From Zobellia alginiliquefaciens (GTDB lineage Bacteria; Bacteroidota; Bacteroidia; Flavobacteriales; Flavobacteriaceae): DNA of 64,000 nt. The notes beneath the pieces were generated by a model, which searched no databases, was not told the origin of the DNA, and saw only the letters and a list, made by a program, of their open reading frames with translations. The DNA is taken from contig NZ_CP119758.1 of assembly GCF_029323795.1 (NCBI RefSeq), positions 1,612,001 to 1,676,000 of the forward strand, written 5' to 3'. The position numbers and the translations under genes are program-made. Each line of letters starts with the position of its first letter. Position 1 is the first letter of the stretch. Positions 1 to 64,000 of the stretch are shown piece after piece.

Positions 1-2556
1 GGTTATACCCACTAGCATATTTTTGTTCCGTTTTTTAAAATAATCGAACGAACCTGTAATCTTAGAATCGAACAAACCAAAGTCTACACCGAAATTTGTG
101 GTCGATATTCGCTCCCATGTTCTGTTTTCACTTGCCAATGCTCCAAGTGAGGCTGCCAAATTTCTAGATTGGGTGGTACCAAAGGGATAAATACCACTAT
201 TTACATTTATTGATTGAATATAGTCGTACAAACCAATACTACTCTGGTTACCTACCACACCATAGGAAACCCTCAACTTAAGCCTATCTAAAGATTTGAC
301 GTCAAAAAATTTCTCTTCAGAGATGTTCCAACCTGCTGAAACTCCTCCGAAATTATCCCAACGATTGTCTTTTGTAAAGCGTGAACTTCCATCGCGTCTA
401 GCAGTAATCTCTATAAGATATTTGGAATCAAAAGAGTAGTTCAATCTACCAAAAAAAGACCCTAAAGCCCAAGCATTAGCGGAACTATCATTATACTGCT
501 CGTCAACATCACCCAATTGCAGCGATTGCAATTCTTCTGTTAGCAAGTCTCTTCTATAAGCTGAGAACCCATCAAATTCGCTCTTTTCGTAAGACCCACC
601 TAATAAAACACTTACGTTATGAATCTGGTTGAAGCTTTCATTGTAATTGGCAAAAGCTGAATAATTTTGAAAAATTCTTTGATTATAACTCTTGCTCACC
701 CGATTTCTATCAGGACTTCTCTTATTGACCTGCTCGCCAGTCCAATCATAATAGGTGATAATTTTGGTGATTCCGTCACTAAAATTCTTATCAACATTAA
801 TTCCTCCAATGACATTTATATCAAGATTGTGTAAAATATCGTAACTCAATTTCACCCTAGAATTCAATCTATTACTAACATCTTTTGTTCTTCCTCCCAA
901 TTCAAGCATTGATATGGGGTCTGTGGTGCCTCCAAACCCATAATTTTCTCCTTGTGAATTCAAGTAGGCCATATTTGGTAGCGTATACCAATACACATCG
1001 TTTCCTCCATGAAAAACGCTATTCAATAAAGTGGGACGATCTTTAACACCTCTTTCAATATAAAAAGACAAACCCAAGTTCAATTTATCGGAAAACTTCA
1101 GATTATTATTTAGTCTTATATTAAAGCGATTGTAACTGTTTTCGGCTGGTGCCTGTAAACCTTCGGTATCAATATAACCTAGAGAATAATTATAGGTATG
1201 CTTCTCAGACCCTCCTGATACGGTTAGGTTATGAATCTGACCCAACGCATAATCTTTCCACATCTCGTCTACAAAATTTCTATCTGCATATGTGAAATCG
1301 ATAGCATCGAAAAAGGGTGAGGGACCAGTTCCCTCGGCACCGTTTAGCCAAAACTCTTCTCCTGCCTTATATCGATGATTTGAAATGCCGTCTAGCACAC
1401 TGGCCTCATCGTACATTTGATAATATTGGGATTGAGTAGCCGGTTGCACCTCTCGACCGAGAAACTCAAAGGTTGACTTACCTGAATAGCTAATTTTAGG
1501 CTTTCCTAGTTTTCCATTTTTGGTAGTTACCAATATGACCCCTCCTGCAGCTCTAGCGCCGTAAAGCGAAGCAGCAGCAGCATCTTTTAATACAGAAAAT
1601 TGGGCAATATCATTTTGGTTAAGTGAAGATAAAACGGATAAGTTATCATAGGGAACATCATCAATAATCAACAGAGGTTTCGTAGCATTTATACTTGAAG
1701 CACCTCTAATCTGTATATCTGCCCGTTCATCTCCGGGATCTCCCTGACCGCGTGACACCACTAATCCAGGAATTGCCCCCTGTAAGTTTACGATAAGGTT
1801 GGAACTTGACCTTTTTTGTATGGGTCCGACATCTACATTTTCAATAGCTCCTGTTAATGATTTTTTTCCTCTTGTTCCAAAACCCACTACCACTACCTCA
1901 TCAAGGCCGGCAGCACTTTCCTCTAAGGTGATAGTCAAATTGGTTTGATTATTTAACGGTATTTCTTTCGATGCAAAACCGATATAGCTCACATCGAGAA
2001 CAGCATTTTCATCGGCAACCGAAATGGAAAAATTTCCATCAAAATCGGTTTGGGTACCGTTGGTCGTGCCTTTTTCTACCACATTGGCGCCCATCAGAGG
2101 AATACCTTCCAAATCCGTTACCGTACCTCTGATTTCTGTTCTTTGAATTAGCGAAGGTATCCTAATACCGGAAATTGTATCTATAGACACTTCCTTTTGG
2201 CGAACCAAATAGACCCGTTTGCCGCTTAAATTGTAAGTGGTTTTGGTGCCTTTAAAAACTTGCTTCAAGACTTGAGCAATCCTCTCATTCTTTACATTTA
2301 TAGAGACCGGACGGTCTAAATCAACATCTTCCAACTTGTATACAAATTGAAATTCCGATGTTGTTTCTATTTCGTCTATAAGCTCCCCTACCGTAGCTTT
2401 ATTCAACTTTAATGTAATTTTCATCCGCTGTGAATAAGTATCATTGGCTTGCAAGGAAAAGAAAGCTACCAATATAAACAGCGTGCTGAGTTTCATCTTT
2501 AGATCATATTTAAATATAGGATATGAGCTTCTTGTACAATTAAGAAGTTTTTTCAT
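1..2556 (-). CDS. SusC/RagA-family TonB-dependent receptor, 3' end beyond window
   Basis: Outer-membrane TonB-dependent transporter of the SusC type, expected to import an oligosaccharide with a SusD partner. I translated it by hand: ATG at 2556, open through to base 1 (852 codons), so the end of the beta-barrel lies outside the window. N-terminus: positively charged start and hydrophobic signal segment. Then a secretin/TonB N-terminal (STN) signalling domain at about residues 45-125, a carboxypeptidase-D-like domain (GTVTDLEGIPLMGANV..., about 145-220), a plug domain with IQIRGASSINATKPLLIIDD, and the barrel, ending in view with DYFKKRNKNMLVGIT. The STN domain is the part that talks to a FecR-type anti-sigma factor, which is encoded immediately upstream, so this receptor is probably self-inducing through the sigma/FecR pair. 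No SusD is visible; it would be expected further left. Substrate unknown; arabinose-containing glycan is an inference from the neighbouring ara genes. Confidence 0.93.
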   Translation of the reverse strand, partial: MKKLLNCTRSSYPIFKYDLKMKLSTLFILVAFFSLQANDTYSQRMKITLKLNKATVGELIDEIETTSEFQFVYKLEDVDLDRPVSINVKNERIAQVLKQVFKGTKTTYNLSGKRVYLVRQKEVSIDTISGIRIPSLIQRTEIRGTVTDLEGIPLMGANVVEKGTTNGTQTDFDGNFSISVADENAVLDVSYIGFASKEIPLNNQTNLTITLEESAAGLDEVVVVGFGTRGKKSLTGAIENVDVGPIQKRSSSNLIVNLQGAIPGLVVSRGQGDPGDERADIQIRGASSINATKPLLIIDDVPYDNLSVLSSLNQNDIAQFSVLKDAAAASLYGARAAGGVILVTTKNGKLGKPKISYSGKSTFEFLGREVQPATQSQYYQMYDEASVLDGISNHRYKAGEEFWLNGAEGTGPSPFFDAIDFTYADRNFVDEMWKDYALGQIHNLTVSGGSEKHTYNYSLGYIDTEGLQAPAENSYNRFNIRLNNNLKFSDKLNLGLSFYIERGVKDRPTLLNSVFHGGNDVYWYTLPNMAYLNSQGENYGFGGTTDPISMLELGGRTKDVSNRLNSRVKLSYDILHNLDINVIGGINVDKNFSDGITKIITYYDWTGEQVNKRSPDRNRVSKSYNQRIFQNYSAFANYNESFNQIHNVSVLLGGSYEKSEFDGFSAYRRDLLTEELQSLQLGDVDEQYNDSSANAWALGSFFGRLNYSFDSKYLIEITARRDGSSRFTKDNRWDNFGGVSAGWNISEEKFFDVKSLDRLKLRVSYGVVGNQSSIGLYDYIQSINVNSGIYPFGTTQSRNLAASLGALASENRTWERISTTNFGVDFGLFDSKITGSFDYFKKRNKNMLVGIT

Positions 2557-2609
2557 ACTTTTAAGGTGTTAAATGTGGTTATTTGTTTTAATCTAATCAC
2601 AGGTATTGA

Positions 2610-2637
2610 ATCGGGAAATGTTGGCGCATTTTCCGAT
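2610..2637. repeat. Inverted repeat (hairpin) between fecR and susC
   Basis: Arms at 2610-2620 and 2627-2637 are 11 bp with one mismatch and a 6-base loop. A run of seven T follows on the plus strand, which would make it an intrinsic terminator only for plus-strand transcripts, and no plus-strand gene precedes it. On the minus strand, where fecR and susC are read, the A-run comes first. It may be a terminator of antisense transcription, an mRNA processing/stability hairpin in the susC leader, or chance. Confidence 0.4.
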
Positions 2638-2721
2638 TTTTTTATATTATATACCAGTGCAACTTTCTTGGTTTATTAGTCTTTGTTCATTGGCTATTAT
2701 TTAAATTAAAGTTCAGTTAGA

Positions 2722-3843
2722 TTATTTAATAAGAATTGTTCCTGGGCTTTTAACCGTATAATCAATTCCGTAATTCTCCTTTAATTCAGAAAGAACCTTT
2801 TCTATAGGCTCATTTCCAAAATTTGCGTTGAATTTCTTTTTAGAAAGATTCTCATTACGATTGACAATTGAAACGTTATAGTGTCTTTCTAACTTTTTTA
2901 TGATACTCTCAAAGGTGATATTCCGAAAAATCAATTCACCTTTCATCCAAGAAGTATACTGATTTGTTGGAACTGCGCTTTTACTTATTTCTTGATTTTT
3001 CTTGTTGAAACTTCCTTTGAATCCAGGTTTAAGTATTACCGTATTTTTATTGGTTATGGTCTTATCTTCGGCATAAAGACTTACCGATCCCTCAACAAGG
3101 ACTACATCTGTTGTTTCATCCTCGGAATATGACGATATGTTGAATTCAGTTCCTAAAACTTGTACGTTCAACTTCTCCGTATTTACAATAAACGGTCGCA
3201 ACGAATCTTTAGCAACTTGAAGATATGCTTCACCTGTAATGTAGACCTGTCTTTCTTGGTTTTTCAAAAACCTTGTAGGGTATTTTAAAGAAGACCCAGC
3301 ATTTAGGTGAGCAACTGTTCCGTCAGATAAACTTACCCGAAAAGTCTTTCCGAAAGGAATGGTTAACGTATTGTACACTAATTTCTCTGTTTCACTTGCT
3401 GCCGAATAAATCAATTCTTTTCCATCTTGACGGCCTATTACACTTCCGGCATCATCGGTCAAGGTTATCCCTCCGTTTTCTTCAATGATTTGAACACTAC
3501 CATCATCGAGTTTAAGGGTTATAACATTATTAGGGGTTTCATTTTGATATTCTCCTCTCGATGTAAAGTAAAAATATCCGACAGCCAAAAACCCGATTAA
3601 TACAGCTGCTACTGAAGCCACTTGCCCAAATCGAAATCTATTGGATCTTTCTTTGGTGTGCGGTTCGATTCTTTTCCATAACGAATTTTTTACCTGAATG
3701 CGATCGAGATCATCTTCAAAAGCTTCTTTTTTGATATGGGAACCTAGTTCACTGCTAAACCGATTTAAAAGTTGCATTTCTTCGTCAGAAATGGATCCCT
3801 CTAAATACTTGTCCAACAGTTTTCTGAAATCTTGTTCTTTCAT
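2722..3843 (-). CDS. FecR-family anti-sigma factor (DUF4974 C-terminal domain)
   Basis: Inner-membrane regulator that relays receptor occupancy from the SusC STN domain to the cytoplasmic ECF sigma factor. 373 residues, usual for the Bacteroidota FecR family. Cytoplasmic N-terminal part about 1-72 (start MKEQDFRKLLDKYLEG), one transmembrane helix about 73-93 (VASVAAVLIGFLAVGYFYF), then a periplasmic FecR beta domain with the typical LTIPFGKTFRVSLSDGTVAHLNAGS stretch at about 160-190 and FIVNTEKLNVQVLGTEFNI at about 215-235, and a C-terminal secretin/STN-like DUF4974 domain (GELIFRNITFESIIKKLERHYNV, about 300-373). It sits between the sigma gene (147 bp upstream) and the susC gene (165 bp downstream), the standard order for this signalling trio. 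ATG start is unambiguous. Confidence 0.95.
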   Translation of the reverse strand: MKEQDFRKLLDKYLEGSISDEEMQLLNRFSSELGSHIKKEAFEDDLDRIQVKNSLWKRIEPHTKERSNRFRFGQVASVAAVLIGFLAVGYFYFTSRGEYQNETPNNVITLKLDDGSVQIIEENGGITLTDDAGSVIGRQDGKELIYSAASETEKLVYNTLTIPFGKTFRVSLSDGTVAHLNAGSSLKYPTRFLKNQERQVYITGEAYLQVAKDSLRPFIVNTEKLNVQVLGTEFNISSYSEDETTDVVLVEGSVSLYAEDKTITNKNTVILKPGFKGSFNKKNQEISKSAVPTNQYTSWMKGELIFRNITFESIIKKLERHYNVSIVNRNENLSKKKFNANFGNEPIEKVLSELKENYGIDYTVKSPGTILIK

Positions 3844-3990
3844 TGTATATCCCTCTATTAGTAGGAACCGTAAAACTATTAGGACTCACACAGCAAATAC
3901 TGTTTTAACATATATTTAACAAATTAAAGAGTGCATAGAGACCGTAAGGAACCTAGTTAACCAGATATAACGCAATAAAAAAAGGACTTT

Positions 3991-4566
3991 TTAAACGAAA
4001 AGATAAAGTAAGATAGCGTGAAGTGTAGCCATATGCCGCCTTATTACTTTTAAAGCCAAAGACACTTGATTCTCAACAGATCGTTTTGATATGCCGAATT
4101 TTATGGCAATTTCTTCATTGGTAGTATGTTCCATACGGCTCAACCTAAATATCTGCTGGCATCTAGGAGTCAGCTCTTTTAAGGATTTGTCTATAATGGT
4201 CTGCACATGCACCAAATTGTGCTGGCCCTCTATTTCCGCTTCGGAAATAAGCGGCAAGGAGTTTATAACCTTAATTTGGACATTGTTAAATTTATTGTCT
4301 CTTAAATATTTATAACAACCATAACGAACAGATTGGAAAAGGTATGCTTGGAAATCTGCTATATCTCGCTTTTCCCTAAGCTTCCATAGATTAATCCAGA
4401 CTTCTTGAATAATGTCTTCTACTGCCGCTCTGTTTCCAAGGATGGCATTGGCCTTAATGAACATAACCTCCCAATACTTCTCAAAAAGGACCTGGAACGC
4501 CCTCTGATTGCCCTCTTTAAATTGGGCCACCAATAAGTTATCACTATGGTTCTTTTTATCAATCAT
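3991..4566 (-). CDS. RNA polymerase ECF-type sigma factor (sigma-70 family)
   Basis: Transcription initiation factor of the Bacteroidota extracytoplasmic-function type. 191 residues, normal for the family. Region 2 covers about residues 10-90 (LVAQFKEGNQRAFQVLFEKYW and EDIIQEVWINLWKLRE), region 4 about 120-180 with a helix-turn-helix (TTNEEIAIKFGISKRSVENQVSLALKVIRRH). First gene of the sigma-FecR-SusC set read on the minus strand; FecR is expected to hold or activate it depending on the receptor. The ATG at 4566 fits the start of region 2. The C-terminal hydrophobic tail (LHAILLYLFV) is common in this sigma subgroup. Confidence 0.95.
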   Translation of the reverse strand: MIDKKNHSDNLLVAQFKEGNQRAFQVLFEKYWEVMFIKANAILGNRAAVEDIIQEVWINLWKLREKRDIADFQAYLFQSVRYGCYKYLRDNKFNNVQIKVINSLPLISEAEIEGQHNLVHVQTIIDKSLKELTPRCQQIFRLSRMEHTTNEEIAIKFGISKRSVENQVSLALKVIRRHMATLHAILLYLFV

Positions 4567-4708
4567 GAGTTACCGAAAAAAAACATAAATACAAATTCAA
4601 ATTTTAAATGTAGAAAAAAAAGTACATAAATATTATTGAATAATCAAAAATAAATAGCCCTTATCACACTATTCGCAAATTAAATCAGTCCCCAATACAT
4701 AAAACACA

Positions 4709-4732
4709 AGTAAATTCCTTACTTATAAGTAA
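4709..4732. repeat. Three alternating AAGTAA/TTACTT half-sites
   Basis: AAGTAA at 4709-4714, TTACTT at 4719-4724 and AAGTAA at 4727-4732. The last two make a perfect 14-bp palindrome (4719-4732). The element lies 16 bp downstream of the araA stop and ahead of the sigma gene (minus strand). No U-run follows on the minus strand, so it is not a convincing terminator. It could be an operator for the sigma-FecR-SusC block or chance in AT-rich DNA. Confidence 0.3.
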
Positions 4733-4747
4733 TAAAAAACGTAGGCT

Positions 4748-6250
4748 TTAAATACCTTTTAAACCATAAGCCGCATCGTTCCAACGCAGTTCTTGTTTAA
4801 AGCGGTACAGGTCAGTTTTTTCATCAATCAGCAGAAATTCCAAATCCATGATTTCTGCAAAATCCTCCAATGATTCTGCGGAGATATTCTGACTGTAACA
4901 GGTATGATGTGCTCCTCCACCATAAATCCAAGCTGCAGCAGCCGTTTGAAGATCGGGTTTTGCCTCCCATAAAACTCTTGCCACGGGAAGGTTAGGCATA
5001 TTTTCTTCTATTTCTATAGCTTCCACTTTATTGACCAGCATCCTAAATCTATTACCCATATCCACAACCGATGCATTCAAAGCATTTCCTGCGCCAGCGT
5101 TAAATACCAAACGTACCGGGTCTTCTTTACCGCCAATACCAAGGGGATGAATTTCACACGAAACATCTCCTTTAGCAATGGACGGGCAAATTTCTAACAT
5201 ATGAGAACCAAGTACCGACGTGTTTGCGGGGTTAAAGTGATACGTATAGTCTTCCATAAAACTATTACCGCCTTTCAGACCTGCCCCCATAACTTTCATG
5301 GTACGCACAAGTGCTGCCGTCTTCCAGTCACCTTCGCCACCAAAGCCATAACCACTTGCCATAAGCCGTTGAGTAGCAATACCCGGTAATTGCTTCATAC
5401 CATGTAAATCCTCAAAAGTATCGGTAAAAGCGGTATAACCACCTTCCTCAAGAAAAGCCCGCATACCCAACTCTATCCGCGCAGCATCCATTAAAGAATT
5501 GCGCATACTTCCATCAGCTTTAATTTTAGCTGCCATGGTATAAGAATCCTCATATTCTTGCATCAAAGCATTTATTTCAACAGCGGAAACCTCATCGATA
5601 TATTTTACCAAATCACCTACGCCATATCCATTAACCTCATAACCGAACTTCATTTGAGCAGAAACTTTGTTTCCCTCGGTAACTGCTACTTGACGCATAT
5701 TATCCCCAAAACGGGCTACTTTCATTTTTTTAGAGTCTGCAACGGCTGAGACCACACGACACCAGCTGACTACCTGTTGAATAACAGTTTCATTTTGCCA
5801 ATGTCCCACAACCACCTTTCGATTCAACCGCATCCTGGAAGCCAAAAATCCAAATTCCCTACCACCATGTGCAGATTGATTCAGGTTCATAAAATCCATA
5901 TCAATGGCATTCCAAGGAATGTCCCGATTGTATTGGGTATGCAGATGCAAAAATGGTTTTTGAAGTGCCTGTAGGCCCGCAATCCACATTTTGGCAGGAG
6001 AGAAAGTATGCATCCACAGAACCAAACCTACGCAAGTATCAACATGGTTCGCTTCTTTACATAGTGCATTGATTTCTGTAGCCGTTTTTACTACAGGTTT
6101 GAAAATCACCCTAACGGGAACACGTTTATTTGCATTATAGTAATTAGCAATTTCAAGGGAATGCTCCGCAACTTGTGCCAGTGTTTCCGGTCCGTATAGA
6201 TGTTGGCTTCCCGTTACGAACCAAACTTCTTCATTTGAAATATCTATCAT
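4748..6250 (-). CDS. araA: L-arabinose isomerase
   Basis: Cytosolic enzyme converting L-arabinose to L-ribulose, first step of bacterial arabinose catabolism; needs a divalent metal. 500 residues, exactly the usual length. The N-terminus [17 protein letters not shown] is the family hallmark. Other conserved pieces: [11 protein letters not shown]-like segment ([14 protein letters not shown], about 80-93), [20 protein letters not shown] (about 300-320) followed by [10 protein letters not shown] carrying the metal-binding glutamate, [12 protein letters not shown], and [10 protein letters not shown] near residue 450 with the catalytic/metal histidines. Last gene of the ara set on the minus strand, 19 bp after the symporter gene. 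All expected active-site regions are present, so it should be functional. Confidence 0.98.
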
Positions 6251-6269
6251 TGTAGTAATGCTCTGTAAA

Positions 6270-7895
6270 TTATAAACTCAATGCACTGAAAGAAATCATG
6301 ATATACACCACTATCAGAAGTACAATAACCGAAGTGATTATATCCCATATGTTGTAGCTCGATTTACCTTCTTCCTTTTGCTCCGCAGATACACTCCCAA
6401 AAGTCAACCCTGCCAATTGAGCCTGCGATGGCGCCGGATAGAACATACTTACTACAACTGCAATGGCAATACAAAGCGCAAAAAAGTAAGCGCCAAAAAC
6501 CAACCAATTAATATCTGCGAGCTTGAACATTAAACTATCCTGTGCCAAGCTAGACTTTACTATTTCTAGCGTAAGTTTTGTAAAACCAATGATAAAACCA
6601 CCTACCAAAGTTGCTATTGCTCCATTGGCATTTATACGTTTATAAAAAATACCTAGTAAGAATACAGCCGCTATGGGCGGTGAGATATAGGCCTGTACAT
6701 TCTGCAGGTACTCGTATAGCCCATCGGACAATGTGGTTATAATAGGAATCCATAAAAGTCCTAGTCCAACCACAAAAAAGGTTGCGATACGACCTGTTTT
6801 AACCAACTCTTCTTCCGGTTTTTGAGGTTTCAATTTTTTATAAATATCCAAAGTGAACAGTGTAGAGCATGAATTAAAGACCGAAGCCAAAGAACTCATT
6901 AATGCGGCCAGCAAACCGGCGGCCACCAAACCTCGTAATCCCGAAGGCATTAAATTACTCATCAAAACAGGAAAGGCTTCATCTGGGCTATCCCAATGCA
7001 ATTTTCCTTGCATTTTCAACCCTAAAGCAACAACACCCGGAATGAGAAACAAGAATACCGGCATCAATTTTAAGAGGGCTCCAAAAATACTTCCTCTTCT
7101 ACCTTCCTTAATATTTTTTGCAGTTAGTACGCGTTGTACGATAACCTGATCCGTACACCAGTACCAAATACCCACTACCGTACTAGTGATGAACAAAGGT
7201 AACCACGGATAATCAGGGTCCGAGTTGGGTCGCCACATGTTAAAATAATCCGGACCAACGGTTGCTTTCAATTCTCCCCATCCGCCAACAGCATCAAGCC
7301 CTAAATAAGTTAAAATTCCTGCACCGAAAACCAAAACTATGGCTTGGATTGTTTCCGTGTACACCACAGCCCGCATTCCACCTAGAACCGTATACAATCC
7401 TGTGAGTACAACTGTAGCCACAGCTCCAATCCAAAACGGAATGCCCAATAGAGCAGATACGACCACACCTCCGGCATAAATGGTTACGGAGACTTTGGTT
7501 AGGATATATGCTATTAAGGATACTATGGAAAGGACCCATCTGGAACGGGCATCAAAGCGTTTTTCAAGAAATTCGGGCATGGTAAATACACCACTTCGAG
7601 CATAAAAGGGCAAGAATACCCAGCCCAACATCAATACTAACCATGCATGAAGCTCGTAAATTAGCAAAGGCATTTTATCACCGGCACCATTACCGGCAAG
7701 ACCTACAACATGCTCAGAACCAATATTGGATGCAAAAATAGAAGCACCCACCATAAACCAGCCTATGTTTCTCCCTGCTAAAAAATAATCTTCGGTATTT
7801 TTTTGTTTTTGCTTGATAACCCACCAGGCCACACCAAGTAATACAATAAAATATAGGGCAATAACGACCCAGTCCAGTGTATCTAATCCTTTCAT
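6270..7895 (-). CDS. Sodium/solute symporter (SSS family), probable arabinose importer
   Basis: Polytopic inner-membrane transporter of the SLC5/SSS family (LeuT fold), 541 residues with about 13-14 hydrophobic helices beginning [20 protein letters not shown]. Family signatures: [35 protein letters not shown] (TM2 region with the sodium-site serines, about 35-70), an aromatic-rich [22 protein letters not shown] loop (about 240-260), and [23 protein letters not shown] (about 335-357, containing the conserved Ser/Thr of the Na2 site). Position between araD and araA in the same direction indicates import of L-arabinose, although SSS members also carry xylose, galactose and other solutes, so the substrate is inferred from context. 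Confidence 0.93.
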
Positions 7896-7930
7896 ATTTA
7901 TTTACTGCGTTGGTTGTTCATTCAAGTAAG

Positions 7931-8635
7931 CTAACACCCTTGCCCATAATAGGCATCTTTGCCATGCTTACGTTCAAAATGCTTCTTTTTCAAAGCTTCC
8001 TTTAACGGAGTAGCATTGGGATTTATCTGAAGCGTTAAATGAGCCATTTTCGCAACTTCTTCGCAGACCGCACTGTTGTACACAGCCTTTGCTGCAGTAA
8101 CTCCCCAAGTAAATGGAGCATGGCTACCCACGAGTACCATACCAATTTCGTTATAGTCCAGCCCTCTTTCTTTTAGGCAATCTATAATCTGATATCCTGT
8201 CATATGCTCATAATCGCCCTCAATATATTCATCTTTCATAGGTGGAGCACAGGGAATATCAGCAATTAAATGATCCGCATGAGTGGTCCCGAAGATAGGA
8301 ATATCCTTTATAGCTTGTGCCCATGCCGTACCATAAGTTGAATGCGTGTGTACTACTCCGCCTATTTTATCCCATTCCTTGTAAAGAACGGCATGGGTTT
8401 TAGTATCGGATGAAGGTCTCATTTTACCCTCAACAATCTTCGCATCAAAATCGCAGATAACGATATCGTCAACCTTCAACTTGGCATACGGCACTCCACT
8501 TGGCTTTATGGCAAAAACACCTTTATCCCTATCCACAGCACTTGCATTTCCAAAAGTGAACAACACTAGACCCAGTTCCGGCAACTGCATATTGGCCTCG
8601 TAGGCCTCTTCCTTTAGTGATTTGTATTTACCCAT
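7931..8635 (-). CDS. araD: L-ribulose-5-phosphate 4-epimerase
   Basis: Cytosolic class II aldolase-family enzyme that turns L-ribulose 5-phosphate into D-xylulose 5-phosphate, feeding the pentose phosphate pathway. 234 residues, typical length. Visible motifs: GNASAVDRDKGVFAIKPSGVPY (substrate phosphate binding, about 29-51), PSSDTKTHAVLYKEW (about 74-88), and GVVHTHSTYGTAWAQA followed by THADH, which supply the zinc-binding histidines (about 94-122), plus VLVGSHAPFTWG with the third histidine. The start codon overlaps the end of araB by 8 bp, implying translational coupling. Confidence 0.97.
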   Translation of the reverse strand: MGKYKSLKEEAYEANMQLPELGLVLFTFGNASAVDRDKGVFAIKPSGVPYAKLKVDDIVICDFDAKIVEGKMRPSSDTKTHAVLYKEWDKIGGVVHTHSTYGTAWAQAIKDIPIFGTTHADHLIADIPCAPPMKDEYIEGDYEHMTGYQIIDCLKERGLDYNEIGMVLVGSHAPFTWGVTAAKAVYNSAVCEEVAKMAHLTLQINPNATPLKEALKKKHFERKHGKDAYYGQGC

Positions 8636-10322
8636 TTTTTTTGGTTTGGTTCATGATATGTGTTTCCATCGTTTCGCATAACCGACTATAATTGTCATAA
8701 ACTATGGTATACGCTTCTGCATGTACTTGGTTTGGCTCATAAATAGTTTCAAAAGAACTTCCCATTTGGTCCATAGCTTCAGGAACATTGTTATACACCT
8801 TGGCTGCAACGGCTCCAAAAACAGCTGCCCCCAAAGCGCAAGCCTGTTCAGATGCCACCACTTTTATGGGCATTTTCAGCACATCGGCCATCATTTGCAT
8901 TATAAACGGCGATTTTTTAGCCACTCCACCCAAAGCAATGACTCCTTTTATTGGTATTCCTTCTGATAAAAAACGGTCCACGATTTTCTTCGCGCCAAAA
9001 CAAGAAGCTTCTACCAATGCCCTGAATATTTTAGGCGATGTACTCCCTAGGTTTATACCGGAAATAACGCCTTTTAAATTCTGATTGGCATCCGGAGTCC
9101 GCCGTCCGTTCATCCAATCCAACGCCAACTCACCCGAAGCACCAATCGGTTCCTTGCTTGCGGCATTACTAAGTTCCGGAATTAAGTTTTTCAATGCTTC
9201 GGCAATCAGCTTTTGTTTCGTATCCTCATCAATGAGGTCCGATTTTGAAATCAGTTCTTTTATAGGCCACTCCAAAACTCGACTGTACCATGCATAGATA
9301 TCGCCAAAAGCCGACTGCCCTGCTTCCAGCCCCAGCATTTGTGGAATAACGGAACCATCTACTTGTCCGCATATACCTTTGACCAGTTTCTCTTCCCCGT
9401 CCATTGGAGCGACAAGAATATCACAAGTGGAGGTACCCATAATTTTGGTTAGGAAATACGGTTCCGTTTTTGCTCCAACGGCACCCATGTGGGCATCAAA
9501 AGCACCCACGGAAACTACTGTAGATTCAGGAAGCCCCAATCGCTCAGACCATTCTGCACTTAAATTCCCCACCGAAACATCGGAAGTATATGTTTTTGTA
9601 AAAAGTCGATTTCGTAGTCCGTCTAAAAGCGGGTCCAAAGTTGTCAAAAAATCATTGGAAGGCAAACCACCAAAGCTTTCATGCCAAAGCGCCTTATGTC
9701 CAGCAGCACATCGGCTTCGCTTCATATTATGCACATCGTTACCACCTGTCAATAAAAAAGGAATCCAATCACAATGCTCTACCCAAGAATAGGCCGCTTT
9801 GTGAACCGCCGCATCCGTTCTTGACACGTGTAATATTTTACTCCAAAACCACTCAGAAGAATAAATTCCACCTTCGTATTGCGAATAATCAACATCCCAT
9901 TGGGCACACAACTCATTTATTTCTTTGGCCTCTTGAATACCCGTATGGTCTTTCCACAGAACAAACATGGCGTTAGGGTTCTCTTTAAACTCTTCCAACA
10001 ATGCCAAAGGAGTTCCTTGCGCATCAACCGCCACCGGAGTACTCCCCGTGGTATCCACACCTATACTAACAATTTGCTTGGCCACTTCAGCACCAACTTC
10101 ACTTACTACAGATTTGATTGTAGATTCAATGCCCTCTATATAATCTAACGGGTGTTGTCTAAACCGATTTTCGGAAGGATCACAAAATTCCCCTTTTTTC
10201 CAACGTGCATAATAATGAACCGCCGTGGACAGCTCTTCCCCCGTTTGTGTATGGACCAAAAGAGCCCGGACGGAATCCGAACCAAAATCCAAGCCTAAGC
10301 TATAGGCAATTTGTGATTTCAT
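8628..10322 (-). CDS. araB: Ribulokinase
   Basis: Cytosolic FGGY-family sugar kinase phosphorylating L-ribulose. 564 residues, matching bacterial AraB. N-terminal ATPase-fold phosphate-1 motif LGLDFGSDSVRALLVHTQTG (about 9-28), SIGVDTTGSTPVAVD (about 87-101), the substrate region SRCAAGHKALWH (about 203-214), KIMGTSTCDILVAP (about 292-305), and the C-terminal FGGY signature region GVIALGGVAKKSPFIMQMMAD (about 455-475). First enzyme gene after the regulator on the minus strand, with a perfect 19-bp inverted repeat about 75 bp upstream of its start. The 8-bp overlap with araD suggests one transcript araB-araD-symporter-araA. Confidence 0.97.
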   Translation of the reverse strand: MKSQIAYSLGLDFGSDSVRALLVHTQTGEELSTAVHYYARWKKGEFCDPSENRFRQHPLDYIEGIESTIKSVVSEVGAEVAKQIVSIGVDTTGSTPVAVDAQGTPLALLEEFKENPNAMFVLWKDHTGIQEAKEINELCAQWDVDYSQYEGGIYSSEWFWSKILHVSRTDAAVHKAAYSWVEHCDWIPFLLTGGNDVHNMKRSRCAAGHKALWHESFGGLPSNDFLTTLDPLLDGLRNRLFTKTYTSDVSVGNLSAEWSERLGLPESTVVSVGAFDAHMGAVGAKTEPYFLTKIMGTSTCDILVAPMDGEEKLVKGICGQVDGSVIPQMLGLEAGQSAFGDIYAWYSRVLEWPIKELISKSDLIDEDTKQKLIAEALKNLIPELSNAASKEPIGASGELALDWMNGRRTPDANQNLKGVISGINLGSTSPKIFRALVEASCFGAKKIVDRFLSEGIPIKGVIALGGVAKKSPFIMQMMADVLKMPIKVVASEQACALGAAVFGAVAAKVYNNVPEAMDQMGSSFETIYEPNQVHAEAYTIVYDNYSRLCETMETHIMNQTKKNG

Positions 10323-10396
10323 GTGTATAAACTTTAAAAATTTAGGTCCGTTTTACCAAAACATCCTGTAAAAGAAACTAATATAGAACTTTTTAC

Positions 10397-10415
10397 AAGT
10401 GTTTCAAAAACACTT
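10397..10415. promoter_or_regulatory. Perfect inverted repeat upstream of araB, candidate AraR operator
   Basis: AAGTGTTT (10397-10404), 3-base spacer, AAACACTT (10408-10415). It lies between the stop of the NUDIX regulator gene (10421) and the araB start (10322). No T-run follows on either strand, so a terminator is less likely than a protein-binding site. A related copy (14 of 19 positions identical, AAGTGT-N7-ACATTT) lies upstream of the regulator gene itself at 11156-11174. Known AraR regulators of Bacteroidota bind palindromes in front of arabinose genes; assignment here is inference. Confidence 0.55.
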
Positions 10416-10420
10416 ATTGA

Positions 10421-11098
10421 CTAAATTGTAAAGTTTTTTGTTTTGTTATACTTTTTTTCGTCAAATCGATATAAAAACGCTCCCTTTTTAGACTCGGACA
10501 TATCCTTTTCGTTCAACTTTATTAAAAAATCCATTGTAGCCAGTTTCTTTCTGAAATTTCTTTTATCCATTTCCTCTTGAAAAATACCCTCATACAGCTT
10601 TTGCAATTGCGGTAAAGTGAATTTTTCAGGAAGCAAGTTAAATACGATTGGAAACGTACGTACTCTTCTCTGCAGACGCCGAATGGCAGACTCTACCATT
10701 TCTTTGTGATCAAAGATTAAATCAGGAAGCTCATCTATAGGAAACCACTTAGCACGGAATTCCTCAATTAACTCTTCATTGTACTTTTTCTTAAGAATCA
10801 AAGCACTGTACGTAGTAGATACTACGCGTTCATAGGGGTCACGATGAGCCTGGCCGAAAGTTCTGACCTGCTCCATATATACATCTTCCAAACCCGAAAG
10901 GTCTTTTAGCACTCTATTTGCAGCGTCATCTAAATCTTCATGATTACCAACAAACCCGCCCATAAGTGACCATCTGTCCTTTTCTGGCTCAAAGCCCCTA
11001 TGTACCAAAAGTACTTCGAGCCTATTATCATTAAATCCGAAAATGATACAATCTACCGCAAGAGTAATTTGCTGTATATCCTTATATGTTCTGTCCAT
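10421..11098 (-). CDS. araR: NUDIX-domain transcriptional regulator, AraR-type
   Basis: Likely repressor of the arabinose genes, of the NrtR/AraR type known in Bacteroidota in which a NUDIX fold serves as ligand sensor. 225 residues: NUDIX domain about 1-140 (LAVDCIIFGFNDNRLEVLLVHRG, then WSLMGGFVGNHEDLDDAANRVLKDLSG as the degenerate Nudix box, about 42-70), followed by a winged helix-turn-helix about 145-225 (FNLLPEKFTLPQLQKLYEGIFQEEMDKRNFRKKLATMDFL). In the Nudix box the catalytic REUxEE glutamates are replaced (RVLKDL), so pyrophosphohydrolase activity is unlikely and a sensor role is favoured. Placed 98 bp ahead of araB in the same direction. Candidate operators on both sides of the gene fit autoregulation and control of araB. 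Confidence 0.88.
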   Translation of the reverse strand: MDRTYKDIQQITLAVDCIIFGFNDNRLEVLLVHRGFEPEKDRWSLMGGFVGNHEDLDDAANRVLKDLSGLEDVYMEQVRTFGQAHRDPYERVVSTTYSALILKKKYNEELIEEFRAKWFPIDELPDLIFDHKEMVESAIRRLQRRVRTFPIVFNLLPEKFTLPQLQKLYEGIFQEEMDKRNFRKKLATMDFLIKLNEKDMSESKKGAFLYRFDEKKYNKTKNFTI

Positions 11099-11129
11099 CT
11101 TAAATTAAAACTATAGTTAACGGTTTTCT

Positions 11130-11137
11130 CAAAAATA
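11130..11137 (-). promoter_or_regulatory. Candidate -7 box for the NUDIX regulator gene
   Basis: Minus-strand TATTTTTG matches the Bacteroidota -7 consensus TAnnTTTG, 31 bp upstream of the ATG at 11098. No TTG is found at the expected -33 distance. The candidate operator 11156-11174 would cover the -33 area. Confidence 0.4.
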
Positions 11138-11155
11138 CGCAAAGAATCCGGTTAT

Positions 11156-11174
11156 AAGTGTATGAGTAACATTT
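11156..11174. promoter_or_regulatory. Second candidate AraR operator, upstream of the regulator gene
   Basis: AAGTGT-N7-ACATTT, differing by one base in its half-sites from the AAGTGT-N7-ACACTT element at 10397-10415. It lies about 58 bp upstream of the regulator start, upstream of the candidate -7 box, a position suited to autoregulation. The resemblance is short and could be fortuitous. Confidence 0.35.
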
Positions 11175-11484
11175 TCAAATATTTATAATGAGAACTATAC
11201 TTCCTCCACATCTAAAATAAAACAAAAACTCACAAATTATTAACCACTGAAAGTCAATATTTTACATGTTTAAGGAATTTACACCTGAAATTGATAAAAA
11301 GAGGTATTAACCATCGGTATTTCGGCAAAACAGCCTACCAAAAATTATCTCCTACGAAATTTTCGATATAAGCCCTGATTTTATCCATCAAACACGGAAA
11401 ACCGATTTTAAAAACCTGTTTTATTGGGGTATCTTGTGCCCCCAAAACTAATACCAAATTCGATTACAAATCAAACCTAACCAT

Positions 11485-12483
11485 ATGATTACAGAGAGAA
11501 AAAAAATTCTCGTCACCGGTGTTGCCGGTTTTTTAGGCTCTAACTATTTGACCAAATGTTTAAAAGAAGGGCATGAAGTTGTAGGCCTGGATAATTTATC
11601 CATGGGGATGCTCGAAAACATTCAGGACAACCTTAACAACAAAAACTTTACCTTCGTTAAAGGCGATGTTTTAGATACAAATCTAATTAACAACCTAGAT
11701 GATGACTTTGATGTTATTGTGCACTTGGCCGCTTTTAAGATACCAAGATATGGTAACGCAGTAGATACATTAAAAATAAACTCCAAAGGAAGCGAAAACA
11801 TGTTGGAGCTTGCTAAAAAACTCAAATGTAAATTTGTTTTAGCTTCTACTTCCGATGTCTATGGCATGAGCCCTGATATTCCTTTTAAGGAAGATGGGAA
11901 TTGCCTTATTGGAGACTCAAAAGTACCACGTTGGGCTTATGCCGTTTCAAAACTTTTTGATGAACATTTAGCATTGGCTTACATGGAAGACTATGATTTT
12001 CCGGTTGTCATTTTAAGGTTCTTTGGATCGTACGGTCCCAACCAAAACCTATCTTGGTGGGGAGGCCCACAATCCGTTTTCATAGACTGTATTTTAAACA
12101 ACAAGGAGATACCTATTCATGGAGATGGACTTCAGACACGGACCTTCACGTTCGTTGAAGACACCGTAGCCGGTATTTATGCCGCTACAATGAAGCCAGA
12201 AGCAAACGGTGAAATATTCAACATTGGTGCTAACGAAGAAATTACTATTCTTGAGCTCGCCAATATGCTAAAGAGAATATCTGACGAACCAACCACTTCC
12301 GAAGTAAAGTTGATTCCGTATAACGAAATATCAGCTGGCAGAAAATATCAAGATGTAATGAGACGTGTACCGGACAATACAAAAGCTGAGCGAATACTAG
12401 GTATAAAAGCCCAGACTTCCTTGGAAGAAGGTCTACGCATTACTTTTAATTGGCAGAAAAGTGTTTCTTTGCAAAAAGTATAG
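11485..12483 (+). CDS. NAD-dependent epimerase/dehydratase (SDR family, nucleotide-sugar)
   Basis: Extended short-chain dehydrogenase acting on nucleotide sugars, probably supplying a precursor for the polysaccharide made by this locus. 332 residues. Rossmann motif GVAGFLG at 12-18, DNLSMG at about 37 (NAD ribose binding), HLAAFK at about 87, catalytic Ser/Tyr/Lys with YAVSK at 152-156, RFFGSYGPNQ at about 178, and HGDGLQTRTFTFVEDTV (about 211-227), a pattern typical of UDP-glucose 4-epimerases, UDP-glucuronate decarboxylases and related enzymes. Exact reaction cannot be assigned. First gene of the plus block; the FAD oxidoreductase starts 5 bp after its stop. Confidence 0.88.
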   Translation: MITERKKILVTGVAGFLGSNYLTKCLKEGHEVVGLDNLSMGMLENIQDNLNNKNFTFVKGDVLDTNLINNLDDDFDVIVHLAAFKIPRYGNAVDTLKINSKGSENMLELAKKLKCKFVLASTSDVYGMSPDIPFKEDGNCLIGDSKVPRWAYAVSKLFDEHLALAYMEDYDFPVVILRFFGSYGPNQNLSWWGGPQSVFIDCILNNKEIPIHGDGLQTRTFTFVEDTVAGIYAATMKPEANGEIFNIGANEEITILELANMLKRISDEPTTSEVKLIPYNEISAGRKYQDVMRRVPDNTKAERILGIKAQTSLEEGLRITFNWQKSVSLQKV

Positions 12484-12488
12484 TTTAT

Positions 12489-13823
12489 ATGAAAATAGCA
12501 ATCGTTGGAGGAGGTTTAATGGGTCTTGTTTTAGCTCAAAGAATAACCGCCTCAACCAAAGCAACAGTTAAAGTAATAGAACAGGATGCTCTACCCGGCG
12601 GGCTCTCTACATATCACAATTACGGTGATTTTACATGGGACAAATATTACCATGCCATAACACCCACCGATACAGACCTTATTGACTTTCTAAACGAGAT
12701 AGGCCTAGGAGACCAAATACAATGGCGCCGTTCACTTACAGGTTTTTATGAAAACAAAAAGTTCCACTCTGTAAGTAGTTCTTTTGAGTTTTTACTTTTC
12801 CCCCTTCTTGGCCCCATAGACAAAATGAGGTTAGCCTACACCATATTAAAGGGTGCTAGAACAGATGATTGGAAATCACTTGAAAAAATTCACGTTACAG
12901 ATTGGCTAATCAAACTTGGTGGTAAAAAAACATACGATAAGTTTTGGGCTCCAATGTTACACGCCAAATTAGGGGAAAATCACAAAAGGGTTTCTGCCGT
13001 ATTTATTTGGACCTATATCAAGCGCCTTTTCAAGGCACGTAGCTCGGCTGCCAAAAAAGAACATATGGCTTACGTTAACGGCGGTTACAAGACTATTTTT
13101 GACCGTCTTGAAGAAAATCTGACCCAAGCTGGCTCAAATATGTTACTGAATAGCCAAGTAGAACATATTGCAGAAAATGCTGAGGGAGGAATCAATGTTA
13201 CCTATAACGGAAATACAGAACATTTTGATAAGGTGGTTTTCACCTCTCCGTTAAATGTGATGGAAAAAGTAACCTCACCCGAGCTCTATGATATTTCAAA
13301 AAGCAGCAAGCCTATTGATTATCTTGGCGCAATTTGTCTTATCCTAATTACAAAAAAGCCAATAACACCGTTTTACGTTCTGAATATAGGCGACAATGAT
13401 ACTCCCTTTACTGGCGTAATTGGCATGAGTTCTCTTGTAGATCTTGAAGAAACGGCCAACCAACACATTACGTATTTTCCAAAATACATTAGTCATGACG
13501 GTGAGCTTTGGTCAAAAACAGACGAAGAAATCACAGCTACTTTCTTAGAAGGTGTCAAATACCTTTACCCTGATTTTGATGAAGCCGATATAATTTCATC
13601 TCATGTGCATAGAGCGTTCAAAGTTCAACCTATGCAAGTACTTAATTATTCTGAAATTGTACCTAAAGTAAAAACACCTCATCCTGATTTTTACGTTTTG
13701 AACACTTCCCAATTTGTAAGTGAATCGGTTAACAATAACTCGGTAGTCACCCATGTGGACAAGTTCATGAAGGGTTTTGAAAAAGAAATTAAGTCCGCTT
13801 CAGAGAAAAACGTGGTCAAATAG
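12489..13823 (+). CDS. FAD-dependent oxidoreductase (amine-oxidase/protoporphyrinogen-oxidase-like) of polysaccharide locus
   Basis: 444 residues from the ATG at 12489, which starts directly with the dinucleotide-binding segment MKIAIVGGGLMGLVLAQRIT (GxGxxG) followed by the acidic residue and the GGLSTY loop that binds FAD. An in-frame upstream start at 12450 would overlap the epimerase gene and add 13 unrelated residues, so it was not used. The family (NAD(P)-binding Rossmann/amino-oxidase, UDP-galactopyranose mutase-like) often occurs in polysaccharide clusters, where the actual reaction is seldom known. C-terminal FYVLNTSQFVSESVNNNSVV carries the usual FAD-contact region. Spaced 5 bp from the epimerase and 1 bp from the deacetylase gene, so these three form one transcript. 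Confidence 0.85.
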   Translation: MKIAIVGGGLMGLVLAQRITASTKATVKVIEQDALPGGLSTYHNYGDFTWDKYYHAITPTDTDLIDFLNEIGLGDQIQWRRSLTGFYENKKFHSVSSSFEFLLFPLLGPIDKMRLAYTILKGARTDDWKSLEKIHVTDWLIKLGGKKTYDKFWAPMLHAKLGENHKRVSAVFIWTYIKRLFKARSSAAKKEHMAYVNGGYKTIFDRLEENLTQAGSNMLLNSQVEHIAENAEGGINVTYNGNTEHFDKVVFTSPLNVMEKVTSPELYDISKSSKPIDYLGAICLILITKKPITPFYVLNIGDNDTPFTGVIGMSSLVDLEETANQHITYFPKYISHDGELWSKTDEEITATFLEGVKYLYPDFDEADIISSHVHRAFKVQPMQVLNYSEIVPKVKTPHPDFYVLNTSQFVSESVNNNSVVTHVDKFMKGFEKEIKSASEKNVVK

Positions 13824-13824
13824 C

Positions 13825-14793
13825 ATGAGTAAGCCTTTTTTGAGTCTTTCGTTAGACATGGACAACCAATGGTCGTACATGAAAATACATGGAGAAGAGG
13901 GATGGGAAACCTACCCCTCTTATCTAGATATTTTTGTTCCCCATGTTCTAAAAGTTTTGGATGAACTGAATCTAAAAATTACTTTTTTTATCGTTGGCCA
14001 AGATGCGGCTTTTGAGAAAAACCATAAATACTTAAGGGATATTGCCGATGCAGGTCATGACATTGGGAACCACTCTTTCGTACATGAAACATGGCTGCAC
14101 CTCTATTCACGAGAAGAAATGGAGAAAGAAATTGATACAGCTCATGATATTATCGAAAAAGTGACTGGCAAGGCTCCAAATGGATTTAGAGGCCCTGGGT
14201 TTAGCTGGAGTGCAACTTTACTTGAAGTTCTTGCTGACAAAGGGTATGTTTATGATGCATCTACCCTTCCTACAGTAATAGGCCCATTAGCGAGACTATA
14301 TTACTTTAGCACCTCCAACCTTTCTAAAGAAGAAAAGGAAGACCGCAAAGAGATTTTTGGTAAGTTTTCCGATGGATTCAAAAAGCTGAAGCCTTATTTC
14401 TGGAAAACCAAAAAGAACCAAAAGTTGTTAGAATTGCCGGTAACTACGATGCCTATATTCAGAATACCCTTTCACCTCAGCTACCTTATTTACATAAGCA
14501 ACATCTCAATCCATTTGATGATGTTGTATCTCAATATTGCAATTTTTCTTTGTAAAATAACGAAGACTCAACCTAGCTTTTTATTACACCCTTTAGATTT
14601 AATTGGTGGCGACCAGATAACCAGTCTTGCATTTTTTCCAGGAATGAATGTCTCAAGCGAACGAAAAGTGTTCCTATTCAAAAAAGTGATGAAAAAATTA
14701 GGTAAGCATTTTACCTTAACGGATATGAACGGGCATGTGGAAAACATTATTCAAAAAGGAAATCTCAAAATTATGGATGTACCTAACGGTTAG
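13825..14793 (+). CDS. Polysaccharide deacetylase family protein (CE4-like)
   Basis: NodB-homology deacetylase, expected to remove N- or O-acetyl groups from a glycan or glycolipid intermediate. 322 residues from the ATG at 13825, two bases after the stop of the preceding gene; a 16-residue longer version starting inside that gene is less likely. Motifs: SLSLDMDNQW (catalytic and metal aspartates, D11/D13), FFIVGQDA (about 59), HDIGNHSFVHETW (metal histidines, about 85-97), FRGPGFSWS (about 127), and LPVTTMPIF, LHPLD near the C-terminus. No signal peptide is apparent; a hydrophobic stretch lies around 215-245 (LSYLIYISNISIHLMMLYLNI). Part of the plus block of the polysaccharide locus. Confidence 0.88.
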   Translation: MSKPFLSLSLDMDNQWSYMKIHGEEGWETYPSYLDIFVPHVLKVLDELNLKITFFIVGQDAAFEKNHKYLRDIADAGHDIGNHSFVHETWLHLYSREEMEKEIDTAHDIIEKVTGKAPNGFRGPGFSWSATLLEVLADKGYVYDASTLPTVIGPLARLYYFSTSNLSKEEKEDRKEIFGKFSDGFKKLKPYFWKTKKNQKLLELPVTTMPIFRIPFHLSYLIYISNISIHLMMLYLNIAIFLCKITKTQPSFLLHPLDLIGGDQITSLAFFPGMNVSSERKVFLFKKVMKKLGKHFTLTDMNGHVENIIQKGNLKIMDVPNG

Positions 14794-14928
14794 TCCTTCC
14801 TACCAGACTGGAGTGGTACAAAAACCTAAATCTTTATTTTAAAACATATTGAAGACGTAGCCATAACACTTCGTCCTAACTTAAACTCGGTTTAACTCTA
14901 TTAATGTTCAAACCGTATTTTAATTTTA

Positions 14929-14936
14929 TAATTTTG
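14929..14936 (+). promoter_or_regulatory. Candidate -7 box upstream of the GT2 gene
   Basis: TAATTTTG fits TAnnTTTG and lies 130 bp before the GT2 start, in a 272-bp gap (14794-15065) that otherwise holds nothing recognised. The -33 position reads TTC instead of TTG. It suggests a separate promoter for the two downstream genes. Confidence 0.35.
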
Positions 14937-15065
14937 AAAAATCGAACTTTTTATATCACAAAAAATTAGGTATAATAAGTTGATACAAATACCTATTTGG
15001 CTGGGCATATTAACGATTGCCTATCTTCATTCTAAACATCTATCATTACCAAACCTCCTGAAAAA

Positions 15066-16130
15066 ATGATACAGACAACCAATAAGAACGGTAGAACAAA
15101 GCCCTTAGTATCCATAGTTTTACCTGCCTTTAATGAAGAAGCCATAATTGAAAAGAATGTCTCCCTTCTATATGATTATTTTTCCAAACTCGCTGATTTA
15201 TATTCTTGGGAAGTACTTATAATAAACGATGGTAGCACGGACAACACAAAAGCTATTGCTGATTCACTTGCGAATTCTATTGATAATCTAAGAGCTTATC
15301 ATCATATCGTGAACAGAAATTTAGGTACAGCGCTAAGGACGGGTTTTCAACACAGTAAAGGAGATTACGTAATTGTATTAGATATTGACCTAAGCTATTC
15401 TCCCGACCACATTGAAAAGCTTTTGTCCGAAATAGAGACTACACAAGCTGATGTGGTTATAGCCTCCCCCTACATGAAAGGTGGAAAAAATACCGCAGTC
15501 CCCGGTTTAAGGTTATTATTGAGTAAAACCGTAAACTTTATGATGCGAAAAGCCTCTAGGCTGAACATCTATACTTTTACAGGCATGGTGCGTGCATATA
15601 ATGGGGAATTTATTCGATCACTAAATACAAAATCCAGTACTTTTGACATTAATACCGAGATTTTATTGAAAGCCTATATTTTAAGAGCCAGAGTTATAGA
15701 AATACCAGCACATCTAGATTGGTCCGAACAACAAAAGCTTGGCAAGACACGCACCTCAAGTTTACGCATTGTTATGGGCATATTTAATGGGTTGGCCAAT
15801 AGCTTTATGTTCAGACCGTATATGTTCTTTTGGATTTTTGGGCTCCTTATTTTTCTACCCTCCTTTTACATGATTTTGTGGATTATGATTGACGCGATTC
15901 AATATTACCCCATGACGATGGAGACTGCTAATGGTTTCGGACATAGATTTGCACTAGCCATATCTAAAGTATTTGCCGAACGCCCCTATTCTTTTATTGT
16001 TGGCGGTACCGCTATGATAATCTCCATTCAATTATTAAGTTTGGGGTTTATTTCGCTGCAAAAGAAACGGTATTTTGATGAATTGTTTCATCTAAACTCT
16101 GAGATACTTAAAAAAACTAAAAAAATATAG
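15066..16130 (+). CDS. Family 2 glycosyltransferase, polyprenyl-phosphate sugar synthase type
   Basis: Membrane-associated GT-A enzyme that probably makes a polyprenyl-phosphate-linked sugar for the GT-C enzyme that follows. 354 residues: catalytic domain about 10-245 with VSIVLPAFNEEAIIEKNV, VLIINDGSTDNT, LGTALRTGFQHSKGDYVIVLDIDLSYSP (DxD-like), followed by two transmembrane helices about 252-275 and 308-335 (FFWIFGLLIFLPSFYMILWIM; YSFIVGGTAMIISIQLLSLGFI). This layout matches DPM1/GtrB-like enzymes. The next gene starts 13 bp downstream. Confidence 0.9.
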   Translation: MIQTTNKNGRTKPLVSIVLPAFNEEAIIEKNVSLLYDYFSKLADLYSWEVLIINDGSTDNTKAIADSLANSIDNLRAYHHIVNRNLGTALRTGFQHSKGDYVIVLDIDLSYSPDHIEKLLSEIETTQADVVIASPYMKGGKNTAVPGLRLLLSKTVNFMMRKASRLNIYTFTGMVRAYNGEFIRSLNTKSSTFDINTEILLKAYILRARVIEIPAHLDWSEQQKLGKTRTSSLRIVMGIFNGLANSFMFRPYMFFWIFGLLIFLPSFYMILWIMIDAIQYYPMTMETANGFGHRFALAISKVFAERPYSFIVGGTAMIISIQLLSLGFISLQKKRYFDELFHLNSEILKKTKKI

Positions 16131-16143
16131 CCCCCCATATTCT

Positions 16144-17421
16144 ATGCTTAAAATATTGTTCCCCAAAAATATAATTCAACTACTTCCTTTGTTAGGAGTC
16201 TATATTATAGTGGTTCTTTTATTTTCTAACAATGATTTTTTTGGTGACGAAAGTAGACATTACCATTATGCCCAAAACATTACTAAAGGGTTCTATGAGA
16301 GTTCCGACAATCCCAGTTTTAGAAATGGACCAGGTTACCCTATGATTCTTGCTCCATTCATTGCAATTGGCACGGACCTTATTTTACCAAAACTTTTAAA
16401 CGCACTCTTACTCTTTTTGGCTCTGGTCTATTTTAAAAAAACGATAGACCTTTTTACCAAAAACAAGCTTGCTCTCCTTTTTGTATATATGCTTGGGCTT
16501 TATCCCCCAATTATACGATATACCCCTTTATTGTACTCAGAACCTTTAACTTATTTGACTTTTTGCGGAATGGCCTATCATTACTGTAAGGCTACACTTG
16601 TAAAACATTATGATTGGAAAGACATACTCATAGCCGCAGCATATCTAGGTCTGTTGGTGCTCACTAAAATAATCTACCTTCAAGTTATCTTGGCAAGTCT
16701 TTTCTTTTTAGGAATTATTTCTATTTGGAAACGAAACAATGAGGTTAAAATATCACTTTTGGTTCTGGGGTGTGGTTTTTTATTCATAACCCCCTATTTG
16801 TTCTATGCTTACACTCTAACAGGAAAACCCCTCTATGTGGGCACCGGTGGTGGAGAGATTCTTTATCACAGATCTACTCCATTTGAAAACGAATTTGGCA
16901 GCTGGTTCTCTAGAGAAGATATACTTAACGGGCAGAACCCAGACTACATACCTTCCTCTGGCGTTTACGAAGATTTAACTGAGCTCTCTAAAAACCACCG
17001 CGAATTTTATATGTCAATCGAAAATATGAGTCATATTGAAAGAGATAGTGTTTTTAAAGCTGCCGCTATTAGAAACATGAAGGAACATCCGGTTAAATAT
17101 CTAAAAAACACTCTTACAAATATTGGACGGTTTGCATTTCACTACCCCTTTTCCTATAGAGCACAGAGCATTAACACTTTTGGTTTTATGCTTCCAAATG
17201 CAGTTTTAACTTTTTTATGGATCCTCAGCATATATCCATTTTTTATAACTAGAAAAACATTTCCTTTCGCAATTCAATCATTGATGGTTTTTAGCCTGAT
17301 TTATGCCGGCGGAATCATTTTGCTAGATGCAAGAGGGCGACATGCCCTTATAATGGCACCAACGCTAATTTTGTTTTTCAGTTATATATACATGAATATT
17401 ATAAAAATAAAAGTAAATTAA
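16144..17421 (+). CDS. GT-C type membrane glycosyltransferase (ArnT/PMT-like)
   Basis: 425-residue polytopic membrane protein with about 10 hydrophobic helices. After the first helix (LLPLLGVYIIVVLLF) the loop carries GDESRHYHYA, the acidic DE pair typical of GT39/GT83-like enzymes that take sugar from a polyprenyl-phosphate donor. RNGPGYPMILAPFIA is also typical of this fold. Pairing with the GT2 gene suggests it transfers that lipid-linked sugar onto the polysaccharide or an acceptor on the periplasmic face. Acceptor and donor are unknown. Last gene of the plus block; it converges on the minus block 59 bp away. Confidence 0.75.
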   Translation: MLKILFPKNIIQLLPLLGVYIIVVLLFSNNDFFGDESRHYHYAQNITKGFYESSDNPSFRNGPGYPMILAPFIAIGTDLILPKLLNALLLFLALVYFKKTIDLFTKNKLALLFVYMLGLYPPIIRYTPLLYSEPLTYLTFCGMAYHYCKATLVKHYDWKDILIAAAYLGLLVLTKIIYLQVILASLFFLGIISIWKRNNEVKISLLVLGCGFLFITPYLFYAYTLTGKPLYVGTGGGEILYHRSTPFENEFGSWFSREDILNGQNPDYIPSSGVYEDLTELSKNHREFYMSIENMSHIERDSVFKAAAIRNMKEHPVKYLKNTLTNIGRFAFHYPFSYRAQSINTFGFMLPNAVLTFLWILSIYPFFITRKTFPFAIQSLMVFSLIYAGGIILLDARGRHALIMAPTLILFFSYIYMNIIKIKVN

Positions 17422-17479
17422 GCGTCCCCTAGATTATAGTAAGTAAGTTTTGCACTTTGTTCCGTCAAAGCAATGCGCT

Positions 17480-18103
17480 CTAATTTAATTTCAAATCCTT
17501 TTTAAGTAATTCTATTCGTTCCACTCTTTTACTATATACTTCACCATCCCGATTATACCATGGTAACGAACTCTTTTTTAGAACGGCTGGTAAACCAGCT
17601 AGAAGTATATTTGAATCTTCAAAAGACCTATTAACCATTGAACTTGCTGCAACTGATACATTATTTCCCAAAATAATACCCCCCCCCATGATTTGAGCAC
17701 CTGAGGCCAAATATAAACCATTACCTACAACTTTACCCGCCCCACCTATACACGTAGAGGTATGTAACACACAATAATTACCAGCTTGAGTGTCAGAATT
17801 AACCACAATTGTTCCATAGTGAGGGATAAGGAGACCATAACCAAAAGCATTATAGCCAATACTAAAACCAAGTTTCGCACCAAGCCGATTAAACCTTATG
17901 AGATGATAGTAATATGACAAAGTCCCTCTTTTCTTGATATTTACAAAATAAGCCACATAACGCATAGCTTTAAGGTAACTCAGAGTATAGTTAGGACTTA
18001 TTAACTCCTTTAAGCGCTCCTTAACACCCCTTATAGGAGTAACTCCGGCTATAATGCGATCTGCTTTTATATAAAATAAAAGTTCCTTTTTTGATGTAAT
18101 CAT
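17480..18103 (-). CDS. Serine acetyltransferase-like hexapeptide O-acetyltransferase
   Basis: 207-residue left-handed beta-helix acetyltransferase. The N-terminal half is helical; hexapeptide repeats cover about 85-175, including HYGTIVVNSDTQAGNYCVLHTSTCIGG and NVSVAASSMVNRSF, with the catalytic-type histidine pair (IPHYGT and VLHTST). It resembles CysE-family proteins, but its place at the end of the polysaccharide block favours acetylation of a sugar residue over serine metabolism. Last gene of the minus block, 93 bp after the large PKD lipoprotein gene. Confidence 0.82.
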   Translation of the reverse strand: MITSKKELLFYIKADRIIAGVTPIRGVKERLKELISPNYTLSYLKAMRYVAYFVNIKKRGTLSYYYHLIRFNRLGAKLGFSIGYNAFGYGLLIPHYGTIVVNSDTQAGNYCVLHTSTCIGGAGKVVGNGLYLASGAQIMGGGIILGNNVSVAASSMVNRSFEDSNILLAGLPAVLKKSSLPWYNRDGEVYSKRVERIELLKKDLKLN

Positions 18104-18196
18104 TTATAAATTTTGGTTAACTAAAGCTAAAATAACTACGTTCTTTGTGTATACAAAAAACCTACCCTTTCAAATTACCACTTTTAATTTACCGTC

Positions 18197-21100
18197 TTAG
18201 TCTGAAGCCACCAAAGAATAAGCATCAGAACCATAATTGGGATCACCTGGTTTTCTTGTAATTATTCTTAGAGTACCCATATAGGTTTCCACATGATTCA
18301 CCCCTTGACTTAAAGATTTCTGAACGCCATCAGCATGGGCCCATGGCCATTTATAAATACCCCATTTGGCATTCCCTCCCCAAGGATAACGTGAATAGAC
18401 CGTTGCCACCTGTTTATCATACACTTTGTTGCCGTTTATCCAAACTTGCAGATGCCCATTTGATGAGTCGCCCCAAATAGCATGTACCACTATTTTTAAT
18501 TTTTGGCCCGCTCTTGGCGTTATACCTGTAGGATGATAATCCTTACCATTAGCTGCATTGATAACATATATTTCACCAGCATCATGGCCTATCATCTGAC
18601 CGTCTTTTATAATCATTAATTCTGTGTGAGGAGATTCACCGGTTACACCGGGGTGTACTTGAAAAAAGAGCCACTGATTGTTCTTATCGATTTTATAATC
18701 ATTTCCAAAAGTATAGTCCCAACCAAACCACTCCTCCGTTCCTTTTGGTTGTTTTACTTTCCAAGGTAACGTGCTGATTTCTGCCCTCATGTTAAAATCT
18801 CTAGAACACCAATTTTCTGTTCTAGGATTGGTAGGATCCACACGAAATTTCAAACGACTCCCTTCCTGTGTTACCTGTTTTTCATAACATTCTGAATCTA
18901 TTTTAAGTTCTCCGTTACTGATGGGAGGACCATTCATCTCTGAGTAATCAGGAATCGAAACGTTATTCCAGCACCATATTTTAGCTCCCGATTCATTTGC
19001 CATACCGCCTCCGGTACTACAGTCAATATTCCCAATTTGTGCTTGGTTGACAGTAATCGTAAGGTTATCTGTATTTGCCAAACCACTCTCATCTGTCACC
19101 GTAAAACTAACATTATAAACCCCTGGATTGTTAAAGGTATAACTCGTGTCTGCCTGAGAAGAAGACCCTCCCGCAAAATCCCAATAATAATTAGTAATAG
19201 CTAAATCATCGGAAGAATCACTTCCCTTAAAATTCACTGTAAGCGGGGCATCACCAGAAAGTCTGCTAGCAGATGCCTTCGCAATGGGTGCTTCGTTTTG
19301 TCTTGCTTCAACCTGAATAGTTGTAGTTTCCGTGTCACTAAGACCTTTTTCATCTTCGACCCTTAGCTCAACATTATAAGTTCCTGGCTCATTAAAAGTG
19401 TGTTGGACATTTCTTTGATCAGATAAAGAACCGTCTTTAAAGTTCCACTCATATTTAGTAATACCATTATCATCTGTTGAACTGCTACTTGTAAAATTAA
19501 CTAAAAGCGGAGCTGTTCCATTTTTTGAATTAGTCGTTATCTTAGCGGAAGGAGCTTCGTTGGTCGGTGCTTCTGCCCTAATAGCAATTGTAGTTTTATT
19601 ATTCTGCCCTTCGCTATCTGTAACGGTAAGTTCTACCAAATATTCACCTGCTGATTCAAAAGTATGTGAAGCACTAGCCTTATCTGATGAATTGCCGTCT
19701 TTAAAATTCCATGCGTAAGAAGATATACTATTATCATCTGTAGAATTCGTTGATGTAAAATCCACTTCTAGAGGAATGATACCGGATGTTTTAGAGGCAC
19801 TTGCCCTTGCAACTGGTACTTCGTCTTGCTCAGCCGTTACATCTATTGAAATAACATTTTTATGAGTCAGTCCGCTTTCATCTTCAACAGTAAGCTCAAC
19901 GTCATAAACACCTTTTTCTTCAAAAGTGTGGGTTGGCTCTATATCATTTGAGGATGACCCATCTTTAAAATCCCATGAATATTTTATGACTTTTTGATCA
20001 TCTGTAGAGCTACTACCATCGAAGTTTACTTTGAGCGGCGCAGAACCACCAGTTAAGTTGGCCGTCAGTTTTGCAATTGGAGCTTCGTTATCTTTAGCCT
20101 TGACCGTAATTGTAACTGACTTACTATCACTAAGTCCTTTTTCGTCTTTAACCGTTAATTCCACATCATAACTTCCCGCCTCATCAAATGTAAAAGTAGG
20201 ATTCGCTTCATTAGAAGTTTTACCATTTTTGAAATTCCAACTGTAATTAACAACAGAAACATCGTCAGTAGAATTATTTCCTATGAAAGTAACTTGTAAA
20301 GGGACATTTCCACTTAATGGAGTAGCATCTAATATAGCTATCGGCGCTGAATTTTTAATTTCCTCAGGAGTAGTTACAGGTTCGGTATCAGAAACATCTA
20401 CAACAACTTCTTCTTCTGTAGTTTCATCCTCTTCAGTCTTTTCTTTCTCTTTAGTACTTTCCTCAGCAGCCTCTTCCTCTATAACTTCTTCTTCAGCTGG
20501 CTCTTCCCCTACTATCTCTCCAGTCTCTTCTTCCTCTTCTAACCCTTCCTCAACAATCTTCTCAATGACTTCTTCTTCTGTTGACACCTCTTCTCCTGTA
20601 ACTTCCTCTATAGGCTCGTTTTCCGAAAGCTCTTCATCAACTATAACATCAGGTTCAACAAAGCTTATAGGGCCAGAATCTACTGGTGCATTATATTGAA
20701 TCACTAATGCACTACCCTTGCTACTTGTGTCTTCTTTGGCTGAAAAGGCTAGGTCATCTCCGTCTTTATGATCCAGAACTAAAGTTGAAAGTGATGGTTC
20801 TATATATGTTGTGTCCAAATCTATAGACACAGTATTGTTTATTCTATATTCTTGATTAATAGCCCCAATCTGTATGCCGGTTTCAGGTGCCGATTTTTCT
20901 GAAAGTTCAGTCTCCGTCCAATCATTTGAATGTCCTTGAAAAACGTCTATTTCACCGTTACCATCATCTTTACTGATGACAAATTCTAAACTGGCACTTA
21001 AAATAATTCCACCAATAGAATCTATTGGACTAAGGTCAAACATTAAATAACTCGTTCTACGCTCTTCTTGCAGCCTAATTAATGCCTCATTATAACCTAT

Positions 21101-21385
21101 ACCATTTTGAATATACGCATCATGAACCGGGTAGAAAATAGCTGTTCTATTTTCCATCTCTATTGCATCAGCTACGTCCAAACTATCCATTTCACTGGGC
21201 AACTCAACTTCCTCTACAACCACTTCGGCCAAGTTTTCAGATTCTTTATCAATGACTGGAAGAGCTGAATCTAGAACAGTATCGCGCAAAGCATCAACAT
21301 CCTTATTGCACGACAAATTGATTAAAAACGTGGACACTATAAAAGAGGTAGTGTAAACCAAAGTCTTTTTGGGGAATAATTTCAT
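18197..21385 (-). CDS. Modular lipoprotein: DNRLRE-like domain, Glu-rich linker, five PKD domains, polysaccharide-lyase-like C-terminus
   Basis: Predicted surface lipoprotein, 1062 residues. Signal peptide 1-25 with lipobox ending at Cys26 (FLINLSC) and then Asn-Lys-Asp, reminiscent of the acidic/lysine lipoprotein export signals of flavobacteria. About 80-235: DNRLRE/CBM96-like beta domain (YPVHDAYIQNG, YLMFDLSPID, SNDWTETELS). About 245-345: very acidic Glu/Thr linker. About 349-789: five PKD repeats of ~88 residues, each with APxA...G..PL.V.F.....TDD...YxWxFKDG. About 790-1062: a domain shared with the next two genes, resembling Polysacc_lyase (PF14099, heparinase/glucuronan-lyase fold), with FNMRAEIST, KGTEEWFGWDYTFG, FFQVHPG, GEIYVINAANGKDYHPTG, LQVWINGNKVYD and GGNAKWGIYKWPW. 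Probably cleaves or binds the exported glycan. No T9SS C-terminal domain seen. Confidence 0.85.
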   Translation of the reverse strand: MKLFPKKTLVYTTSFIVSTFLINLSCNKDVDALRDTVLDSALPVIDKESENLAEVVVEEVELPSEMDSLDVADAIEMENRTAIFYPVHDAYIQNGIGYNEALIRLQEERRTSYLMFDLSPIDSIGGIILSASLEFVISKDDGNGEIDVFQGHSNDWTETELSEKSAPETGIQIGAINQEYRINNTVSIDLDTTYIEPSLSTLVLDHKDGDDLAFSAKEDTSSKGSALVIQYNAPVDSGPISFVEPDVIVDEELSENEPIEEVTGEEVSTEEEVIEKIVEEGLEEEEETGEIVGEEPAEEEVIEEEAAEESTKEKEKTEEDETTEEEVVVDVSDTEPVTTPEEIKNSAPIAILDATPLSGNVPLQVTFIGNNSTDDVSVVNYSWNFKNGKTSNEANPTFTFDEAGSYDVELTVKDEKGLSDSKSVTITVKAKDNEAPIAKLTANLTGGSAPLKVNFDGSSSTDDQKVIKYSWDFKDGSSSNDIEPTHTFEEKGVYDVELTVEDESGLTHKNVISIDVTAEQDEVPVARASASKTSGIIPLEVDFTSTNSTDDNSISSYAWNFKDGNSSDKASASHTFESAGEYLVELTVTDSEGQNNKTTIAIRAEAPTNEAPSAKITTNSKNGTAPLLVNFTSSSSTDDNGITKYEWNFKDGSLSDQRNVQHTFNEPGTYNVELRVEDEKGLSDTETTTIQVEARQNEAPIAKASASRLSGDAPLTVNFKGSDSSDDLAITNYYWDFAGGSSSQADTSYTFNNPGVYNVSFTVTDESGLANTDNLTITVNQAQIGNIDCSTGGGMANESGAKIWCWNNVSIPDYSEMNGPPISNGELKIDSECYEKQVTQEGSRLKFRVDPTNPRTENWCSRDFNMRAEISTLPWKVKQPKGTEEWFGWDYTFGNDYKIDKNNQWLFFQVHPGVTGESPHTELMIIKDGQMIGHDAGEIYVINAANGKDYHPTGITPRAGQKLKIVVHAIWGDSSNGHLQVWINGNKVYDKQVATVYSRYPWGGNAKWGIYKWPWAHADGVQKSLSQGVNHVETYMGTLRIITRKPGDPNYGSDAYSLVASD

Positions 21386-21555
21386 AAGTGGTTCTATACG
21401 GGTAATTCTACTTTTGCAAAATAACTACGCCGCTATATACGCAGATTTAACCGGAAATAGCCGACGTAAACCACAAAAAATCGATGAAATGCACAAAAAA
21501 CCCAAATACGAATTCTATACAAAAGAACAACCTTGGCTAAAAGTATAGGAAAACG

Positions 21556-22569
21556 CTATTTTGGAGAAACAATTGCGTATGAATCTTTACCATAATCCGG
21601 GTTACTAGGTTCTCTAGTTATCATTTTTAATGACCCCATAAAAGTCTCAAGATGCGTGATGCCTTGATCGTGAGATTTCTCAACACCACTAGCTTCTGCC
21701 CAAGGCCATTTGTAGATACCCCATTTAGCATTACCGCCCCATGGGTAGGCCGAATACACCGTTGGCACTTGTTTATCATAAACGATCTTTTCGTTAATCC
21801 ACACCTGCAAAAGACCGTTTGATTCATCTCCCCAAATAGCGTGTACAACTATATTAAAGGTTTCTCCGGCCGTTGGTATAATACCTGTTGGATGGTAATC
21901 CTTACCATTGGCAGCGTTGATGACGAAAATTTCTCCCGCATCATGACCGTTCATTTGCCCTTCCTTAACAACCATCAACTCTGTTTGAGGAGATTCACCT
22001 ACAATACCCGGATGAACCTGAAAAAAAAGCCATTGATTATTTTTATCAATTATATAATCTGACCCAAATGTATAACTCCATCCAAACCATTCTTCCGTAC
22101 CTTTTGGATGATCAACCCTCCATGGCTGCGTGCTTATTTCAGCGCGCATGTTAAAATCTCGAGAACACCAATCTTCTACTACGGGAAAAGTTGGATTTAA
22201 ACTAAACTTGACTCGACCATCTTCTATAGTCACTTGCTTTTCATAACATTCTGAATCGACTTTCATTTGGCCATTACTGAACAAAACCCCTTTCTTTTCT
22301 GAATAATCAGGAATAGAGGCATCTTCCCAACACCATGTCTTTAAACCTAACTCATTAGCCATTGCCCCATTTGTCACACATTCAATTTCCACACTTGCCT
22401 TTTCCGATTCGCTAGCCACCAGATCATTGCCTTCACTACTGTCTCTGATTTCCACTGTTTTTTGAAGCCCAGCGACGCTCTCATTTTCCTCAAGGTTTAA
22501 ATTATCTTTTCCGCAAGAAATCATTGCAAATACCGTAAGGTACAAAATAGTAATATTTGGGACTTTCAT
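21556..22569 (-). CDS. Polysaccharide-lyase-like lipoprotein (paralogue 2)
   Basis: 337 residues from the ATG at 22569, chosen because it begins a clean lipoprotein signal (MKVPNITILYLTVFAMISCGKD, Cys19); an upstream GTG at 22611 would add 14 residues before the signal. After a short acidic spacer, about 70-337 align along their whole length with the C-terminal domain of the preceding-numbered PKD lipoprotein: conserved cysteines (WCW, SECYEKQ, WCSRDF), FNMRAEISTQPW, KGTEEWFGW, NQWLFFQVHPG, HDAGEIFVINAANGKDYHPTG, GGNAKWGIYKWPW. Hence a stand-alone copy of the same lyase-like domain on the cell surface or in the periplasm. 171 bp separate it from the PKD gene. Activity unproven. Confidence 0.85.
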   Translation of the reverse strand: MKVPNITILYLTVFAMISCGKDNLNLEENESVAGLQKTVEIRDSSEGNDLVASESEKASVEIECVTNGAMANELGLKTWCWEDASIPDYSEKKGVLFSNGQMKVDSECYEKQVTIEDGRVKFSLNPTFPVVEDWCSRDFNMRAEISTQPWRVDHPKGTEEWFGWSYTFGSDYIIDKNNQWLFFQVHPGIVGESPQTELMVVKEGQMNGHDAGEIFVINAANGKDYHPTGIIPTAGETFNIVVHAIWGDESNGLLQVWINEKIVYDKQVPTVYSAYPWGGNAKWGIYKWPWAEASGVEKSHDQGITHLETFMGSLKMITREPSNPDYGKDSYAIVSPK

Positions 22570-22874
22570 AATGTTCTCATAAATCTCATATAGGTTTTGG
22601 TAGGTCATCACCTAATGAGATACTTATTTATAATTCTAGTTTACATGGTAGAGGTATTGTCAATTTCATTTCTTAATGCCTTTAGTACAAACTTCAATTG
22701 AGATTTGTCTTACCACTTCTAACCCTAACGACAGTTACATAAGTTTAGTACGACTACATTAAACTATACGTTGAAAATCTAGTGTTTTTAAAACAGAATC
22801 GATAAAAAGCACGCTATACAAAGGGTAAAACTAGAAAAAATGAGTATTACGAAAGGAGAAGAATATTTTAATAT

Positions 22875-23864
22875 TTATTCCGGAGAAACAAGTGAATATG
22901 CACTTTTACCATATTCTAAATCGTTAGCTTTTCGCGTAACGATTTTTAACGGACCAAGATAAGTTTCTAAATGATGAATATTCTGTTGAGCGGATTGACG
23001 AACCCCGTTTTCTTTAGACCATCGCCATTTATAGATTCCCCATTTGGCATTTCCCCCAACTTCATTTGAAGCGCGAACAGTTCTAGCCTTACGATCGTGT
23101 ACCATATTGCCATTTATCCATACCTGCAATAATCCATTAAAAGCATCGCCATATACTATATGAACCACTACAGAGATAGTTTGTCCAGCAACAGGTGTCA
23201 CACCTGTAGGAAAATATTTGTTTTTATACCTTTCCGCATTATTCACAACATGGATTTCGCCAACCTTTCCACTACCCGGTCCATTTTCGTTCATACACCA
23301 AAGCGCCACTAATGGAGGTAAACCCACTGTGCCCTCATGCACCTGAAAAAAAAGCCAAGGAATTTTTGAGTCAACTATATAATCATCGCCAAAAGTATAG
23401 GTCCAACCAAACCATTCTTCCGTACCCTTTTCATGGTTTACCGGCCACGGCGAGGTGCTCAACTCTGCACGAAAATTATATTCATTAGAACACCAATCCC
23501 GGGGTTGAGGATTAGTTGGTTCCACTCGAAATTTCAGCATCTTGTCTTGAACAGTTATTTGACCCTCAGAACACTCAGAATTAATACTTAGTTGATTCTG
23601 TATTAAAGTTGCCCCCTTCTTTCCTGAATAGGTGGGTAAATCAACATCTTGCCAACACCACTCTTTTAGACCCGTTTGTTTGGCGCTACCACCCTTAGAT
23701 ATGCAATCTTGATATCTATTACTTTGACCATCACGTTTTTCCGGTATTTTAGATAGAGTACTAGAAGGGAATAAATCATCAACCGATAAATATCCCATGA
23801 AAATAATCACAGTAAAACATCCTATTACGGTATAAAAAACTTGAGAAAACGAAAAATATCTCAT
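22875..23864 (-). CDS. Polysaccharide-lyase-like protein (paralogue 3, diverged)
   Basis: 329 residues from ATG 23864 (the codon before it is TTG). N-terminal hydrophobic segment about 8-26 (VFYTVIGCFTVIIFMGYLS) gives a signal peptide or anchor; the lipobox is not convincing. Residues about 55-329 match the other two paralogues: CISKGGSAKQTGLKEWCWQDV, NSECSEGQ, WCSNEYNFRAELSTSPW, KGTEEWFGWTYTFG, WLFFQVHEG, LLQVWINGNMVHD, GGNAKWGIYKWRW. It departs in the middle: the HTEL and GHDAGEI segments of its sisters are replaced by VALWCMNEN...GKVGEI, so the substrate pocket or activity may differ. First of the three in transcription order; 263 bp with nothing recognised separate it from paralogue 2. 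Confidence 0.82.
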   Translation of the reverse strand: MRYFSFSQVFYTVIGCFTVIIFMGYLSVDDLFPSSTLSKIPEKRDGQSNRYQDCISKGGSAKQTGLKEWCWQDVDLPTYSGKKGATLIQNQLSINSECSEGQITVQDKMLKFRVEPTNPQPRDWCSNEYNFRAELSTSPWPVNHEKGTEEWFGWTYTFGDDYIVDSKIPWLFFQVHEGTVGLPPLVALWCMNENGPGSGKVGEIHVVNNAERYKNKYFPTGVTPVAGQTISVVVHIVYGDAFNGLLQVWINGNMVHDRKARTVRASNEVGGNAKWGIYKWRWSKENGVRQSAQQNIHHLETYLGPLKIVTRKANDLEYGKSAYSLVSPE

Positions 23865-23932
23865 CAATAGGAGTAGGTTAAGCCCATGAAATTAAGACAA
23901 TTTGCATAGACGTTAAAATTAATGTGGAACTA

Positions 23933-25045
23933 CTAAATATTTTCATATATCTCGCTATACTCCCGAGTTACTTTGTCCCAAGTATAATGATCTTCCACCT
24001 TAATTTTGGCATTTTTGCCACGTAATTCAAAATCTTCTCGATGATTTTCAGCCCATGTTATCTTTTCAGCTAAATCATCAACATTCTTATTTTCAAAATA
24101 AAGCACATCTTCGTCTGTAAAGACCTGGGTGTTCTCTGGTATATCACTTGCAATTATTGGTTTACCGGCACTCGCAACCTCAAGTAACATAATAGACATT
24201 CCTTCCGTTTCAGACGGAAAAACAAAATACTCGCTACGTTCAACCAACGCCAATAAAGTAGATAACGGGCTTACAAAACCCAAATAGTGAACATTCAACC
24301 CTTTATCCAGCTCTTTTATTTGTTTGATATAATTTGGGTAATTATCTAGCTCTCCCGCCACAAGAATAATTCCAGTATAATTTAACTTTTTATAAGCTTT
24401 GAGCATAGTATGCAGACCTTTGGTCCCCATAATCCTACGTGCAGCAAATAGTACAAAAGGTTCTTTAGTGCCTAAGGTTTTTGGCCAAAAGCTATCTACC
24501 GCTTTATAATCCACCTTTTCCAGCAAATTAATACCATTGGGTATAAATTGAACATCTACTCCCGCATTGTCCCTATAAAACTCACATAATGGCTTTGAAA
24601 TAGCGGTTTTGACTCCTGAAAAATTTAAAAATCTTTTTTCTGAAATTTTAAAGAACCATTTAGCAATTTTACCCCACTTATCTCTCTTATAAGGAGCCTC
24701 ATGAGCAGTAGCAATAACTTTAGCATGCTTACTGAGCGTGTTTAGAAAAAAGAAGCTGTCAATTTTATGTGCGTGAACTATATCATATTTTCCTCTTGTT
24801 CTAATATGAAAGCAACACAACCAATAATAGATAAGTACTCCTAAACTACCCAGTTTAATTTCAGGAAACTCTATTACCTCCACACCCTTAATATGACCTT
24901 TAGCCTTTTCATTTTTATAACAATAGACCGTAACATCATACTCATTCACCAAATTAAGAATCATATTCTCAGCAACGCGGCTTGTGCCCCCTCTAGAAGG
25001 AAAATATTTAATCCCAAAAAAAGCTATTTTTTTCTTCACTGCCAT
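23933..25045 (-). CDS. Family 4 glycosyltransferase (GT-B)
   Basis: Retaining GT-B enzyme, 370 residues from ATG 25045 (a TTG five codons earlier is also open). N-terminal domain begins KKIAFFGIKYFPSRGGTSRVAENMI; the C-terminal GT1-type domain contains PFVLFAARRIMGTKGLHTMLKAYKKL and the donor-binding E-x7-E region SETEGMSIMLLEVASAGKPIIASDIPEN. Adds a sugar from a nucleotide donor to the lipid-linked repeat unit on the cytoplasmic face. Sugar and linkage cannot be read from sequence. The next GT gene ends 49 bp upstream. Confidence 0.9.
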   Translation of the reverse strand: MAVKKKIAFFGIKYFPSRGGTSRVAENMILNLVNEYDVTVYCYKNEKAKGHIKGVEVIEFPEIKLGSLGVLIYYWLCCFHIRTRGKYDIVHAHKIDSFFFLNTLSKHAKVIATAHEAPYKRDKWGKIAKWFFKISEKRFLNFSGVKTAISKPLCEFYRDNAGVDVQFIPNGINLLEKVDYKAVDSFWPKTLGTKEPFVLFAARRIMGTKGLHTMLKAYKKLNYTGIILVAGELDNYPNYIKQIKELDKGLNVHYLGFVSPLSTLLALVERSEYFVFPSETEGMSIMLLEVASAGKPIIASDIPENTQVFTDEDVLYFENKNVDDLAEKITWAENHREDFELRGKNAKIKVEDHYTWDKVTREYSEIYENI

Positions 25046-25094
25046 AGTTAAAGATTTCAAATCTTTTATGATTGAATTATTAGTTTTTGAATAT

Positions 25095-26195
25095 TTACTT
25101 TAATACACCTTGATAGAGCTGATAATATGCTGAAGTCATTTTCCGTAAACTAAATGTCCTTTCAATTCTATTCTTACTCTCATCTCCCATCTTTGAGGCT
25201 TCATCGGGATTATTTAACAAGTACATTACCTTATCTGCCAGAATTTCTGGTGACTTATTAGGGATTAAAAATCCAGTTTTGCCATCAGTAACGATTTCAT
25301 TGGTTCCGCCGCCTGTAGTGGCCACCACGGGTTTACCCAAAGCCATATATTCAAGAATTGAATTTGAAATACCCTCACCATGCACATCGGTATTCGTAGC
25401 CAAAACCCCAACATCAAAAATATTTACCAATGATTCAACGTCGTTTCTAACACCTGTAAAGACAAAATGGGAAATATACTGATCAGGAACCATCTGTTTA
25501 CATTTTTCAAGATTTGGACCATCTCCTATAGCCAAGAAAACAACATCTGTTTGTTTTTGAAGAATAATTAAACCAGCTCTAATAAAACTTGAGAAATCTT
25601 TTTTATCGGTAAAGCTTGCCACCATGCCAACAATTCTCTGTCCAGTAAAACCTAATTCTTTTTTAACGTATTCTGACAATTTTAAATTTGCAATTCTCTC
25701 GTTGCCAAAGCCATTATAAATACAAGCTCGCTTATTCTCCGGTACTTGATAAGCATTCAAACCCGCCACTGAATTACCTAATATTACCTGTGAAAAAGGA
25801 AAAGTAAGTCTAGCCCTAAGAAGGCGTTTATCAAAGAAACCCATATCTTTTGTAGCATTAACTATGTTTCCATTGATTATTTTAATGCCCAGCAATACCG
25901 AAGAGGGAATCGCTAAAATAGTAGACATCGTACCCCAACTATGAATTACATCAGGCTTATAATTTTTACAAAATTTATACAGTCTATAAAAAACCATAGG
26001 ATTCTTTTTAGGTACTCTTTTCATGATTGTTACAGGAATACCTAACTCAAACACTTCCTTGTAATGCACTTTATCAGAAAAAGTAACCAAAGACAGCTCT
26101 ACATCTCTATATTCCTTACATCCTTTTATGAGTTCTATCAACCTTCTCTCCCTGCCTCCGGAGGTAAGGCTATCTATAAGTAATAATACTTTCAT
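25095..26195 (-). CDS. Family 4 glycosyltransferase (GT-B)
   Basis: 366 residues. N-terminal acceptor domain starts MKVLLLIDSLTSGGRERRLIELI, the classical glycine-rich GT4 start; DVIHSWGTM lies near residue 92. The C-terminal domain has IVGMVASFTDKKDFSSFIRAG, VFLAIGDGPNLEKCKQM, FTGVRNDV and the donor site GEGISNSILEYMALGKPVVATTGGGTNEIV. One of four GT4 enzymes in a row, presumably assembling consecutive sugars of the repeat unit. Donor unknown. Confidence 0.92.
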   Translation of the reverse strand: MKVLLLIDSLTSGGRERRLIELIKGCKEYRDVELSLVTFSDKVHYKEVFELGIPVTIMKRVPKKNPMVFYRLYKFCKNYKPDVIHSWGTMSTILAIPSSVLLGIKIINGNIVNATKDMGFFDKRLLRARLTFPFSQVILGNSVAGLNAYQVPENKRACIYNGFGNERIANLKLSEYVKKELGFTGQRIVGMVASFTDKKDFSSFIRAGLIILQKQTDVVFLAIGDGPNLEKCKQMVPDQYISHFVFTGVRNDVESLVNIFDVGVLATNTDVHGEGISNSILEYMALGKPVVATTGGGTNEIVTDGKTGFLIPNKSPEILADKVMYLLNNPDEASKMGDESKNRIERTFSLRKMTSAYYQLYQGVLK

Positions 26196-26256
26196 TCAAT
26201 ATTGGTCAACTACATTTTTAATTCAAACTACAATCACATTAAAGTACGTACTCATT

Positions 26257-27369
26257 CTACAGTTGGACGTTCCCCTTATCTATGTGAAACGTATTTATAT
26301 TTTCAATGAGACTCAAGTAATGATTTTGGAACGCTTTATAGCTAAATTTTTCGACTAGATGATCGTAACTTTTCCTGCCCATGTCAATTCTTTTTTGTGG
26401 AAATTGTACAAGTTCTTCTAGATATCCAGCCAATGCTTTATCATCTCCGATTTTTGAAATAAACCCGTTTTTTTGGTGAATGACCAATCGTGAGTTATCC
26501 CCGGCATCAGTTGCGACTATGGGCAATCCAGAGTTCATAGCCTCCATTACGGAATTTGACACACCTTCAAAAGATGAACTGCACAGATATATATCAGACT
26601 CTTCTAAAAGTTGATAAATATTAGACGGGTTTTTTACAAGTTCTACTTCATTTTCTAACCCATACTTTCTTATGTCTTCTCTAATATTTTCTTCTTCAGC
26701 ACCCTGTCCAACAATTTTGTACCTAAACCTATAGGCCCCAGCTAATGTTTCTTTAAGCTTATAAATGGATTTAAGCGCTACTCCATATTGCTTTTGTTCT
26801 ACCAATCTACCCATGCTAATTATAGAGATACATGCTCCATTTTGAGGAATTCGCTGCTTAAACGGGTTGATATCTATTCCGTTGGATATTACAAAAACAT
26901 TCTTCTTAAACCCAAATTTTTGAGACGAACTATAAGCGGCAAAGTTATTTGCTATAGTATAATCCAAAAGGTAATTATTAACCGCCTTTAAGGCCATAAA
27001 CTTGAGCTTAGGCATATAGCTATTTCTAATGCCTCCAAAAGAATACGATACTCCGGCAAACTTTCCACAAATGGCAGAAAAAATGGTGTCTGTAGGCAAA
27101 AAAGAAAAAACGATATCAATTTTTTCTTTTTTAAGAAACTTAATAAAGTTAACGGCATTAAAAAGCACATTAGGAGATAGTACAAGGTGCTCAATCTCTT
27201 CCTGCTGTATAAATCTTACATGAGACTCATACCTTGGCTCCGGTTTAAGAATAGCAACAACAACGTTATGCTTATGCTTTAGTGCTTTTGCTAATAACAG
27301 GCACTGTTTCTCCGCTCCTCCACGTCCTAAAGAGTTAATTGTAATGCAAATATTTTTTCTTTTTGTCAT
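26257..27369 (-). CDS. Family 4 glycosyltransferase (GT-B)
   Basis: 370 residues. Starts MTKRKNICITINSLGRGGAEKQCLLLAKAL; DIVFSFLPTDTIFSAICG is at about 84-100. The C-terminal domain shows CISIISMGRLVEQKQYGVALKSI, RYKIVGQGAEEENIREDI and the donor motif SFEGVSNSVMEAMNSGLPIVATDAGDN (E-x7-E variant). Cytoplasmic repeat-unit assembly is inferred from the Wzx/Wzy context. Separated from its neighbours by 61 and 80 bp. Confidence 0.92.
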   Translation of the reverse strand: MTKRKNICITINSLGRGGAEKQCLLLAKALKHKHNVVVAILKPEPRYESHVRFIQQEEIEHLVLSPNVLFNAVNFIKFLKKEKIDIVFSFLPTDTIFSAICGKFAGVSYSFGGIRNSYMPKLKFMALKAVNNYLLDYTIANNFAAYSSSQKFGFKKNVFVISNGIDINPFKQRIPQNGACISIISMGRLVEQKQYGVALKSIYKLKETLAGAYRFRYKIVGQGAEEENIREDIRKYGLENEVELVKNPSNIYQLLEESDIYLCSSSFEGVSNSVMEAMNSGLPIVATDAGDNSRLVIHQKNGFISKIGDDKALAGYLEELVQFPQKRIDMGRKSYDHLVEKFSYKAFQNHYLSLIENINTFHIDKGNVQL

Positions 27370-27449
27370 AGCGGACTTTACGATAGAAATATATACAATA
27401 TGAGCTATCTGATGATTGTAACTAAAGTTACCTTTCAGTTAATCTATAT

Positions 27450-28637
27450 TTATAGGTTTTCAATAAACGCCTTTAAACGCGCTCCATGAGTTCTATAATC
27501 AAATTCTCTTAAGCCTAATTCCTTACCAACTAGTCCCACTTTTTTTGCCTTTTCTGGATTGTCTACTACGAACTTCATTTTCTCGGCGAAGGTTTCAACA
27601 ATATAATTGCCGGCAACCAACGCCGTCTCCCCATCTTTAAAATAAACAGATATTTCACCAATATTTGTCGTGATGACCGGGTTACCAGAAGCCAAGTATT
27701 CTCCAATCTTGTGTGGAAATCTTGATGAGTCTTGAAGCGTTGGTCGTAATGGAATCAATAGGGCACTAGCATTTACATATAATTTCACTAATTGGGAATA
27801 AGGTATGTTCGAGAATAACTGAATGGGTTCAGTTTTAAACATATCGTTCATTTCTTGCTGAAAACGTGCCACTTCTTTTTTACTTTCCCCACTTACTATC
27901 ATATATAACTTTACATTTTCTTCTTGCGAAATATGTTTGTAAGCTTCAAGAATGAAATCTATCACCTCGCGATATGATATGCTGCCACAATACAAGAAAT
28001 ATGGTTCAGAAGGTTCTCTTGATATATTGAACTTATCGAAATCACAAATGATGGGCAATTTTAGGTTTGGTTTTAAAGGTGATGCAACGTGATAAAAATC
28101 TTTTAATTTATCACTTATTGGTAATGCCCCATCATACAGTTTAACTATCCATTTATCAAGAATAAAATCATTTATCTTTCTTGAAAGGCTTCTTTTATGA
28201 TTCATTGAGGAAGCCATTTCAACAAGATTTATTACTATTGGAAACCTAAATAAATATGAAAAAAATACATATCTGAAAACATGTATTAACTTTCTATTTG
28301 AAAGAACGCCCATGCTAATCCCTCCGTTTTTCTTTAAATTTCTTAAATATTGGTATTCGCCGTAAATCCCTCGAATCTTTTGAACGTTTCGTTTTATGAA
28401 ACCTTTTGGCTTATGCACCTCTTTAGAAGTATAGATATAGTTAATTCCTTCATAGGTGCCTTCATACTTAAAATCAGGATGTTCTCCTTGGTTCCAAGAG
28501 CCTTTTCTACAGATAATTGTTACCTTAATGTTCTCATGCAGCAGAGCCTTTGCCATTAAAGTCATACGCTGTACAGAAGCTAAGCCATAGGGAAATCTAG
28601 CTTCTCCTAAAAAAACAACATGCTTTTGATTTTTCAT
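27450..28637 (-). CDS. Glycosyltransferase (GT4-like, GT-B)
   Basis: 395 residues from ATG 28637 (MKNQKHVVFLGEARFPYG); a TTG at 28652 would add five residues. The N-terminal domain has the glycine/alanine motif ARFPYGLASVQRMTLMAKAL; the C-terminal half carries PYFLYCGSISYREVIDFILEAYKHI, the IPLRPTLQDSSRFPHKIGEYLASGNPVITTNIGEI donor region (K-x-x-E-Y replaces the more common E-x7-E pattern) and a final helix. More distant from the other three transferases. Probably the first transferase acting after the initiating enzyme, as it is the first GT gene read in the minus block. Confidence 0.85.
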   Translation of the reverse strand: MKNQKHVVFLGEARFPYGLASVQRMTLMAKALLHENIKVTIICRKGSWNQGEHPDFKYEGTYEGINYIYTSKEVHKPKGFIKRNVQKIRGIYGEYQYLRNLKKNGGISMGVLSNRKLIHVFRYVFFSYLFRFPIVINLVEMASSMNHKRSLSRKINDFILDKWIVKLYDGALPISDKLKDFYHVASPLKPNLKLPIICDFDKFNISREPSEPYFLYCGSISYREVIDFILEAYKHISQEENVKLYMIVSGESKKEVARFQQEMNDMFKTEPIQLFSNIPYSQLVKLYVNASALLIPLRPTLQDSSRFPHKIGEYLASGNPVITTNIGEISVYFKDGETALVAGNYIVETFAEKMKFVVDNPEKAKKVGLVGKELGLREFDYRTHGARLKAFIENL

Positions 28638-28722
28638 TTCGTGTTCAGACAAAACTACATTAGTATTAATAAAAACTGTATACCATTTTCCACAGTCAAG
28701 TTTCTTGTTTACGTATTATTTA

Positions 28723-30084
28723 CTACTCCGCCCATATACCCCGCTCTTTCTTAGCCAATATTTTGAATACTTGAATTGGGGCCAAGATAGCCAAAGGTAT
28801 AAGACACGTTACAGTTCCTAGAACTATACCCACCACACCAAAATCAAGGACCTTTACAAAAAAAAGTGATGCTGGAATATTTACTAAGGCTGCGAAAAGA
28901 TAAGCATACATCTGAATTTTAATTTTTCCTGTACCATTCAAGACAATACTGAAAATATTAATCCAAGTAACCAAGCACACGGACACGGCAACAGTAATAG
29001 AAATACCTATAGGTATCGTAAGGTTATCTTGCAACCAGAATTTATATACTAAAGGAGATAACAATACCATAACTGCTGCCAGCCCTAAGGTAACCAACCA
29101 CACCTTAAGCACTGTTTTTAGAGATTTTTTCATCCAATCAATATCTCCTTTTACATAGGCCTCTATATTGGATGGCCACAGTTGATTTGTAATAATTACA
29201 AAAAGAATCATGAATATAGACAAGTACTTATACGCCGCCTCATATTGAGGCACCCCTTCCAAGGAAACAAAACTAGCTATTAAAAGATTATTGGTCTGAT
29301 GAATTACAAGAAGTGATATTTTAATCAGAAAAAACTTGACACCTAAGGAAAATAAGTCTTTGAAATAAGAAAGCTTAACTGCTTTTAAAGTCGGCCGGTA
29401 TTGACTGAATTTTCTTCTAAAAAAATATACTCCAACAAACAAAGGTACTAAGGCAAAAGTCATGGCCTTTGCTGTTCCAAAAAGCAATAGTGAATCGCTC
29501 ATGATAAAAGGAATCAACAAAATTAACACTAAGAAAGATGCTTTAGTCAATAACGAAAAGTACTCAACATAGGCCATTTTCTGTAGCGCGTAGAATATCT
29601 CGTATACATTGCGGGTTACAAATCTAATACCAAAAGCAACTATTATCACCGCTCCAAGCATCTTAACCTCTTCTACCATACTGGGCTCAATATTTAGCCA
29701 ACCGGTCCATGGTAGTATAAAATTGAGTGAAAGTAATACAAACGTTAGTAAAGTAACAATGGCTCCAAGTACAAAATACGCCGTGCTCACATAGTGCACA
29801 GCCTCTTCTTCCTCATTTTTTGCAATCGCCTCTCCAAATTTATTTCGAAGTCCTAGACCAATTCCAATGTCAAAGTTCAAAAACCAATCAATGGTAGATA
29901 ATAAAGTCAGGTAGATCCCAAACTTCATCGCCCCAAGATAATCTAATGATAGAGGAAAATAAAGAAACCCTATTAAGATGCCCACCCCCTTGATGATAAT
30001 GGTCAAAAATATATTCTTTTTAGCCTTGCCTGAGCGTCCTTTATCTTTTCCAATAAGCCTTTTTGCCTTTTCTAATAGTTTCAT
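28723..30084 (-). CDS. Polysaccharide flippase (Wzx-like, MATE/MVF superfamily)
   Basis: 453-residue inner-membrane protein with about 12-14 helices, starting after a Lys-rich N-terminus (KAKRLIGKDKGRSGKAKKNIFLTIIIKGVGILIGFLYFPLSLDYLG). The sequence LGLRNKFGEAIAKNEEEEAVHYVSTAYF is typical of polysaccharide-biosynthesis Wzx proteins. Expected to flip the undecaprenyl-PP-linked repeat unit to the periplasm. It directly follows the polymerase gene (13 bp), which fits a Wzx/Wzy pair. Confidence 0.9.
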   Translation of the reverse strand: MKLLEKAKRLIGKDKGRSGKAKKNIFLTIIIKGVGILIGFLYFPLSLDYLGAMKFGIYLTLLSTIDWFLNFDIGIGLGLRNKFGEAIAKNEEEEAVHYVSTAYFVLGAIVTLLTFVLLSLNFILPWTGWLNIEPSMVEEVKMLGAVIIVAFGIRFVTRNVYEIFYALQKMAYVEYFSLLTKASFLVLILLIPFIMSDSLLLFGTAKAMTFALVPLFVGVYFFRRKFSQYRPTLKAVKLSYFKDLFSLGVKFFLIKISLLVIHQTNNLLIASFVSLEGVPQYEAAYKYLSIFMILFVIITNQLWPSNIEAYVKGDIDWMKKSLKTVLKVWLVTLGLAAVMVLLSPLVYKFWLQDNLTIPIGISITVAVSVCLVTWINIFSIVLNGTGKIKIQMYAYLFAALVNIPASLFFVKVLDFGVVGIVLGTVTCLIPLAILAPIQVFKILAKKERGIWAE

Positions 30085-30097
30085 AGGTAAACTTGGG

Positions 30098-31483
30098 CTA
30101 TTTTGAGTAATCCGCTTGGGATGTCAATAATCGATTCTCCTCAATTTTATGTATACCCATACCCATGCCAATGTGCACGGCATACAACACAGAAACATAA
30201 GAGAGAAATAAAAAGGTGTTTGTGAGGTTACCTATCATAAATATTACACTTGCTAAAAAAGGAATTACAAAATATAAGTTTGAATGAAAGGAGCGAGAAT
30301 AGTACAATGCTGAAAGCATAACAAATAAAGTAAAACAAACGAATGCCGGCACACCATATTCAAACAATGAAGAAAAATATCCACTATGCAAACTACCTGT
30401 AGTTGCGGTTGCACGATCTCTATCTCCTGTTATTCTCAAAAGATTAATGTAATACACTTCATTTTTAAGACCTCCATAGCCAAGCCACGGTTTCTTATGA
30501 ATATTATCTATTACCATACCATAATACCCTTTTCGACCTCCCACGGAATCCGTTAGACGTTCTTTTACCATTGTACTGTTCATAATGTCTTGATAGTAAA
30601 AAATACCCGCACAAAGCAGTATAGCCAAACCTGTTAATCCAGCAAATAACATTTTTTCAAGAGCTATCTTATAAATAAAAATAAGATAAGTAATCAACAC
30701 TAGGGCTAGTATTATCCAACTCATTCTCATAAACGAAGTAACTACGCCTATAGAAAACAAAATAACAAGACCCGTTTTCCAAAGGTTATTTTTCACGGTA
30801 GTAAACACCCATACAATTGCTATAATTAAAAAATATGAATGGAAATATTCTGTACTAAAGATTCCATTAGATCTAATTACCGCCCCAAAAGCCGGCCTAT
30901 CATCTCCAATTCTCATAAAGTAGGGTTCAACCCCTAATTGTACAATAGCAACTAAACTTGTAACGATAGCCCCTATGATTATAGATTTTCCAATTAAATC
31001 ATAAGTTGGCTGATCCGCCATTAACTTTAGACCAAAAAGAATAATGACAAATGCAAAAGATTCCAGTACCGTTTTTAATGCATCACCAGAACCCACCTCA
31101 TCCACATTCACACCTATTGAGATTGTAAGTAGAATGATATAAAGTGCAAGCGGAATCATGAATAACGGAGTGCTTCTTTTAGAGGAGGACAATAGCTTTT
31201 CTTTAGACAAAAGCGTTTTCCGTATTATAAAAAAGAGCAATAAAAGATATATGAGCCTTATAGGCTGAATTTCAAAAAAGCTAAAACCCGGTATTTTAAT
31301 TGTAAGCAGTTCATTTATATTTCCTGTCAAAAAGTAAAAGGACAAAAGAAAACCCTCTAACTTGTACTTAGAATCGCTTTTATAGGTCAAATACGAAGCA
31401 ATTAGCCCAGCAATTACAAAATAGATGTAAAAGTGGTGTATTTGAACTCCTGTCCAACTAAAATGCTGCTCGTAGTTACCCAT
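30098..31483 (-). CDS. O-antigen ligase/polymerase family protein (Wzy-like)
   Basis: 461-residue polytopic membrane protein, about 11-12 helices, with a large periplasmic loop near residues 310-370 (MVKERLTDSVGGRKGYYGMVIDNIHKKPWLGYGGLKNEVYY... and TTGSLHSGYFSSLFEYGVPAF). The pattern R...W.G.G......HS.Y...L.E.G is the signature of the Wzy_C/O-antigen ligase family. Most likely the polymerase that joins repeat units in the periplasm. Lies between the Wzc-like kinase gene and the flippase gene. Confidence 0.88.
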   Translation of the reverse strand: MGNYEQHFSWTGVQIHHFYIYFVIAGLIASYLTYKSDSKYKLEGFLLSFYFLTGNINELLTIKIPGFSFFEIQPIRLIYLLLLFFIIRKTLLSKEKLLSSSKRSTPLFMIPLALYIILLTISIGVNVDEVGSGDALKTVLESFAFVIILFGLKLMADQPTYDLIGKSIIIGAIVTSLVAIVQLGVEPYFMRIGDDRPAFGAVIRSNGIFSTEYFHSYFLIIAIVWVFTTVKNNLWKTGLVILFSIGVVTSFMRMSWIILALVLITYLIFIYKIALEKMLFAGLTGLAILLCAGIFYYQDIMNSTMVKERLTDSVGGRKGYYGMVIDNIHKKPWLGYGGLKNEVYYINLLRITGDRDRATATTGSLHSGYFSSLFEYGVPAFVCFTLFVMLSALYYSRSFHSNLYFVIPFLASVIFMIGNLTNTFLFLSYVSVLYAVHIGMGMGIHKIEENRLLTSQADYSK

Positions 31484-31543
31484 TCCCCTTATAGCAAAAT
31501 TCGATTCAAAAGTTGTATATACCTATCCAATAGCTTATTAACC

Positions 31544-34066
31544 TTACACCGAAAACGACTTATCCACAAGTTGTTTTTCCTTGTTCAGACCATATTTGGC
31601 TTCATACCCATATTTATGGTCCTCTTTTAATGCATCATTAAATATGATATAGCTCTTTTTCTTTTTATCACGAGGAATCAAATTTTCAAGATCTTCTAAA
31701 AACTCCACTTTAGAAATATTTCTTCTCACTACGAACAGATTAATATCCATAACATCTAAAAGCAGAAGAAAGTCAGACACCAAACCTACTGCAGGGGTAT
31801 CTAAAATAACGTAGTCATATTCCTGTTTCAGCTTCTCAACAACAGACTTCATTTTATCACTGGACAATAACTCATGAACATTACCGTCTACGATTTCCGA
31901 AGGGATAAATTTTAAATTTTTGACTTTTTCATGTGAGTGAATAACTTCATTCAATGAACTTAGTTCTCCCATTAAATAGTTGGATAATCCTTTCCCCTTT
32001 ATTTTACGAACCCCTTTAACCAGACTAGGGTTTCTCAAATCGGCATCAATAATTATGGTTTTCTTTCCCGCTTCTGCAAGTGTTATTCCCAGATTAATTG
32101 CACTATAAGTTTTGCCTTCCTCAGGCAATATAGAGGTTATGCCAATAACTCCTTTATCTGCAGAATTAACAAGTTTAAGATTTGTACTCAGATCTCGGAA
32201 TGATTCTTTAAGCTTCCAAAGTGCCACTTCCGAATCAGATTCTGCCGGTTTAAAATTTTGGTCTACAAAATCAAAAAGCTTTTCACTACCCTTAATTTTC
32301 CTTACCCACTTCTCAATATCAAAATCCAAAAAAGGAACCACTAGCTCCCTTTTCTTTTTTGGCTCATTATCATAATGCACGATACTCGCTATTATTGGCA
32401 TATCACTATTCGCCATAACCTGCTGAACATTCTCAATAGTATCATCTGGTGAAAAGAATATCATCCACCCCAAAGGTATGAGCATACCTAACACTACGGC
32501 AAGAGCCAATAAAAGAGATTTTTGTGGTGCTACAGGACCATTCCCCACCATTCTTGCTTCATCTAATATTCTCGTATCGGACGTACTCTCCGCTCTTGCT
32601 ATTCCTGTTTTAGCCAACTCTTGACTCAAGTACTTGTACAGATTCTCATACAGCGTATTTTGCCGCTCAATATTAAGCAATTGTATTTCTCTAGTAGGTA
32701 AAGAGCTTATCTGCTCATCAATGTTAGACAATTGAGATGTTATACCACCTAGAGCTGCTTGTGAAGACCTAACTGCACTTCTTAGGTTATTCAACAACAG
32801 TTCTGTAGATTCTTTTATTTGACCGTTTAAAATGGTCATCTCCTCATTGTTGCTCGTCACATAAAATTTCTTTCTTGAGCGCTCTGCGTATAATTCTTTT
32901 AATGCGAGAATATTCTGGTTGATCATGGGGTCCTCCAGGCCGATTCCGGAAGGCATTATGAATTCATCCTTGTTTCTATTACTCTTTACACTCCTAATAA
33001 TGGAGTTATAATAATTAATATTCATTTTTATTTTGGCAGCCTCAACCTGAAGGTTATTGGTCTGATCTAAAGCATTTGAGGCCGTAGCACCTAAATCCAC
33101 AGCCTTCTTGTCCCTTTTAAAGGCTTCTAGCTTTACCTCGAATTTGTTTAATGAATCAGATATGACCCTTAACTGATTTCTAATAAAAGCTTCTTTCCCC
33201 GCTGCAATCTCTGTTCTTGACGAAAGTTCGTTCTGAACATAATTCTGAGTTAGCTTTTTGAGAAAATCAACTTCTTTACTTACAATAGGCCCCGATGAAA
33301 CTATTTTAAAAATACTGGCCTGGATATCAATATTGTCGGCCTCTAATTTACCCATGTAATTTTTAGTGACTCCCTCAATGTTATTAATTACAAAGCTTAA
33401 ATCATCTCCGTCAAAATCTTCATCGTTTACGCTATATTCAGGTCTATTTAGAGTAAACGTGAAATATTCGTGTTCTACAGTATCTCCGAACTTATACTCC
33501 CCAGAAAAATCAAAACTTCTTTCTACATCTCTTACAGATCCGTTCAATGGATTAGAAACACCGAACTCGTCGCCTTCAATATTCAAGCGGTAACTATCGT
33601 CGGATAGTAATTCAATTTCAAAAGGAACCCCATACAATTGAGGTTTAGAACGATCCAAAAAAACTTCAAACGGAAAATATCCGTACTTCTCTTCTTCAGA
33701 AGACAAGAAGCTTTTGGTATAGTATGACACATCAAAACTAAGGTCTTCTATAGTTTGCCTAATGAGACTAAATGATTTTAAAATACCTATTTCATTATAT
33801 AGGTTTTTCTCCATTTCAATAAGGCTCACTCCGCCTTCAACATATTCACTGTCTCCCAAAACCCGGTTTCTACCTTTAGAGTCAATCAAAACAGAAGTGG
33901 AAACCTCATAAATTGGTGTGGCCACAGCAATATAAATCAACGCCAAAAGAACAAAGAGACCTATACTGGCCATAAAAAACATTTTGTTCTTATATATTTT
34001 TCTAAAAAATAATTTTAAGTTAATCTCTTGCTGAGCATTAACTTGATTATTCTTTTTCTCTTTCAT
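31544..34066 (-). CDS. Polysaccharide chain-length regulator / BY-kinase (Wzc-like)
   Basis: 840-residue inner-membrane tyrosine autokinase controlling polymer length and export. N-terminal Wzz domain: helix 33-53 (ASIGLFVLLALIYIAVATPIY), long periplasmic coiled-coil region about 55-500 with a GNVR-like LPTREIQLLNIERQNTLYENLYKYL, second helix about 513-533 (LLLALAVVLGMLIPLGWMIFF). Cytoplasmic kinase: Walker A ILPEEGKTYSAINLG (lysine about 651), A' TIIIDADLRNP, Walker B YDYVILDTPAVG. The C-terminal tail has only about three tyrosines (HKYGYEAKYG), fewer than the Tyr cluster of E. coli Wzc. Next to the Wza-like gene, as usual. Confidence 0.95.
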   Translation of the reverse strand: MKEKKNNQVNAQQEINLKLFFRKIYKNKMFFMASIGLFVLLALIYIAVATPIYEVSTSVLIDSKGRNRVLGDSEYVEGGVSLIEMEKNLYNEIGILKSFSLIRQTIEDLSFDVSYYTKSFLSSEEEKYGYFPFEVFLDRSKPQLYGVPFEIELLSDDSYRLNIEGDEFGVSNPLNGSVRDVERSFDFSGEYKFGDTVEHEYFTFTLNRPEYSVNDEDFDGDDLSFVINNIEGVTKNYMGKLEADNIDIQASIFKIVSSGPIVSKEVDFLKKLTQNYVQNELSSRTEIAAGKEAFIRNQLRVISDSLNKFEVKLEAFKRDKKAVDLGATASNALDQTNNLQVEAAKIKMNINYYNSIIRSVKSNRNKDEFIMPSGIGLEDPMINQNILALKELYAERSRKKFYVTSNNEEMTILNGQIKESTELLLNNLRSAVRSSQAALGGITSQLSNIDEQISSLPTREIQLLNIERQNTLYENLYKYLSQELAKTGIARAESTSDTRILDEARMVGNGPVAPQKSLLLALAVVLGMLIPLGWMIFFSPDDTIENVQQVMANSDMPIIASIVHYDNEPKKKRELVVPFLDFDIEKWVRKIKGSEKLFDFVDQNFKPAESDSEVALWKLKESFRDLSTNLKLVNSADKGVIGITSILPEEGKTYSAINLGITLAEAGKKTIIIDADLRNPSLVKGVRKIKGKGLSNYLMGELSSLNEVIHSHEKVKNLKFIPSEIVDGNVHELLSSDKMKSVVEKLKQEYDYVILDTPAVGLVSDFLLLLDVMDINLFVVRRNISKVEFLEDLENLIPRDKKKKSYIIFNDALKEDHKYGYEAKYGLNKEKQLVDKSFSV

Positions 34067-34168
34067 CTCGTTATCATTAATGTTTTCTTCCAGCCCAAAT
34101 ACTTTTCCTTTTTTGAACCTTCATGAAATTCTACTTTTACACTTACCCGGTAAGGAAACTCTGGCGCA

Positions 34169-34990
34169 TTAGTTGTTATTGAAACTCAATACTAATATGG
34201 TCGTAGATATTGCGGAAAGCACTAAACTGAAAACTCCCAAGTTCTTTTGAAAAAGATTTTCTTTTGATGTTTCTACGTACAACACATCATTGGGATGTAA
34301 AAAATAATAGGGCGACCTTATGATTTCCGGGCTTGTCAAATCTAAATCTACCACAATGGATTTATCTCCCTTTTGACGAATCAATTTAACGTTCTTACGC
34401 TTTGCAGATATGTTTAAATCCCCCGCGGCACTTAAAGCCTCAAAAATGGTTGCTTGAGTATTATATATATACGTTGTTCCTGGAGTTTTTACATCACCTA
34501 GAACCGAAACCTTGAAGCTGGTAAGCTTTACGGATACCACGGCATTCAATAAATATTTGTCTATTTCGGTTTGTACGAAATCGCGAATTTCTTCAACAGT
34601 CATGTCCTGCACATTAACCTTTCCCACGATAGCCAAATCTATAGCCCCTTCTTTATCAACAGTATAGCCTGTTAAAAAAAGTGAAGCAGGATTAGCCTGC
34701 AAATTTCTGTTTTCTACGGTTGAATTATTAAAATATGCTACTTGATCAGGATCTCTACTTTGCACTTTAACACTTAACACATCATTTGGTTGCACTCCAT
34801 ATTCCGTAGGTCTCAGACGTATGGTCATTTCTTGATCAGGACTTTGAAGGTAATTCACACCTTTAGTAGTATAACAAGAAGTTAATGTTAAAGTGATCAA
34901 TATTACAAAAACCCGCTGCAGGGAAAGTGCGGCATATGCATTTTTAAAAAAAGTAAGCATCGGTTTTTTTATGCTTGGTATAATTGTCAT
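34169..34990 (-). CDS. Polysaccharide export outer-membrane lipoprotein (Wza-like)
   Basis: 273 residues with a lipoprotein signal ending at Cys39 (LITLTLTSC). Poly_export domain at about 60-145 (RPTEYGVQPNDVLSVKVQSRDPDQVAYFN; GYTVDKEGAIDLAIVGKVNVQDMTVEEI) followed by a SLBB domain (about 150-235: VSVLGDVKTPGTTYIYNTQATIFEALSAAGDL). A C-terminal hydrophobic helix (about 250-268) is present, as in Wza-type proteins that cross the outer membrane. Forms the export channel with the Wzc-like partner encoded 102 bp downstream. Confidence 0.93.
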   Translation of the reverse strand: MTIIPSIKKPMLTFFKNAYAALSLQRVFVILITLTLTSCYTTKGVNYLQSPDQEMTIRLRPTEYGVQPNDVLSVKVQSRDPDQVAYFNNSTVENRNLQANPASLFLTGYTVDKEGAIDLAIVGKVNVQDMTVEEIRDFVQTEIDKYLLNAVVSVKLTSFKVSVLGDVKTPGTTYIYNTQATIFEALSAAGDLNISAKRKNVKLIRQKGDKSIVVDLDLTSPEIIRSPYYFLHPNDVLYVETSKENLFQKNLGVFSLVLSAISTTILVLSFNNN

Positions 34991-35089
34991 GGCTTAATTT
35001 TTACTTAGTCTCTTATTTTCGGATTCGATTTTTAACGTATAGAACATACGTTTGGAACAAGGGCGTTATTCGCCCAAGTATGCAAAAGA

Positions 35090-36481
35090 TTAAAATGCCT
35101 TTTTATGGTGACTCCCAAAAATGGTAAGAAAAATGATTTTAACATCTAACCAAGGACTCCAATTTTCAATGTACCATAAATCATGATTTACTCTTTGATT
35201 TTTTTGCTCATCTGTCACAGTTGGACCTCTCCAGCCATTTACTTGTGCCCAGCCTGTTATACCAGGTTTAACATAGCTTCTAACCATATAATGATTTACC
35301 GTCTTTCTAAAGTCATTTTGCAGATTGATTCTATGTGGTCGAGGACCTATAACACTCATCTCCCCTTTTAAAACATTGTAAAACTGGGGCAATTCATCTA
35401 AATCTCCTTTTCTTAAGAACTTACCTATACGAGTAATTCTAGGATCATTAACTACAGTAGACTTAGAACCGTTAACCGGATCTTCCGTTACTGACATTGT
35501 TCTGAACTTATAGCATTTAAAAGTTTTGCCCGCTTCACCCTTCCTAAGGGGGGTGTAAAACACCGGTCCTTTGGAGTCTATCTTTATAAGTAAGGCAATA
35601 ATTAAAAATATAGGAGACAGTAATACCAATACGACAAGAGCAAAACAAAAATCGAACAATCTTTTTAGTACAGTTGTACTAAAGTGATCTAGGGGAGACT
35701 CACGAAGTTTAAAAACCGCCAAATCTCCCATGGTGACAGCCTTGTAATTTTTAGATTTTAAAAGTGGGTTTTTAGGAATCAATTTCACCCTCACCCCAAA
35801 ACTATCAGCTATCGATATTGTCTCCATGATTTTTTCATGCTTCATACCCGCCATGGCAATAAAAATATCATCAATACCATGATTTGACAGCGCCTCTGGC
35901 AAATCATCTATACTACCGAAAATATTAAACCCTAAAACGTTTTTCGGCTTCTTATCTCTGTTCTCCAAGTAGCCCATGATATTATAGCCGTACTGGGTCA
36001 TCGCATTAGTAAAACCCTGAATGTTGTTTTCATCATAGCCCGACCCTATAAGTAATGTATCGGAAAAAAGATGCGAAGCCCTTTTCTTTAAATATTGCAA
36101 CAAATACTTATGGCTCACCAAGTTTAAATAGGAAAAAATAAAAATAGGTATAATAAAAGTTGATCGCGCAAAATACCTGATTTTTAGCAAAATAACAGCA
36201 CTAATAACGAAACCAACGAAGAAAAAAAGTGATGTTACTATACTCTTAAAATAACCAAAATCCGGATTAAAATAAAACTCACTACTCCTAATGTACATAA
36301 TGATTACTAACCAAGTAACATTATAGATGACCATTAACCGCACCATATTCCAAAGAATTGCCGTGTCACTAAATGAAAAATCAGGCAATTTGAACATAAA
36401 GCATATGGTCAAAACTACATTGAGTAGAACAAACTCAAATGCAAGTAAATTTATAAGAATAAATCTATTTTTTGAATTCAT
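35090..36481 (-). CDS. Undecaprenyl-phosphate sugar-phosphate transferase (initiating enzyme)
   Basis: Polyisoprenyl-phosphate hexose-1-phosphate transferase that starts repeat-unit synthesis. 463 residues: four N-terminal helices (about 10-125), a CoA-binding-like Rossmann region (about 138-240, LLIGSGYDENNIQGFTNAM), then helix LFDFCFALVVLVLLSPIFLIIALLI (about 270-295) and the bacterial sugar transferase domain with GPVFYTPLRKGEAGKTFKCYKFRTM, RKGDLDELPQFYNVLKGEMSVIGPRPH and RSYVKPGITGWAQVNGWRGPT. The glucose/galactose choice is not readable. First gene of the minus block. Confidence 0.94.
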   Translation of the reverse strand: MNSKNRFILINLLAFEFVLLNVVLTICFMFKLPDFSFSDTAILWNMVRLMVIYNVTWLVIIMYIRSSEFYFNPDFGYFKSIVTSLFFFVGFVISAVILLKIRYFARSTFIIPIFIFSYLNLVSHKYLLQYLKKRASHLFSDTLLIGSGYDENNIQGFTNAMTQYGYNIMGYLENRDKKPKNVLGFNIFGSIDDLPEALSNHGIDDIFIAMAGMKHEKIMETISIADSFGVRVKLIPKNPLLKSKNYKAVTMGDLAVFKLRESPLDHFSTTVLKRLFDFCFALVVLVLLSPIFLIIALLIKIDSKGPVFYTPLRKGEAGKTFKCYKFRTMSVTEDPVNGSKSTVVNDPRITRIGKFLRKGDLDELPQFYNVLKGEMSVIGPRPHRINLQNDFRKTVNHYMVRSYVKPGITGWAQVNGWRGPTVTDEQKNQRVNHDLWYIENWSPWLDVKIIFLTIFGSHHKKAF

Positions 36482-37079
36482 GGGGGATATTTAGTCGGTT
36501 TTAAAAGTTTATAAAATAGTTTGCCTCCTCACCGAACAACGCCAAATATATGAATGAAATAATTAACTTTTAATGAATATTACTTCTTCTACGGCAATTG
36601 ACCTAAAAATTAGTCAATCCACATTATATTAAGTAAAACATTAAAAGATGTTCGGAATTATCATATAGTCGATCTACGAATTAATCATCAACTTAGATGC
36701 TTACATTACGCAAGCTTAACAAGATAAAATAAATATTTTCCTTTTACCCACTGTTAATCAGAATATTATACCGAACAAAGCTAAATATGAATATAAAGTC
36801 CGAAAATTCATTAATTCGTCACAACCCTATCCTACTCTATGCTATTTTCAATGAGAACTTATAAAGGATATTAATCCATTACGCTATAATTGCCTCTAAA
36901 GATCAATTGAAAATAGAATAATCTCAATATAACAGGAAACCGATGTGATTATCTCACATTCGTTTTTACATTTTTATGATTAGTTGATTAACTAGAATAA
37001 AAATCGATTTTATAGAGATTATGGCAAATCTACTACGTAAATTTAGGGTAGGTATACAGATATAAAACTCATCAAAACT
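36482..37079. other. Long divergent intergenic region
   Basis: 598 bp, AT-rich, between the polysaccharide operon (minus) and phosphofructokinase (plus). I see no gene in either direction apart from short chance ORFs. It contains the candidate -7 box at 36543-36550. The length leaves room for a regulated promoter of the export operon, a leader RNA or a small RNA; none could be recognised. Confidence 0.5.
36543..36550 (-). promoter_or_regulatory. Candidate -7 box of the minus-strand polysaccharide operon
   Basis: Minus-strand TATATTTG (TAnnTTTG), 62 bp upstream of the initiating transferase. No TTG at the -33 distance, so only half of a promoter is visible. Confidence 0.45.
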
Positions 37080-38411
37080 ATGGCCGATAAAAGTAATTTT
37101 GATATTCAAACATTAGGGGTGCCAGCCATACCATCACCAATAAATCTCAGCAAGACCAGTGGAGACAAAATATTCAATTTTATTAACGAAAACGATAGAA
37201 TTTTAGCAGATACTTCCATCCATAATTTCAATACTTGTATGGAAAATATGAGTAAGCCGGAATGTCTGGAAAAAGCTGGTCCAAGGGAAAAGCTCTTTTT
37301 CAATCCTGAAAAAACAACTGCAGCCATCGTTAGTTGTGGAGGTCTCTGCCCCGGAATAAATAACGTAATCCGAAGTTTGGTTATGGCTCTGCATTATTTT
37401 TATGGAGTAAAGCGAATTATTGGAGTGAAATATGGCTATGAGGGACTCATTCCTGAAAACGGACATGATTTTATGGATTTGGTACCGGATAAGGTAAAAG
37501 ACATTCATGAATTTGGAGGAACCATCCTCGGTTCTTCTAGAGGCGCCCAGTCTGTAGAAAAAATGGTCGACTCTCTGGTAAAGAACGACATTAATCTTCT
37601 TTTTACTATTGGCGGAGATGGCACCCTTAAAGGAGCTAATGCTATAGGAGAAGAAATTGAAAAAAGAGGACTGAATATTTCGGTTATTGGGATTCCAAAG
37701 ACAATTGACAACGATATAGACTTAATTGATAAATCATTTGGTTATGAAACCTCGTTCGATGTTGCTAGTCCCATTATTAGAGATGCGCACAATGAGGCTA
37801 CCGGAGCTTTCAACGGGATTGCCATTGTAAAACTAATGGGTAGAGATAGTGGATTTATCGCTGCATCTACCGCTATTTCCATGCCTGTGGTCAATTTTGC
37901 ACTAGTACCAGAAATGCACTTTCAGCTAGATGGTAAAAATGGATTTTTGGAAGCTCTTAAAAAAAGGCTGAACAATAAGAAACATGCCGTTATTGTTGTT
38001 GCCGAAGGGGCAGGACAACATTTGTTCAATGATGACAGTAAATCCCATAAAGATGCATCGGGAAATATTGTTCATCAAGATATCGGCCTTTTATTAAAGC
38101 AGCATATTAAAGAATATTTTGATGGCCAAAATATGAAGACTACCGTAAAATATATAGATCCAAGCTATATTATACGCAGTGCTCCCGCTAATGCCAACGA
38201 CAGCCTTTTTTGTAACAGACTAGCCTATCATGCGGTTCATGGCGCTATGGCAGGGAAAACTAAATTTGTGATAGGCAGGCTCAACCACAAATTTGTTTAT
38301 TTACCAATTTCAAAAGTGGTCAACAAACGTAAGAAAATTGACTTGGAGGGCGAATTTTGGTTCGGGGTATTGCAAAGCACTGGGCAACCATTCACCATGT
38401 ATGATGAATAG
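37080..38411 (+). CDS. 6-phosphofructokinase, ATP-type with long-clade signature
   Basis: Glycolytic kinase converting fructose 6-phosphate to the 1,6-bisphosphate. 443 residues, longer than the ~320 of E. coli PfkA and in the range of plant/protist-like long PFKs. Motifs: GGLCPGINNVIRSLV (about 88-102), ILGSSRGAQ (about 150), GGDGT at 178-182 (the Gly after GGD favours ATP over pyrophosphate), PKTIDNDID with Lys207 (a lysine found in PPi-dependent and long group enzymes), VKLMGRDSGFIA (about 257), VPEMHF. The Gly/Lys combination is known from group-X ATP-dependent enzymes, so ATP use is expected but not certain. Stands alone. Confidence 0.9.
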   Translation: MADKSNFDIQTLGVPAIPSPINLSKTSGDKIFNFINENDRILADTSIHNFNTCMENMSKPECLEKAGPREKLFFNPEKTTAAIVSCGGLCPGINNVIRSLVMALHYFYGVKRIIGVKYGYEGLIPENGHDFMDLVPDKVKDIHEFGGTILGSSRGAQSVEKMVDSLVKNDINLLFTIGGDGTLKGANAIGEEIEKRGLNISVIGIPKTIDNDIDLIDKSFGYETSFDVASPIIRDAHNEATGAFNGIAIVKLMGRDSGFIAASTAISMPVVNFALVPEMHFQLDGKNGFLEALKKRLNNKKHAVIVVAEGAGQHLFNDDSKSHKDASGNIVHQDIGLLLKQHIKEYFDGQNMKTTVKYIDPSYIIRSAPANANDSLFCNRLAYHAVHGAMAGKTKFVIGRLNHKFVYLPISKVVNKRKKIDLEGEFWFGVLQSTGQPFTMYDE

Positions 38412-38422
38412 ATAATAAAACA

Positions 38423-38707
38423 CTACTTTTTCTGCAAATACAGTTCTCTATAATACTGTTCTGCCATGCGGGCGCTCGTAAATTTGGGAACTATATCTTC
38501 AATAGCTTAAAAGTAATTGGCTGTACCTATACGCTCGACATTCCAAGAATAACTTAGGCAAAACCTTTAATATCGGACCTACCAATCGTCAACAATTCCA
38601 ATAGCGTTATCTGTAATTAGGCTTATATCCAAAGGGTAAAATGGAAAAAGTAGATTATCGCTTCGTTGTTGCAATAGTTTTGGGCCATTAAAAAAAGTAC
38701 AACGCAT
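38423..38707 (-). pseudogene. Decayed gene fragment with three in-frame stops
   Basis: Reading the minus strand from an ATG at 38707 in one frame gives MRCTFFNGPKLLQQRSDN and LLFPFYPLDISLITDNAIGIVDDW, stop (TAG), VRY, stop, RFCLSYSWNVERIGTANYF, stop, AIEDIVPKFTSARMAEQYYRELYLQKK, stop at 38423-38425. The segments are protein-like and share one frame, so this looks like the C-terminal end of a gene that lost function by point mutations. The ending SARMAEQYYRELY resembles the RM..eY...fY ending of alpha-glucan phosphorylases or of GT-B enzymes; the family is not secure. It fills most of the 423-bp gap 38412-38834; the remainder is the promoter of the next gene. Confidence 0.5.
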
Positions 38708-38766
38708 AAAAGGTTTTTCCCCATATATTCAATATCTATTCTAGATGATTTAAAAATATAATTTCC

Positions 38767-38796
38767 TTGGGTATTGATAAATTAATAATATATTTG
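38767..38796 (+). promoter_or_regulatory. Consensus Bacteroidota promoter of the Nramp-like/manA operon
   Basis: TTG at 38767-38769, exactly 19 bases, then TATATTTG at 38789-38796: a full match to TTG-N19-TAnnTTTG. Transcription should begin near 38803, about 30 bases before the ATG at 38835. The -7 box lies inside the left arm of the inverted repeat 38787-38825. Confidence 0.8.
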
Positions 38797-38825
38797 GTTA
38801 ACCAGATTGGTTTACCAAATATATT
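38787..38825. promoter_or_regulatory. 39-bp inverted repeat made of two palindromes, probable operator
   Basis: Arms 38787-38803 and 38809-38825 are 17 bp with one mismatch, 5-base spacer. Each half contains its own palindrome: TGGTTAACCA (38796-38805, perfect) and TTGGT-TT-ACCAA (38808-38819). TGGT...ACCA sites are typical of GntR/FadR-type and some LacI-type sugar regulators, and are unlike MntR or Fur boxes. It overlaps the -7 box and start site, so a bound protein should block transcription. It could also fold as an mRNA hairpin 10 bases before the start codon. Confidence 0.7.
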
Positions 38826-38834
38826 TTAATAAAT

Positions 38835-40097
38835 ATGGAACATCAAAAAGAAAATTGGCGTGCTAAGTTTTCTGCTTATATAGCCCTCTTTCTACCCGGT
38901 ATCTTTTTGTTGGGACTTAATATTGGTACGGGTAGTGTTACTTCCACGGCCAAAGCCGGAGCTGACTACGGCATGTCCCTACTTTGGACAATTTTAGCCT
39001 CCTGTCTTACCACTTATTTTATGATCAACCTTTATGGGCGCTACACCCTTGTAACAGGGGAAACCGCATTGCAGGCATTTAAAAAACATATACATCCTGC
39101 TGTTGGCATCTTTTTTATTATAGCCTTAACGGTTGGTGTTTGCGGTAGTGTCATGGGAGTGATGGGCATTGTTGCGGATATATGCCATGAATGGTCCAAA
39201 ACAATGGTAGAAGGTGGGATATCTCCCGTATACTTTGCACTATTCTTTATCATATTGGTCTACTTCATATTCTGGAATGGCAAGACTCAATTTTTTGAGC
39301 GGGCATTGGCTGTAATAGTGGCTATAATGTCCGCTAGTTTCCTATTGAATTTCTTTATCATGATGCCACCGCCTATTGAGATCCTCAAAGGTTTTATTCC
39401 AAATGTCCCACAAACGATCAGTGGAGAAAAAAGTCCACTGCTGATTATTGCATCTCTCATAGGAACCACAGTGTTTTCCGGCTTGTTTATCATTAGAACA
39501 ACTTTAGTGAAGGAAGCAGGGTGGACGTTAAGCGATTTAAAAAAACAAAGAAACGACGCCCTTTTCTCAGTAACCTTAATGTTCTTGATAAGTGGTTCTA
39601 TCATGGCAGCAGCAGCCGGAACTTTATATGTTGAAGGTATACAATTATCAAGAGCATCGCAGATGATCGAGCTTTTACAACCACTAGTAGGAAGTTTTGC
39701 CACCTCTATATTTGCAGTAGGAATTGTTTCTGCCGGAGTGTCTTCTCAATTTCCCAATATCCTAATGCTACCTTGGTTAATCTGTGATTATAATGAAACT
39801 GAGCGCGATATGAGCTTGCCCAAATACAGGCTTATCGTCTTTTTAATTTCAATCCTAGGCTTGGTAGTTCCCATTTTTGACGCTCAACCTGTCTTTGTAA
39901 TGATTATTAGTCAAGCGCTAAATGCAATTATTTTACCGCTTACGGTTCTTGGCATCTTCTACCTGGTAAATAGAAAGGATTTGATGGGTACTTATAAAGC
40001 CAACATAAAATCGAATATAATTTTGAGCCTCATACTAATCTTTGCAATTTTCACCTCGGTAACGGGTATTAAAGGGGTAATTGAACTTATAAACTAG
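38835..40097 (+). CDS. Nramp-family-like transporter lacking the metal-binding motifs
   Basis: 420-residue inner-membrane protein, 11-12 helices, recognisable as an Nramp relative from FLPGIFLLG...AGADYGMSLLWTILASCL, which parallels the TM1-TM2 region of MntH. In true metal transporters TM1 carries DPGN and TM6 carries MPH; here the TM1 position reads NIGTGS (29-34) and the TM6 position reads IGTTVFSGLF (about 209-218). The metal ligands Asp, Asn and Met are therefore missing. Gene order (4 bp before a phosphomannose isomerase), and a control region of sugar-regulator type, suggest an organic substrate such as a hexose or sugar acid. That is inference; a divergent metal importer for the zinc-dependent isomerase is the alternative. 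Confidence 0.75.
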   Translation: MEHQKENWRAKFSAYIALFLPGIFLLGLNIGTGSVTSTAKAGADYGMSLLWTILASCLTTYFMINLYGRYTLVTGETALQAFKKHIHPAVGIFFIIALTVGVCGSVMGVMGIVADICHEWSKTMVEGGISPVYFALFFIILVYFIFWNGKTQFFERALAVIVAIMSASFLLNFFIMMPPPIEILKGFIPNVPQTISGEKSPLLIIASLIGTTVFSGLFIIRTTLVKEAGWTLSDLKKQRNDALFSVTLMFLISGSIMAAAAGTLYVEGIQLSRASQMIELLQPLVGSFATSIFAVGIVSAGVSSQFPNILMLPWLICDYNETERDMSLPKYRLIVFLISILGLVVPIFDAQPVFVMIISQALNAIILPLTVLGIFYLVNRKDLMGTYKANIKSNIILSLILIFAIFTSVTGIKGVIELIN

Positions 40098-40101
40098 AAA
40101 C

Positions 40102-41196
40102 ATGAAAATCGATTTACAGAAATACGCACAGATTCCTTTAAAGCAAATTTCAAACCGAGTATGGCGTACGTATTCCGGAGGGGCTTTAATCGATAATTGG
40201 AAAAAAGACACCCCAGAGGTAGATAATAGTTTCCCAGAAGAATGGATAATGTCTACCGTAACCGCTAGAGGCAAAAACAGACCGGAAGATGAGGGTCTAT
40301 CCAAAGTTGAAACGACAGAAGGCCTCATAGCTTTAAAAGATATAATAGAATCGAACAAGGAGCTATTTCTAGGGAAGAAAGTTGCAGAAAAATACGGTTC
40401 TACAGGGGTTTTGATTAAAATGCTAGATTCGCAAGAACGCTTAACCATTCAAGTACACCCGGATAAAACTTACGCAAAGGACATCCTTAATTCTTCATTT
40501 GGAAAAACAGAGTCGTGGTATGTTCTAAACACAAGAGAAATAGAGGGTGAAACAAGTGTGGTGCACATGGGGTTCAAAAAAGGGGGCACCCGTGAAAAAT
40601 GGGAAGAACTTTTTTTAAATCAAGATATAGAAGGTATGCTGGACAGCCTTCACAAAATTGAAGTAAAACCCGGTGATGCTTTTATGATTTACGGAGGTGT
40701 TCCACATGCCATTGGAAGTGGGTGTTTCCTAATGGAAGTGCAAGAACCTACGGATTACACCATGCGCGTTGAGAAAATTACTCCTGCAGGATTAGAAATC
40801 TCTCCTGAATTAATACACCAAGGGGTAGGAGAGCAAACTATGCTAGACTGTTTTCATTATGACGACTACACCCTAGAAGAGGCCATGGATAAGTGGAAGA
40901 TAGAACCCAAAACCATAGACTCTGCCGATGGTCATACTTTAAACACTATTTTTAATACAAAGCACACCAATTGTTTTGGACTCAGCGAACTGTATTTAGA
41001 TGGTGAACATTCCATAGCTTCCAACGGAAGCTTCTATGTGATAGTCGTGTATTCTGGTACCGGCACCTTAAACTGCAATGGGAAAGCGTACACTTACAAT
41101 CAAGGTGATGAAATTTTTATATCAGCTGCAATAGAGAACATTACTTTTAAATCTACCGAAAGCTCTAAATTGTTACTTTGCTATCCTCCAAGTTAG
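40102..41196 (+). CDS. manA: Class I mannose-6-phosphate isomerase
   Basis: Zinc-dependent cupin isomerase interconverting mannose 6-phosphate and fructose 6-phosphate. 364 residues, a little longer than B. subtilis ManA (about 315). Starts with KISNRVWRTYSGG-type sequence (LKQISNRVWRTYSGGALIDNW); zinc site LTIQVHPDKTYAK (Gln and His, about 114-126), VKPGDAFMIYGGVPHAIGSGCFLMEVQEPTDYTMR (third His, about 191-228). The C-terminal cupin half (about 280-360) has FYVIVVYSGTGTLNCNGKAYTYNQGDEIFISA. Starts 4 bp after the transporter stop, so it is co-transcribed. May link imported mannose to glycolysis or fructose 6-phosphate to mannose-containing polymers; no sugar kinase is adjacent. Confidence 0.92.
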   Translation: MKIDLQKYAQIPLKQISNRVWRTYSGGALIDNWKKDTPEVDNSFPEEWIMSTVTARGKNRPEDEGLSKVETTEGLIALKDIIESNKELFLGKKVAEKYGSTGVLIKMLDSQERLTIQVHPDKTYAKDILNSSFGKTESWYVLNTREIEGETSVVHMGFKKGGTREKWEELFLNQDIEGMLDSLHKIEVKPGDAFMIYGGVPHAIGSGCFLMEVQEPTDYTMRVEKITPAGLEISPELIHQGVGEQTMLDCFHYDDYTLEEAMDKWKIEPKTIDSADGHTLNTIFNTKHTNCFGLSELYLDGEHSIASNGSFYVIVVYSGTGTLNCNGKAYTYNQGDEIFISAAIENITFKSTESSKLLLCYPPS

Positions 41197-41476
41197 AAAT
41201 TCCCTTTTCCTCTTCCCACTTCTAAACCCCTCACTCAAATGGGCTGGACATATAAATATGCTCAGCCTAAAAAATAATGTATGTTATAACTCTGTATATG
41301 CCCTAAATAAACACCTTTTTCCCCTAACCTATTCTACATTTCTGTAGCATTTAATCAACCGCTATCTTAATTTTCTAATAACGTTGAAGTAACGACAAGG
41401 CCAAATAGCATTGGTATTTTCGCTCAAACTGAACGATTACCTGGGCGGTTAAGAAAGAACGAAAACCAACTTCAAT

Positions 41477-43219
41477 ATGAAAAGAAATACTACTACAAGA
41501 AGAGCCTTTTTGGCAAAATCTATCTGGGCATCGGGAGGAGTCATCCTAGCTTCTCAACTAGTCGCTTGTGAAAAACTAGATAACTTAATCGGTAATGGCG
41601 ATGCAAATGACGAAATTCCTAGATTTCTGCATGGTGTGGGAAGTTTTGACCCAACCGCGGAAGCCGTGATGATTTGGACACGATTTACACCTACCACGGA
41701 AGAGGTGAATCAAATCATAGACATAAAATGGCAAGTGGCAACAGACCGTGCATTTACGAATATAGTTACCGAAGGAAGTAGCGCTTGTTCCATAGAAAAC
41801 GACTTCACGGTAGTTGAAGACGTAACGGGGTTATCCTCCAACAATACATACTATTATCGTTTTATGGAGGAAAATCTTAAAACTACTTCCGTAGTTGGGG
41901 AAACCATTACCTTGCCTAAAGCCGGTGAGCATCTCACAAATCTTAAGCTAGCTGTTTGTTCCTGTAGTAACTATCCCGCGGGACTTTTCAACGTGTATGA
42001 CGCTATTGCTAAAAGCGATGCAGACATAGTCATTCATTTAGGTGATTATATTTACGAATATGGTGAAGGAGAATATGGTACCAATGAAAACACAGAGGCT
42101 TTAAAGCGTGTTCATGACCCTAAGAATGAGATATTAAGTCTTGAGGATTACCGTTTAAGATACAGACAGTACCGTACGGATGAAAGTCTTCAATTGGCAC
42201 ATCAAAAAAAACCGTTCATTGTTGTTTGGGACGACCATGAAATAACAAACGATACATATACTACAGGTGCCGAGAACCATTCTGAAGATGAAGGCTCTTT
42301 TGATCTAAGAAAGCAATTTGCTGTTCGCGTACATGGCGAATACCTACCTATTAGAACTAACGACAGAAATATTATATATCGAAGTTTTCAATTTGGAAAC
42401 CTTGCCAACCTTGTCATGTTGGACACAAGAGTTATTGGAAGAGACAAACAACTAAGTTTTGGCGATTATTTTTCAGCTGATGGTAATTTTGATTTTGGAG
42501 GTTTCTCCTCAGCTATGATGGATCCCAACCGAAGCATCTTAGGTTCTGAACAGTTGGCATGGGCAGCATCACAAATAACCGGAAGCAATGCTGAATGGCA
42601 AGTTATAGGCCAACAAGTCTTAATGGCCAAAATGTTCGTACCTGCAGAATTATTAATTGGAATTGGTGCTGTGTCATCAGGGAATGCCACGCCAGAAGTG
42701 TTTCAACAATTACTTAACACCATTTCTGAACTATCCACAATTAAAGCACGGGTGCTAAACAATGACCGTTCTTTGACTCCCAGTGATTTAAGTCGTATAA
42801 ATACGGTTGTACCTTATAATCTTGATGCATGGGACGGCTATCCTGTTGAAAGAGAAAAACTCTTTGCTCTTCTGAACGGTAAAAAAACAATTGTACTAGC
42901 AGGAGACACACACAATGCTTGGAACAGTAATTTAACCGATGTAAATGGTGATAAAGTAGGCGAAGAATTCGCTTGTTCATCAGTAACTTCACCTGGTTTT
43001 GAAGGCCTCTTTGGTACGGATCCAGAAACGGTTGCAGGTATAGAACAAGCATTTTCTCTACTTATAGACGACCTAAAATATTTTGACGCATCACGAAGAG
43101 GCTACGTAATGGTGGAATTCACAAGTGGTTCTGCTGTTGCAGAATATCGCTTCGTAGACAATATTTCATCTTCTGTTTACAACACCACTATAGGTAAAAC
43201 AATAACAGCAGATATATAA
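41477..43219 (+). CDS. PhoD-type alkaline phosphatase/phosphodiesterase
   Basis: Exported calcium/iron-dependent phosphoesterase, 580 residues. N-terminus TTRRAFLAKSIWASGGVILASQLVAC is a twin-arginine signal ending in a lipobox (Cys about 30), so a Tat-exported lipoprotein. N-terminal beta domain SFDPTAEAVMIWTRFTP (about 53-69), catalytic domain with KLAVCSCSNYPAGLFNVYDAIAKSDADIVIHLGDYIYEYG (metal Cys/Asp, about 158-197), VVWDDHEITNDT (about 248), VLAGDTHNAWNSNL (about 474). Stands alone with its own upstream region (280 bp, nothing recognised). A bidirectional terminator follows. Confidence 0.94.
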   Translation: MKRNTTTRRAFLAKSIWASGGVILASQLVACEKLDNLIGNGDANDEIPRFLHGVGSFDPTAEAVMIWTRFTPTTEEVNQIIDIKWQVATDRAFTNIVTEGSSACSIENDFTVVEDVTGLSSNNTYYYRFMEENLKTTSVVGETITLPKAGEHLTNLKLAVCSCSNYPAGLFNVYDAIAKSDADIVIHLGDYIYEYGEGEYGTNENTEALKRVHDPKNEILSLEDYRLRYRQYRTDESLQLAHQKKPFIVVWDDHEITNDTYTTGAENHSEDEGSFDLRKQFAVRVHGEYLPIRTNDRNIIYRSFQFGNLANLVMLDTRVIGRDKQLSFGDYFSADGNFDFGGFSSAMMDPNRSILGSEQLAWAASQITGSNAEWQVIGQQVLMAKMFVPAELLIGIGAVSSGNATPEVFQQLLNTISELSTIKARVLNNDRSLTPSDLSRINTVVPYNLDAWDGYPVEREKLFALLNGKKTIVLAGDTHNAWNSNLTDVNGDKVGEEFACSSVTSPGFEGLFGTDPETVAGIEQAFSLLIDDLKYFDASRRGYVMVEFTSGSAVAEYRFVDNISSSVYNTTIGKTITADI

Positions 43220-43258
43220 ATCGCTTTTTTCAGCTGAAAAAGAAAAGCGGAGGGTTTA

Positions 43259-43293
43259 AAAAGACGGACAGGTATAATCCTAGTCCGTCTTTT
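43259..43293. terminator. Bidirectional intrinsic terminator between phoD and the zinc-ribbon gene
   Basis: AAAAGACGGAC (43259-43269) and GTCCGTCTTTT (43283-43293) form a perfect 11-bp stem with a 13-base loop; A-run on one side and T-run on the other. It lies between two convergent genes ending at 43219 (plus) and 43318 (minus), the expected place for a shared terminator. Confidence 0.88.
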
Positions 43294-43317
43294 ACCTTTA
43301 TAATACAATCAGTAGCA

Positions 43318-43914
43318 TCAAACAACATAAAACTCCACATGAATATCATTAACAGGTTCTGTTCTTAATCGCTCCTTTCTTGCAGTAAAATGCAAAACTT
43401 CTAAGGGATTAATCTCTGACCGCATGGCAGACGCATCTATAGAAAGGTTACGTGCCAATAGTTTCCCCAGTGCCTGATATCGATACCGTACGAGTATATT
43501 GACCAGTTTAGTGGCATTTTCCATCTGGGAAAGTATTAATTGCACCAATTCATTGTGCTCCTTGGTAAACGTATAATTCATTTTACAAGATCTACAACGA
43601 ACTACCAATAAGCCTTCTTGCTGATAATTCCATAGTTGCATTTTATCATTATTGCACTTTTTGCATACTGAGGTCTTCTGCCCCAGACCATCAAGAAGTT
43701 CATCCAAATCTTTATACTGCTGTACGAGCCCAATATTATCCACCAACCACCACCTTGCTTTTCTTCTTTGTTCAGAAAGTGTAAAACCAAAATACCAAAA
43801 GAAAAATAACATGGAAGAAATAGTCATTGACACCAGTAGTAAAGGGCCAACAGCAATAAAGAAAGATTGTACGGATTCGGCTTCTTGAATAGAAGTTAAT
43901 AGGGAACTAAACAT
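43318..43914 (-). CDS. Membrane-anchored protein with a CxxC/CxxC zinc ribbon, function unknown
   Basis: 198 residues, family not recognised. One transmembrane helix at about 19-43 (FFIAVGPLLLVSMTISSMLFFFWYFGF). Cytoplasmic part has VCKKCNNDKMQLW at about 83-95 and LVVRCRSCKMNYTF at about 103-116, a four-cysteine zinc ribbon, followed by a mostly helical tail. The protein may bind nucleic acid, a partner protein or metal near the membrane. Convergent to phoD and divergent to the GH2 genes, so no operon partner indicates a role. The 1-to-3-frame ORFs that overlap it were rejected because this frame has the coherent zinc ribbon. Confidence 0.7.
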   Translation of the reverse strand: MFSSLLTSIQEAESVQSFFIAVGPLLLVSMTISSMLFFFWYFGFTLSEQRRKARWWLVDNIGLVQQYKDLDELLDGLGQKTSVCKKCNNDKMQLWNYQQEGLLVVRCRSCKMNYTFTKEHNELVQLILSQMENATKLVNILVRYRYQALGKLLARNLSIDASAMRSEINPLEVLHFTARKERLRTEPVNDIHVEFYVV

Positions 43915-44255
43915 AAGTACGTGTCAAAATGGTTGGTTTTTGCAAAGTAACAAATTATAGGAAAGTATTCATATCACAAATGTTAAGTAATCATTATCAA
44001 CGTTTTGTCGCAGAAAACAATATAGAAACTCATTTTATTAACCCCTTTAAATCGAACACAAAAACATTGCAATGTGCAAGACACCTAAACATTAAAATTT
44101 CAAATCAATTTAAGTGATTTTCAATCAACTAACTGATTTTAAATCATTTACATTTAACATTAACCGTTATAACTACCGTTAAAGTAGGGTTAACGCCCTA
44201 GGGGCGACGCTTAAAACCTAACTTTATGCAGAGAACCACACTTTACTGAACCCGT
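43915..44255. other. Intergenic region upstream of the GH2 genes
   Basis: 341 bp, no convincing gene (a 62-codon plus-strand ORF at 43929 lacks protein-like character). It holds the TGATTT/AAATCA cluster listed separately, two direct copies of ACCGTTA 12 bp apart (44163-44169, 44175-44181), a small hairpin CGCCC-TAG-GGGCG (44194-44206), and TAACTTTA at 44219-44226, a near match to the -7 box 30 bp before the GH2 start. Confidence 0.5.
44102..44146. promoter_or_regulatory. Cluster of TGATTT/AAATCA half-sites, candidate regulator-binding region
   Basis: AAATCA 44102-44107, TGATTT 44115-44120, AATCA 44123-44127, TGATTT 44134-44139 and AAATCA 44141-44146; the last two form a perfect palindrome around one T. 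Four to five half-sites in 45 bp about 110 bp upstream of the first GH2 gene. AT-rich sequence makes chance occurrence possible. Confidence 0.35.
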
Positions 44256-47099
44256 ATGAAAAATCTTAAAATAACTATGACTGTCATCATAGCTCTTTTC
44301 CTATCTGTTTTAAACGCAAATGCTTTTCAGCCTGGCACAAATTCAACACAAACTAAAATCCGATATCTATCAGGTACAGGAATGGACGATATGGTAGAGT
44401 GGGATTTCTACGTCTCGGAAGGGAGAAAAAGTGGAGAATGGACAACCATTGGAGTACCTTCTTGCTGGGAACAACAAGGTTTTGGAGCGTACAACTACGG
44501 AAGCGATGACGTCAAAACACGCGCTAAAGAATATGGGGTATACAAATATAATTTCCATGCACCTGCGGATTGGAGTAACAACGAAGTAAAAATTGTTTTT
44601 GAAGGTGTTATGACAGATGCCGAAGTAAAAATAAACGGCAAACTGGCGGGAGAAATTCACCAAGGTTCTTTTTACGAGTTTAAATATGCAATAAGTAAAC
44701 TTTTAAATTATGGAAAAGAGAACCTATTGGAGGTTAAAGTGAATAAGGTTTCCGCAAACGAATCCATAAACCATGCAGAACGAGATGCTGATTTTTGGGT
44801 TTTTGGTGGTATATATAGACCTGTCTATTTAGAGATTTTACCCAAAGAACACATGGAGCGTGTAGCCATTGATGCAAAAGCCAACGGAAAAATAATTGTA
44901 GACGTATTTACCACTTCAAAAAAGGCTTCATCCATACAAATGTACTTATCAGATGATAAAGGGAATAAAATTCAAGATTTATCGGTTACAGAAAACAAGA
45001 GCACAAGCGAGAAATGGAACTTTTCTACCAAAGCAAATACTATAAAAACATGGAATCCTGAAACTCCCAATCTATACATCCTAACAATAGAACTCCTCAA
45101 CAAAAAGAATGAGGTACTGCATAGCTTAAATAAACGAATTGGTTTTAGAACGGTTGAAATTCTTGAAGGTGATGGCATTTATGTAAACGGGGAACGCATT
45201 AAGTTTAAAGGCGTAAATAGGCATTCTTTTCATCCCAAATCGGGTCGGACTACATCAAAAGCTTGGAGTATTGAACAAGCGCAACAAATGAAAGACATGA
45301 ATATGAATGCTGTTCGTATGTCTCACTATCCCCCGGATGTCCACTTTTTAGATGTTTGCGATTCCCTAGGCTTATTCGTCATAGATGAAATTTGCACGTG
45401 GCACAACCCAATGTTAGACACCAAAGTAGCTCGTAAAATTGTGAAGGAAACCGTGGTTAGAGACGTTAATCATCCTTCCATCTTACTTTGGGCCAATGGT
45501 AATGAGCAAGGTTGGAATCCAGAAGTAGATGATGATTACGCCAAATGGGATATTCAAAACCGAGAGGTCATCCACCCCTGGAGTATTTACAAAAAGACGA
45601 ATACCATTCATTACAGTCACTATCATTCCTTAATAAACGATGCCTATTCCAAAGAAAAAATCCTGTTCCCAACGGAGTTTTTACATGGTCTGTACGATGG
45701 TGGACATGGCGCGGGCCTAGAAGACTATTGGAATATCATGTGGAATTTACCTCTAAGTGCAGGCGGCTTCCTTTGGGGTTTTGCCGATGAGGGTATTGAG
45801 CGCACCGATAGAAACAATGAAATCGACTTACAAGGAAACAAGGCCGCAGATGGTATTGTTGGACCGTACGGTGAAAAAGAGGCCAGTTATTTCACCATTA
45901 AAGAAATATGGTCTCCAATTTATATTGAGGATCGGTATATAACTAATGATTTCAACGGAATTTTCAGATTAGAGAGCCGCTATCATTATACTAACCTAGA
46001 GAAATGTTCCATGACCGCAAAGTGGCTAAAGTTCGATGGACCAGACGGTAAAAAAAACCCTACTGTTTTTAGCGAAAGTGAAGTAAAATTACCCAACTTA
46101 GCTCCATCATCTAAAGGGAAAATCACGGTTAACAAGCCTCAAAACTGGCAATCTACCGATGCCTTGCACTTAACGGCGACAGACCCGTATGGGAAAGAGA
46201 TTTTTACATGGAGTTATCCCGTTTCTACACCAAAAGATGTGAGTGATTCTAAAACTGACTATAAGGGGTCCGAAGTTATTACAACAGAAACCAAGGATAA
46301 ACAGATAAGGATTGAGACAAACCATATAACCTATCGTTTTTCCAGAGAAACAGGCATGTTACAAGAGGTAAAAAAAGACAGTACCGTTATACCTTTAAGT
46401 AACGGGCCAATTATCCTAAATCAAGATCAAAAAATAGAAAATCTGACCGTAACCCCTTTTAAAAATAAAGTTGAAATAACCGTTGTTTATGAAAAGACGG
46501 ATAAATCACCGGGATGGTCAACCGTAAAAGAATATGCTTCAGATATTATAAAATGGACAGTGCATGCCAATGGTTTATTGGACTTAAAGGTTAAGTTTAA
46601 AGGTTACCGAAATGTAAAAGGTTTTAAGGGCATCACCTTTTCTTTTCCAGAAGAAGAAGTTGCAGGTATGAAATGGCTCGGAGATGGCCCGTACCGTGTT
46701 TGGAGAAATAGAATGAAAGGAACAAAATTCCAAGTTTGGGAAAACGATTACAATAATACCATCACCGGTGAATCCGGTTTTGTTTACCCGGAATTCAAAG
46801 GCTTTTTCTCCGGTTTATATTGGTCCAAATTAAAGGGTAAGAACAACAACGGTTTTACCGTATACTGTAAAACACCTCATACCTATTTACGTATGCTCAC
46901 ACCAGATGCGCCAGCCGATAATAAGAGGGATAAAGTAATTCCAGAATTCCCTGCAGGAGATATTTCATTTGTGATGAACATTCCTGCTATTGGCACCAAG
47001 TTTCAGTATGCCGAGAGTACTGGTCCACATGGTAATCCCGAGCATTATTTTGGTAACGACGACGATTTAATAAGCCTTGACCTAACCTTTAAATTTTAA
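44256..47099 (+). CDS. Glycoside hydrolase family 2, beta-galactosidase-like (copy 1)
   Basis: Secreted exo-acting beta-glycosidase, 947 residues with an N-terminal signal peptide (LKITMTVIIALFLSVLNANAFQ). Domain order follows LacZ-type GH2: sugar-binding jelly roll (about 45-200, CWEQQGFGAYNYG..., VYKYNFHAP), Ig-like domain (about 205-300), TIM barrel (about 305-590) with the acid/base in WANGNEQGW (Glu417) and the nucleophile in FPTEFLHGLYDGGHGAGLEDYW (Glu474), equivalent to LacZ ExxHxxGNSxGxxxDYW. A C-terminal beta-sandwich related to Bgal_small ends with KWLGDGPYRVW. Its substrate is probably a galactose-containing algal or plant glycan; galactosidase versus another exo-specificity is undecided. 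Followed after 10 bp by a close paralogue. Confidence 0.9.
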   Translation: MKNLKITMTVIIALFLSVLNANAFQPGTNSTQTKIRYLSGTGMDDMVEWDFYVSEGRKSGEWTTIGVPSCWEQQGFGAYNYGSDDVKTRAKEYGVYKYNFHAPADWSNNEVKIVFEGVMTDAEVKINGKLAGEIHQGSFYEFKYAISKLLNYGKENLLEVKVNKVSANESINHAERDADFWVFGGIYRPVYLEILPKEHMERVAIDAKANGKIIVDVFTTSKKASSIQMYLSDDKGNKIQDLSVTENKSTSEKWNFSTKANTIKTWNPETPNLYILTIELLNKKNEVLHSLNKRIGFRTVEILEGDGIYVNGERIKFKGVNRHSFHPKSGRTTSKAWSIEQAQQMKDMNMNAVRMSHYPPDVHFLDVCDSLGLFVIDEICTWHNPMLDTKVARKIVKETVVRDVNHPSILLWANGNEQGWNPEVDDDYAKWDIQNREVIHPWSIYKKTNTIHYSHYHSLINDAYSKEKILFPTEFLHGLYDGGHGAGLEDYWNIMWNLPLSAGGFLWGFADEGIERTDRNNEIDLQGNKAADGIVGPYGEKEASYFTIKEIWSPIYIEDRYITNDFNGIFRLESRYHYTNLEKCSMTAKWLKFDGPDGKKNPTVFSESEVKLPNLAPSSKGKITVNKPQNWQSTDALHLTATDPYGKEIFTWSYPVSTPKDVSDSKTDYKGSEVITTETKDKQIRIETNHITYRFSRETGMLQEVKKDSTVIPLSNGPIILNQDQKIENLTVTPFKNKVEITVVYEKTDKSPGWSTVKEYASDIIKWTVHANGLLDLKVKFKGYRNVKGFKGITFSFPEEEVAGMKWLGDGPYRVWRNRMKGTKFQVWENDYNNTITGESGFVYPEFKGFFSGLYWSKLKGKNNNGFTVYCKTPHTYLRMLTPDAPADNKRDKVIPEFPAGDISFVMNIPAIGTKFQYAESTGPHGNPEHYFGNDDDLISLDLTFKF

Positions 47100-47109
47100 A
47101 CCGTCTCCA

Positions 47110-49941
47110 ATGAAAAATGTACTTTCCTTAGCGATACTGCTTCTACTCTCCCTGTTTAACTCTGGGGTTTTGTTTGCTCAAAACACCACCGAAATCCAAT
47201 ATCTGTCCGGAACAGGCAAAGATGATACCGTTGAATGGGATTTCTTTTGTTCCGATGGAATGCAAAGCGGAAAATGGTCAAAAATTCCTGTGCCCTCTTG
47301 TTGGGAACTTCAAGGTTTTGGTAACTATAACTACGGACGCGATTACAAAGATGGAAAACAGTATTACAATGAGCATGGTCTGTATAAACATACATTTCAA
47401 GTGCCTTCCGAGTGGAAAACAAAGGAAGTAAAGATAGTTTTTGAAGGTGTCATGACCGATTGTGAAGTGAAAATTAATGGTAAGTTGGCAGGAGAAATTC
47501 ACCAAGGAGCTTTCTACGAATTCAAATATGATATTTCAAAATTACTTAAGTACGGAGAAGAAAACCTATTGGAAGTTAAAGTGAATAAGATGTCTGCCAA
47601 TGCATCTATAAACTCAGCGGAGCGCAATGCCGATTTCTGGATTTTTGGAGGAATATATCGTCCGGTATATTTAGAAGTCTTACCGCAGCAGTTCATGGAG
47701 CGCGTGGCAATAAGCGCACAAGCCAACGGAGCTGTCACCGCAGATGTTTATACAAACTCAAAAAAAGCGACTTCTATAGTGGCAAAGCTTTTTGATTTGA
47801 AAGGAAAATTAGTTCAGGAATTTCCAGAGGCGGAAGTAGAGAAGCACGAAGGGAAGTTGTCTTTTAAGGCAAAGGCCACCAACATTAAAACGTGGAACCC
47901 GGAAAAGCCGAATTTATATCAGCTTCAAATTAGTTTGTTGGATAAGAAAGGTAAGGAACTACATACAGTTTCGGAACGGATAGGCTTCCGTACGGTTGAA
48001 ATCCGAGAGAGTGATGGTATTTATGTAAACGGTCAACCAATAAAGTTTAAAGGTGTAAATCATCATTCCTTTCACCCTGAATCCGGCAGAACAACTTCAA
48101 AAGAACTGAGTATTGAGCATGTAAAACTGATGAAAGATATGAATATGAACGCCGTTCGCATGTCTCATTACCCACCAGACACTCATTTTCTAGAAGCTTG
48201 CGATTCTTTGGGTCTCTTTGTTTTGGATGAGCTGTGTACATGGCATGTACCCTATTTAGAAACTAAAGTTGGGAAAAAACTAATAAAAGAACTGGTTACT
48301 AGAGATGTAAATCATCCATCTATTTTAATGTGGGACAACGGTAATGAAAGTGGTTGGAATACCGAGTTAGATGATGAATTTGCCAAATGGGACATTCAAA
48401 AAAGAGAGGTAATACACCCTTGGAACGTCTTTAAAAAGACCAATACCATGCACTACCCGGACTACTATAACTTTGCTTTTGACTCCCCTAGCAAGGATAA
48501 AATCTATTTTCCTACAGAGTTTTTACACGGTTTATATGATGGTGGGCATGGTGCCGGCCTAGATGACTACTGGAAACAAATGTGGAATATGCCATTGGCG
48601 GCAGGCGGTTTCCTATGGGATTTTGCAGATGAAGGCGTAGTGCGCACGGATAAAGGTGGCATAATCGACACTGACGGTAATCATGGAGCGGATGGTATTG
48701 TGGGGCCTTACGGCGAAAAAGAGGCTAGTTATTTTACCATTAAAGAAATATGGTCCCCAATTTATATAGCGGACAGATATATTAGGGAAGATTTTTCCGG
48801 AACTTTCAAAGTTGAAAACCGGTATCATTTCACGGATTTAGATGAGTGTTCCATGATTGCAAAATGGGTTAATTTCAATGGACCTGAAGGTGGAACGGAC
48901 TTCAGTATGATGTCGGAAAGCAATGTTGAACTCCCAAAGTTAGCACCATTAGAAAAGGGAACTTTCTCTATTGCCAAGCCCACCAATTGGAAATCTGCGG
49001 ATGCCTTATTCTTGATGGCAACGGATATTCGCGGTAAAGAAATCTTCACGTGGTCATATCCGGTAAAAATGGCTATGCAGGTGAATACTGATAAAATTAA
49101 ATACTCTAAAAAGGGAAGTATCACAACTACTACTTCCAACAACTTCATAATAATCAATGCGGATGAAAACCAATTTAAATTTTCAGCTAAAACAGGAGTA
49201 CTGAAAGAAGTAATAAAAAAGGGAAAATTGATTCCCATAAAGGAAGGACCCATTTTATTAGGTAACAAAACGGAATTAGAAGATGTAAAAATAAAATCAT
49301 CAGATGATAAAGTGGAGATAATTACATGGTTCAAAAAAAGAAAAAAATATCATGATTGGGATGGCAATCATGAAATGACGCAAGATTTCTTTAAATGGAC
49401 CATTCACCCCAACGGAATACTTGATTTACATGTTGAAATAAGAAACCAAAAAATTGTTGAAGAATATATAGGCATATCTTTTTCTTTCCCCGAGGAAGAA
49501 GTTAAGGGCATGAAATGGCTAGGAGACGGTCCATACCGTGTGTGGAGCAACCGCATGAAAGGCACGCAGTTTAAGGTTTGGGAAAACGATTATAACAATA
49601 CAATTACCGGTCAACCTGGGTTTGTATACCCAGAATTTAAAGGTTTTTTCTCTAACCTGTATTGGATGAAGTTAAATGGAAAGAATAATAACGGCTTTAC
49701 GGTGTACTGCCATTCAGACCTTACATTTCTACGTATGCTTACCCCAGAACAACCTTCAGACTCCGGAAAAGGTGCTGCAGTAACTAAATTCCCCCAAGGA
49801 GACCTTTCTTTTGTGAAAAATATTCCTGCAATGGGCACCAAATTTATGCCTGCAGAGCAATCCGGTCCACAAGGTAGTTCCAAAAAATATTTCGGAAATA
49901 CCGATGAGCCCATTGTAGTAAAACTAACCTTTCAGTTTTAA
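47110..49941 (+). CDS. Glycoside hydrolase family 2, beta-galactosidase-like (copy 2)
   Basis: 943 residues, closely similar along its full length to the preceding gene (for example TEIQYLSGTGKDDTVEWDF, VFEGVMTDCEVKINGKLAGEIHQG, GDGPYRVWSNRMKGT), hence a tandem duplication. Signal peptide MKNVLSLAILLLLSLFNSGVLFAQ. Acid/base in WDNGNESGW (Glu413; Asp replaces the Ala of copy 1 before NGNE), nucleophile in FPTEFLHG (Glu470). All catalytic residues are retained, so both copies should be active, perhaps on different linkages. Same transcript as copy 1 (10-bp spacing). Confidence 0.9.
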   Translation: MKNVLSLAILLLLSLFNSGVLFAQNTTEIQYLSGTGKDDTVEWDFFCSDGMQSGKWSKIPVPSCWELQGFGNYNYGRDYKDGKQYYNEHGLYKHTFQVPSEWKTKEVKIVFEGVMTDCEVKINGKLAGEIHQGAFYEFKYDISKLLKYGEENLLEVKVNKMSANASINSAERNADFWIFGGIYRPVYLEVLPQQFMERVAISAQANGAVTADVYTNSKKATSIVAKLFDLKGKLVQEFPEAEVEKHEGKLSFKAKATNIKTWNPEKPNLYQLQISLLDKKGKELHTVSERIGFRTVEIRESDGIYVNGQPIKFKGVNHHSFHPESGRTTSKELSIEHVKLMKDMNMNAVRMSHYPPDTHFLEACDSLGLFVLDELCTWHVPYLETKVGKKLIKELVTRDVNHPSILMWDNGNESGWNTELDDEFAKWDIQKREVIHPWNVFKKTNTMHYPDYYNFAFDSPSKDKIYFPTEFLHGLYDGGHGAGLDDYWKQMWNMPLAAGGFLWDFADEGVVRTDKGGIIDTDGNHGADGIVGPYGEKEASYFTIKEIWSPIYIADRYIREDFSGTFKVENRYHFTDLDECSMIAKWVNFNGPEGGTDFSMMSESNVELPKLAPLEKGTFSIAKPTNWKSADALFLMATDIRGKEIFTWSYPVKMAMQVNTDKIKYSKKGSITTTTSNNFIIINADENQFKFSAKTGVLKEVIKKGKLIPIKEGPILLGNKTELEDVKIKSSDDKVEIITWFKKRKKYHDWDGNHEMTQDFFKWTIHPNGILDLHVEIRNQKIVEEYIGISFSFPEEEVKGMKWLGDGPYRVWSNRMKGTQFKVWENDYNNTITGQPGFVYPEFKGFFSNLYWMKLNGKNNNGFTVYCHSDLTFLRMLTPEQPSDSGKGAAVTKFPQGDLSFVKNIPAMGTKFMPAEQSGPQGSSKKYFGNTDEPIVVKLTFQF

Positions 49942-49952
49942 ACCATACAGCT

Positions 49953-50072
49953 ATGAAAATAAAATATCAATTCTTTGCCTTGGTAGTAACGGCACTTTTT
50001 GTCGCTTGCAATTCCACAGAAACTAAGACCGAAGAAAAAGCGCAAGAAGATTTTCCTTTTTTCATCCCTTAA
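49953..50072 (+). CDS. Very short lipoprotein ORF (39 aa), possibly truncated
   Basis: ATG 11 bp after the second GH2 gene: MKIKYQFFALVVTALFVAC followed by NSTETKTEEKAQEDF and PFFIP, stop. This is a complete lipoprotein signal (VAC, Cys19) with a tiny acidic tail. The same frame stays open for 20 more codons after the stop (EKPGRPLSIALPVVKTGKEP), so the gene may be the start of a larger lipoprotein broken by a nonsense mutation or deletion. No function can be named. Confidence 0.5.
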   Translation: MKIKYQFFALVVTALFVACNSTETKTEEKAQEDFPFFIP

Positions 50073-50200
50073 GAAAAACCAGGCCGACCTTTAAGTATAG
50101 CGTTGCCCGTGGTTAAGACAGGTAAGGAACCTTAAGACTAGAGCGTACATCTCGAACACCTATATTAGGCTTAACCCCAACAAATACAGCCTAAAACAAG

Positions 50201-50226
50201 AAAAGCTAGTCTTTCGACTAGCTTTT
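50201..50226. terminator. Intrinsic terminator between the GH2 genes and tRNA-Asn
   Basis: AAAAGCTAGT (50201-50210), 6-base loop, ACTAGCTTTT (50217-50226): perfect 10-bp stem with T-runs on both sides. It can end the tRNA transcript (minus strand, 5 bp after the tRNA 3' end) and the plus-strand GH2 operon. Confidence 0.85.
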
Positions 50227-50231
50227 TGTTG

Positions 50232-50305
50232 CTCCCCCTCTTGGGCTCGAACCAAGGACCCTCTGATTAACAGTCAGATGCTCTAACCAACTGAGCTAAG
50301 GAGGA
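50232..50305 (-). tRNA. tRNA-Asn (anticodon GTT)
   Basis: Folded by eye from the minus strand: acceptor stem TCCTCCT/AGGGGGA (two G-T pairs allowed), D-arm TAGCTCAGTTGGTTAGAGC, anticodon arm TCTGA-CTGTTAA-TCAGA with anticodon GTT, T-arm GGTTCGAGCC, discriminator G. 74 nt; CCA is not encoded. A consensus promoter lies 33 bp upstream and a terminator directly downstream, so it is a single-gene unit. Confidence 0.97.
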
Positions 50306-50337
50306 AAATATTTTCGCTTTGTTTATCTAAGCGGGTG

Positions 50338-50367
50338 CAAATATAATTGTTTTTTTTATTGTCCCAA
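50338..50367 (-). promoter_or_regulatory. Consensus promoter of tRNA-Asn
   Basis: On the minus strand TTG (50367-50365), 19 bases, TATATTTG (50345-50338), a perfect TTG-N19-TAnnTTTG. Transcription would begin about 25 bp before the mature tRNA. Confidence 0.8.
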
Positions 50368-50381
50368 ATAAAATTCGAAAA

Positions 50382-51740
50382 CTATTTTCCGGTTAAATAC
50401 CGATACAGGTCATTTCCATTGGCAAACAGTATTAAAGCAAGCAATAAAAAGAAGCCGATCATCTGTGCATATTCCAAAAATTTATCGCTCGGCTTACGAC
50501 CAGAAATCATTTCGTACAACAGGAACATGACATGACCACCATCTAATGCCGGTATAGGCAGCAAGTTCATAACGGCAAGCATAATGGATAAGAACGCCGT
50601 TGTTCCCCAGAATACTTCCCAGTTCCAAGCATCTGGAAAAAGGCTTCCTATGGCTGCAAAACCACCTACACCTTTATAGGCACCTGTATCTGGATTGAAA
50701 ATCTTTTTTAATTGCTTTAAATAACCCGAAAGGGTGTTAACCCCTTTATTGATTCCCGCGGGTATAGATTCGGCAAAAGTATATTTTTCAGTCTCCAAAC
50801 GCAGAAGACCTCTTTTTTCCATTTCTTCCATAGAAGGCATACCCGGTCTTACTCCTATTTGTGCGGAATCATTAATAACAACGGGTATAACTTTACGCAC
50901 ACTGTTATCACGAACAACGGTCAAGTTTATTTTTTCGCCTTTATATTGCTCCAAAATAGGTTTCACCTCATCAAAATAGGAGATTTCCTTTCCGGCTATC
51001 TCTACTATTTCATCTTTTGGCTCTAGTCCGGCATCCTTGTTCAAAGATTCCGAGGACACTTCCGCTATGTAAAAAGGGAAACGAGGACCTAAAAACCGAG
51101 CTCGGTCTTTATCTTCCATCAGCGTTGCAATAAAATCGACAGGAATCTCCTTTTCAATAGTTTCACCATTACGTTCTATGGTAATACTACTTCCATTAAT
51201 GATGTCCATAAAGATCTTATTAAAGTCCTTGATCTTATCTCCATCAACCGCTATAATTTTATCTCCTGTTTCAATACCCAATTCGTCTCCAATGGTCTTT
51301 TCAGTAACGTGTACACCATCTTTTAAACTATCCCCAGGTATATATTGATCGCCATACGCATAGGCCATTCCTATGTAAATAATCACCGCTAAAACAAAGT
51401 TTACCGTTACACCGCCGATCATAATAATCAAACGTTGCCAGGCCGGCTTGCTTCTAAACTCCCATTCCTTGGGCTCTTCTTTCATGGCTTCCGTATCCAT
51501 GCTTTCATCGATCATACCGGCTATTTTTACATAACCGCCCAAAGGAAGCCAACCAATACCATAAACGGTCTCCCCAATTTTCTTTTTAAAGAGGGAAAAC
51601 TTAACATCAAAGAACAAATAGAACTTTTCTACACGTGTCTTAAATAACTTAGCTGGAATAAAATGCCCTAATTCGTGTAGTACGATTAACAACGAAAGGC
51701 TTAAAAAAAATTGTATGGTCTTTATAAGTAACGGACTCAT
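50382..51740 (-). CDS. rseP: RIP metalloprotease, site-2 protease family (RseP)
   Basis: Intramembrane zinc protease that cuts membrane-bound anti-sigma factors and signal-peptide remnants. 452 residues. First helix carries the zinc motif HELGH (His22-Glu23-His26), with the second motif NLLPIPALDGGH (NxxPxxxLDG, about 383-394) near the C-terminus. Two PDZ domains lie between (about 120-205 and 210-300: GDELGIETGDKIIAVDGDKI; LNKDAGLEPKDEIVEIAGKEI). Four membrane helices in all. Could process the FecR of this genome, although that is inference. Single gene, minus strand. Confidence 0.95.
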   Translation of the reverse strand: MSPLLIKTIQFFLSLSLLIVLHELGHFIPAKLFKTRVEKFYLFFDVKFSLFKKKIGETVYGIGWLPLGGYVKIAGMIDESMDTEAMKEEPKEWEFRSKPAWQRLIIMIGGVTVNFVLAVIIYIGMAYAYGDQYIPGDSLKDGVHVTEKTIGDELGIETGDKIIAVDGDKIKDFNKIFMDIINGSSITIERNGETIEKEIPVDFIATLMEDKDRARFLGPRFPFYIAEVSSESLNKDAGLEPKDEIVEIAGKEISYFDEVKPILEQYKGEKINLTVVRDNSVRKVIPVVINDSAQIGVRPGMPSMEEMEKRGLLRLETEKYTFAESIPAGINKGVNTLSGYLKQLKKIFNPDTGAYKGVGGFAAIGSLFPDAWNWEVFWGTTAFLSIMLAVMNLLPIPALDGGHVMFLLYEMISGRKPSDKFLEYAQMIGFFLLLALILFANGNDLYRYLTGK

Positions 51741-51783
51741 CTATGTTTTCTATAATTAACGAACTCATCTTGAATTCAGCCGA

Positions 51784-51791
51784 CAAAAGTA
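51784..51791 (-). promoter_or_regulatory. Candidate -7 box of rseP
   Basis: Minus-strand TACTTTTG, 44 bp upstream of the rseP ATG; no TTG at -33. Confidence 0.45.
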
Positions 51792-51876
51792 CACTTTTAC
51801 AGCCGCTTAAAAAAAATAACTAACTACCCCTATTTATTTTTAAGAAACTTTTAGCAGCACTATAAGCCCTTAAGAG

Positions 51877-51907
51877 TTGAATGCTTGTATTGACTAACGT
51901 ATCTTTG
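51877..51907 (+). promoter_or_regulatory. Promoter of the SCO1 gene
   Basis: TTG at 51877-51879, 20 bases, TATCTTTG at 51900-51907, then the ATG at 51919. The start site would fall within a few bases of the ATG, giving a nearly leaderless mRNA. Confidence 0.65.
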
Positions 51908-51918
51908 GCAAAAAGATT

Positions 51919-52596
51919 ATGCGCTCATTTTTTGCCAAATACAAATTTTTCGGTCTGGTACTATTGGGGCTTTCGGCGATAATCATGTATCTTTTCTATA
52001 ATGCCCTACAACCTCCAAAAATTTTAACTATTTATCAGCCTACTATGGTCAATCCAGAGCTGGTGGACAGTACTCTCCAATACAAAAGAAAATACCACAC
52101 TATCGGAGATTTTTCTTTAACGAATCAAAATGGAGAAACTATAACAGAGGCCAATTATGAAGATAAAATTTATATAGCCGATTTCTTCTTTACCACCTGC
52201 CCTACCATTTGCCCCATTATGACCAAAAATATGGCGAGTATTCAAGAACGTATAAAAGGGTTTGATGATGTAATGCTCTTGTCCCATTCCGTAACTCCAG
52301 AAATAGATTCGGTGGCGCAATTAAAAAAGTATGCACTAGAAAAAGGTGTGGACGATTCTAAATGGAATCTGGTAACGGGCGATAAGAAGCAGATATACGA
52401 ATTGGCCCGAAAATCATATTTAGCCGTGAAAACAGATGGCGATGGAGGTCCTTTTGATATGATTCATACCGAAAATTTTATTTTAGTGGATAAGCGAAAA
52501 CGAATTCGCGGATTCTATGATGGAACCAACAAGGAGGAAGTTGAAAAATTGATGGGTGATCTTAAAATCCTAAGAGAAAACAACAAAGAGGAATAA
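51919..52596 (+). CDS. SCO1/SenC family copper chaperone
   Basis: Membrane-anchored thioredoxin-fold protein that delivers copper to cytochrome c oxidase. 225 residues: one N-terminal helix (about 9-28, FGLVLLGLSAIIMYLFYNAL), then GDFSLTNQNGETITEANYEDKIYIADFFFTTCPTICPIM with the copper CxxxC (Cys94, Cys98) and DMIHTENFILVDKRKRIRGFYDG with the third ligand His (about 175). The whole family signature is intact. Stands 104 bp before feoA, which may be read from its own promoter. Confidence 0.94.
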   Translation: MRSFFAKYKFFGLVLLGLSAIIMYLFYNALQPPKILTIYQPTMVNPELVDSTLQYKRKYHTIGDFSLTNQNGETITEANYEDKIYIADFFFTTCPTICPIMTKNMASIQERIKGFDDVMLLSHSVTPEIDSVAQLKKYALEKGVDDSKWNLVTGDKKQIYELARKSYLAVKTDGDGGPFDMIHTENFILVDKRKRIRGFYDGTNKEEVEKLMGDLKILRENNKEE

Positions 52597-52663
52597 ACCT
52601 CCTAACTTCTATAGTTTTATGAATTTTTGGGATTTCCGAACCGCTTTTTAATATATTTTATGC

Positions 52664-52671
52664 TACTTTTG
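52664..52671 (+). promoter_or_regulatory. Candidate -7 box of feoAB
   Basis: TACTTTTG fits TAnnTTTG, 30 bp before the feoA start; no TTG at -33. No clear Fur box was recognised. Confidence 0.4.
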
Positions 52672-52700
52672 CCCTTACTTATAATCAATCTAAATAAACA

Positions 52701-52946
52701 TTGATAACTACGGTCGCACAGCTTAAGAAAGGACAAAAAGGAATCATCAAGGAATTTGCCGATGACTCGCTACCCATAAAATTATTGGAGTTGGGCTGTC
52801 TACCCGGCAATGAAATAGAATTGGTTCAAATAGCTCCGTTCAAAGACCCTATTTATGTAAATGTAAACGGATCACACATTGCCATTAGACGGGAAACCGC
52901 CATGCTCATTGAGCTAGACATTTTAGAAGACACCTCTGCTCTATGA
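52701..52946 (+). CDS. feoA: FeoA ferrous iron transport accessory protein
   Basis: Small SH3-like cytosolic protein that works with FeoB. 81 residues: TTVAQLKKGQKGIIKEF, LPIKLLELGCLPGNEIELVQ, PIYVNVNGSHIAIRRETAMLIEL. Start codon is TTG at 52701: an in-frame stop lies two codons upstream and no in-frame ATG occurs until near the C-terminus, so TTG is forced. The stop overlaps the feoB start (ATGA, 52943-52946), implying translational coupling. Confidence 0.94.
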   Translation: MITTVAQLKKGQKGIIKEFADDSLPIKLLELGCLPGNEIELVQIAPFKDPIYVNVNGSHIAIRRETAMLIELDILEDTSAL

Positions 52947-55180
52947 GTAAACAGATTAACGTTGCCCTTATTGGGAACCCAAATACTGGTAAAACTTCAG
53001 TGTTTAACCAACTTACAGGCCTTAACCAAAAGGTAGGTAATTATCCGGGTATTACCGTTGAGAAAAAAGAGGGTATTTGTAAACTTCCCAGAGGCGTAAA
53101 AGCACACATATTAGATTTACCGGGCACCTATAGTTTAAACACCACTTCTTTAGATGAGAGTGTGGCTGTTGAACTTTTACTGAATAAAAATGACAAGAAC
53201 CACCCAGATGTAGCCGTTGTTGTCTCGGATGTGGAAAATTTAAAACGGAACCTACTTTTATTTACTCAGATAAAAGACCTTAAGATACCGGCAATACTGG
53301 TCATTAATATGGCAGACCGTATGTCCCGTAAAGGTATTTCGGTAGATATTCCACTTTTAGAGGAAAAATTGAATACTAAAATTGCCTTGGTAAGTACAAG
53401 AAAAGGCATTGGCATAGATAAGCTCAAAGAATTTATTGCCAACTACAAAAGTCTCTCCACAGAACAGAATGTTGATATTAAGGTCATAGACCCAGGTTAT
53501 TTTAAAAAATTAAAAGACGCTTTTCCTAATGAGGACCTCTATAAATTATGGCTTGTAATTACGCAAGACGTAAACTTTATGCCCATTGAGAAAACGCTGT
53601 TTAAAGATGCCGCGTCTTTTGCGACCAAATCTAAATCTGAGTTAAAGCGCTTACAACAGAAAGAAACTATTCTAAGGTACCAGTTTATAAACGGTATTTT
53701 AAAGGAAACTTACAAAGTGGATATGGCCGCCGCCAAAGGCTTTAGAGCTTCCTTGGACAAAATTCTGACCCACAAGGTGTTTGGTTATGTCATTTTCTTT
53801 GCCATTCTCTTAGTCATTTTTCAAGGTATTTATGAGTGGAGCGGTTACCCACAGGATTTGATAGAGACGTTCTTTGCCTCCGCAAGCTCTTGGGTAAAAG
53901 ATACCTTGCCCGCCGGAGTGTTTACTAATCTCATTGCCGAAGGTATTTTAGCAGGAATAGGCGGTATTGCCATGTTCGTTCCCCAAATTGCCTTTTTATT
54001 CTTATTCATTTCCCTACTGGAAGAAACAGGGTATATGAGCCGCGTAGTATTCTTAATGGACCGCCTCATGCGTCCATTTGGATTAAGCGGAAAAAGTGTC
54101 GTTCCCTTAATGTCAGGAACGGCCTGTGCCATACCCGCAGTAATGGCCACCCGAACTATTGAAAACTGGAAGGAAAGACTCATAACCATACTGGTCACGC
54201 CTTTTACCACTTGTTCGGCACGGCTACCTATTTACATTATTATCATTGCTTTGGTGATTCCTGAAGGCGACTTTCTAGGTTTTGGCTATAAAGCCTTGAC
54301 CTTAATGCTTCTTTACCTACTGGGGTTTGGAGCAGCTATTATATCAGCTTTAATATTGAACAAAATATTAAAAATTAAAGGGCGCTCATTTTTTGTGGTA
54401 GAAATGCCCAACTATAAATTACCATTACCCAAAAACGTAGCTTATACCGTTTGGGAAAAGACCAAAAGTTTTGTTTTGGGAGCGGGTAAAATAATACTGG
54501 CGATTTCCGTTGTACTTTGGTTTTTAGGCTCTAACGGTTTTTCCGATGATTATAAAAATGCCGATGAGATTGTAACAAGTCGTATTGAAACCGAAGGATT
54601 TTCGGATTTCAATCAAGAAAGTATCCAAAACGAGCTTTCCGATTATGAAGCTGCTTTAAACGACAGTATTCAGTCTAACGTGTACGCCATAAACCAGAAC
54701 GCTCTTACCGATTCCTTAATCCAAAAGAAAAGGTCGCTTCAAGAGAAAGCGGTGAGTCAAGAAATTTCTAGCTATAAACTTGAGAATTCATATATGGGCT
54801 ATATGGGTAAAGCTATAGAACCTATCGTACATCCATTAGGCTATGATTGGAAAATTGGAATCGCAGTCCTAACCTCATTCGCTGCACGTGAAGTTTTTGT
54901 GGGCACACTGGCCACAATTTATAGTGTTGGTAGTGATGAGGAGCAGACCATTCAAAACCGAATGGCCGCAGAGGTAAACCCTAAAACTAAAAAACCATTG
55001 TTCAACTTGGCATCGGGAATTTCGTTATTGTTATTTTATGCCTTTGCCATGCAATGTATGAGCACCTTAGCCGTAGTAAAACGAGAAACGAATACTTGGA
55101 AATGGCCAGCCGCACAATTGGTATTTATGAGTTCTTTTGCCTATATTGTTGCTTTGGCCGCCTATCAAATATTAAAATAA
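52943..55180 (+). CDS. feoB: FeoB ferrous iron transporter
   Basis: Inner-membrane Fe(II) importer with a cytosolic GTPase domain. 745 residues. G1 GNPNTGKTS (10-18), switch I region NYPGITVEKK, G3 DLPGTYSL, NMADR (G4, about 125-129). A short FeoB-type spacer is followed by about 8-10 transmembrane helices with two gate domains (FVPQIAFLFLFISLLEETGYMSRVVFLMDRLMRPFGLSGKSVVPLMSGTACAIPAVMATRTI, about 345-410, and the second at about 620-680). An extra polar insertion around 535-620 between helices is seen in Bacteroidota FeoB. Co-transcribed with feoA and a Cys-rich partner. Confidence 0.96.
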   Translation: MSKQINVALIGNPNTGKTSVFNQLTGLNQKVGNYPGITVEKKEGICKLPRGVKAHILDLPGTYSLNTTSLDESVAVELLLNKNDKNHPDVAVVVSDVENLKRNLLLFTQIKDLKIPAILVINMADRMSRKGISVDIPLLEEKLNTKIALVSTRKGIGIDKLKEFIANYKSLSTEQNVDIKVIDPGYFKKLKDAFPNEDLYKLWLVITQDVNFMPIEKTLFKDAASFATKSKSELKRLQQKETILRYQFINGILKETYKVDMAAAKGFRASLDKILTHKVFGYVIFFAILLVIFQGIYEWSGYPQDLIETFFASASSWVKDTLPAGVFTNLIAEGILAGIGGIAMFVPQIAFLFLFISLLEETGYMSRVVFLMDRLMRPFGLSGKSVVPLMSGTACAIPAVMATRTIENWKERLITILVTPFTTCSARLPIYIIIIALVIPEGDFLGFGYKALTLMLLYLLGFGAAIISALILNKILKIKGRSFFVVEMPNYKLPLPKNVAYTVWEKTKSFVLGAGKIILAISVVLWFLGSNGFSDDYKNADEIVTSRIETEGFSDFNQESIQNELSDYEAALNDSIQSNVYAINQNALTDSLIQKKRSLQEKAVSQEISSYKLENSYMGYMGKAIEPIVHPLGYDWKIGIAVLTSFAAREVFVGTLATIYSVGSDEEQTIQNRMAAEVNPKTKKPLFNLASGISLLLFYAFAMQCMSTLAVVKRETNTWKWPAAQLVFMSSFAYIVALAAYQILK

Positions 55181-55181
55181 A

Positions 55182-55331
55182 ATGAGCATGATTCAACCCA
55201 TATTGGTTTACATTATTTTAGCTGTTGCAGTTGGGTATTTGGTAAAAAAATTCTTTCTGCCCAAAGCATTGTTCGCTAGCAAAAAAGGAAACGGTAAAGA
55301 TTGCGGACAAGATGGCTGTGGTTGCCACTAA
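55182..55331 (+). CDS. FeoB-associated Cys-rich membrane protein
   Basis: 49-residue protein, ATG one base after the feoB stop. One helix (IQPILVYIILAVAVGYLV, about 4-21) followed by a basic segment and a C-terminal CGQDGCGCH, matching the short FeoB-associated Cys-rich proteins (FeoC-like position, unrelated fold). It may bind iron or an Fe-S centre and tune FeoB. Too short for most gene callers, but spacing and composition are convincing. Confidence 0.88.
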   Translation: MSMIQPILVYIILAVAVGYLVKKFFLPKALFASKKGNGKDCGQDGCGCH

Positions 55332-55505
55332 CAACCGCAATCATGCGTATTCAAACAGCAATGGATTTGCAAAACTTCAGAATTAAATTCATTTGCGATG
55401 TAAGTATTTTCGTTAATAAAAGGATAAATTGGTATTAAATAAATCAAAAAAGATGCGTTTACTTCAATTGCAATCGCTTTTTTTGAATAGCCATTAGTTA
55501 TCAAT

Positions 55506-57044
55506 ATGCCAAAAGTCTTTGTTCATACCCTCATCTTCTTCCTATTCTTTACTTCGGCACAACATGCCCAAAGCTTAAGCTCTACTATTGTAGATTCCGT
55601 TTCTAAAAAACCTGTGCCCTACGCTACCGTGCAGTTAAACAATAGAGGTATGATTACCAATGAAGAGGGGAAGTTCAAATTCTTGCTGAACGATGCTGTA
55701 GAAGCTTCCGACACACTTTTTGTTTCTTGTATTGGCTATGAGTCCATAGGGAAGCCCATTTCCGAGTTTACGGATAGCCTAATTTATCTTAAACCAAAGG
55801 CTATAGAGCTTAGGGAAGTTATCGTATCCAACAAAAACTATACGCCTAAGGAAATTATTGAACTTGTAGAAGATAATATTGAGAAGAACTACATCACGGA
55901 TTTTTCTAAAAAACGGTTGTTCCTTAGGGAAACCTACCAGAACAATATTATAAAAACCGAGTATCAGATCAAGAAATCTACGATTGATGCTTTCAACAAA
56001 AATTTCTTGGATAGTGTGATTCAATCCATACCTAAAAACAACATTTATTACACAGAAATGCTGGGCGACCTCTATGGTGCCGATGATGCGGATGAACAAA
56101 AGCTAGATCTTATTAAAGCATCAGAACTGTATGATAAAAGCAAAGAGCTAGATGTAGAGCTGTTAGAGGAAAAGTTCAATAAAATTGTAAAGGAAAATAT
56201 TAAGACCGATTCTTATTTTAAGATAAAATCCGGATTGTTCGGCACTAAAGTAGATGCTGATGACATGGGCGAAATCTTTAAAGAGGAAATAGATTCTACA
56301 GATGTGGCTGCCCTTAACGAACGCCTTGAAGAGGAAAAAAAGAGCAAAGAAGAGCGAAGGGAATTCTTTCTGGAATACAAGCGTAAAACACTGGGCAACC
56401 TTTTTGAAAACCTCCCGATTTTTGACGATTCCGACTATAACGTGCTGTTCAAACCCAGACGCTATGACCTCATCCTAGAAAACTATACCTATTTAGGAGA
56501 CCAGGCCGTATATGTCATCAGTTTTGTTCCAGACGGCTCACCCGAATATGGTGGTACCCTTTATATAAATTCAGATGATTTTGCACTAATCCGAATGGAT
56601 TTTGAGAATACTGAATCGCTTAGAGACTTTAAACTATTAGGTGTCTCCGTGAACGAATATTTAGCAAAAGGGAGCATTCTTTTTGATAAGGGTCCCGATC
56701 AAAAGTACCACCTGCGCTACTACAATGTAATTAAAGGTATCCGAGCTGGAATTAAAAGACCCTTGACCATTATTGAAAAGAACAAAAACGTGAAGGGCAG
56801 GCGCAAGCAAAATGAGTTGGCGTTAAAAGTAGATGCTGCTTTTGGTAATATCAACCGGTATGAACTTATAGTTTTTGACGAGGAACCCATTAATTCAGGT
56901 CAGTTTGAAGCCTTTAAGGAAAAGACCGGTGTTCTCCCAACCTATATGCCAGATTACGACCCCAACTTTTGGAAAGGTCATGACATTATAGAACCCAATC
57001 AGGCCATAAAAGAATTCACTTCAGAAATCCAACCTGATAACTAG
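55506..57044 (+). CDS. CarboxypepD_reg-like domain protein, exported
   Basis: 512 residues with a signal peptide (VFVHTLIFFLFFTSAQHAQS). Immediately after it, a carboxypeptidase regulatory-like domain at about 24-90 (SSTIVDSVSKKPVPYATVQLNNRGMITNEEGKF), similar to the N-terminus of SusC-type proteins, but no plug or barrel. The remainder (about 95-512) is a mixed alpha/beta region with a Glu-rich helical stretch (about 250-290) and a beta-rich end; it resembles Bacteroidota periplasmic CarboxypepD_reg-like proteins of unknown role. The gene ends in a CTAG shared with the convergent neighbour. Confidence 0.72.
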   Translation: MPKVFVHTLIFFLFFTSAQHAQSLSSTIVDSVSKKPVPYATVQLNNRGMITNEEGKFKFLLNDAVEASDTLFVSCIGYESIGKPISEFTDSLIYLKPKAIELREVIVSNKNYTPKEIIELVEDNIEKNYITDFSKKRLFLRETYQNNIIKTEYQIKKSTIDAFNKNFLDSVIQSIPKNNIYYTEMLGDLYGADDADEQKLDLIKASELYDKSKELDVELLEEKFNKIVKENIKTDSYFKIKSGLFGTKVDADDMGEIFKEEIDSTDVAALNERLEEEKKSKEERREFFLEYKRKTLGNLFENLPIFDDSDYNVLFKPRRYDLILENYTYLGDQAVYVISFVPDGSPEYGGTLYINSDDFALIRMDFENTESLRDFKLLGVSVNEYLAKGSILFDKGPDQKYHLRYYNVIKGIRAGIKRPLTIIEKNKNVKGRRKQNELALKVDAAFGNINRYELIVFDEEPINSGQFEAFKEKTGVLPTYMPDYDPNFWKGHDIIEPNQAIKEFTSEIQPDN

Positions 57045-57427
57045 ACAAGGTTATTTATAAAGCTATACAACAATAGCCCCCAACCACATACCAATAACAA
57101 CCCTCCAAGTGGCGTTATGGGTCCTAGGAAACGTAATTTCTTTCCTTTTGCCGAGCTGATGACCAAAGCATATATACTAAAAGAAAACAAAAACGTACCA
57201 ATTGCAAAGCAGTAGACCATGTATTGCTGATACGCAGCGTTCATATTAAGATTGAACCCAACTACCAACAATATCATTGCGTGATACATTTGGTATTTAA
57301 CTCCAGTTTCAAAACTTTTAAGCTGCTCTTCAGAAAGTAACTTCTTTAAAGCGTGAGCACCAAAAGCGCCGAAAATTACAGCCAAAAGACCGTATAATGC
57401 ACCTAAAACCTGAGCCAATAGAACCAT
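57041..57427 (-). CDS. DUF423 membrane protein
   Basis: 128 residues, four hydrophobic helices, with the family start LGALYGLLAVIFGAFGAHALKKLL and the pattern FETGVKYQMYHAMILLVVG. Function not known (YgdD-like family). Its stop overlaps the stop of the convergent upstream-numbered gene within the palindrome CTAG (57041-57044). A promoter is visible upstream. Confidence 0.9.
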   Translation of the reverse strand: MVLLAQVLGALYGLLAVIFGAFGAHALKKLLSEEQLKSFETGVKYQMYHAMILLVVGFNLNMNAAYQQYMVYCFAIGTFLFSFSIYALVISSAKGKKLRFLGPITPLGGLLLVCGWGLLLYSFINNLV

Positions 57428-57441
57428 AAAACAATTTTAAG

Positions 57442-57472
57442 CAAAGGTACACCTTGGCACTACTAAAAACAA
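57442..57472 (-). promoter_or_regulatory. Promoter of the DUF423 gene
   Basis: Minus-strand TTG (57472-57470), 20 bases, TACCTTTG (57449-57442), 15 bp before the ATG at 57427; close to consensus with a very short leader. Confidence 0.6.
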
Positions 57473-57524
57473 AGAGCCGCCCAATAGATGAGCGGCTCCC
57501 TAGTTTATACATTTAAATATCTAC

Positions 57525-57893
57525 TTACTCTTTGTCATCATAGAAAAACTGTTCTTTTACAATTTTACCATCCTGAACTTCGTATACGGCTATTTCGGAC
57601 ATGGTTGAACGCTGCCCAGATGGTTTATGTGTCGTATCCATGGTAAACTTTACCGAAAACCAATTGTCTGCCACTACCGGATCTGACGCCTTACTACTGT
57701 GGACTTCAAAGTTTTCCTGCCACCACTCACCCTTTTTCTTAATCCCCTCAAAACCCTCAACGTAAGCACCTTCCGCTTTACCGTCGTTCTCGATACTTAC
57801 TATTTTATCACTGTACAATTCCTGATACGGTTTTTCAAAATCCCCTTCATTGCACCAAGCCACTAATTTAGAGGCAATTTCGTTTGTTTCCAT
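57525..57893 (-). CDS. NTF2/SnoaL-like domain protein
   Basis: 122 residues from ATG 57893; a 13-residue upstream extension (MLYFVGIINKQTI) is not family-like. Sequence METNEIASKLVAWCNEGDFEKPYQELYSDKIVSIE, MDTTHKPSGQRSTMSEIAVYEVQDGKIVKEQFFYD fits the cone-shaped SnoaL/NTF2-like fold used by many small enzymes and ligand-binding proteins. No active-site residues can be assigned, no operon partner. Confidence 0.85.
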   Translation of the reverse strand: METNEIASKLVAWCNEGDFEKPYQELYSDKIVSIENDGKAEGAYVEGFEGIKKKGEWWQENFEVHSSKASDPVVADNWFSVKFTMDTTHKPSGQRSTMSEIAVYEVQDGKIVKEQFFYDDKE

Positions 57894-58025
57894 GATTGTT
57901 TGTTTATTGATTATCCCAACAAAATACAACACATTCCCCTGAATAACAAAGGACTGCAGATAATTTAAAAAGAAATTAATATGATGTGTAAAGCAAAATA
58001 CGAATAAAGAACAGCCTCTAGCCTT

Positions 58026-58457
58026 CTAGTTCGGCTCAACACTTAATTTGCTCGAAAGTAAATCAAACAACTGCTGCGTATCCGTAGAGTCTTTTAGATT
58101 GATAAAGAGCTTTAATGAATCGTGGTGGACAATTTTTATTTTTTGATTCTCAAAATTATCAACGTAGACATATACTTTTTTATCGGTAAGGGAATCTCTA
58201 AATTCTTGAAAAATACCTTTTTCCTTATCAAAGGCCGAAAAGCCATTAAGGCGTACCATGGGTGGAACTTTCTCAACAAAATCTACACTGTCCAAAGCCG
58301 AAAAAGGCACTTCCTGCAAATAAAAGCCAGATAGCACTTTTAGCCCGGCCGCATCTGTTTTTGTCCAATTTTTAAAATGAAGAACAAAGGCACAAAGACA
58401 AATAATTACCGTGACCACGATCATAACATTCCATAATAGATGTCCTTTTTTCTTCAT
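58026..58457 (-). CDS. Small membrane-anchored protein of unknown function
   Basis: 143 residues. One N-terminal helix (about 7-26, LLWNVMIVVTVIICLCAFVLHF) and a soluble part about 30-143 rich in Phe/Lys/Asp with FSAFDKEKGIFQEFRD and LKLFINLKDSTDTQQLFDLLSSKL. The latter looks like a short alpha/beta domain. Family not recognised. No close neighbour in the same direction. Upstream gap of 228 bp holds nothing recognised. Confidence 0.6.
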   Translation of the reverse strand: MKKKGHLLWNVMIVVTVIICLCAFVLHFKNWTKTDAAGLKVLSGFYLQEVPFSALDSVDFVEKVPPMVRLNGFSAFDKEKGIFQEFRDSLTDKKVYVYVDNFENQKIKIVHHDSLKLFINLKDSTDTQQLFDLLSSKLSVEPN

Positions 58458-58685
58458 ATCACTGCTAATTTCTCATTTTGAAGATTGATGAGCGATTACT
58501 ATCCCTACCAATTACTCTATGAACGTACAAAAATGACGAAAATTTCCGATAGCGCTTAAAATTTTATTCACAGAGGCATTTCCAACTTGCGAAGACCTCA
58601 ATATATACCTAATTTAGATATCTTGTTAAACACAATCGCAAAACTCTTGCGCTTTTGAACCATTAAACCTACATACTTCAAATAT

Positions 58686-61319
58686 ATGACCCAAAGCACC
58701 AAAGAAAACAAAAGGTTAGAAGACCATTATAGCAAAAAAAAAGATTGGCTTAAATGGGGCCCTTACCTCAGTGAACGGCAATGGGGAACCGTACGGGAAG
58801 ATTACAGTCCAAATGGTGACGCTTGGAACTATCTGCCGCACGACCACGCTCGTAGTAGAACCTATCGCTGGGGAGAAGACGGTATTGCCGGTATTTCCGA
58901 TCGCTATTGTAACATCTGTTTTTCTGTGGCTCTTTGGAACGGGAAAGACCCCATATTAAAAGAACGGTTATACGGATTAACCGGTCCGCAAGGTAACCAT
59001 GGAGAAGATGTTAAGGAGCTCTATTACTATTTAGAAAATACGCCTTCTCATTCATACATGAAGCATTTGTACAAGTATCCCCAAAATGAATTTCCATACA
59101 ATAAGTTGGTAGCGGAAAACCAAAAAAGGGGCAAGAGCGATGATGAATACGAACTCTTGGATACCGGTATTTTTGATAAGAACGAATATTTTGATGTACA
59201 TACCGAATATGCCAAAGCCAGCGAAGAAGATATTTTAGTAAAAATATCGGTCAGTAATCGTGGCCCTAAAAAAGCGTTGGCCGTTGTTTTACCTACTTTA
59301 TGGATCCGTAATTTTTGGAGTTTCACAGGAATGGAAGAAATGCCTTCCATCAAAAAGCAAGGAACTAAAAAGAAACCCTATCTAGCGGTTGATCATAGCT
59401 ACGTGGGCAAATACAATCTGTATTTTGACACACCTTCAAGAATTCTTCTCACGGAGAACGAAACCAATATGGAGCGTATTTATAACGGTAAGAACGACCA
59501 TCCGTATAAAAAAGACCTCTTTCACGATGCTGTTATAGAAAATGATTTTAAGCTGGCAGAAAAAAAGAAGCAAGGCACGAAATCTGCCCCTATGTATGAG
59601 CTAAATATTCCTGCCGGAGAGACCCAAATAATTAGGCTTAGACTTTCGGCGGAAGACATTAACTCTCCCATTGATGATACTTTTGATGCTATTTTTGAAG
59701 AAAGAATAGCAGAGTCTAATTCCTTTTTAGATACGGTAACCGAAAAATCCTCGGAAGAAGAACGGGAAATACAGAAACAAGCATTTGCAGGTCTATTATG
59801 GACCAAACAATATTACAACTATGAAGTTGAGCAATGGCTAGAAGGAGATCCTAATACGTCTCCGCCAAAAGAGCGGTGGCACGGCAGAAACAATTCATGG
59901 ACGGCCTTCCGAAACCATGATATACTATCAATGCCAGACGCTTGGGAGTATCCGTGGTTCGCGGCATGGGACTCTGCCTTTCACTGTGTTACATTCTCAA
60001 TGGTAGATCATGAATTTGCCAAAAAGCAACTGTTGCTCTTTACCAAAGAATGGTATATGGCCGCAAACGGACAAATTCCTGCATATGAGTGGAATTTTAG
60101 CGATGTAAACCCACCTGTGCAGGCTTGGGCCGCCATTCAGATTTACCAAATGGAGCAGCGTAAAACAGGTAAAGGCGACCTAAAGTTCTTAAAACGGATG
60201 TTCAATAAACTGGCGCTTAATTTCACTTGGTGGGTAAACCGGGAGGATAGCGCAAGTAATAACGTTTTCCAAGGAGGCTTTTTAGGTCTCGACAATATTG
60301 GTGTTTTTGATCGCAGCAATGGTGTGCCCGGAGGCGGCATACTGGAACAGGTTGATGGTACCTCATGGATGGCGCTCTATTGTTTGAACATGTTGGAAAT
60401 TGCCCTGGAAATTGCGTTAGACGATGATACCTTTGAAGATATGGCTATAAAATACTTCGGCCATTTTGTCTTCATAGCCGAAGCCCTAAACAAAATAACC
60501 GAAGACTCTATGAGTTCTTGGGATGAAAAAGAAGGGTTTTTCTATGATAAGCTAATCCTACCCAATGGTGAAAAAATACCGATTAAAGTACGGTCTATTT
60601 CCGGATTGCTTTCTTTGACCGCGGTATTGAATATTAGAAAAGGTTGTTTGGAGAAATTACCACGATTTAAATCGAGTATGGAGTGGTACCGTACGTACCG
60701 TATGGAACGTCAGAAATACCAGGTTATTGAAGAATATGGTCCTGAAAATGATGTTTTACTATCGCTTGTACCCAGAGAAAGACTTGACATTTTAATGCAG
60801 AGCATTCTTGATGAATCAGAGTTTTTGGCAGAGCATGGCATTCGCTCATTATCCAAAGAGCATGAAAATAAATATGAAGTTGAAATAAATGGGGATATGT
60901 ACGGAATAAACTATGAACCTGCAGAATCTTCAACGGATTTATTCGGTGGAAATTCCAATTGGAGAGGACCTATTTGGATGCCAATGAACTATCTTTTCAT
61001 CAGTACATTTAAAGAATATCATAATTATTTTGGCGATAATTTAAAATACGCTTATCCAACAGGAAGTGATAATAAACTGAACCTAAAAGAGATAGCTTTC
61101 GAGATTAGCAAAAGACTAATCGGTATTTTTCAACAGGACTCTGAAGGAAAGCGTCCTGTAAATTTATTGGAAGAAAAGTTTTATACTGACAAATATTTTA
61201 AAGATTTAATTTTGTTTTATGAATATTTTGATGGAAACAATGGTCGTGGTGTGGGAGCTTCTCACCAAACAGGCTGGACAGCTTTAGTGGCAAATTTAAT
61301 TGAAGAGATAAACAGGTAA
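58686..61319 (+). CDS. GH63-like glucosidase
   Basis: 877 residues, no signal peptide, so cytosolic. (alpha/alpha)6-barrel glycosidase related to mannosyl-oligosaccharide glucosidase/GH63 family: N-terminal WGPYLSERQWGTVREDYSPNGDAWNYLPHDHARSRTYRWGEDGIAG (about 25-70), a beta-sandwich region about 75-330, and the catalytic barrel about 360-877 with WHGRNNSWTAFRNHDILSMPDAWEYPWFAAWDSAFH (about 398-433) and GQIPAYEWNFSDVNPPVQAWA (about 463-483), ending NWRGPIWMPMNYLFI and GASHQTGWTALVANLI. Probably an alpha-glucosidase, or a glucosylglycerate-hydrolase-like enzyme. Stands alone, 228 bp after the preceding (divergent) gene. Confidence 0.85.
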   Translation: MTQSTKENKRLEDHYSKKKDWLKWGPYLSERQWGTVREDYSPNGDAWNYLPHDHARSRTYRWGEDGIAGISDRYCNICFSVALWNGKDPILKERLYGLTGPQGNHGEDVKELYYYLENTPSHSYMKHLYKYPQNEFPYNKLVAENQKRGKSDDEYELLDTGIFDKNEYFDVHTEYAKASEEDILVKISVSNRGPKKALAVVLPTLWIRNFWSFTGMEEMPSIKKQGTKKKPYLAVDHSYVGKYNLYFDTPSRILLTENETNMERIYNGKNDHPYKKDLFHDAVIENDFKLAEKKKQGTKSAPMYELNIPAGETQIIRLRLSAEDINSPIDDTFDAIFEERIAESNSFLDTVTEKSSEEEREIQKQAFAGLLWTKQYYNYEVEQWLEGDPNTSPPKERWHGRNNSWTAFRNHDILSMPDAWEYPWFAAWDSAFHCVTFSMVDHEFAKKQLLLFTKEWYMAANGQIPAYEWNFSDVNPPVQAWAAIQIYQMEQRKTGKGDLKFLKRMFNKLALNFTWWVNREDSASNNVFQGGFLGLDNIGVFDRSNGVPGGGILEQVDGTSWMALYCLNMLEIALEIALDDDTFEDMAIKYFGHFVFIAEALNKITEDSMSSWDEKEGFFYDKLILPNGEKIPIKVRSISGLLSLTAVLNIRKGCLEKLPRFKSSMEWYRTYRMERQKYQVIEEYGPENDVLLSLVPRERLDILMQSILDESEFLAEHGIRSLSKEHENKYEVEINGDMYGINYEPAESSTDLFGGNSNWRGPIWMPMNYLFISTFKEYHNYFGDNLKYAYPTGSDNKLNLKEIAFEISKRLIGIFQQDSEGKRPVNLLEEKFYTDKYFKDLILFYEYFDGNNGRGVGASHQTGWTALVANLIEEINR

Positions 61320-61357
61320 CTCACTTTACCGAACGAATCAGCAGCAAACAAATATGA

Positions 61358-62587
61358 TTATACCATAGTTGATTCAACTACAATGGGGCTTTTAATTGTG
61401 AAGGCAAATGTAGCGCCTTCGCCAAGCTCTGATGTAACGGTAACCTTTCCTCCAAGACCTTCAACCACCTTTTTCACCGTAGCTAATCCAATTCCGGTCC
61501 CCTTGTCTCCATATCGGTCTTTCTCCGAAATTACCTCAAAGATTTTAAAAATTTTCTCTTGGTCATCTTTATGTATGCCCGGCCCATTATCTTTTACAAA
61601 AAACTCGTAAAAGCTATCTTGCTCCTTTATTTCAAGTTCTATTTCAATACTAGGCTTATCATTGTACTTTATAGCGTTGGCAATTAGGTTTATCAAAATT
61701 TGCTCAACGGCAACTTTGTTCGCATAAATAGAATCTAAATCGCTATTTATATGTATAGTACATTCCTTTCGACCCCCAAAAAGCTCTTTAATAGTCCTCT
61801 GTAGATCACTCAACATAATTGTGGTCTTATCGTCTATATTAAATTGACCGGATTTGCTATAATCAAGTAATCCGGTAATAAGTTTTTTCAGGGTTTCAGA
61901 AGAGCTTCGTATAAATTCCACAATTTGCTTTCCCTCATCATCCATTTTGGGAGCATAAAAATCACGAAGGCAATTAGATAAGGATATAATATTATTTAAA
62001 GGCGATTTTAAATCATGAGCGGCTACAGCCGCAAAATTATCCAACTCACGGTTAGCTAGTTTTAGTTCATTATTAGCGCTTTCAAGGTTCATTTTACTTT
62101 TCCGTAGCTCCAAAAGATTCATTACCTGATCAGAAAGGATTTTGAGTGCTGCAAGCTGACTCTCGGTAATTTTCTTAGGTTTATTATCAATCACACAAAG
62201 TGTCCCTAGTGGCATACCACTCGCCCCCTTTAAGGTAACACCTGCATAAAAAATAACTCTTGGTTCGCCAACCACTATGGGGTTGTCAAAAAAACGTTCG
62301 TCTTCACGTGCATCCTCTACAACAAGAATATTATCTGCTTCATGAATAGTGTGGCCACAAAAGGAATATTGTCTCTCGGTTTCGCTAACATCCAATCCAT
62401 GTCGCGCTTTAAACCATTGCCGGTCCTTATCCAAAAGTGTAATGACAGATATAGGAGTTCCGCATATTTCAGAAGCTAACAGCACCAAATTGTCATAATC
62501 CTCTTCTAATTCTGTGTCAAGAATAGAGTAAGATTGTAGAAGTGCTAGCCGTTCTGCTTCATTTTCATGATTTTGGGGGGCTATCAT
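61358..62587 (-). CDS. GAF-domain sensor histidine kinase
   Basis: 409-residue soluble kinase. GAF domain at about 25-165 (EEDYDNLVLLASEICGTPISVITLLDKDRQWFKARHGL, YSFCGHTI), a short coiled coil, HisKA with phospho-acceptor His191 in VAAHDLKSPLNNI, and HATPase_c about 275-400 with N box QILINLIANAIKYN, G1 DNGPGIH and G2 GTGIGLA. No transmembrane helix and no response regulator beside it, so an orphan sensor probably reading a cytosolic ligand through GAF. Convergent with the GH63 gene. Confidence 0.92.
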   Translation of the reverse strand: MIAPQNHENEAERLALLQSYSILDTELEEDYDNLVLLASEICGTPISVITLLDKDRQWFKARHGLDVSETERQYSFCGHTIHEADNILVVEDAREDERFFDNPIVVGEPRVIFYAGVTLKGASGMPLGTLCVIDNKPKKITESQLAALKILSDQVMNLLELRKSKMNLESANNELKLANRELDNFAAVAAHDLKSPLNNIISLSNCLRDFYAPKMDDEGKQIVEFIRSSSETLKKLITGLLDYSKSGQFNIDDKTTIMLSDLQRTIKELFGGRKECTIHINSDLDSIYANKVAVEQILINLIANAIKYNDKPSIEIELEIKEQDSFYEFFVKDNGPGIHKDDQEKIFKIFEVISEKDRYGDKGTGIGLATVKKVVEGLGGKVTVTSELGEGATFAFTIKSPIVVESTMV

Positions 62588-62790
62588 AGGATTGGATTTT
62601 CATGGACCAACAATATCAAATAAAGCATCGGTCCTTTATATAAAACGGAGCTCTCCGAATTATCTTGTACACCTTAAAGTTAAAAAATATTGTACAATTA
62701 TTCCTACTTTTAACATAATTGAAGAGATAACAAGCATTAAATCTCCTCCCTTTATAGGTAAAACAATCTTCCTAAACTCCTATATTTAGG

Positions 62791-63612
62791 CTATCCTAGA
62801 CCTACATCCAAGATCATCATAATTATAAATCCGCCTATAAAGCCCATAGTGGCAATATCCGTATATTTATCTTGCTGCGTTTCCGGTATCACCTCTTCCA
62901 CCACAACAAAAATCATTGCTCCTGCAGCAAATGATAATGCATAAGGTAATATAGGTTGAAATGTCAAAACTGCCCAAGCCCCTAAAACTGCGGCTATGGG
63001 CTCCACCAATGCAGATGCCTGCCCATACATAAAACTCTTTGACCTACTAAGACCTTGTCTTCTTAATGGCATGGCAACAGCAAAACCTTCCGGAAAATTT
63101 TGTAAACCTATTCCTAAAGCCAATGCTACGGCACCACCGATACTAGCCCCCTCAAAACCCGCAGCTACCCCACCAAAGAGTACGCCAACGGCCAGTCCTT
63201 CTGGAATATTATGTAACGTGATAGCCAATGTTAAAAGCGTAGTCCTATGCCAAGGCGTTTTAATACCTTCCTTTTCACTCTCCTTAAAGTTGATATGCAA
63301 ATGCGGAAGCACCTTATCCAACCCAAAAATAAAGAGAGAACCCAAAAGGAAACCTACAGCGGCGGGGATTACTTTAACAAATCCCTCGCCTGGGCTCATT
63401 TCTATACCTGGTGCCAAGAGGCTCCAAAAACTTGCCGCTACCATAACCCCACCGGTAAAACCGAGCATACCATCCAAAAGGGCACGGTTCATTCCTTTAA
63501 AGAAAAAAACCAATGCAGCACCTGCTGCAGTTAACCCCCAAGTAAACAGTGTGGCGTAAAATGCCGCCAAAACCGGATCTATGGATTCAAAATAATTAAT
63601 TATCTCTTGCAT
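62791..63612 (-). CDS. ZIP-family metal transporter
   Basis: 273 residues, about eight helices, of the GufA/ZupT-like bacterial ZIP group that imports zinc, iron or manganese. Signatures: FTGGVMVAASFWSLLAPGIEM (TM2-TM3 region), HNIPEGLAVGVLFGG (His/Asn/Glu metal ligands, about 139-153) and NFPEGFAVAMPLRRQG (about 174-189), MIFVVVEEVIPETQ. It starts one base after the stop of the DtxR/MntR-type regulator gene, so both belong to one operon and the metal is probably sensed by that regulator. Confidence 0.93.
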   Translation of the reverse strand: MQEIINYFESIDPVLAAFYATLFTWGLTAAGAALVFFFKGMNRALLDGMLGFTGGVMVAASFWSLLAPGIEMSPGEGFVKVIPAAVGFLLGSLFIFGLDKVLPHLHINFKESEKEGIKTPWHRTTLLTLAITLHNIPEGLAVGVLFGGVAAGFEGASIGGAVALALGIGLQNFPEGFAVAMPLRRQGLSRSKSFMYGQASALVEPIAAVLGAWAVLTFQPILPYALSFAAGAMIFVVVEEVIPETQQDKYTDIATMGFIGGFIIMMILDVGLG

Positions 63613-63613
63613 A

Positions 63614-64000
63614 TTATTCCGTTATTTTAAGATATAAATTTGCTGCAATCTGGTCCGAGATGCGAATATCCTTCCCTTTGACCTGAATATGCAGCGAGCC
63701 ATCAAACTCTTCCTTCTCCAACACAAGTATGGTATCTCCCAAAGCTATTTTATTCTTATCCAAAAACTTAAGAAATGGTGCCGATGAATCCTTTACCCCA
63801 ACACAGGTACCACTTGCTCCAACAGGTATCTCGCTCAGCAATTTCTTCACAGCTTTTTTAAACTCCCCGTTTTTAGATGGAATAGGATCACCATGTGGAT
63901 CCACCTGAGGATACCCAAGAAGCTTATCTAAGCTATCCGTAAGCTTTTCACTTTTAATGTGCTCTAATTGCTCCGCCACCTCATGAACCTCGTCCCAAGC
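63614..64000 (-). CDS. DtxR/MntR-family metal-dependent regulator, N-terminus beyond window
   Basis: Only the last ~128 codons are present; the reading frame stays open to base 64000 (AWDEVHEVAEQLEHIKSEKL), so the winged-helix DNA-binding domain lies outside. Visible: the dimerisation domain with WDEVHEVAEQLEHIKSEKLTDSLDKLLGYPQVDPHGDPIP (metal-ligand His/Glu residues of DtxR and MntR) and a C-terminal FeoA/SH3-like domain (GTCVGVKDSSAPFLKFLDKNKIALGDTILVLEKE). The FeoA-like domain places it in the longer DtxR/IdeR group. Encoded one base before the ZIP transporter, which it probably controls in response to Mn, Fe or Zn. Confidence 0.92.
   Translation of the reverse strand, partial: AWDEVHEVAEQLEHIKSEKLTDSLDKLLGYPQVDPHGDPIPSKNGEFKKAVKKLLSEIPVGASGTCVGVKDSSAPFLKFLDKNKIALGDTILVLEKEEFDGSLHIQVKGKDIRISDQIAANLYLKITE

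Follow-up and report, generated by a model that had tools for sequence, protein, structure and literature searches.

Metal-transporting members of the NRAMP family are recognized by the signature DxxN combined with A/CxxM, while Mg2+ carriers feature DxxG together with TxxA/T (PMC8806188). A possible evolutionary link between metal carriers and non-metal carriers has been pointed out (PMC4072509), and the outgroup of the Nramp family has been termed orphan (PMC10606218). PxpT from C. glutamicum, a protein of the NRAMP family, is required for growth on 5-oxoproline and is controlled by a GntR-type repressor (PMC13274462). By analogy, this precedent lends support to the idea that Nramp-fold proteins carry organic acids. 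YcsG of B. subtilis, a distant family member, has been claimed to import Mn2+ and is reported to raise the Mn2+ content of the cell (PMC10448178); again by analogy, this claim cautions that metal transport may persist without the DPGN motif. YcsG has in fact been reported in two ways, as needed for the use of 5-oxoproline and as an Mn importer. We came across no publication on sugar-transporting Nramps in the literature searched, and the sole connection between an Nramp and an alginate locus found there is a figure legend for Alteromonas 76-1, in which the label is that of a metal transporter (PMC6431674).

With regard to alginate, the GntR repressor AusR of Z. galactanivorans represses most alginate genes (PMC8286568). 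Lyases release saturated M and G (PMC5809466), and it is established that UxuB and UxuA act on fructuronate and mannonate (PMC6353982). The alginate passages of two reviews (one of them PMC6353982) describe a route through DEH only, and the term 'mannuronate isomerase' was not found in the literature searched. Here, we describe a gene pair for an Nramp-type protein and an isomerase resembling phosphomannose isomerase (PMI) from a 64,000-nucleotide stretch of the Zobellia alginiliquefaciens genome, referred to as the window (Table 1).

Table 1. Features of the Nramp-PMI operon (window positions, first six lines) and double operator sites in the complete genome (contig positions, last eight lines)
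Feature	Position	Strand	Remarks
Nramp-fold transporter, GTGS type (PF01566), predicted sugar-acid importer	38835..40097	+	420 aa; profile match, alignments, tree, model
PMI-like isomerase, predicted D-mannuronate isomerase	40102..41196	+	364 aa; Pfam matches, alignment
Codons G31-T32-G33-S34, TM1 break replacing DPGN	38925..38936	+	invariant 39/39 and 76/76; model helix break 30-31
Codons T211-R221, TM6 break TTVFSG plus R221	39465..39497	+	T211, T212, R221 invariant in both alignments
Bacteroidetes-type promoter TTG-N19-TATATTTG	38767..38796	+	-33 at 38767, -7 at 38789; read directly
Double operator over -7 box	38787..38825	n/a	25-bp core TTGGTTAACCAGATTGGTTTACCAA at 38794-38818
Operator site	920238		between TIM-barrel protein and small kinase-like protein genes, adjoining PL17
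Operator site	920847		5' of PL17
Operator site	924899		5' of SusC-like gene
Operator site	939214		gap ahead of second GntR-FCD and MFS genes
Operator site	4704672		5' of a PL6 gene
Operator site	4707321		5' of other PL6 gene; also faces divergent gene of other kind
Operator site	2569878		5' of PL7 gene with F5/8 domain
Operator site	1650794		window operon

Putative substrate site, predicted fold and phylogeny of the gene pair

Open reading frames were called with a custom script (>= 80 aa, longest first) without a gene finder. An initial annotation of the window had stated that the isomerase gene starts 4 bp behind the transporter gene, that TM1 reads NIGTGS for DPGN and TM6 TTVFSG for MPH, and that a TTG-N19 promoter has its -7 box within a 39-bp double palindrome. 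All three statements held: 4 bp lie between the Nramp stop codon and the ATG of the PMI-like gene in the ORFs, the two transmembrane motifs were confirmed by direct reading and by alignment, and promoter and palindrome are arranged as described.

The Nramp protein matches PF01566 with an E value of 7e-57 and 193.5 bits (curated cut-off 29.8). In a common alignment, the DraNramp-site residues D, N, A, M, H and H correspond to G31, S34, T211, F214, G216 and R221 of the window protein, with R221 at the place that the second histidine of TM6 takes up in E. coli MntH and DraNramp. Apart from the published DxxN and A/CxxM motifs, the choice of these metal-site residues follows general knowledge of DraNramp. 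The metal ligands of DPGN and MPH are lost in the window protein, and its combination of GxxS and TxxF agrees neither with DxxN plus A/CxxM of SLC11/NRAMP metal transporters nor with DxxG-TxxA/T of NRMT magnesium transporters. Eight residues of the region (G31, T32, G33, S34, T36, T211, T212 and R221) are invariant in 39/39 family-level relatives and in 76/76 closer ones, pointing at a conserved alternative site and not at decay. It is conceivable, as an inference, that R221 holds the carboxylate of a substrate.

An AlphaFold2 model of the protein (pLDDT 89.7, pTM 0.87) was obtained from a 76-row alignment, in which 75 out of 79 relatives (length 405-440) were included. In the model, helices are interrupted at residues 30-31 and 213-214. 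The first 29 rows of a Foldseek comparison with the PDB are NRAMP-family entries, among them an integrative YcsG model, and query-normalised TM-scores against BfraNramp, DraNramp and EleNRMT entries amount to 0.73-0.82 within the top 15 rows. With a profile match above the cut-off and an Nramp fold in the model, the window protein qualifies as a member of the PF01566 fold family.

A 53-row tree resolves the window group as one clade (97/95); the alginate and NagA/B groups (100/100 each) and nine rows featuring GPGTVT (100/99) likewise form one clade each. Canonical Nramps plus EleNRMT (98/85) are placed beside the GPGTVT rows. A single monophyletic group of all GTGS types received only weak support (81/58), accompanied by long-branch warnings, and was not accepted; the deep branching order remains unsure because of long branches. 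The GPGTVT group adjoins 5-oxoprolinase genes (PxpA motif in 15/23; Pfam on examples) and is inferred from these neighbours to be the counterpart of PxpT/YcsG. The window protein resides outside this clade and does not qualify as a member of the PxpT/YcsG group. No pxpABC genes were seen near the window Nramp gene when the ORFs of positions 30000-50000 were read without a full profile scan. A paralogue of the window Nramp is encoded in the alginate locus of the same genome.

The second protein of the pair matches PMI_typeI_cat (E 2.4e-07) and MPI_cupin_dom (E 1.4e-08), both above the curated cut-off, and is a weak relative of class I phosphomannose isomerase that nevertheless passes these thresholds. 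A second, ordinary ManA-like gene is situated elsewhere in the genome, at 3332913. Salvage of mannose-6-phosphate as the role of the operon was set aside on account of this second gene and of an operator of the alginate-locus type.

A double operator shared with the alginate loci

The sequence TTG-N19-TATATTTG upstream of the pair is what we take to be a Bacteroidetes-type promoter. The operator core overlapping it consists of two TTGGTNNACCA palindromes, 13 bp apart, within an inverted repeat (38787-38804/38808-38825) that is 94% complementary. With up to 3 mismatches, the 25-bp double site has its sole window match at 38794, on both strands, as compared to a mean of 0.03 in shuffled sequences, and two matches occurred in 0/100 shuffles. 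Three further genomes from the same genus (L185-L187) contain TTG-N19-TATATTTG before the orthologous gene, and the operator keeps its register relative to the promoter. Their Nramp proteins are 92% and their PMI-like proteins 87-88% identical to those of the window, and their start codons are preceded by a much longer leader than in the window. A full Nramp gene is found in 4/9 genomes of the genus, own genome included, and a shortened one in a single genome.

Within the Z. alginiliquefaciens genome (one contig, 5,066,785 bases) the double site is present at eight places with at most one mismatch, while the reversed pattern has 0 matches in the whole genome even at 3 mismatches. All seven double sites outside the window operon lie in or at alginate loci (Table 1, where PL6, PL7 and PL17 stand for Pfam matches to Chondroitinas_B, Alginate_lyase2 and Hepar_II_III_C + Alginate_lyase, respectively, and SusC/SusD labels were assigned by reading, without a profile scan). 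Weaker sites with 3 mismatches reside at 934391 and 939759, just 5' of both GntR-FCD genes, which span 934436-935161 and 939803-940528. The genes flanking the site at 920238 make up a divergent kinase/isomerase pair beside PL17. The sharing of the operator with the alginate loci is shown by sequence, as are the gene pair itself, its conserved gene company and the predicted fold. By this measure of regulon membership, the Nramp-PMI pair, located about 0.7 Mb from the alginate locus with the GntR-FCD genes, is very likely an outlying operon of the alginate regulon. Genes for an SDR and UxuA, with KdgA beside them on the other strand, are found at 4982213-4984945; the whole-genome scan revealed no double operator at the SDR-UxuA genes.

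This argument is built on the double site and not on single sites. The single site TTTGGTNNACCAAA with one mismatch occurs 57 times versus 47 times in the control, i.e. near chance, and the strict single site WTTGGTWWACCAAW 13 versus 6 times, with 11/13 being halves of double sites. The two remaining WTTGGTWWACCAAW sites, at 3296952 within a gene we take to be rpoC and at 4248888 in a hairpin, were put down to chance. Across the other fetched loci (L040-L159), 61 double-site matches with at most 3 mismatches were counted in 25 loci, versus one when these 2.12 Mb were reversed. In the set of 80 named loci the double site, again at up to 3 mismatches, is confined to L080, L081, L082 and L103; it is therefore a feature of Flavobacteriia and silent on the proteobacterial relatives.

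Gene company in relatives

A scan of an 84,980-species collection yielded at least 563 confirmed relatives, the best 80 (most window-like) of which were kept. They are 46-85% identical to the window protein and stem from Flavobacteriia, Saprospiraceae, Alteromonadales, Caulobacterales, Erythrobacter, Planctomycetes, Lentisphaerales and further groups; many of the assemblies derive from metagenomes. Counts refer to the window plus 79 loci (L144 was left out as no ORF matched), and gene-cluster labels rest on one Pfam-scanned representative per cluster. Within 5 kb of the Nramp gene, UxuA is encoded in 40/80 loci, a PMI-like protein in 26/80 and an AGE-family protein in 4/80. At least one of the three is present in 56/80 loci (40/55 where flanks exceed 4 kb on both sides) and none in 24/80 (15/55 with such flanks). 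A UxuB-like protein of the Mannitol_dh type is encoded in 10/80 loci and an alginate lyase or KdgF-like protein in 20/80. The control, 23 loci of weaker Nramp hits from the same family, contains UxuA, PMI or AGE genes within 5 kb in 0/23 cases, a SusC-like gene in two and PL7 in one.

Nramp genes form a same-strand run with genes for UxuA, PMI or AGE in 48/80 loci, and in 41 of these 48 runs the Nramp is the only polytopic protein (>=7 predicted helices by a simple hydropathy count). The other seven runs contain an MFS protein (L109, L110, L124, L133), an SSF protein (L101) or an unlabelled polytopic protein (L081, L099). UxuA-PMI-UxuB-Nramp runs are present in L085, L116 and L123 and would spell out the sequence mannuronate to fructuronate to mannonate to KDG. 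In Joostella (L080), the gene for an 85%-identical Nramp and a PMI-like gene are situated inside an alginate locus. An AGE-family gene replaces the PMI-like gene in four loci, as would be expected if the step were a C2 aldose-ketose isomerisation. Glucuronate or galacturonate was rejected as substrate of the window group because UxaC (glucuronate isomerase) is encoded within 5 kb in just 2/80 loci.

A survey at family level comprised 39 of the 40 hits with >= 210 bits, the contig-edge fragment G037:C153 being excluded and L045 and L052 being counted twice. Of the resulting 39 loci, to which the window and its paralogue belong, 24 have lyase, KdgF-, KdgK- or KdgA-like genes within 5 kb, seven have NagA/NagB, two UxaC plus UxuA, four PMI and four none of these. 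In this family sample, L042/L043 feature the Nramp gene together with genes for UxaC and UxuA.

Predicted function and comparison with known systems

We propose a function in which substrate, transport, its direction, the isomerase reaction and the regulator are all inferred; no transport or enzyme assay for the window clade was found in the literature searched. A GntR-FCD repressor of the AusR type would bind to the double operator that covers the -7 box and dissociate from it in the presence of alginate. The Nramp-fold protein would then import D-mannuronate, the saturated monomer left once lyases finish a chain, and the PMI-like enzyme may convert it to D-fructuronate. An SDR would reduce D-fructuronate to D-mannonate and UxuA would form KDG, which would join the main alginate pathway at KdgK/KdgA. 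That the Nramp carries a sugar acid rather than a metal appears likely, transport as such being an inference. For D-mannuronate in particular the balance tips only modestly in favor. The strengths we attach to regulon, sugar acid and mannuronate are judgements and were not computed.

The initial annotation had suggested an Nramp-fold group moving a hexose or a sugar acid. Our observations support the sugar acid, and to this we add the inference, held with slight preference, that it is most likely the alginate monomer D-mannuronate. A repressor of the GntR/LacI type had also been suggested; this is supported indirectly, without binding data, by the operator common to alginate genes and by a locus with two GntR-FCD genes. 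The missing sugar kinase, noted as a weakness of the simplest mannose pathway, would be explained if the substrate were mannuronate. The idea would have been refuted by absence of a conserved link with manA or by metal carriage with this signature. The link is conserved (PMI-like gene within 5 kb in 26/80 loci, AGE instead in four), and metal carriage by proteins of this signature has not been shown in the literature searched, the distant YcsG being a claimed Mn2+ importer.

Other readings have to be weighed. The Nramp could import another alginate product, DEH or L-guluronate, with the isomerase acting elsewhere in the pathway. In favor of this, the paralogue and many kin reside in alginate operons (lyase/KdgF/KdgK/KdgA-like genes within 5 kb in 24/39 family-level loci), and no MFS-cluster gene is found within 5 kb in 13/14 family-level loci with a lyase. 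However, UxuA and a C2 isomerase, the commonest labelled neighbours of the window group, are both dispensable for DEH utilisation as described, and an MFS gene is already present in the genome's own alginate locus, such that we regard this reading as unlikely. Even less probable is import of D-mannose followed by conversion to fructose by the PMI-like enzyme. Nramp and PMI-like genes do occur alongside GH38/GH92 alpha-mannosidase genes in L089, L092 and L106, and AGE-family enzymes are known to include mannose isomerases; but UxuA, encoded in 40/80 loci, acts on mannonate and would be of no use for mannose, and the double operator of the window operon is shared with alginate loci only.

It is also unlikely, in our view, that the protein imports a metal (Mn2+, Mg2+ or Zn2+) feeding metal-dependent alginate enzymes such as UxuA or the PMI-like protein, the metal dependence of both being general knowledge. 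Family membership speaks for this reading, as does the reported Mn import by YcsG, whose putative flavobacterial kin lack DPGN as well. Furthermore, no canonical DPGN Nramp is among the four PF01566 hits of the genome, and a metal role is therefore not excluded by redundancy. On the other hand, the DxxN and A/CxxM ligands are absent, with the TM1 site and T211 conserved in 76/76 relatives, the NRMT set is not present either, and the operator is common to alginate genes. A metal riboswitch was rejected, as no Rfam match at E <= 0.5 was obtained in 38300-41400.

Returning to the sugar-acid reading, a bolder version can be formulated. GTGS Nramps might constitute a whole set that transports sugars as well as sugar acids (mannuronate, DEH, hexuronates, amino sugars). 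The window pair, with its PMI-like D-mannuronate isomerase, might open a second route, not recognised so far, by which saturated alginate monomers enter metabolism. Taken jointly, we consider these two proposals as likely to fail as to hold. If they are true, metal Nramps make up one branch of a family in which other members carry organic acids, caution is due with metal-transporter labels for such genes in alginate loci (cf. Alteromonas 76-1, PMC6431674), and a missing step is named for saturated mannuronate, which alginate lyases produce. The Nramp outgroup is without an agreed function in the literature searched, and the uronate ties of the window clade provide it with a testable substrate class.

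When compared to described systems, the window protein shares PF01566 and the LeuT-type fold with the SLC11/NRAMP metal transporters MntH, DraNramp and BfraNramp, but DxxN, A/CxxM and the TM6 histidines are replaced by G/S, T/F and G/R. With NRMT magnesium transporters (EleNRMT) it shares PF01566 and TT in TM6, whereas TM1 carries Asp in NRMT (DxxG-TxxA/T, PMC8806188) and Gly in the window protein. As in the case of PxpT/YcsG, a PF01566-type protein is linked to catabolism of an organic acid; the putative flavobacterial kin of PxpT/YcsG differ by the motifs GPGTVT and TTVVPYNLFLH and share 24-31% identity with the window protein. The PMI-like protein resembles class I ManA in the motifs QVHP, GKTE and HAIG (QxHP, GKTE and HAxG were tested in the alignment and met), which are generally known to build the metal site of ManA. 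It differs by an extra NRVWRTY segment, and the RELH segment of the genome's ordinary ManA, encoded by a separate gene, reads ELIH in the PMI-like protein; a role of RELH in substrate binding is possible and only inferred. The Nramp-PMI pair, some 0.7 Mb distant from the alginate locus, is a point of difference from the AusR-controlled system of Zobellia; no mention of the pair was found in the literature searched. Otherwise the systems are alike: the alginate locus of Z. alginiliquefaciens contains GntR-FCD genes, PL17/PL6/PL7 and KdgF-like and KdgK-like genes, and with its duplicated regulator it resembles locus I of some Zobellia, which comprises PL17, two PL7 and PL6 (PMC8073546).

Isomerase and kinase genes beside the Nramp gene

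In the pair of Nramp and PMI-like (phosphomannose-isomerase-like) genes, the Nramp gene is shortened in one same-genus genome, in which the tblastn match to Nramp is limited to residues 246-420. The PMI-like gene is intact, and a double site, the 25-bp double operator, lies upstream with two mismatches.

Among the fetched loci, four Caulobacterales/Robiginitomaculum assemblies (L086, L090, L101 and L111) carry an AGE-family (GlcNAc 2-epimerase) gene where the PMI-like gene would otherwise lie. Genes for GH38 and GH92 alpha-mannosidases adjoin the pair in L089, L092 and L106, which we read as a setting of mannose, not alginate. Kinase-like and 6-phosphogluconate dehydrogenase genes, either as neighbors or fused, recur near Nramp in alginate loci (L059, L062, L067, L075 and others; cluster c11, 10 loci).

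Further features in the window and own genome

The window also encodes two adjoining large paralogous proteins of 947 and 943 aa. By reading of the sequence only, without a family scan, they resemble GH2 beta-galactosidases. A very divergent Nramp-like protein in the own genome (48 bits, TM1 AIGTSHLV) sits on a very long branch in the tree.

Coordinates of the features discussed
Feature	Location	Coordinates	Basis
Partial Nramp match	L188	8390-10124	tblastn
GPGSLT-type Nramp	L045	7549-8796	
Divergent Nramp-like protein	own genome, C1 (L003)	1137592-1138638	
Two large paralogues	window	44256-49941	ORF calls

Other Nramp types and their possible substrates

NagA- and/or NagB-like genes lie close to the GTGS-type Nramp in 7 of the 39 loci of the family-level sample (L044-L047, L053, L055 and L058), and it is conceivable that an amino-sugar carrier is encoded there. 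A third type, with TM1 GPGSLT and TM6 SSFS, occurs in L045, L055 and L210; its neighbors include one protein without Pfam match and another that is weakly DHDPS-like.

5-Oxoprolinase genes adjoin GPGTVT-type Nramps in genomes from the family of the window organism (L077-L079 and L195-L214). The PxpA motif occurs at 15 of the 23 GPGTVT-type loci, and the 5-oxoprolinase assignment also rests on Pfam scans of example neighbors. As inferred from these neighbors, GPGTVT-type Nramps with adjacent 5-oxoprolinase genes are probably the counterpart of PxpT/YcsG, NRAMP-family proteins tied to 5-oxoproline use.
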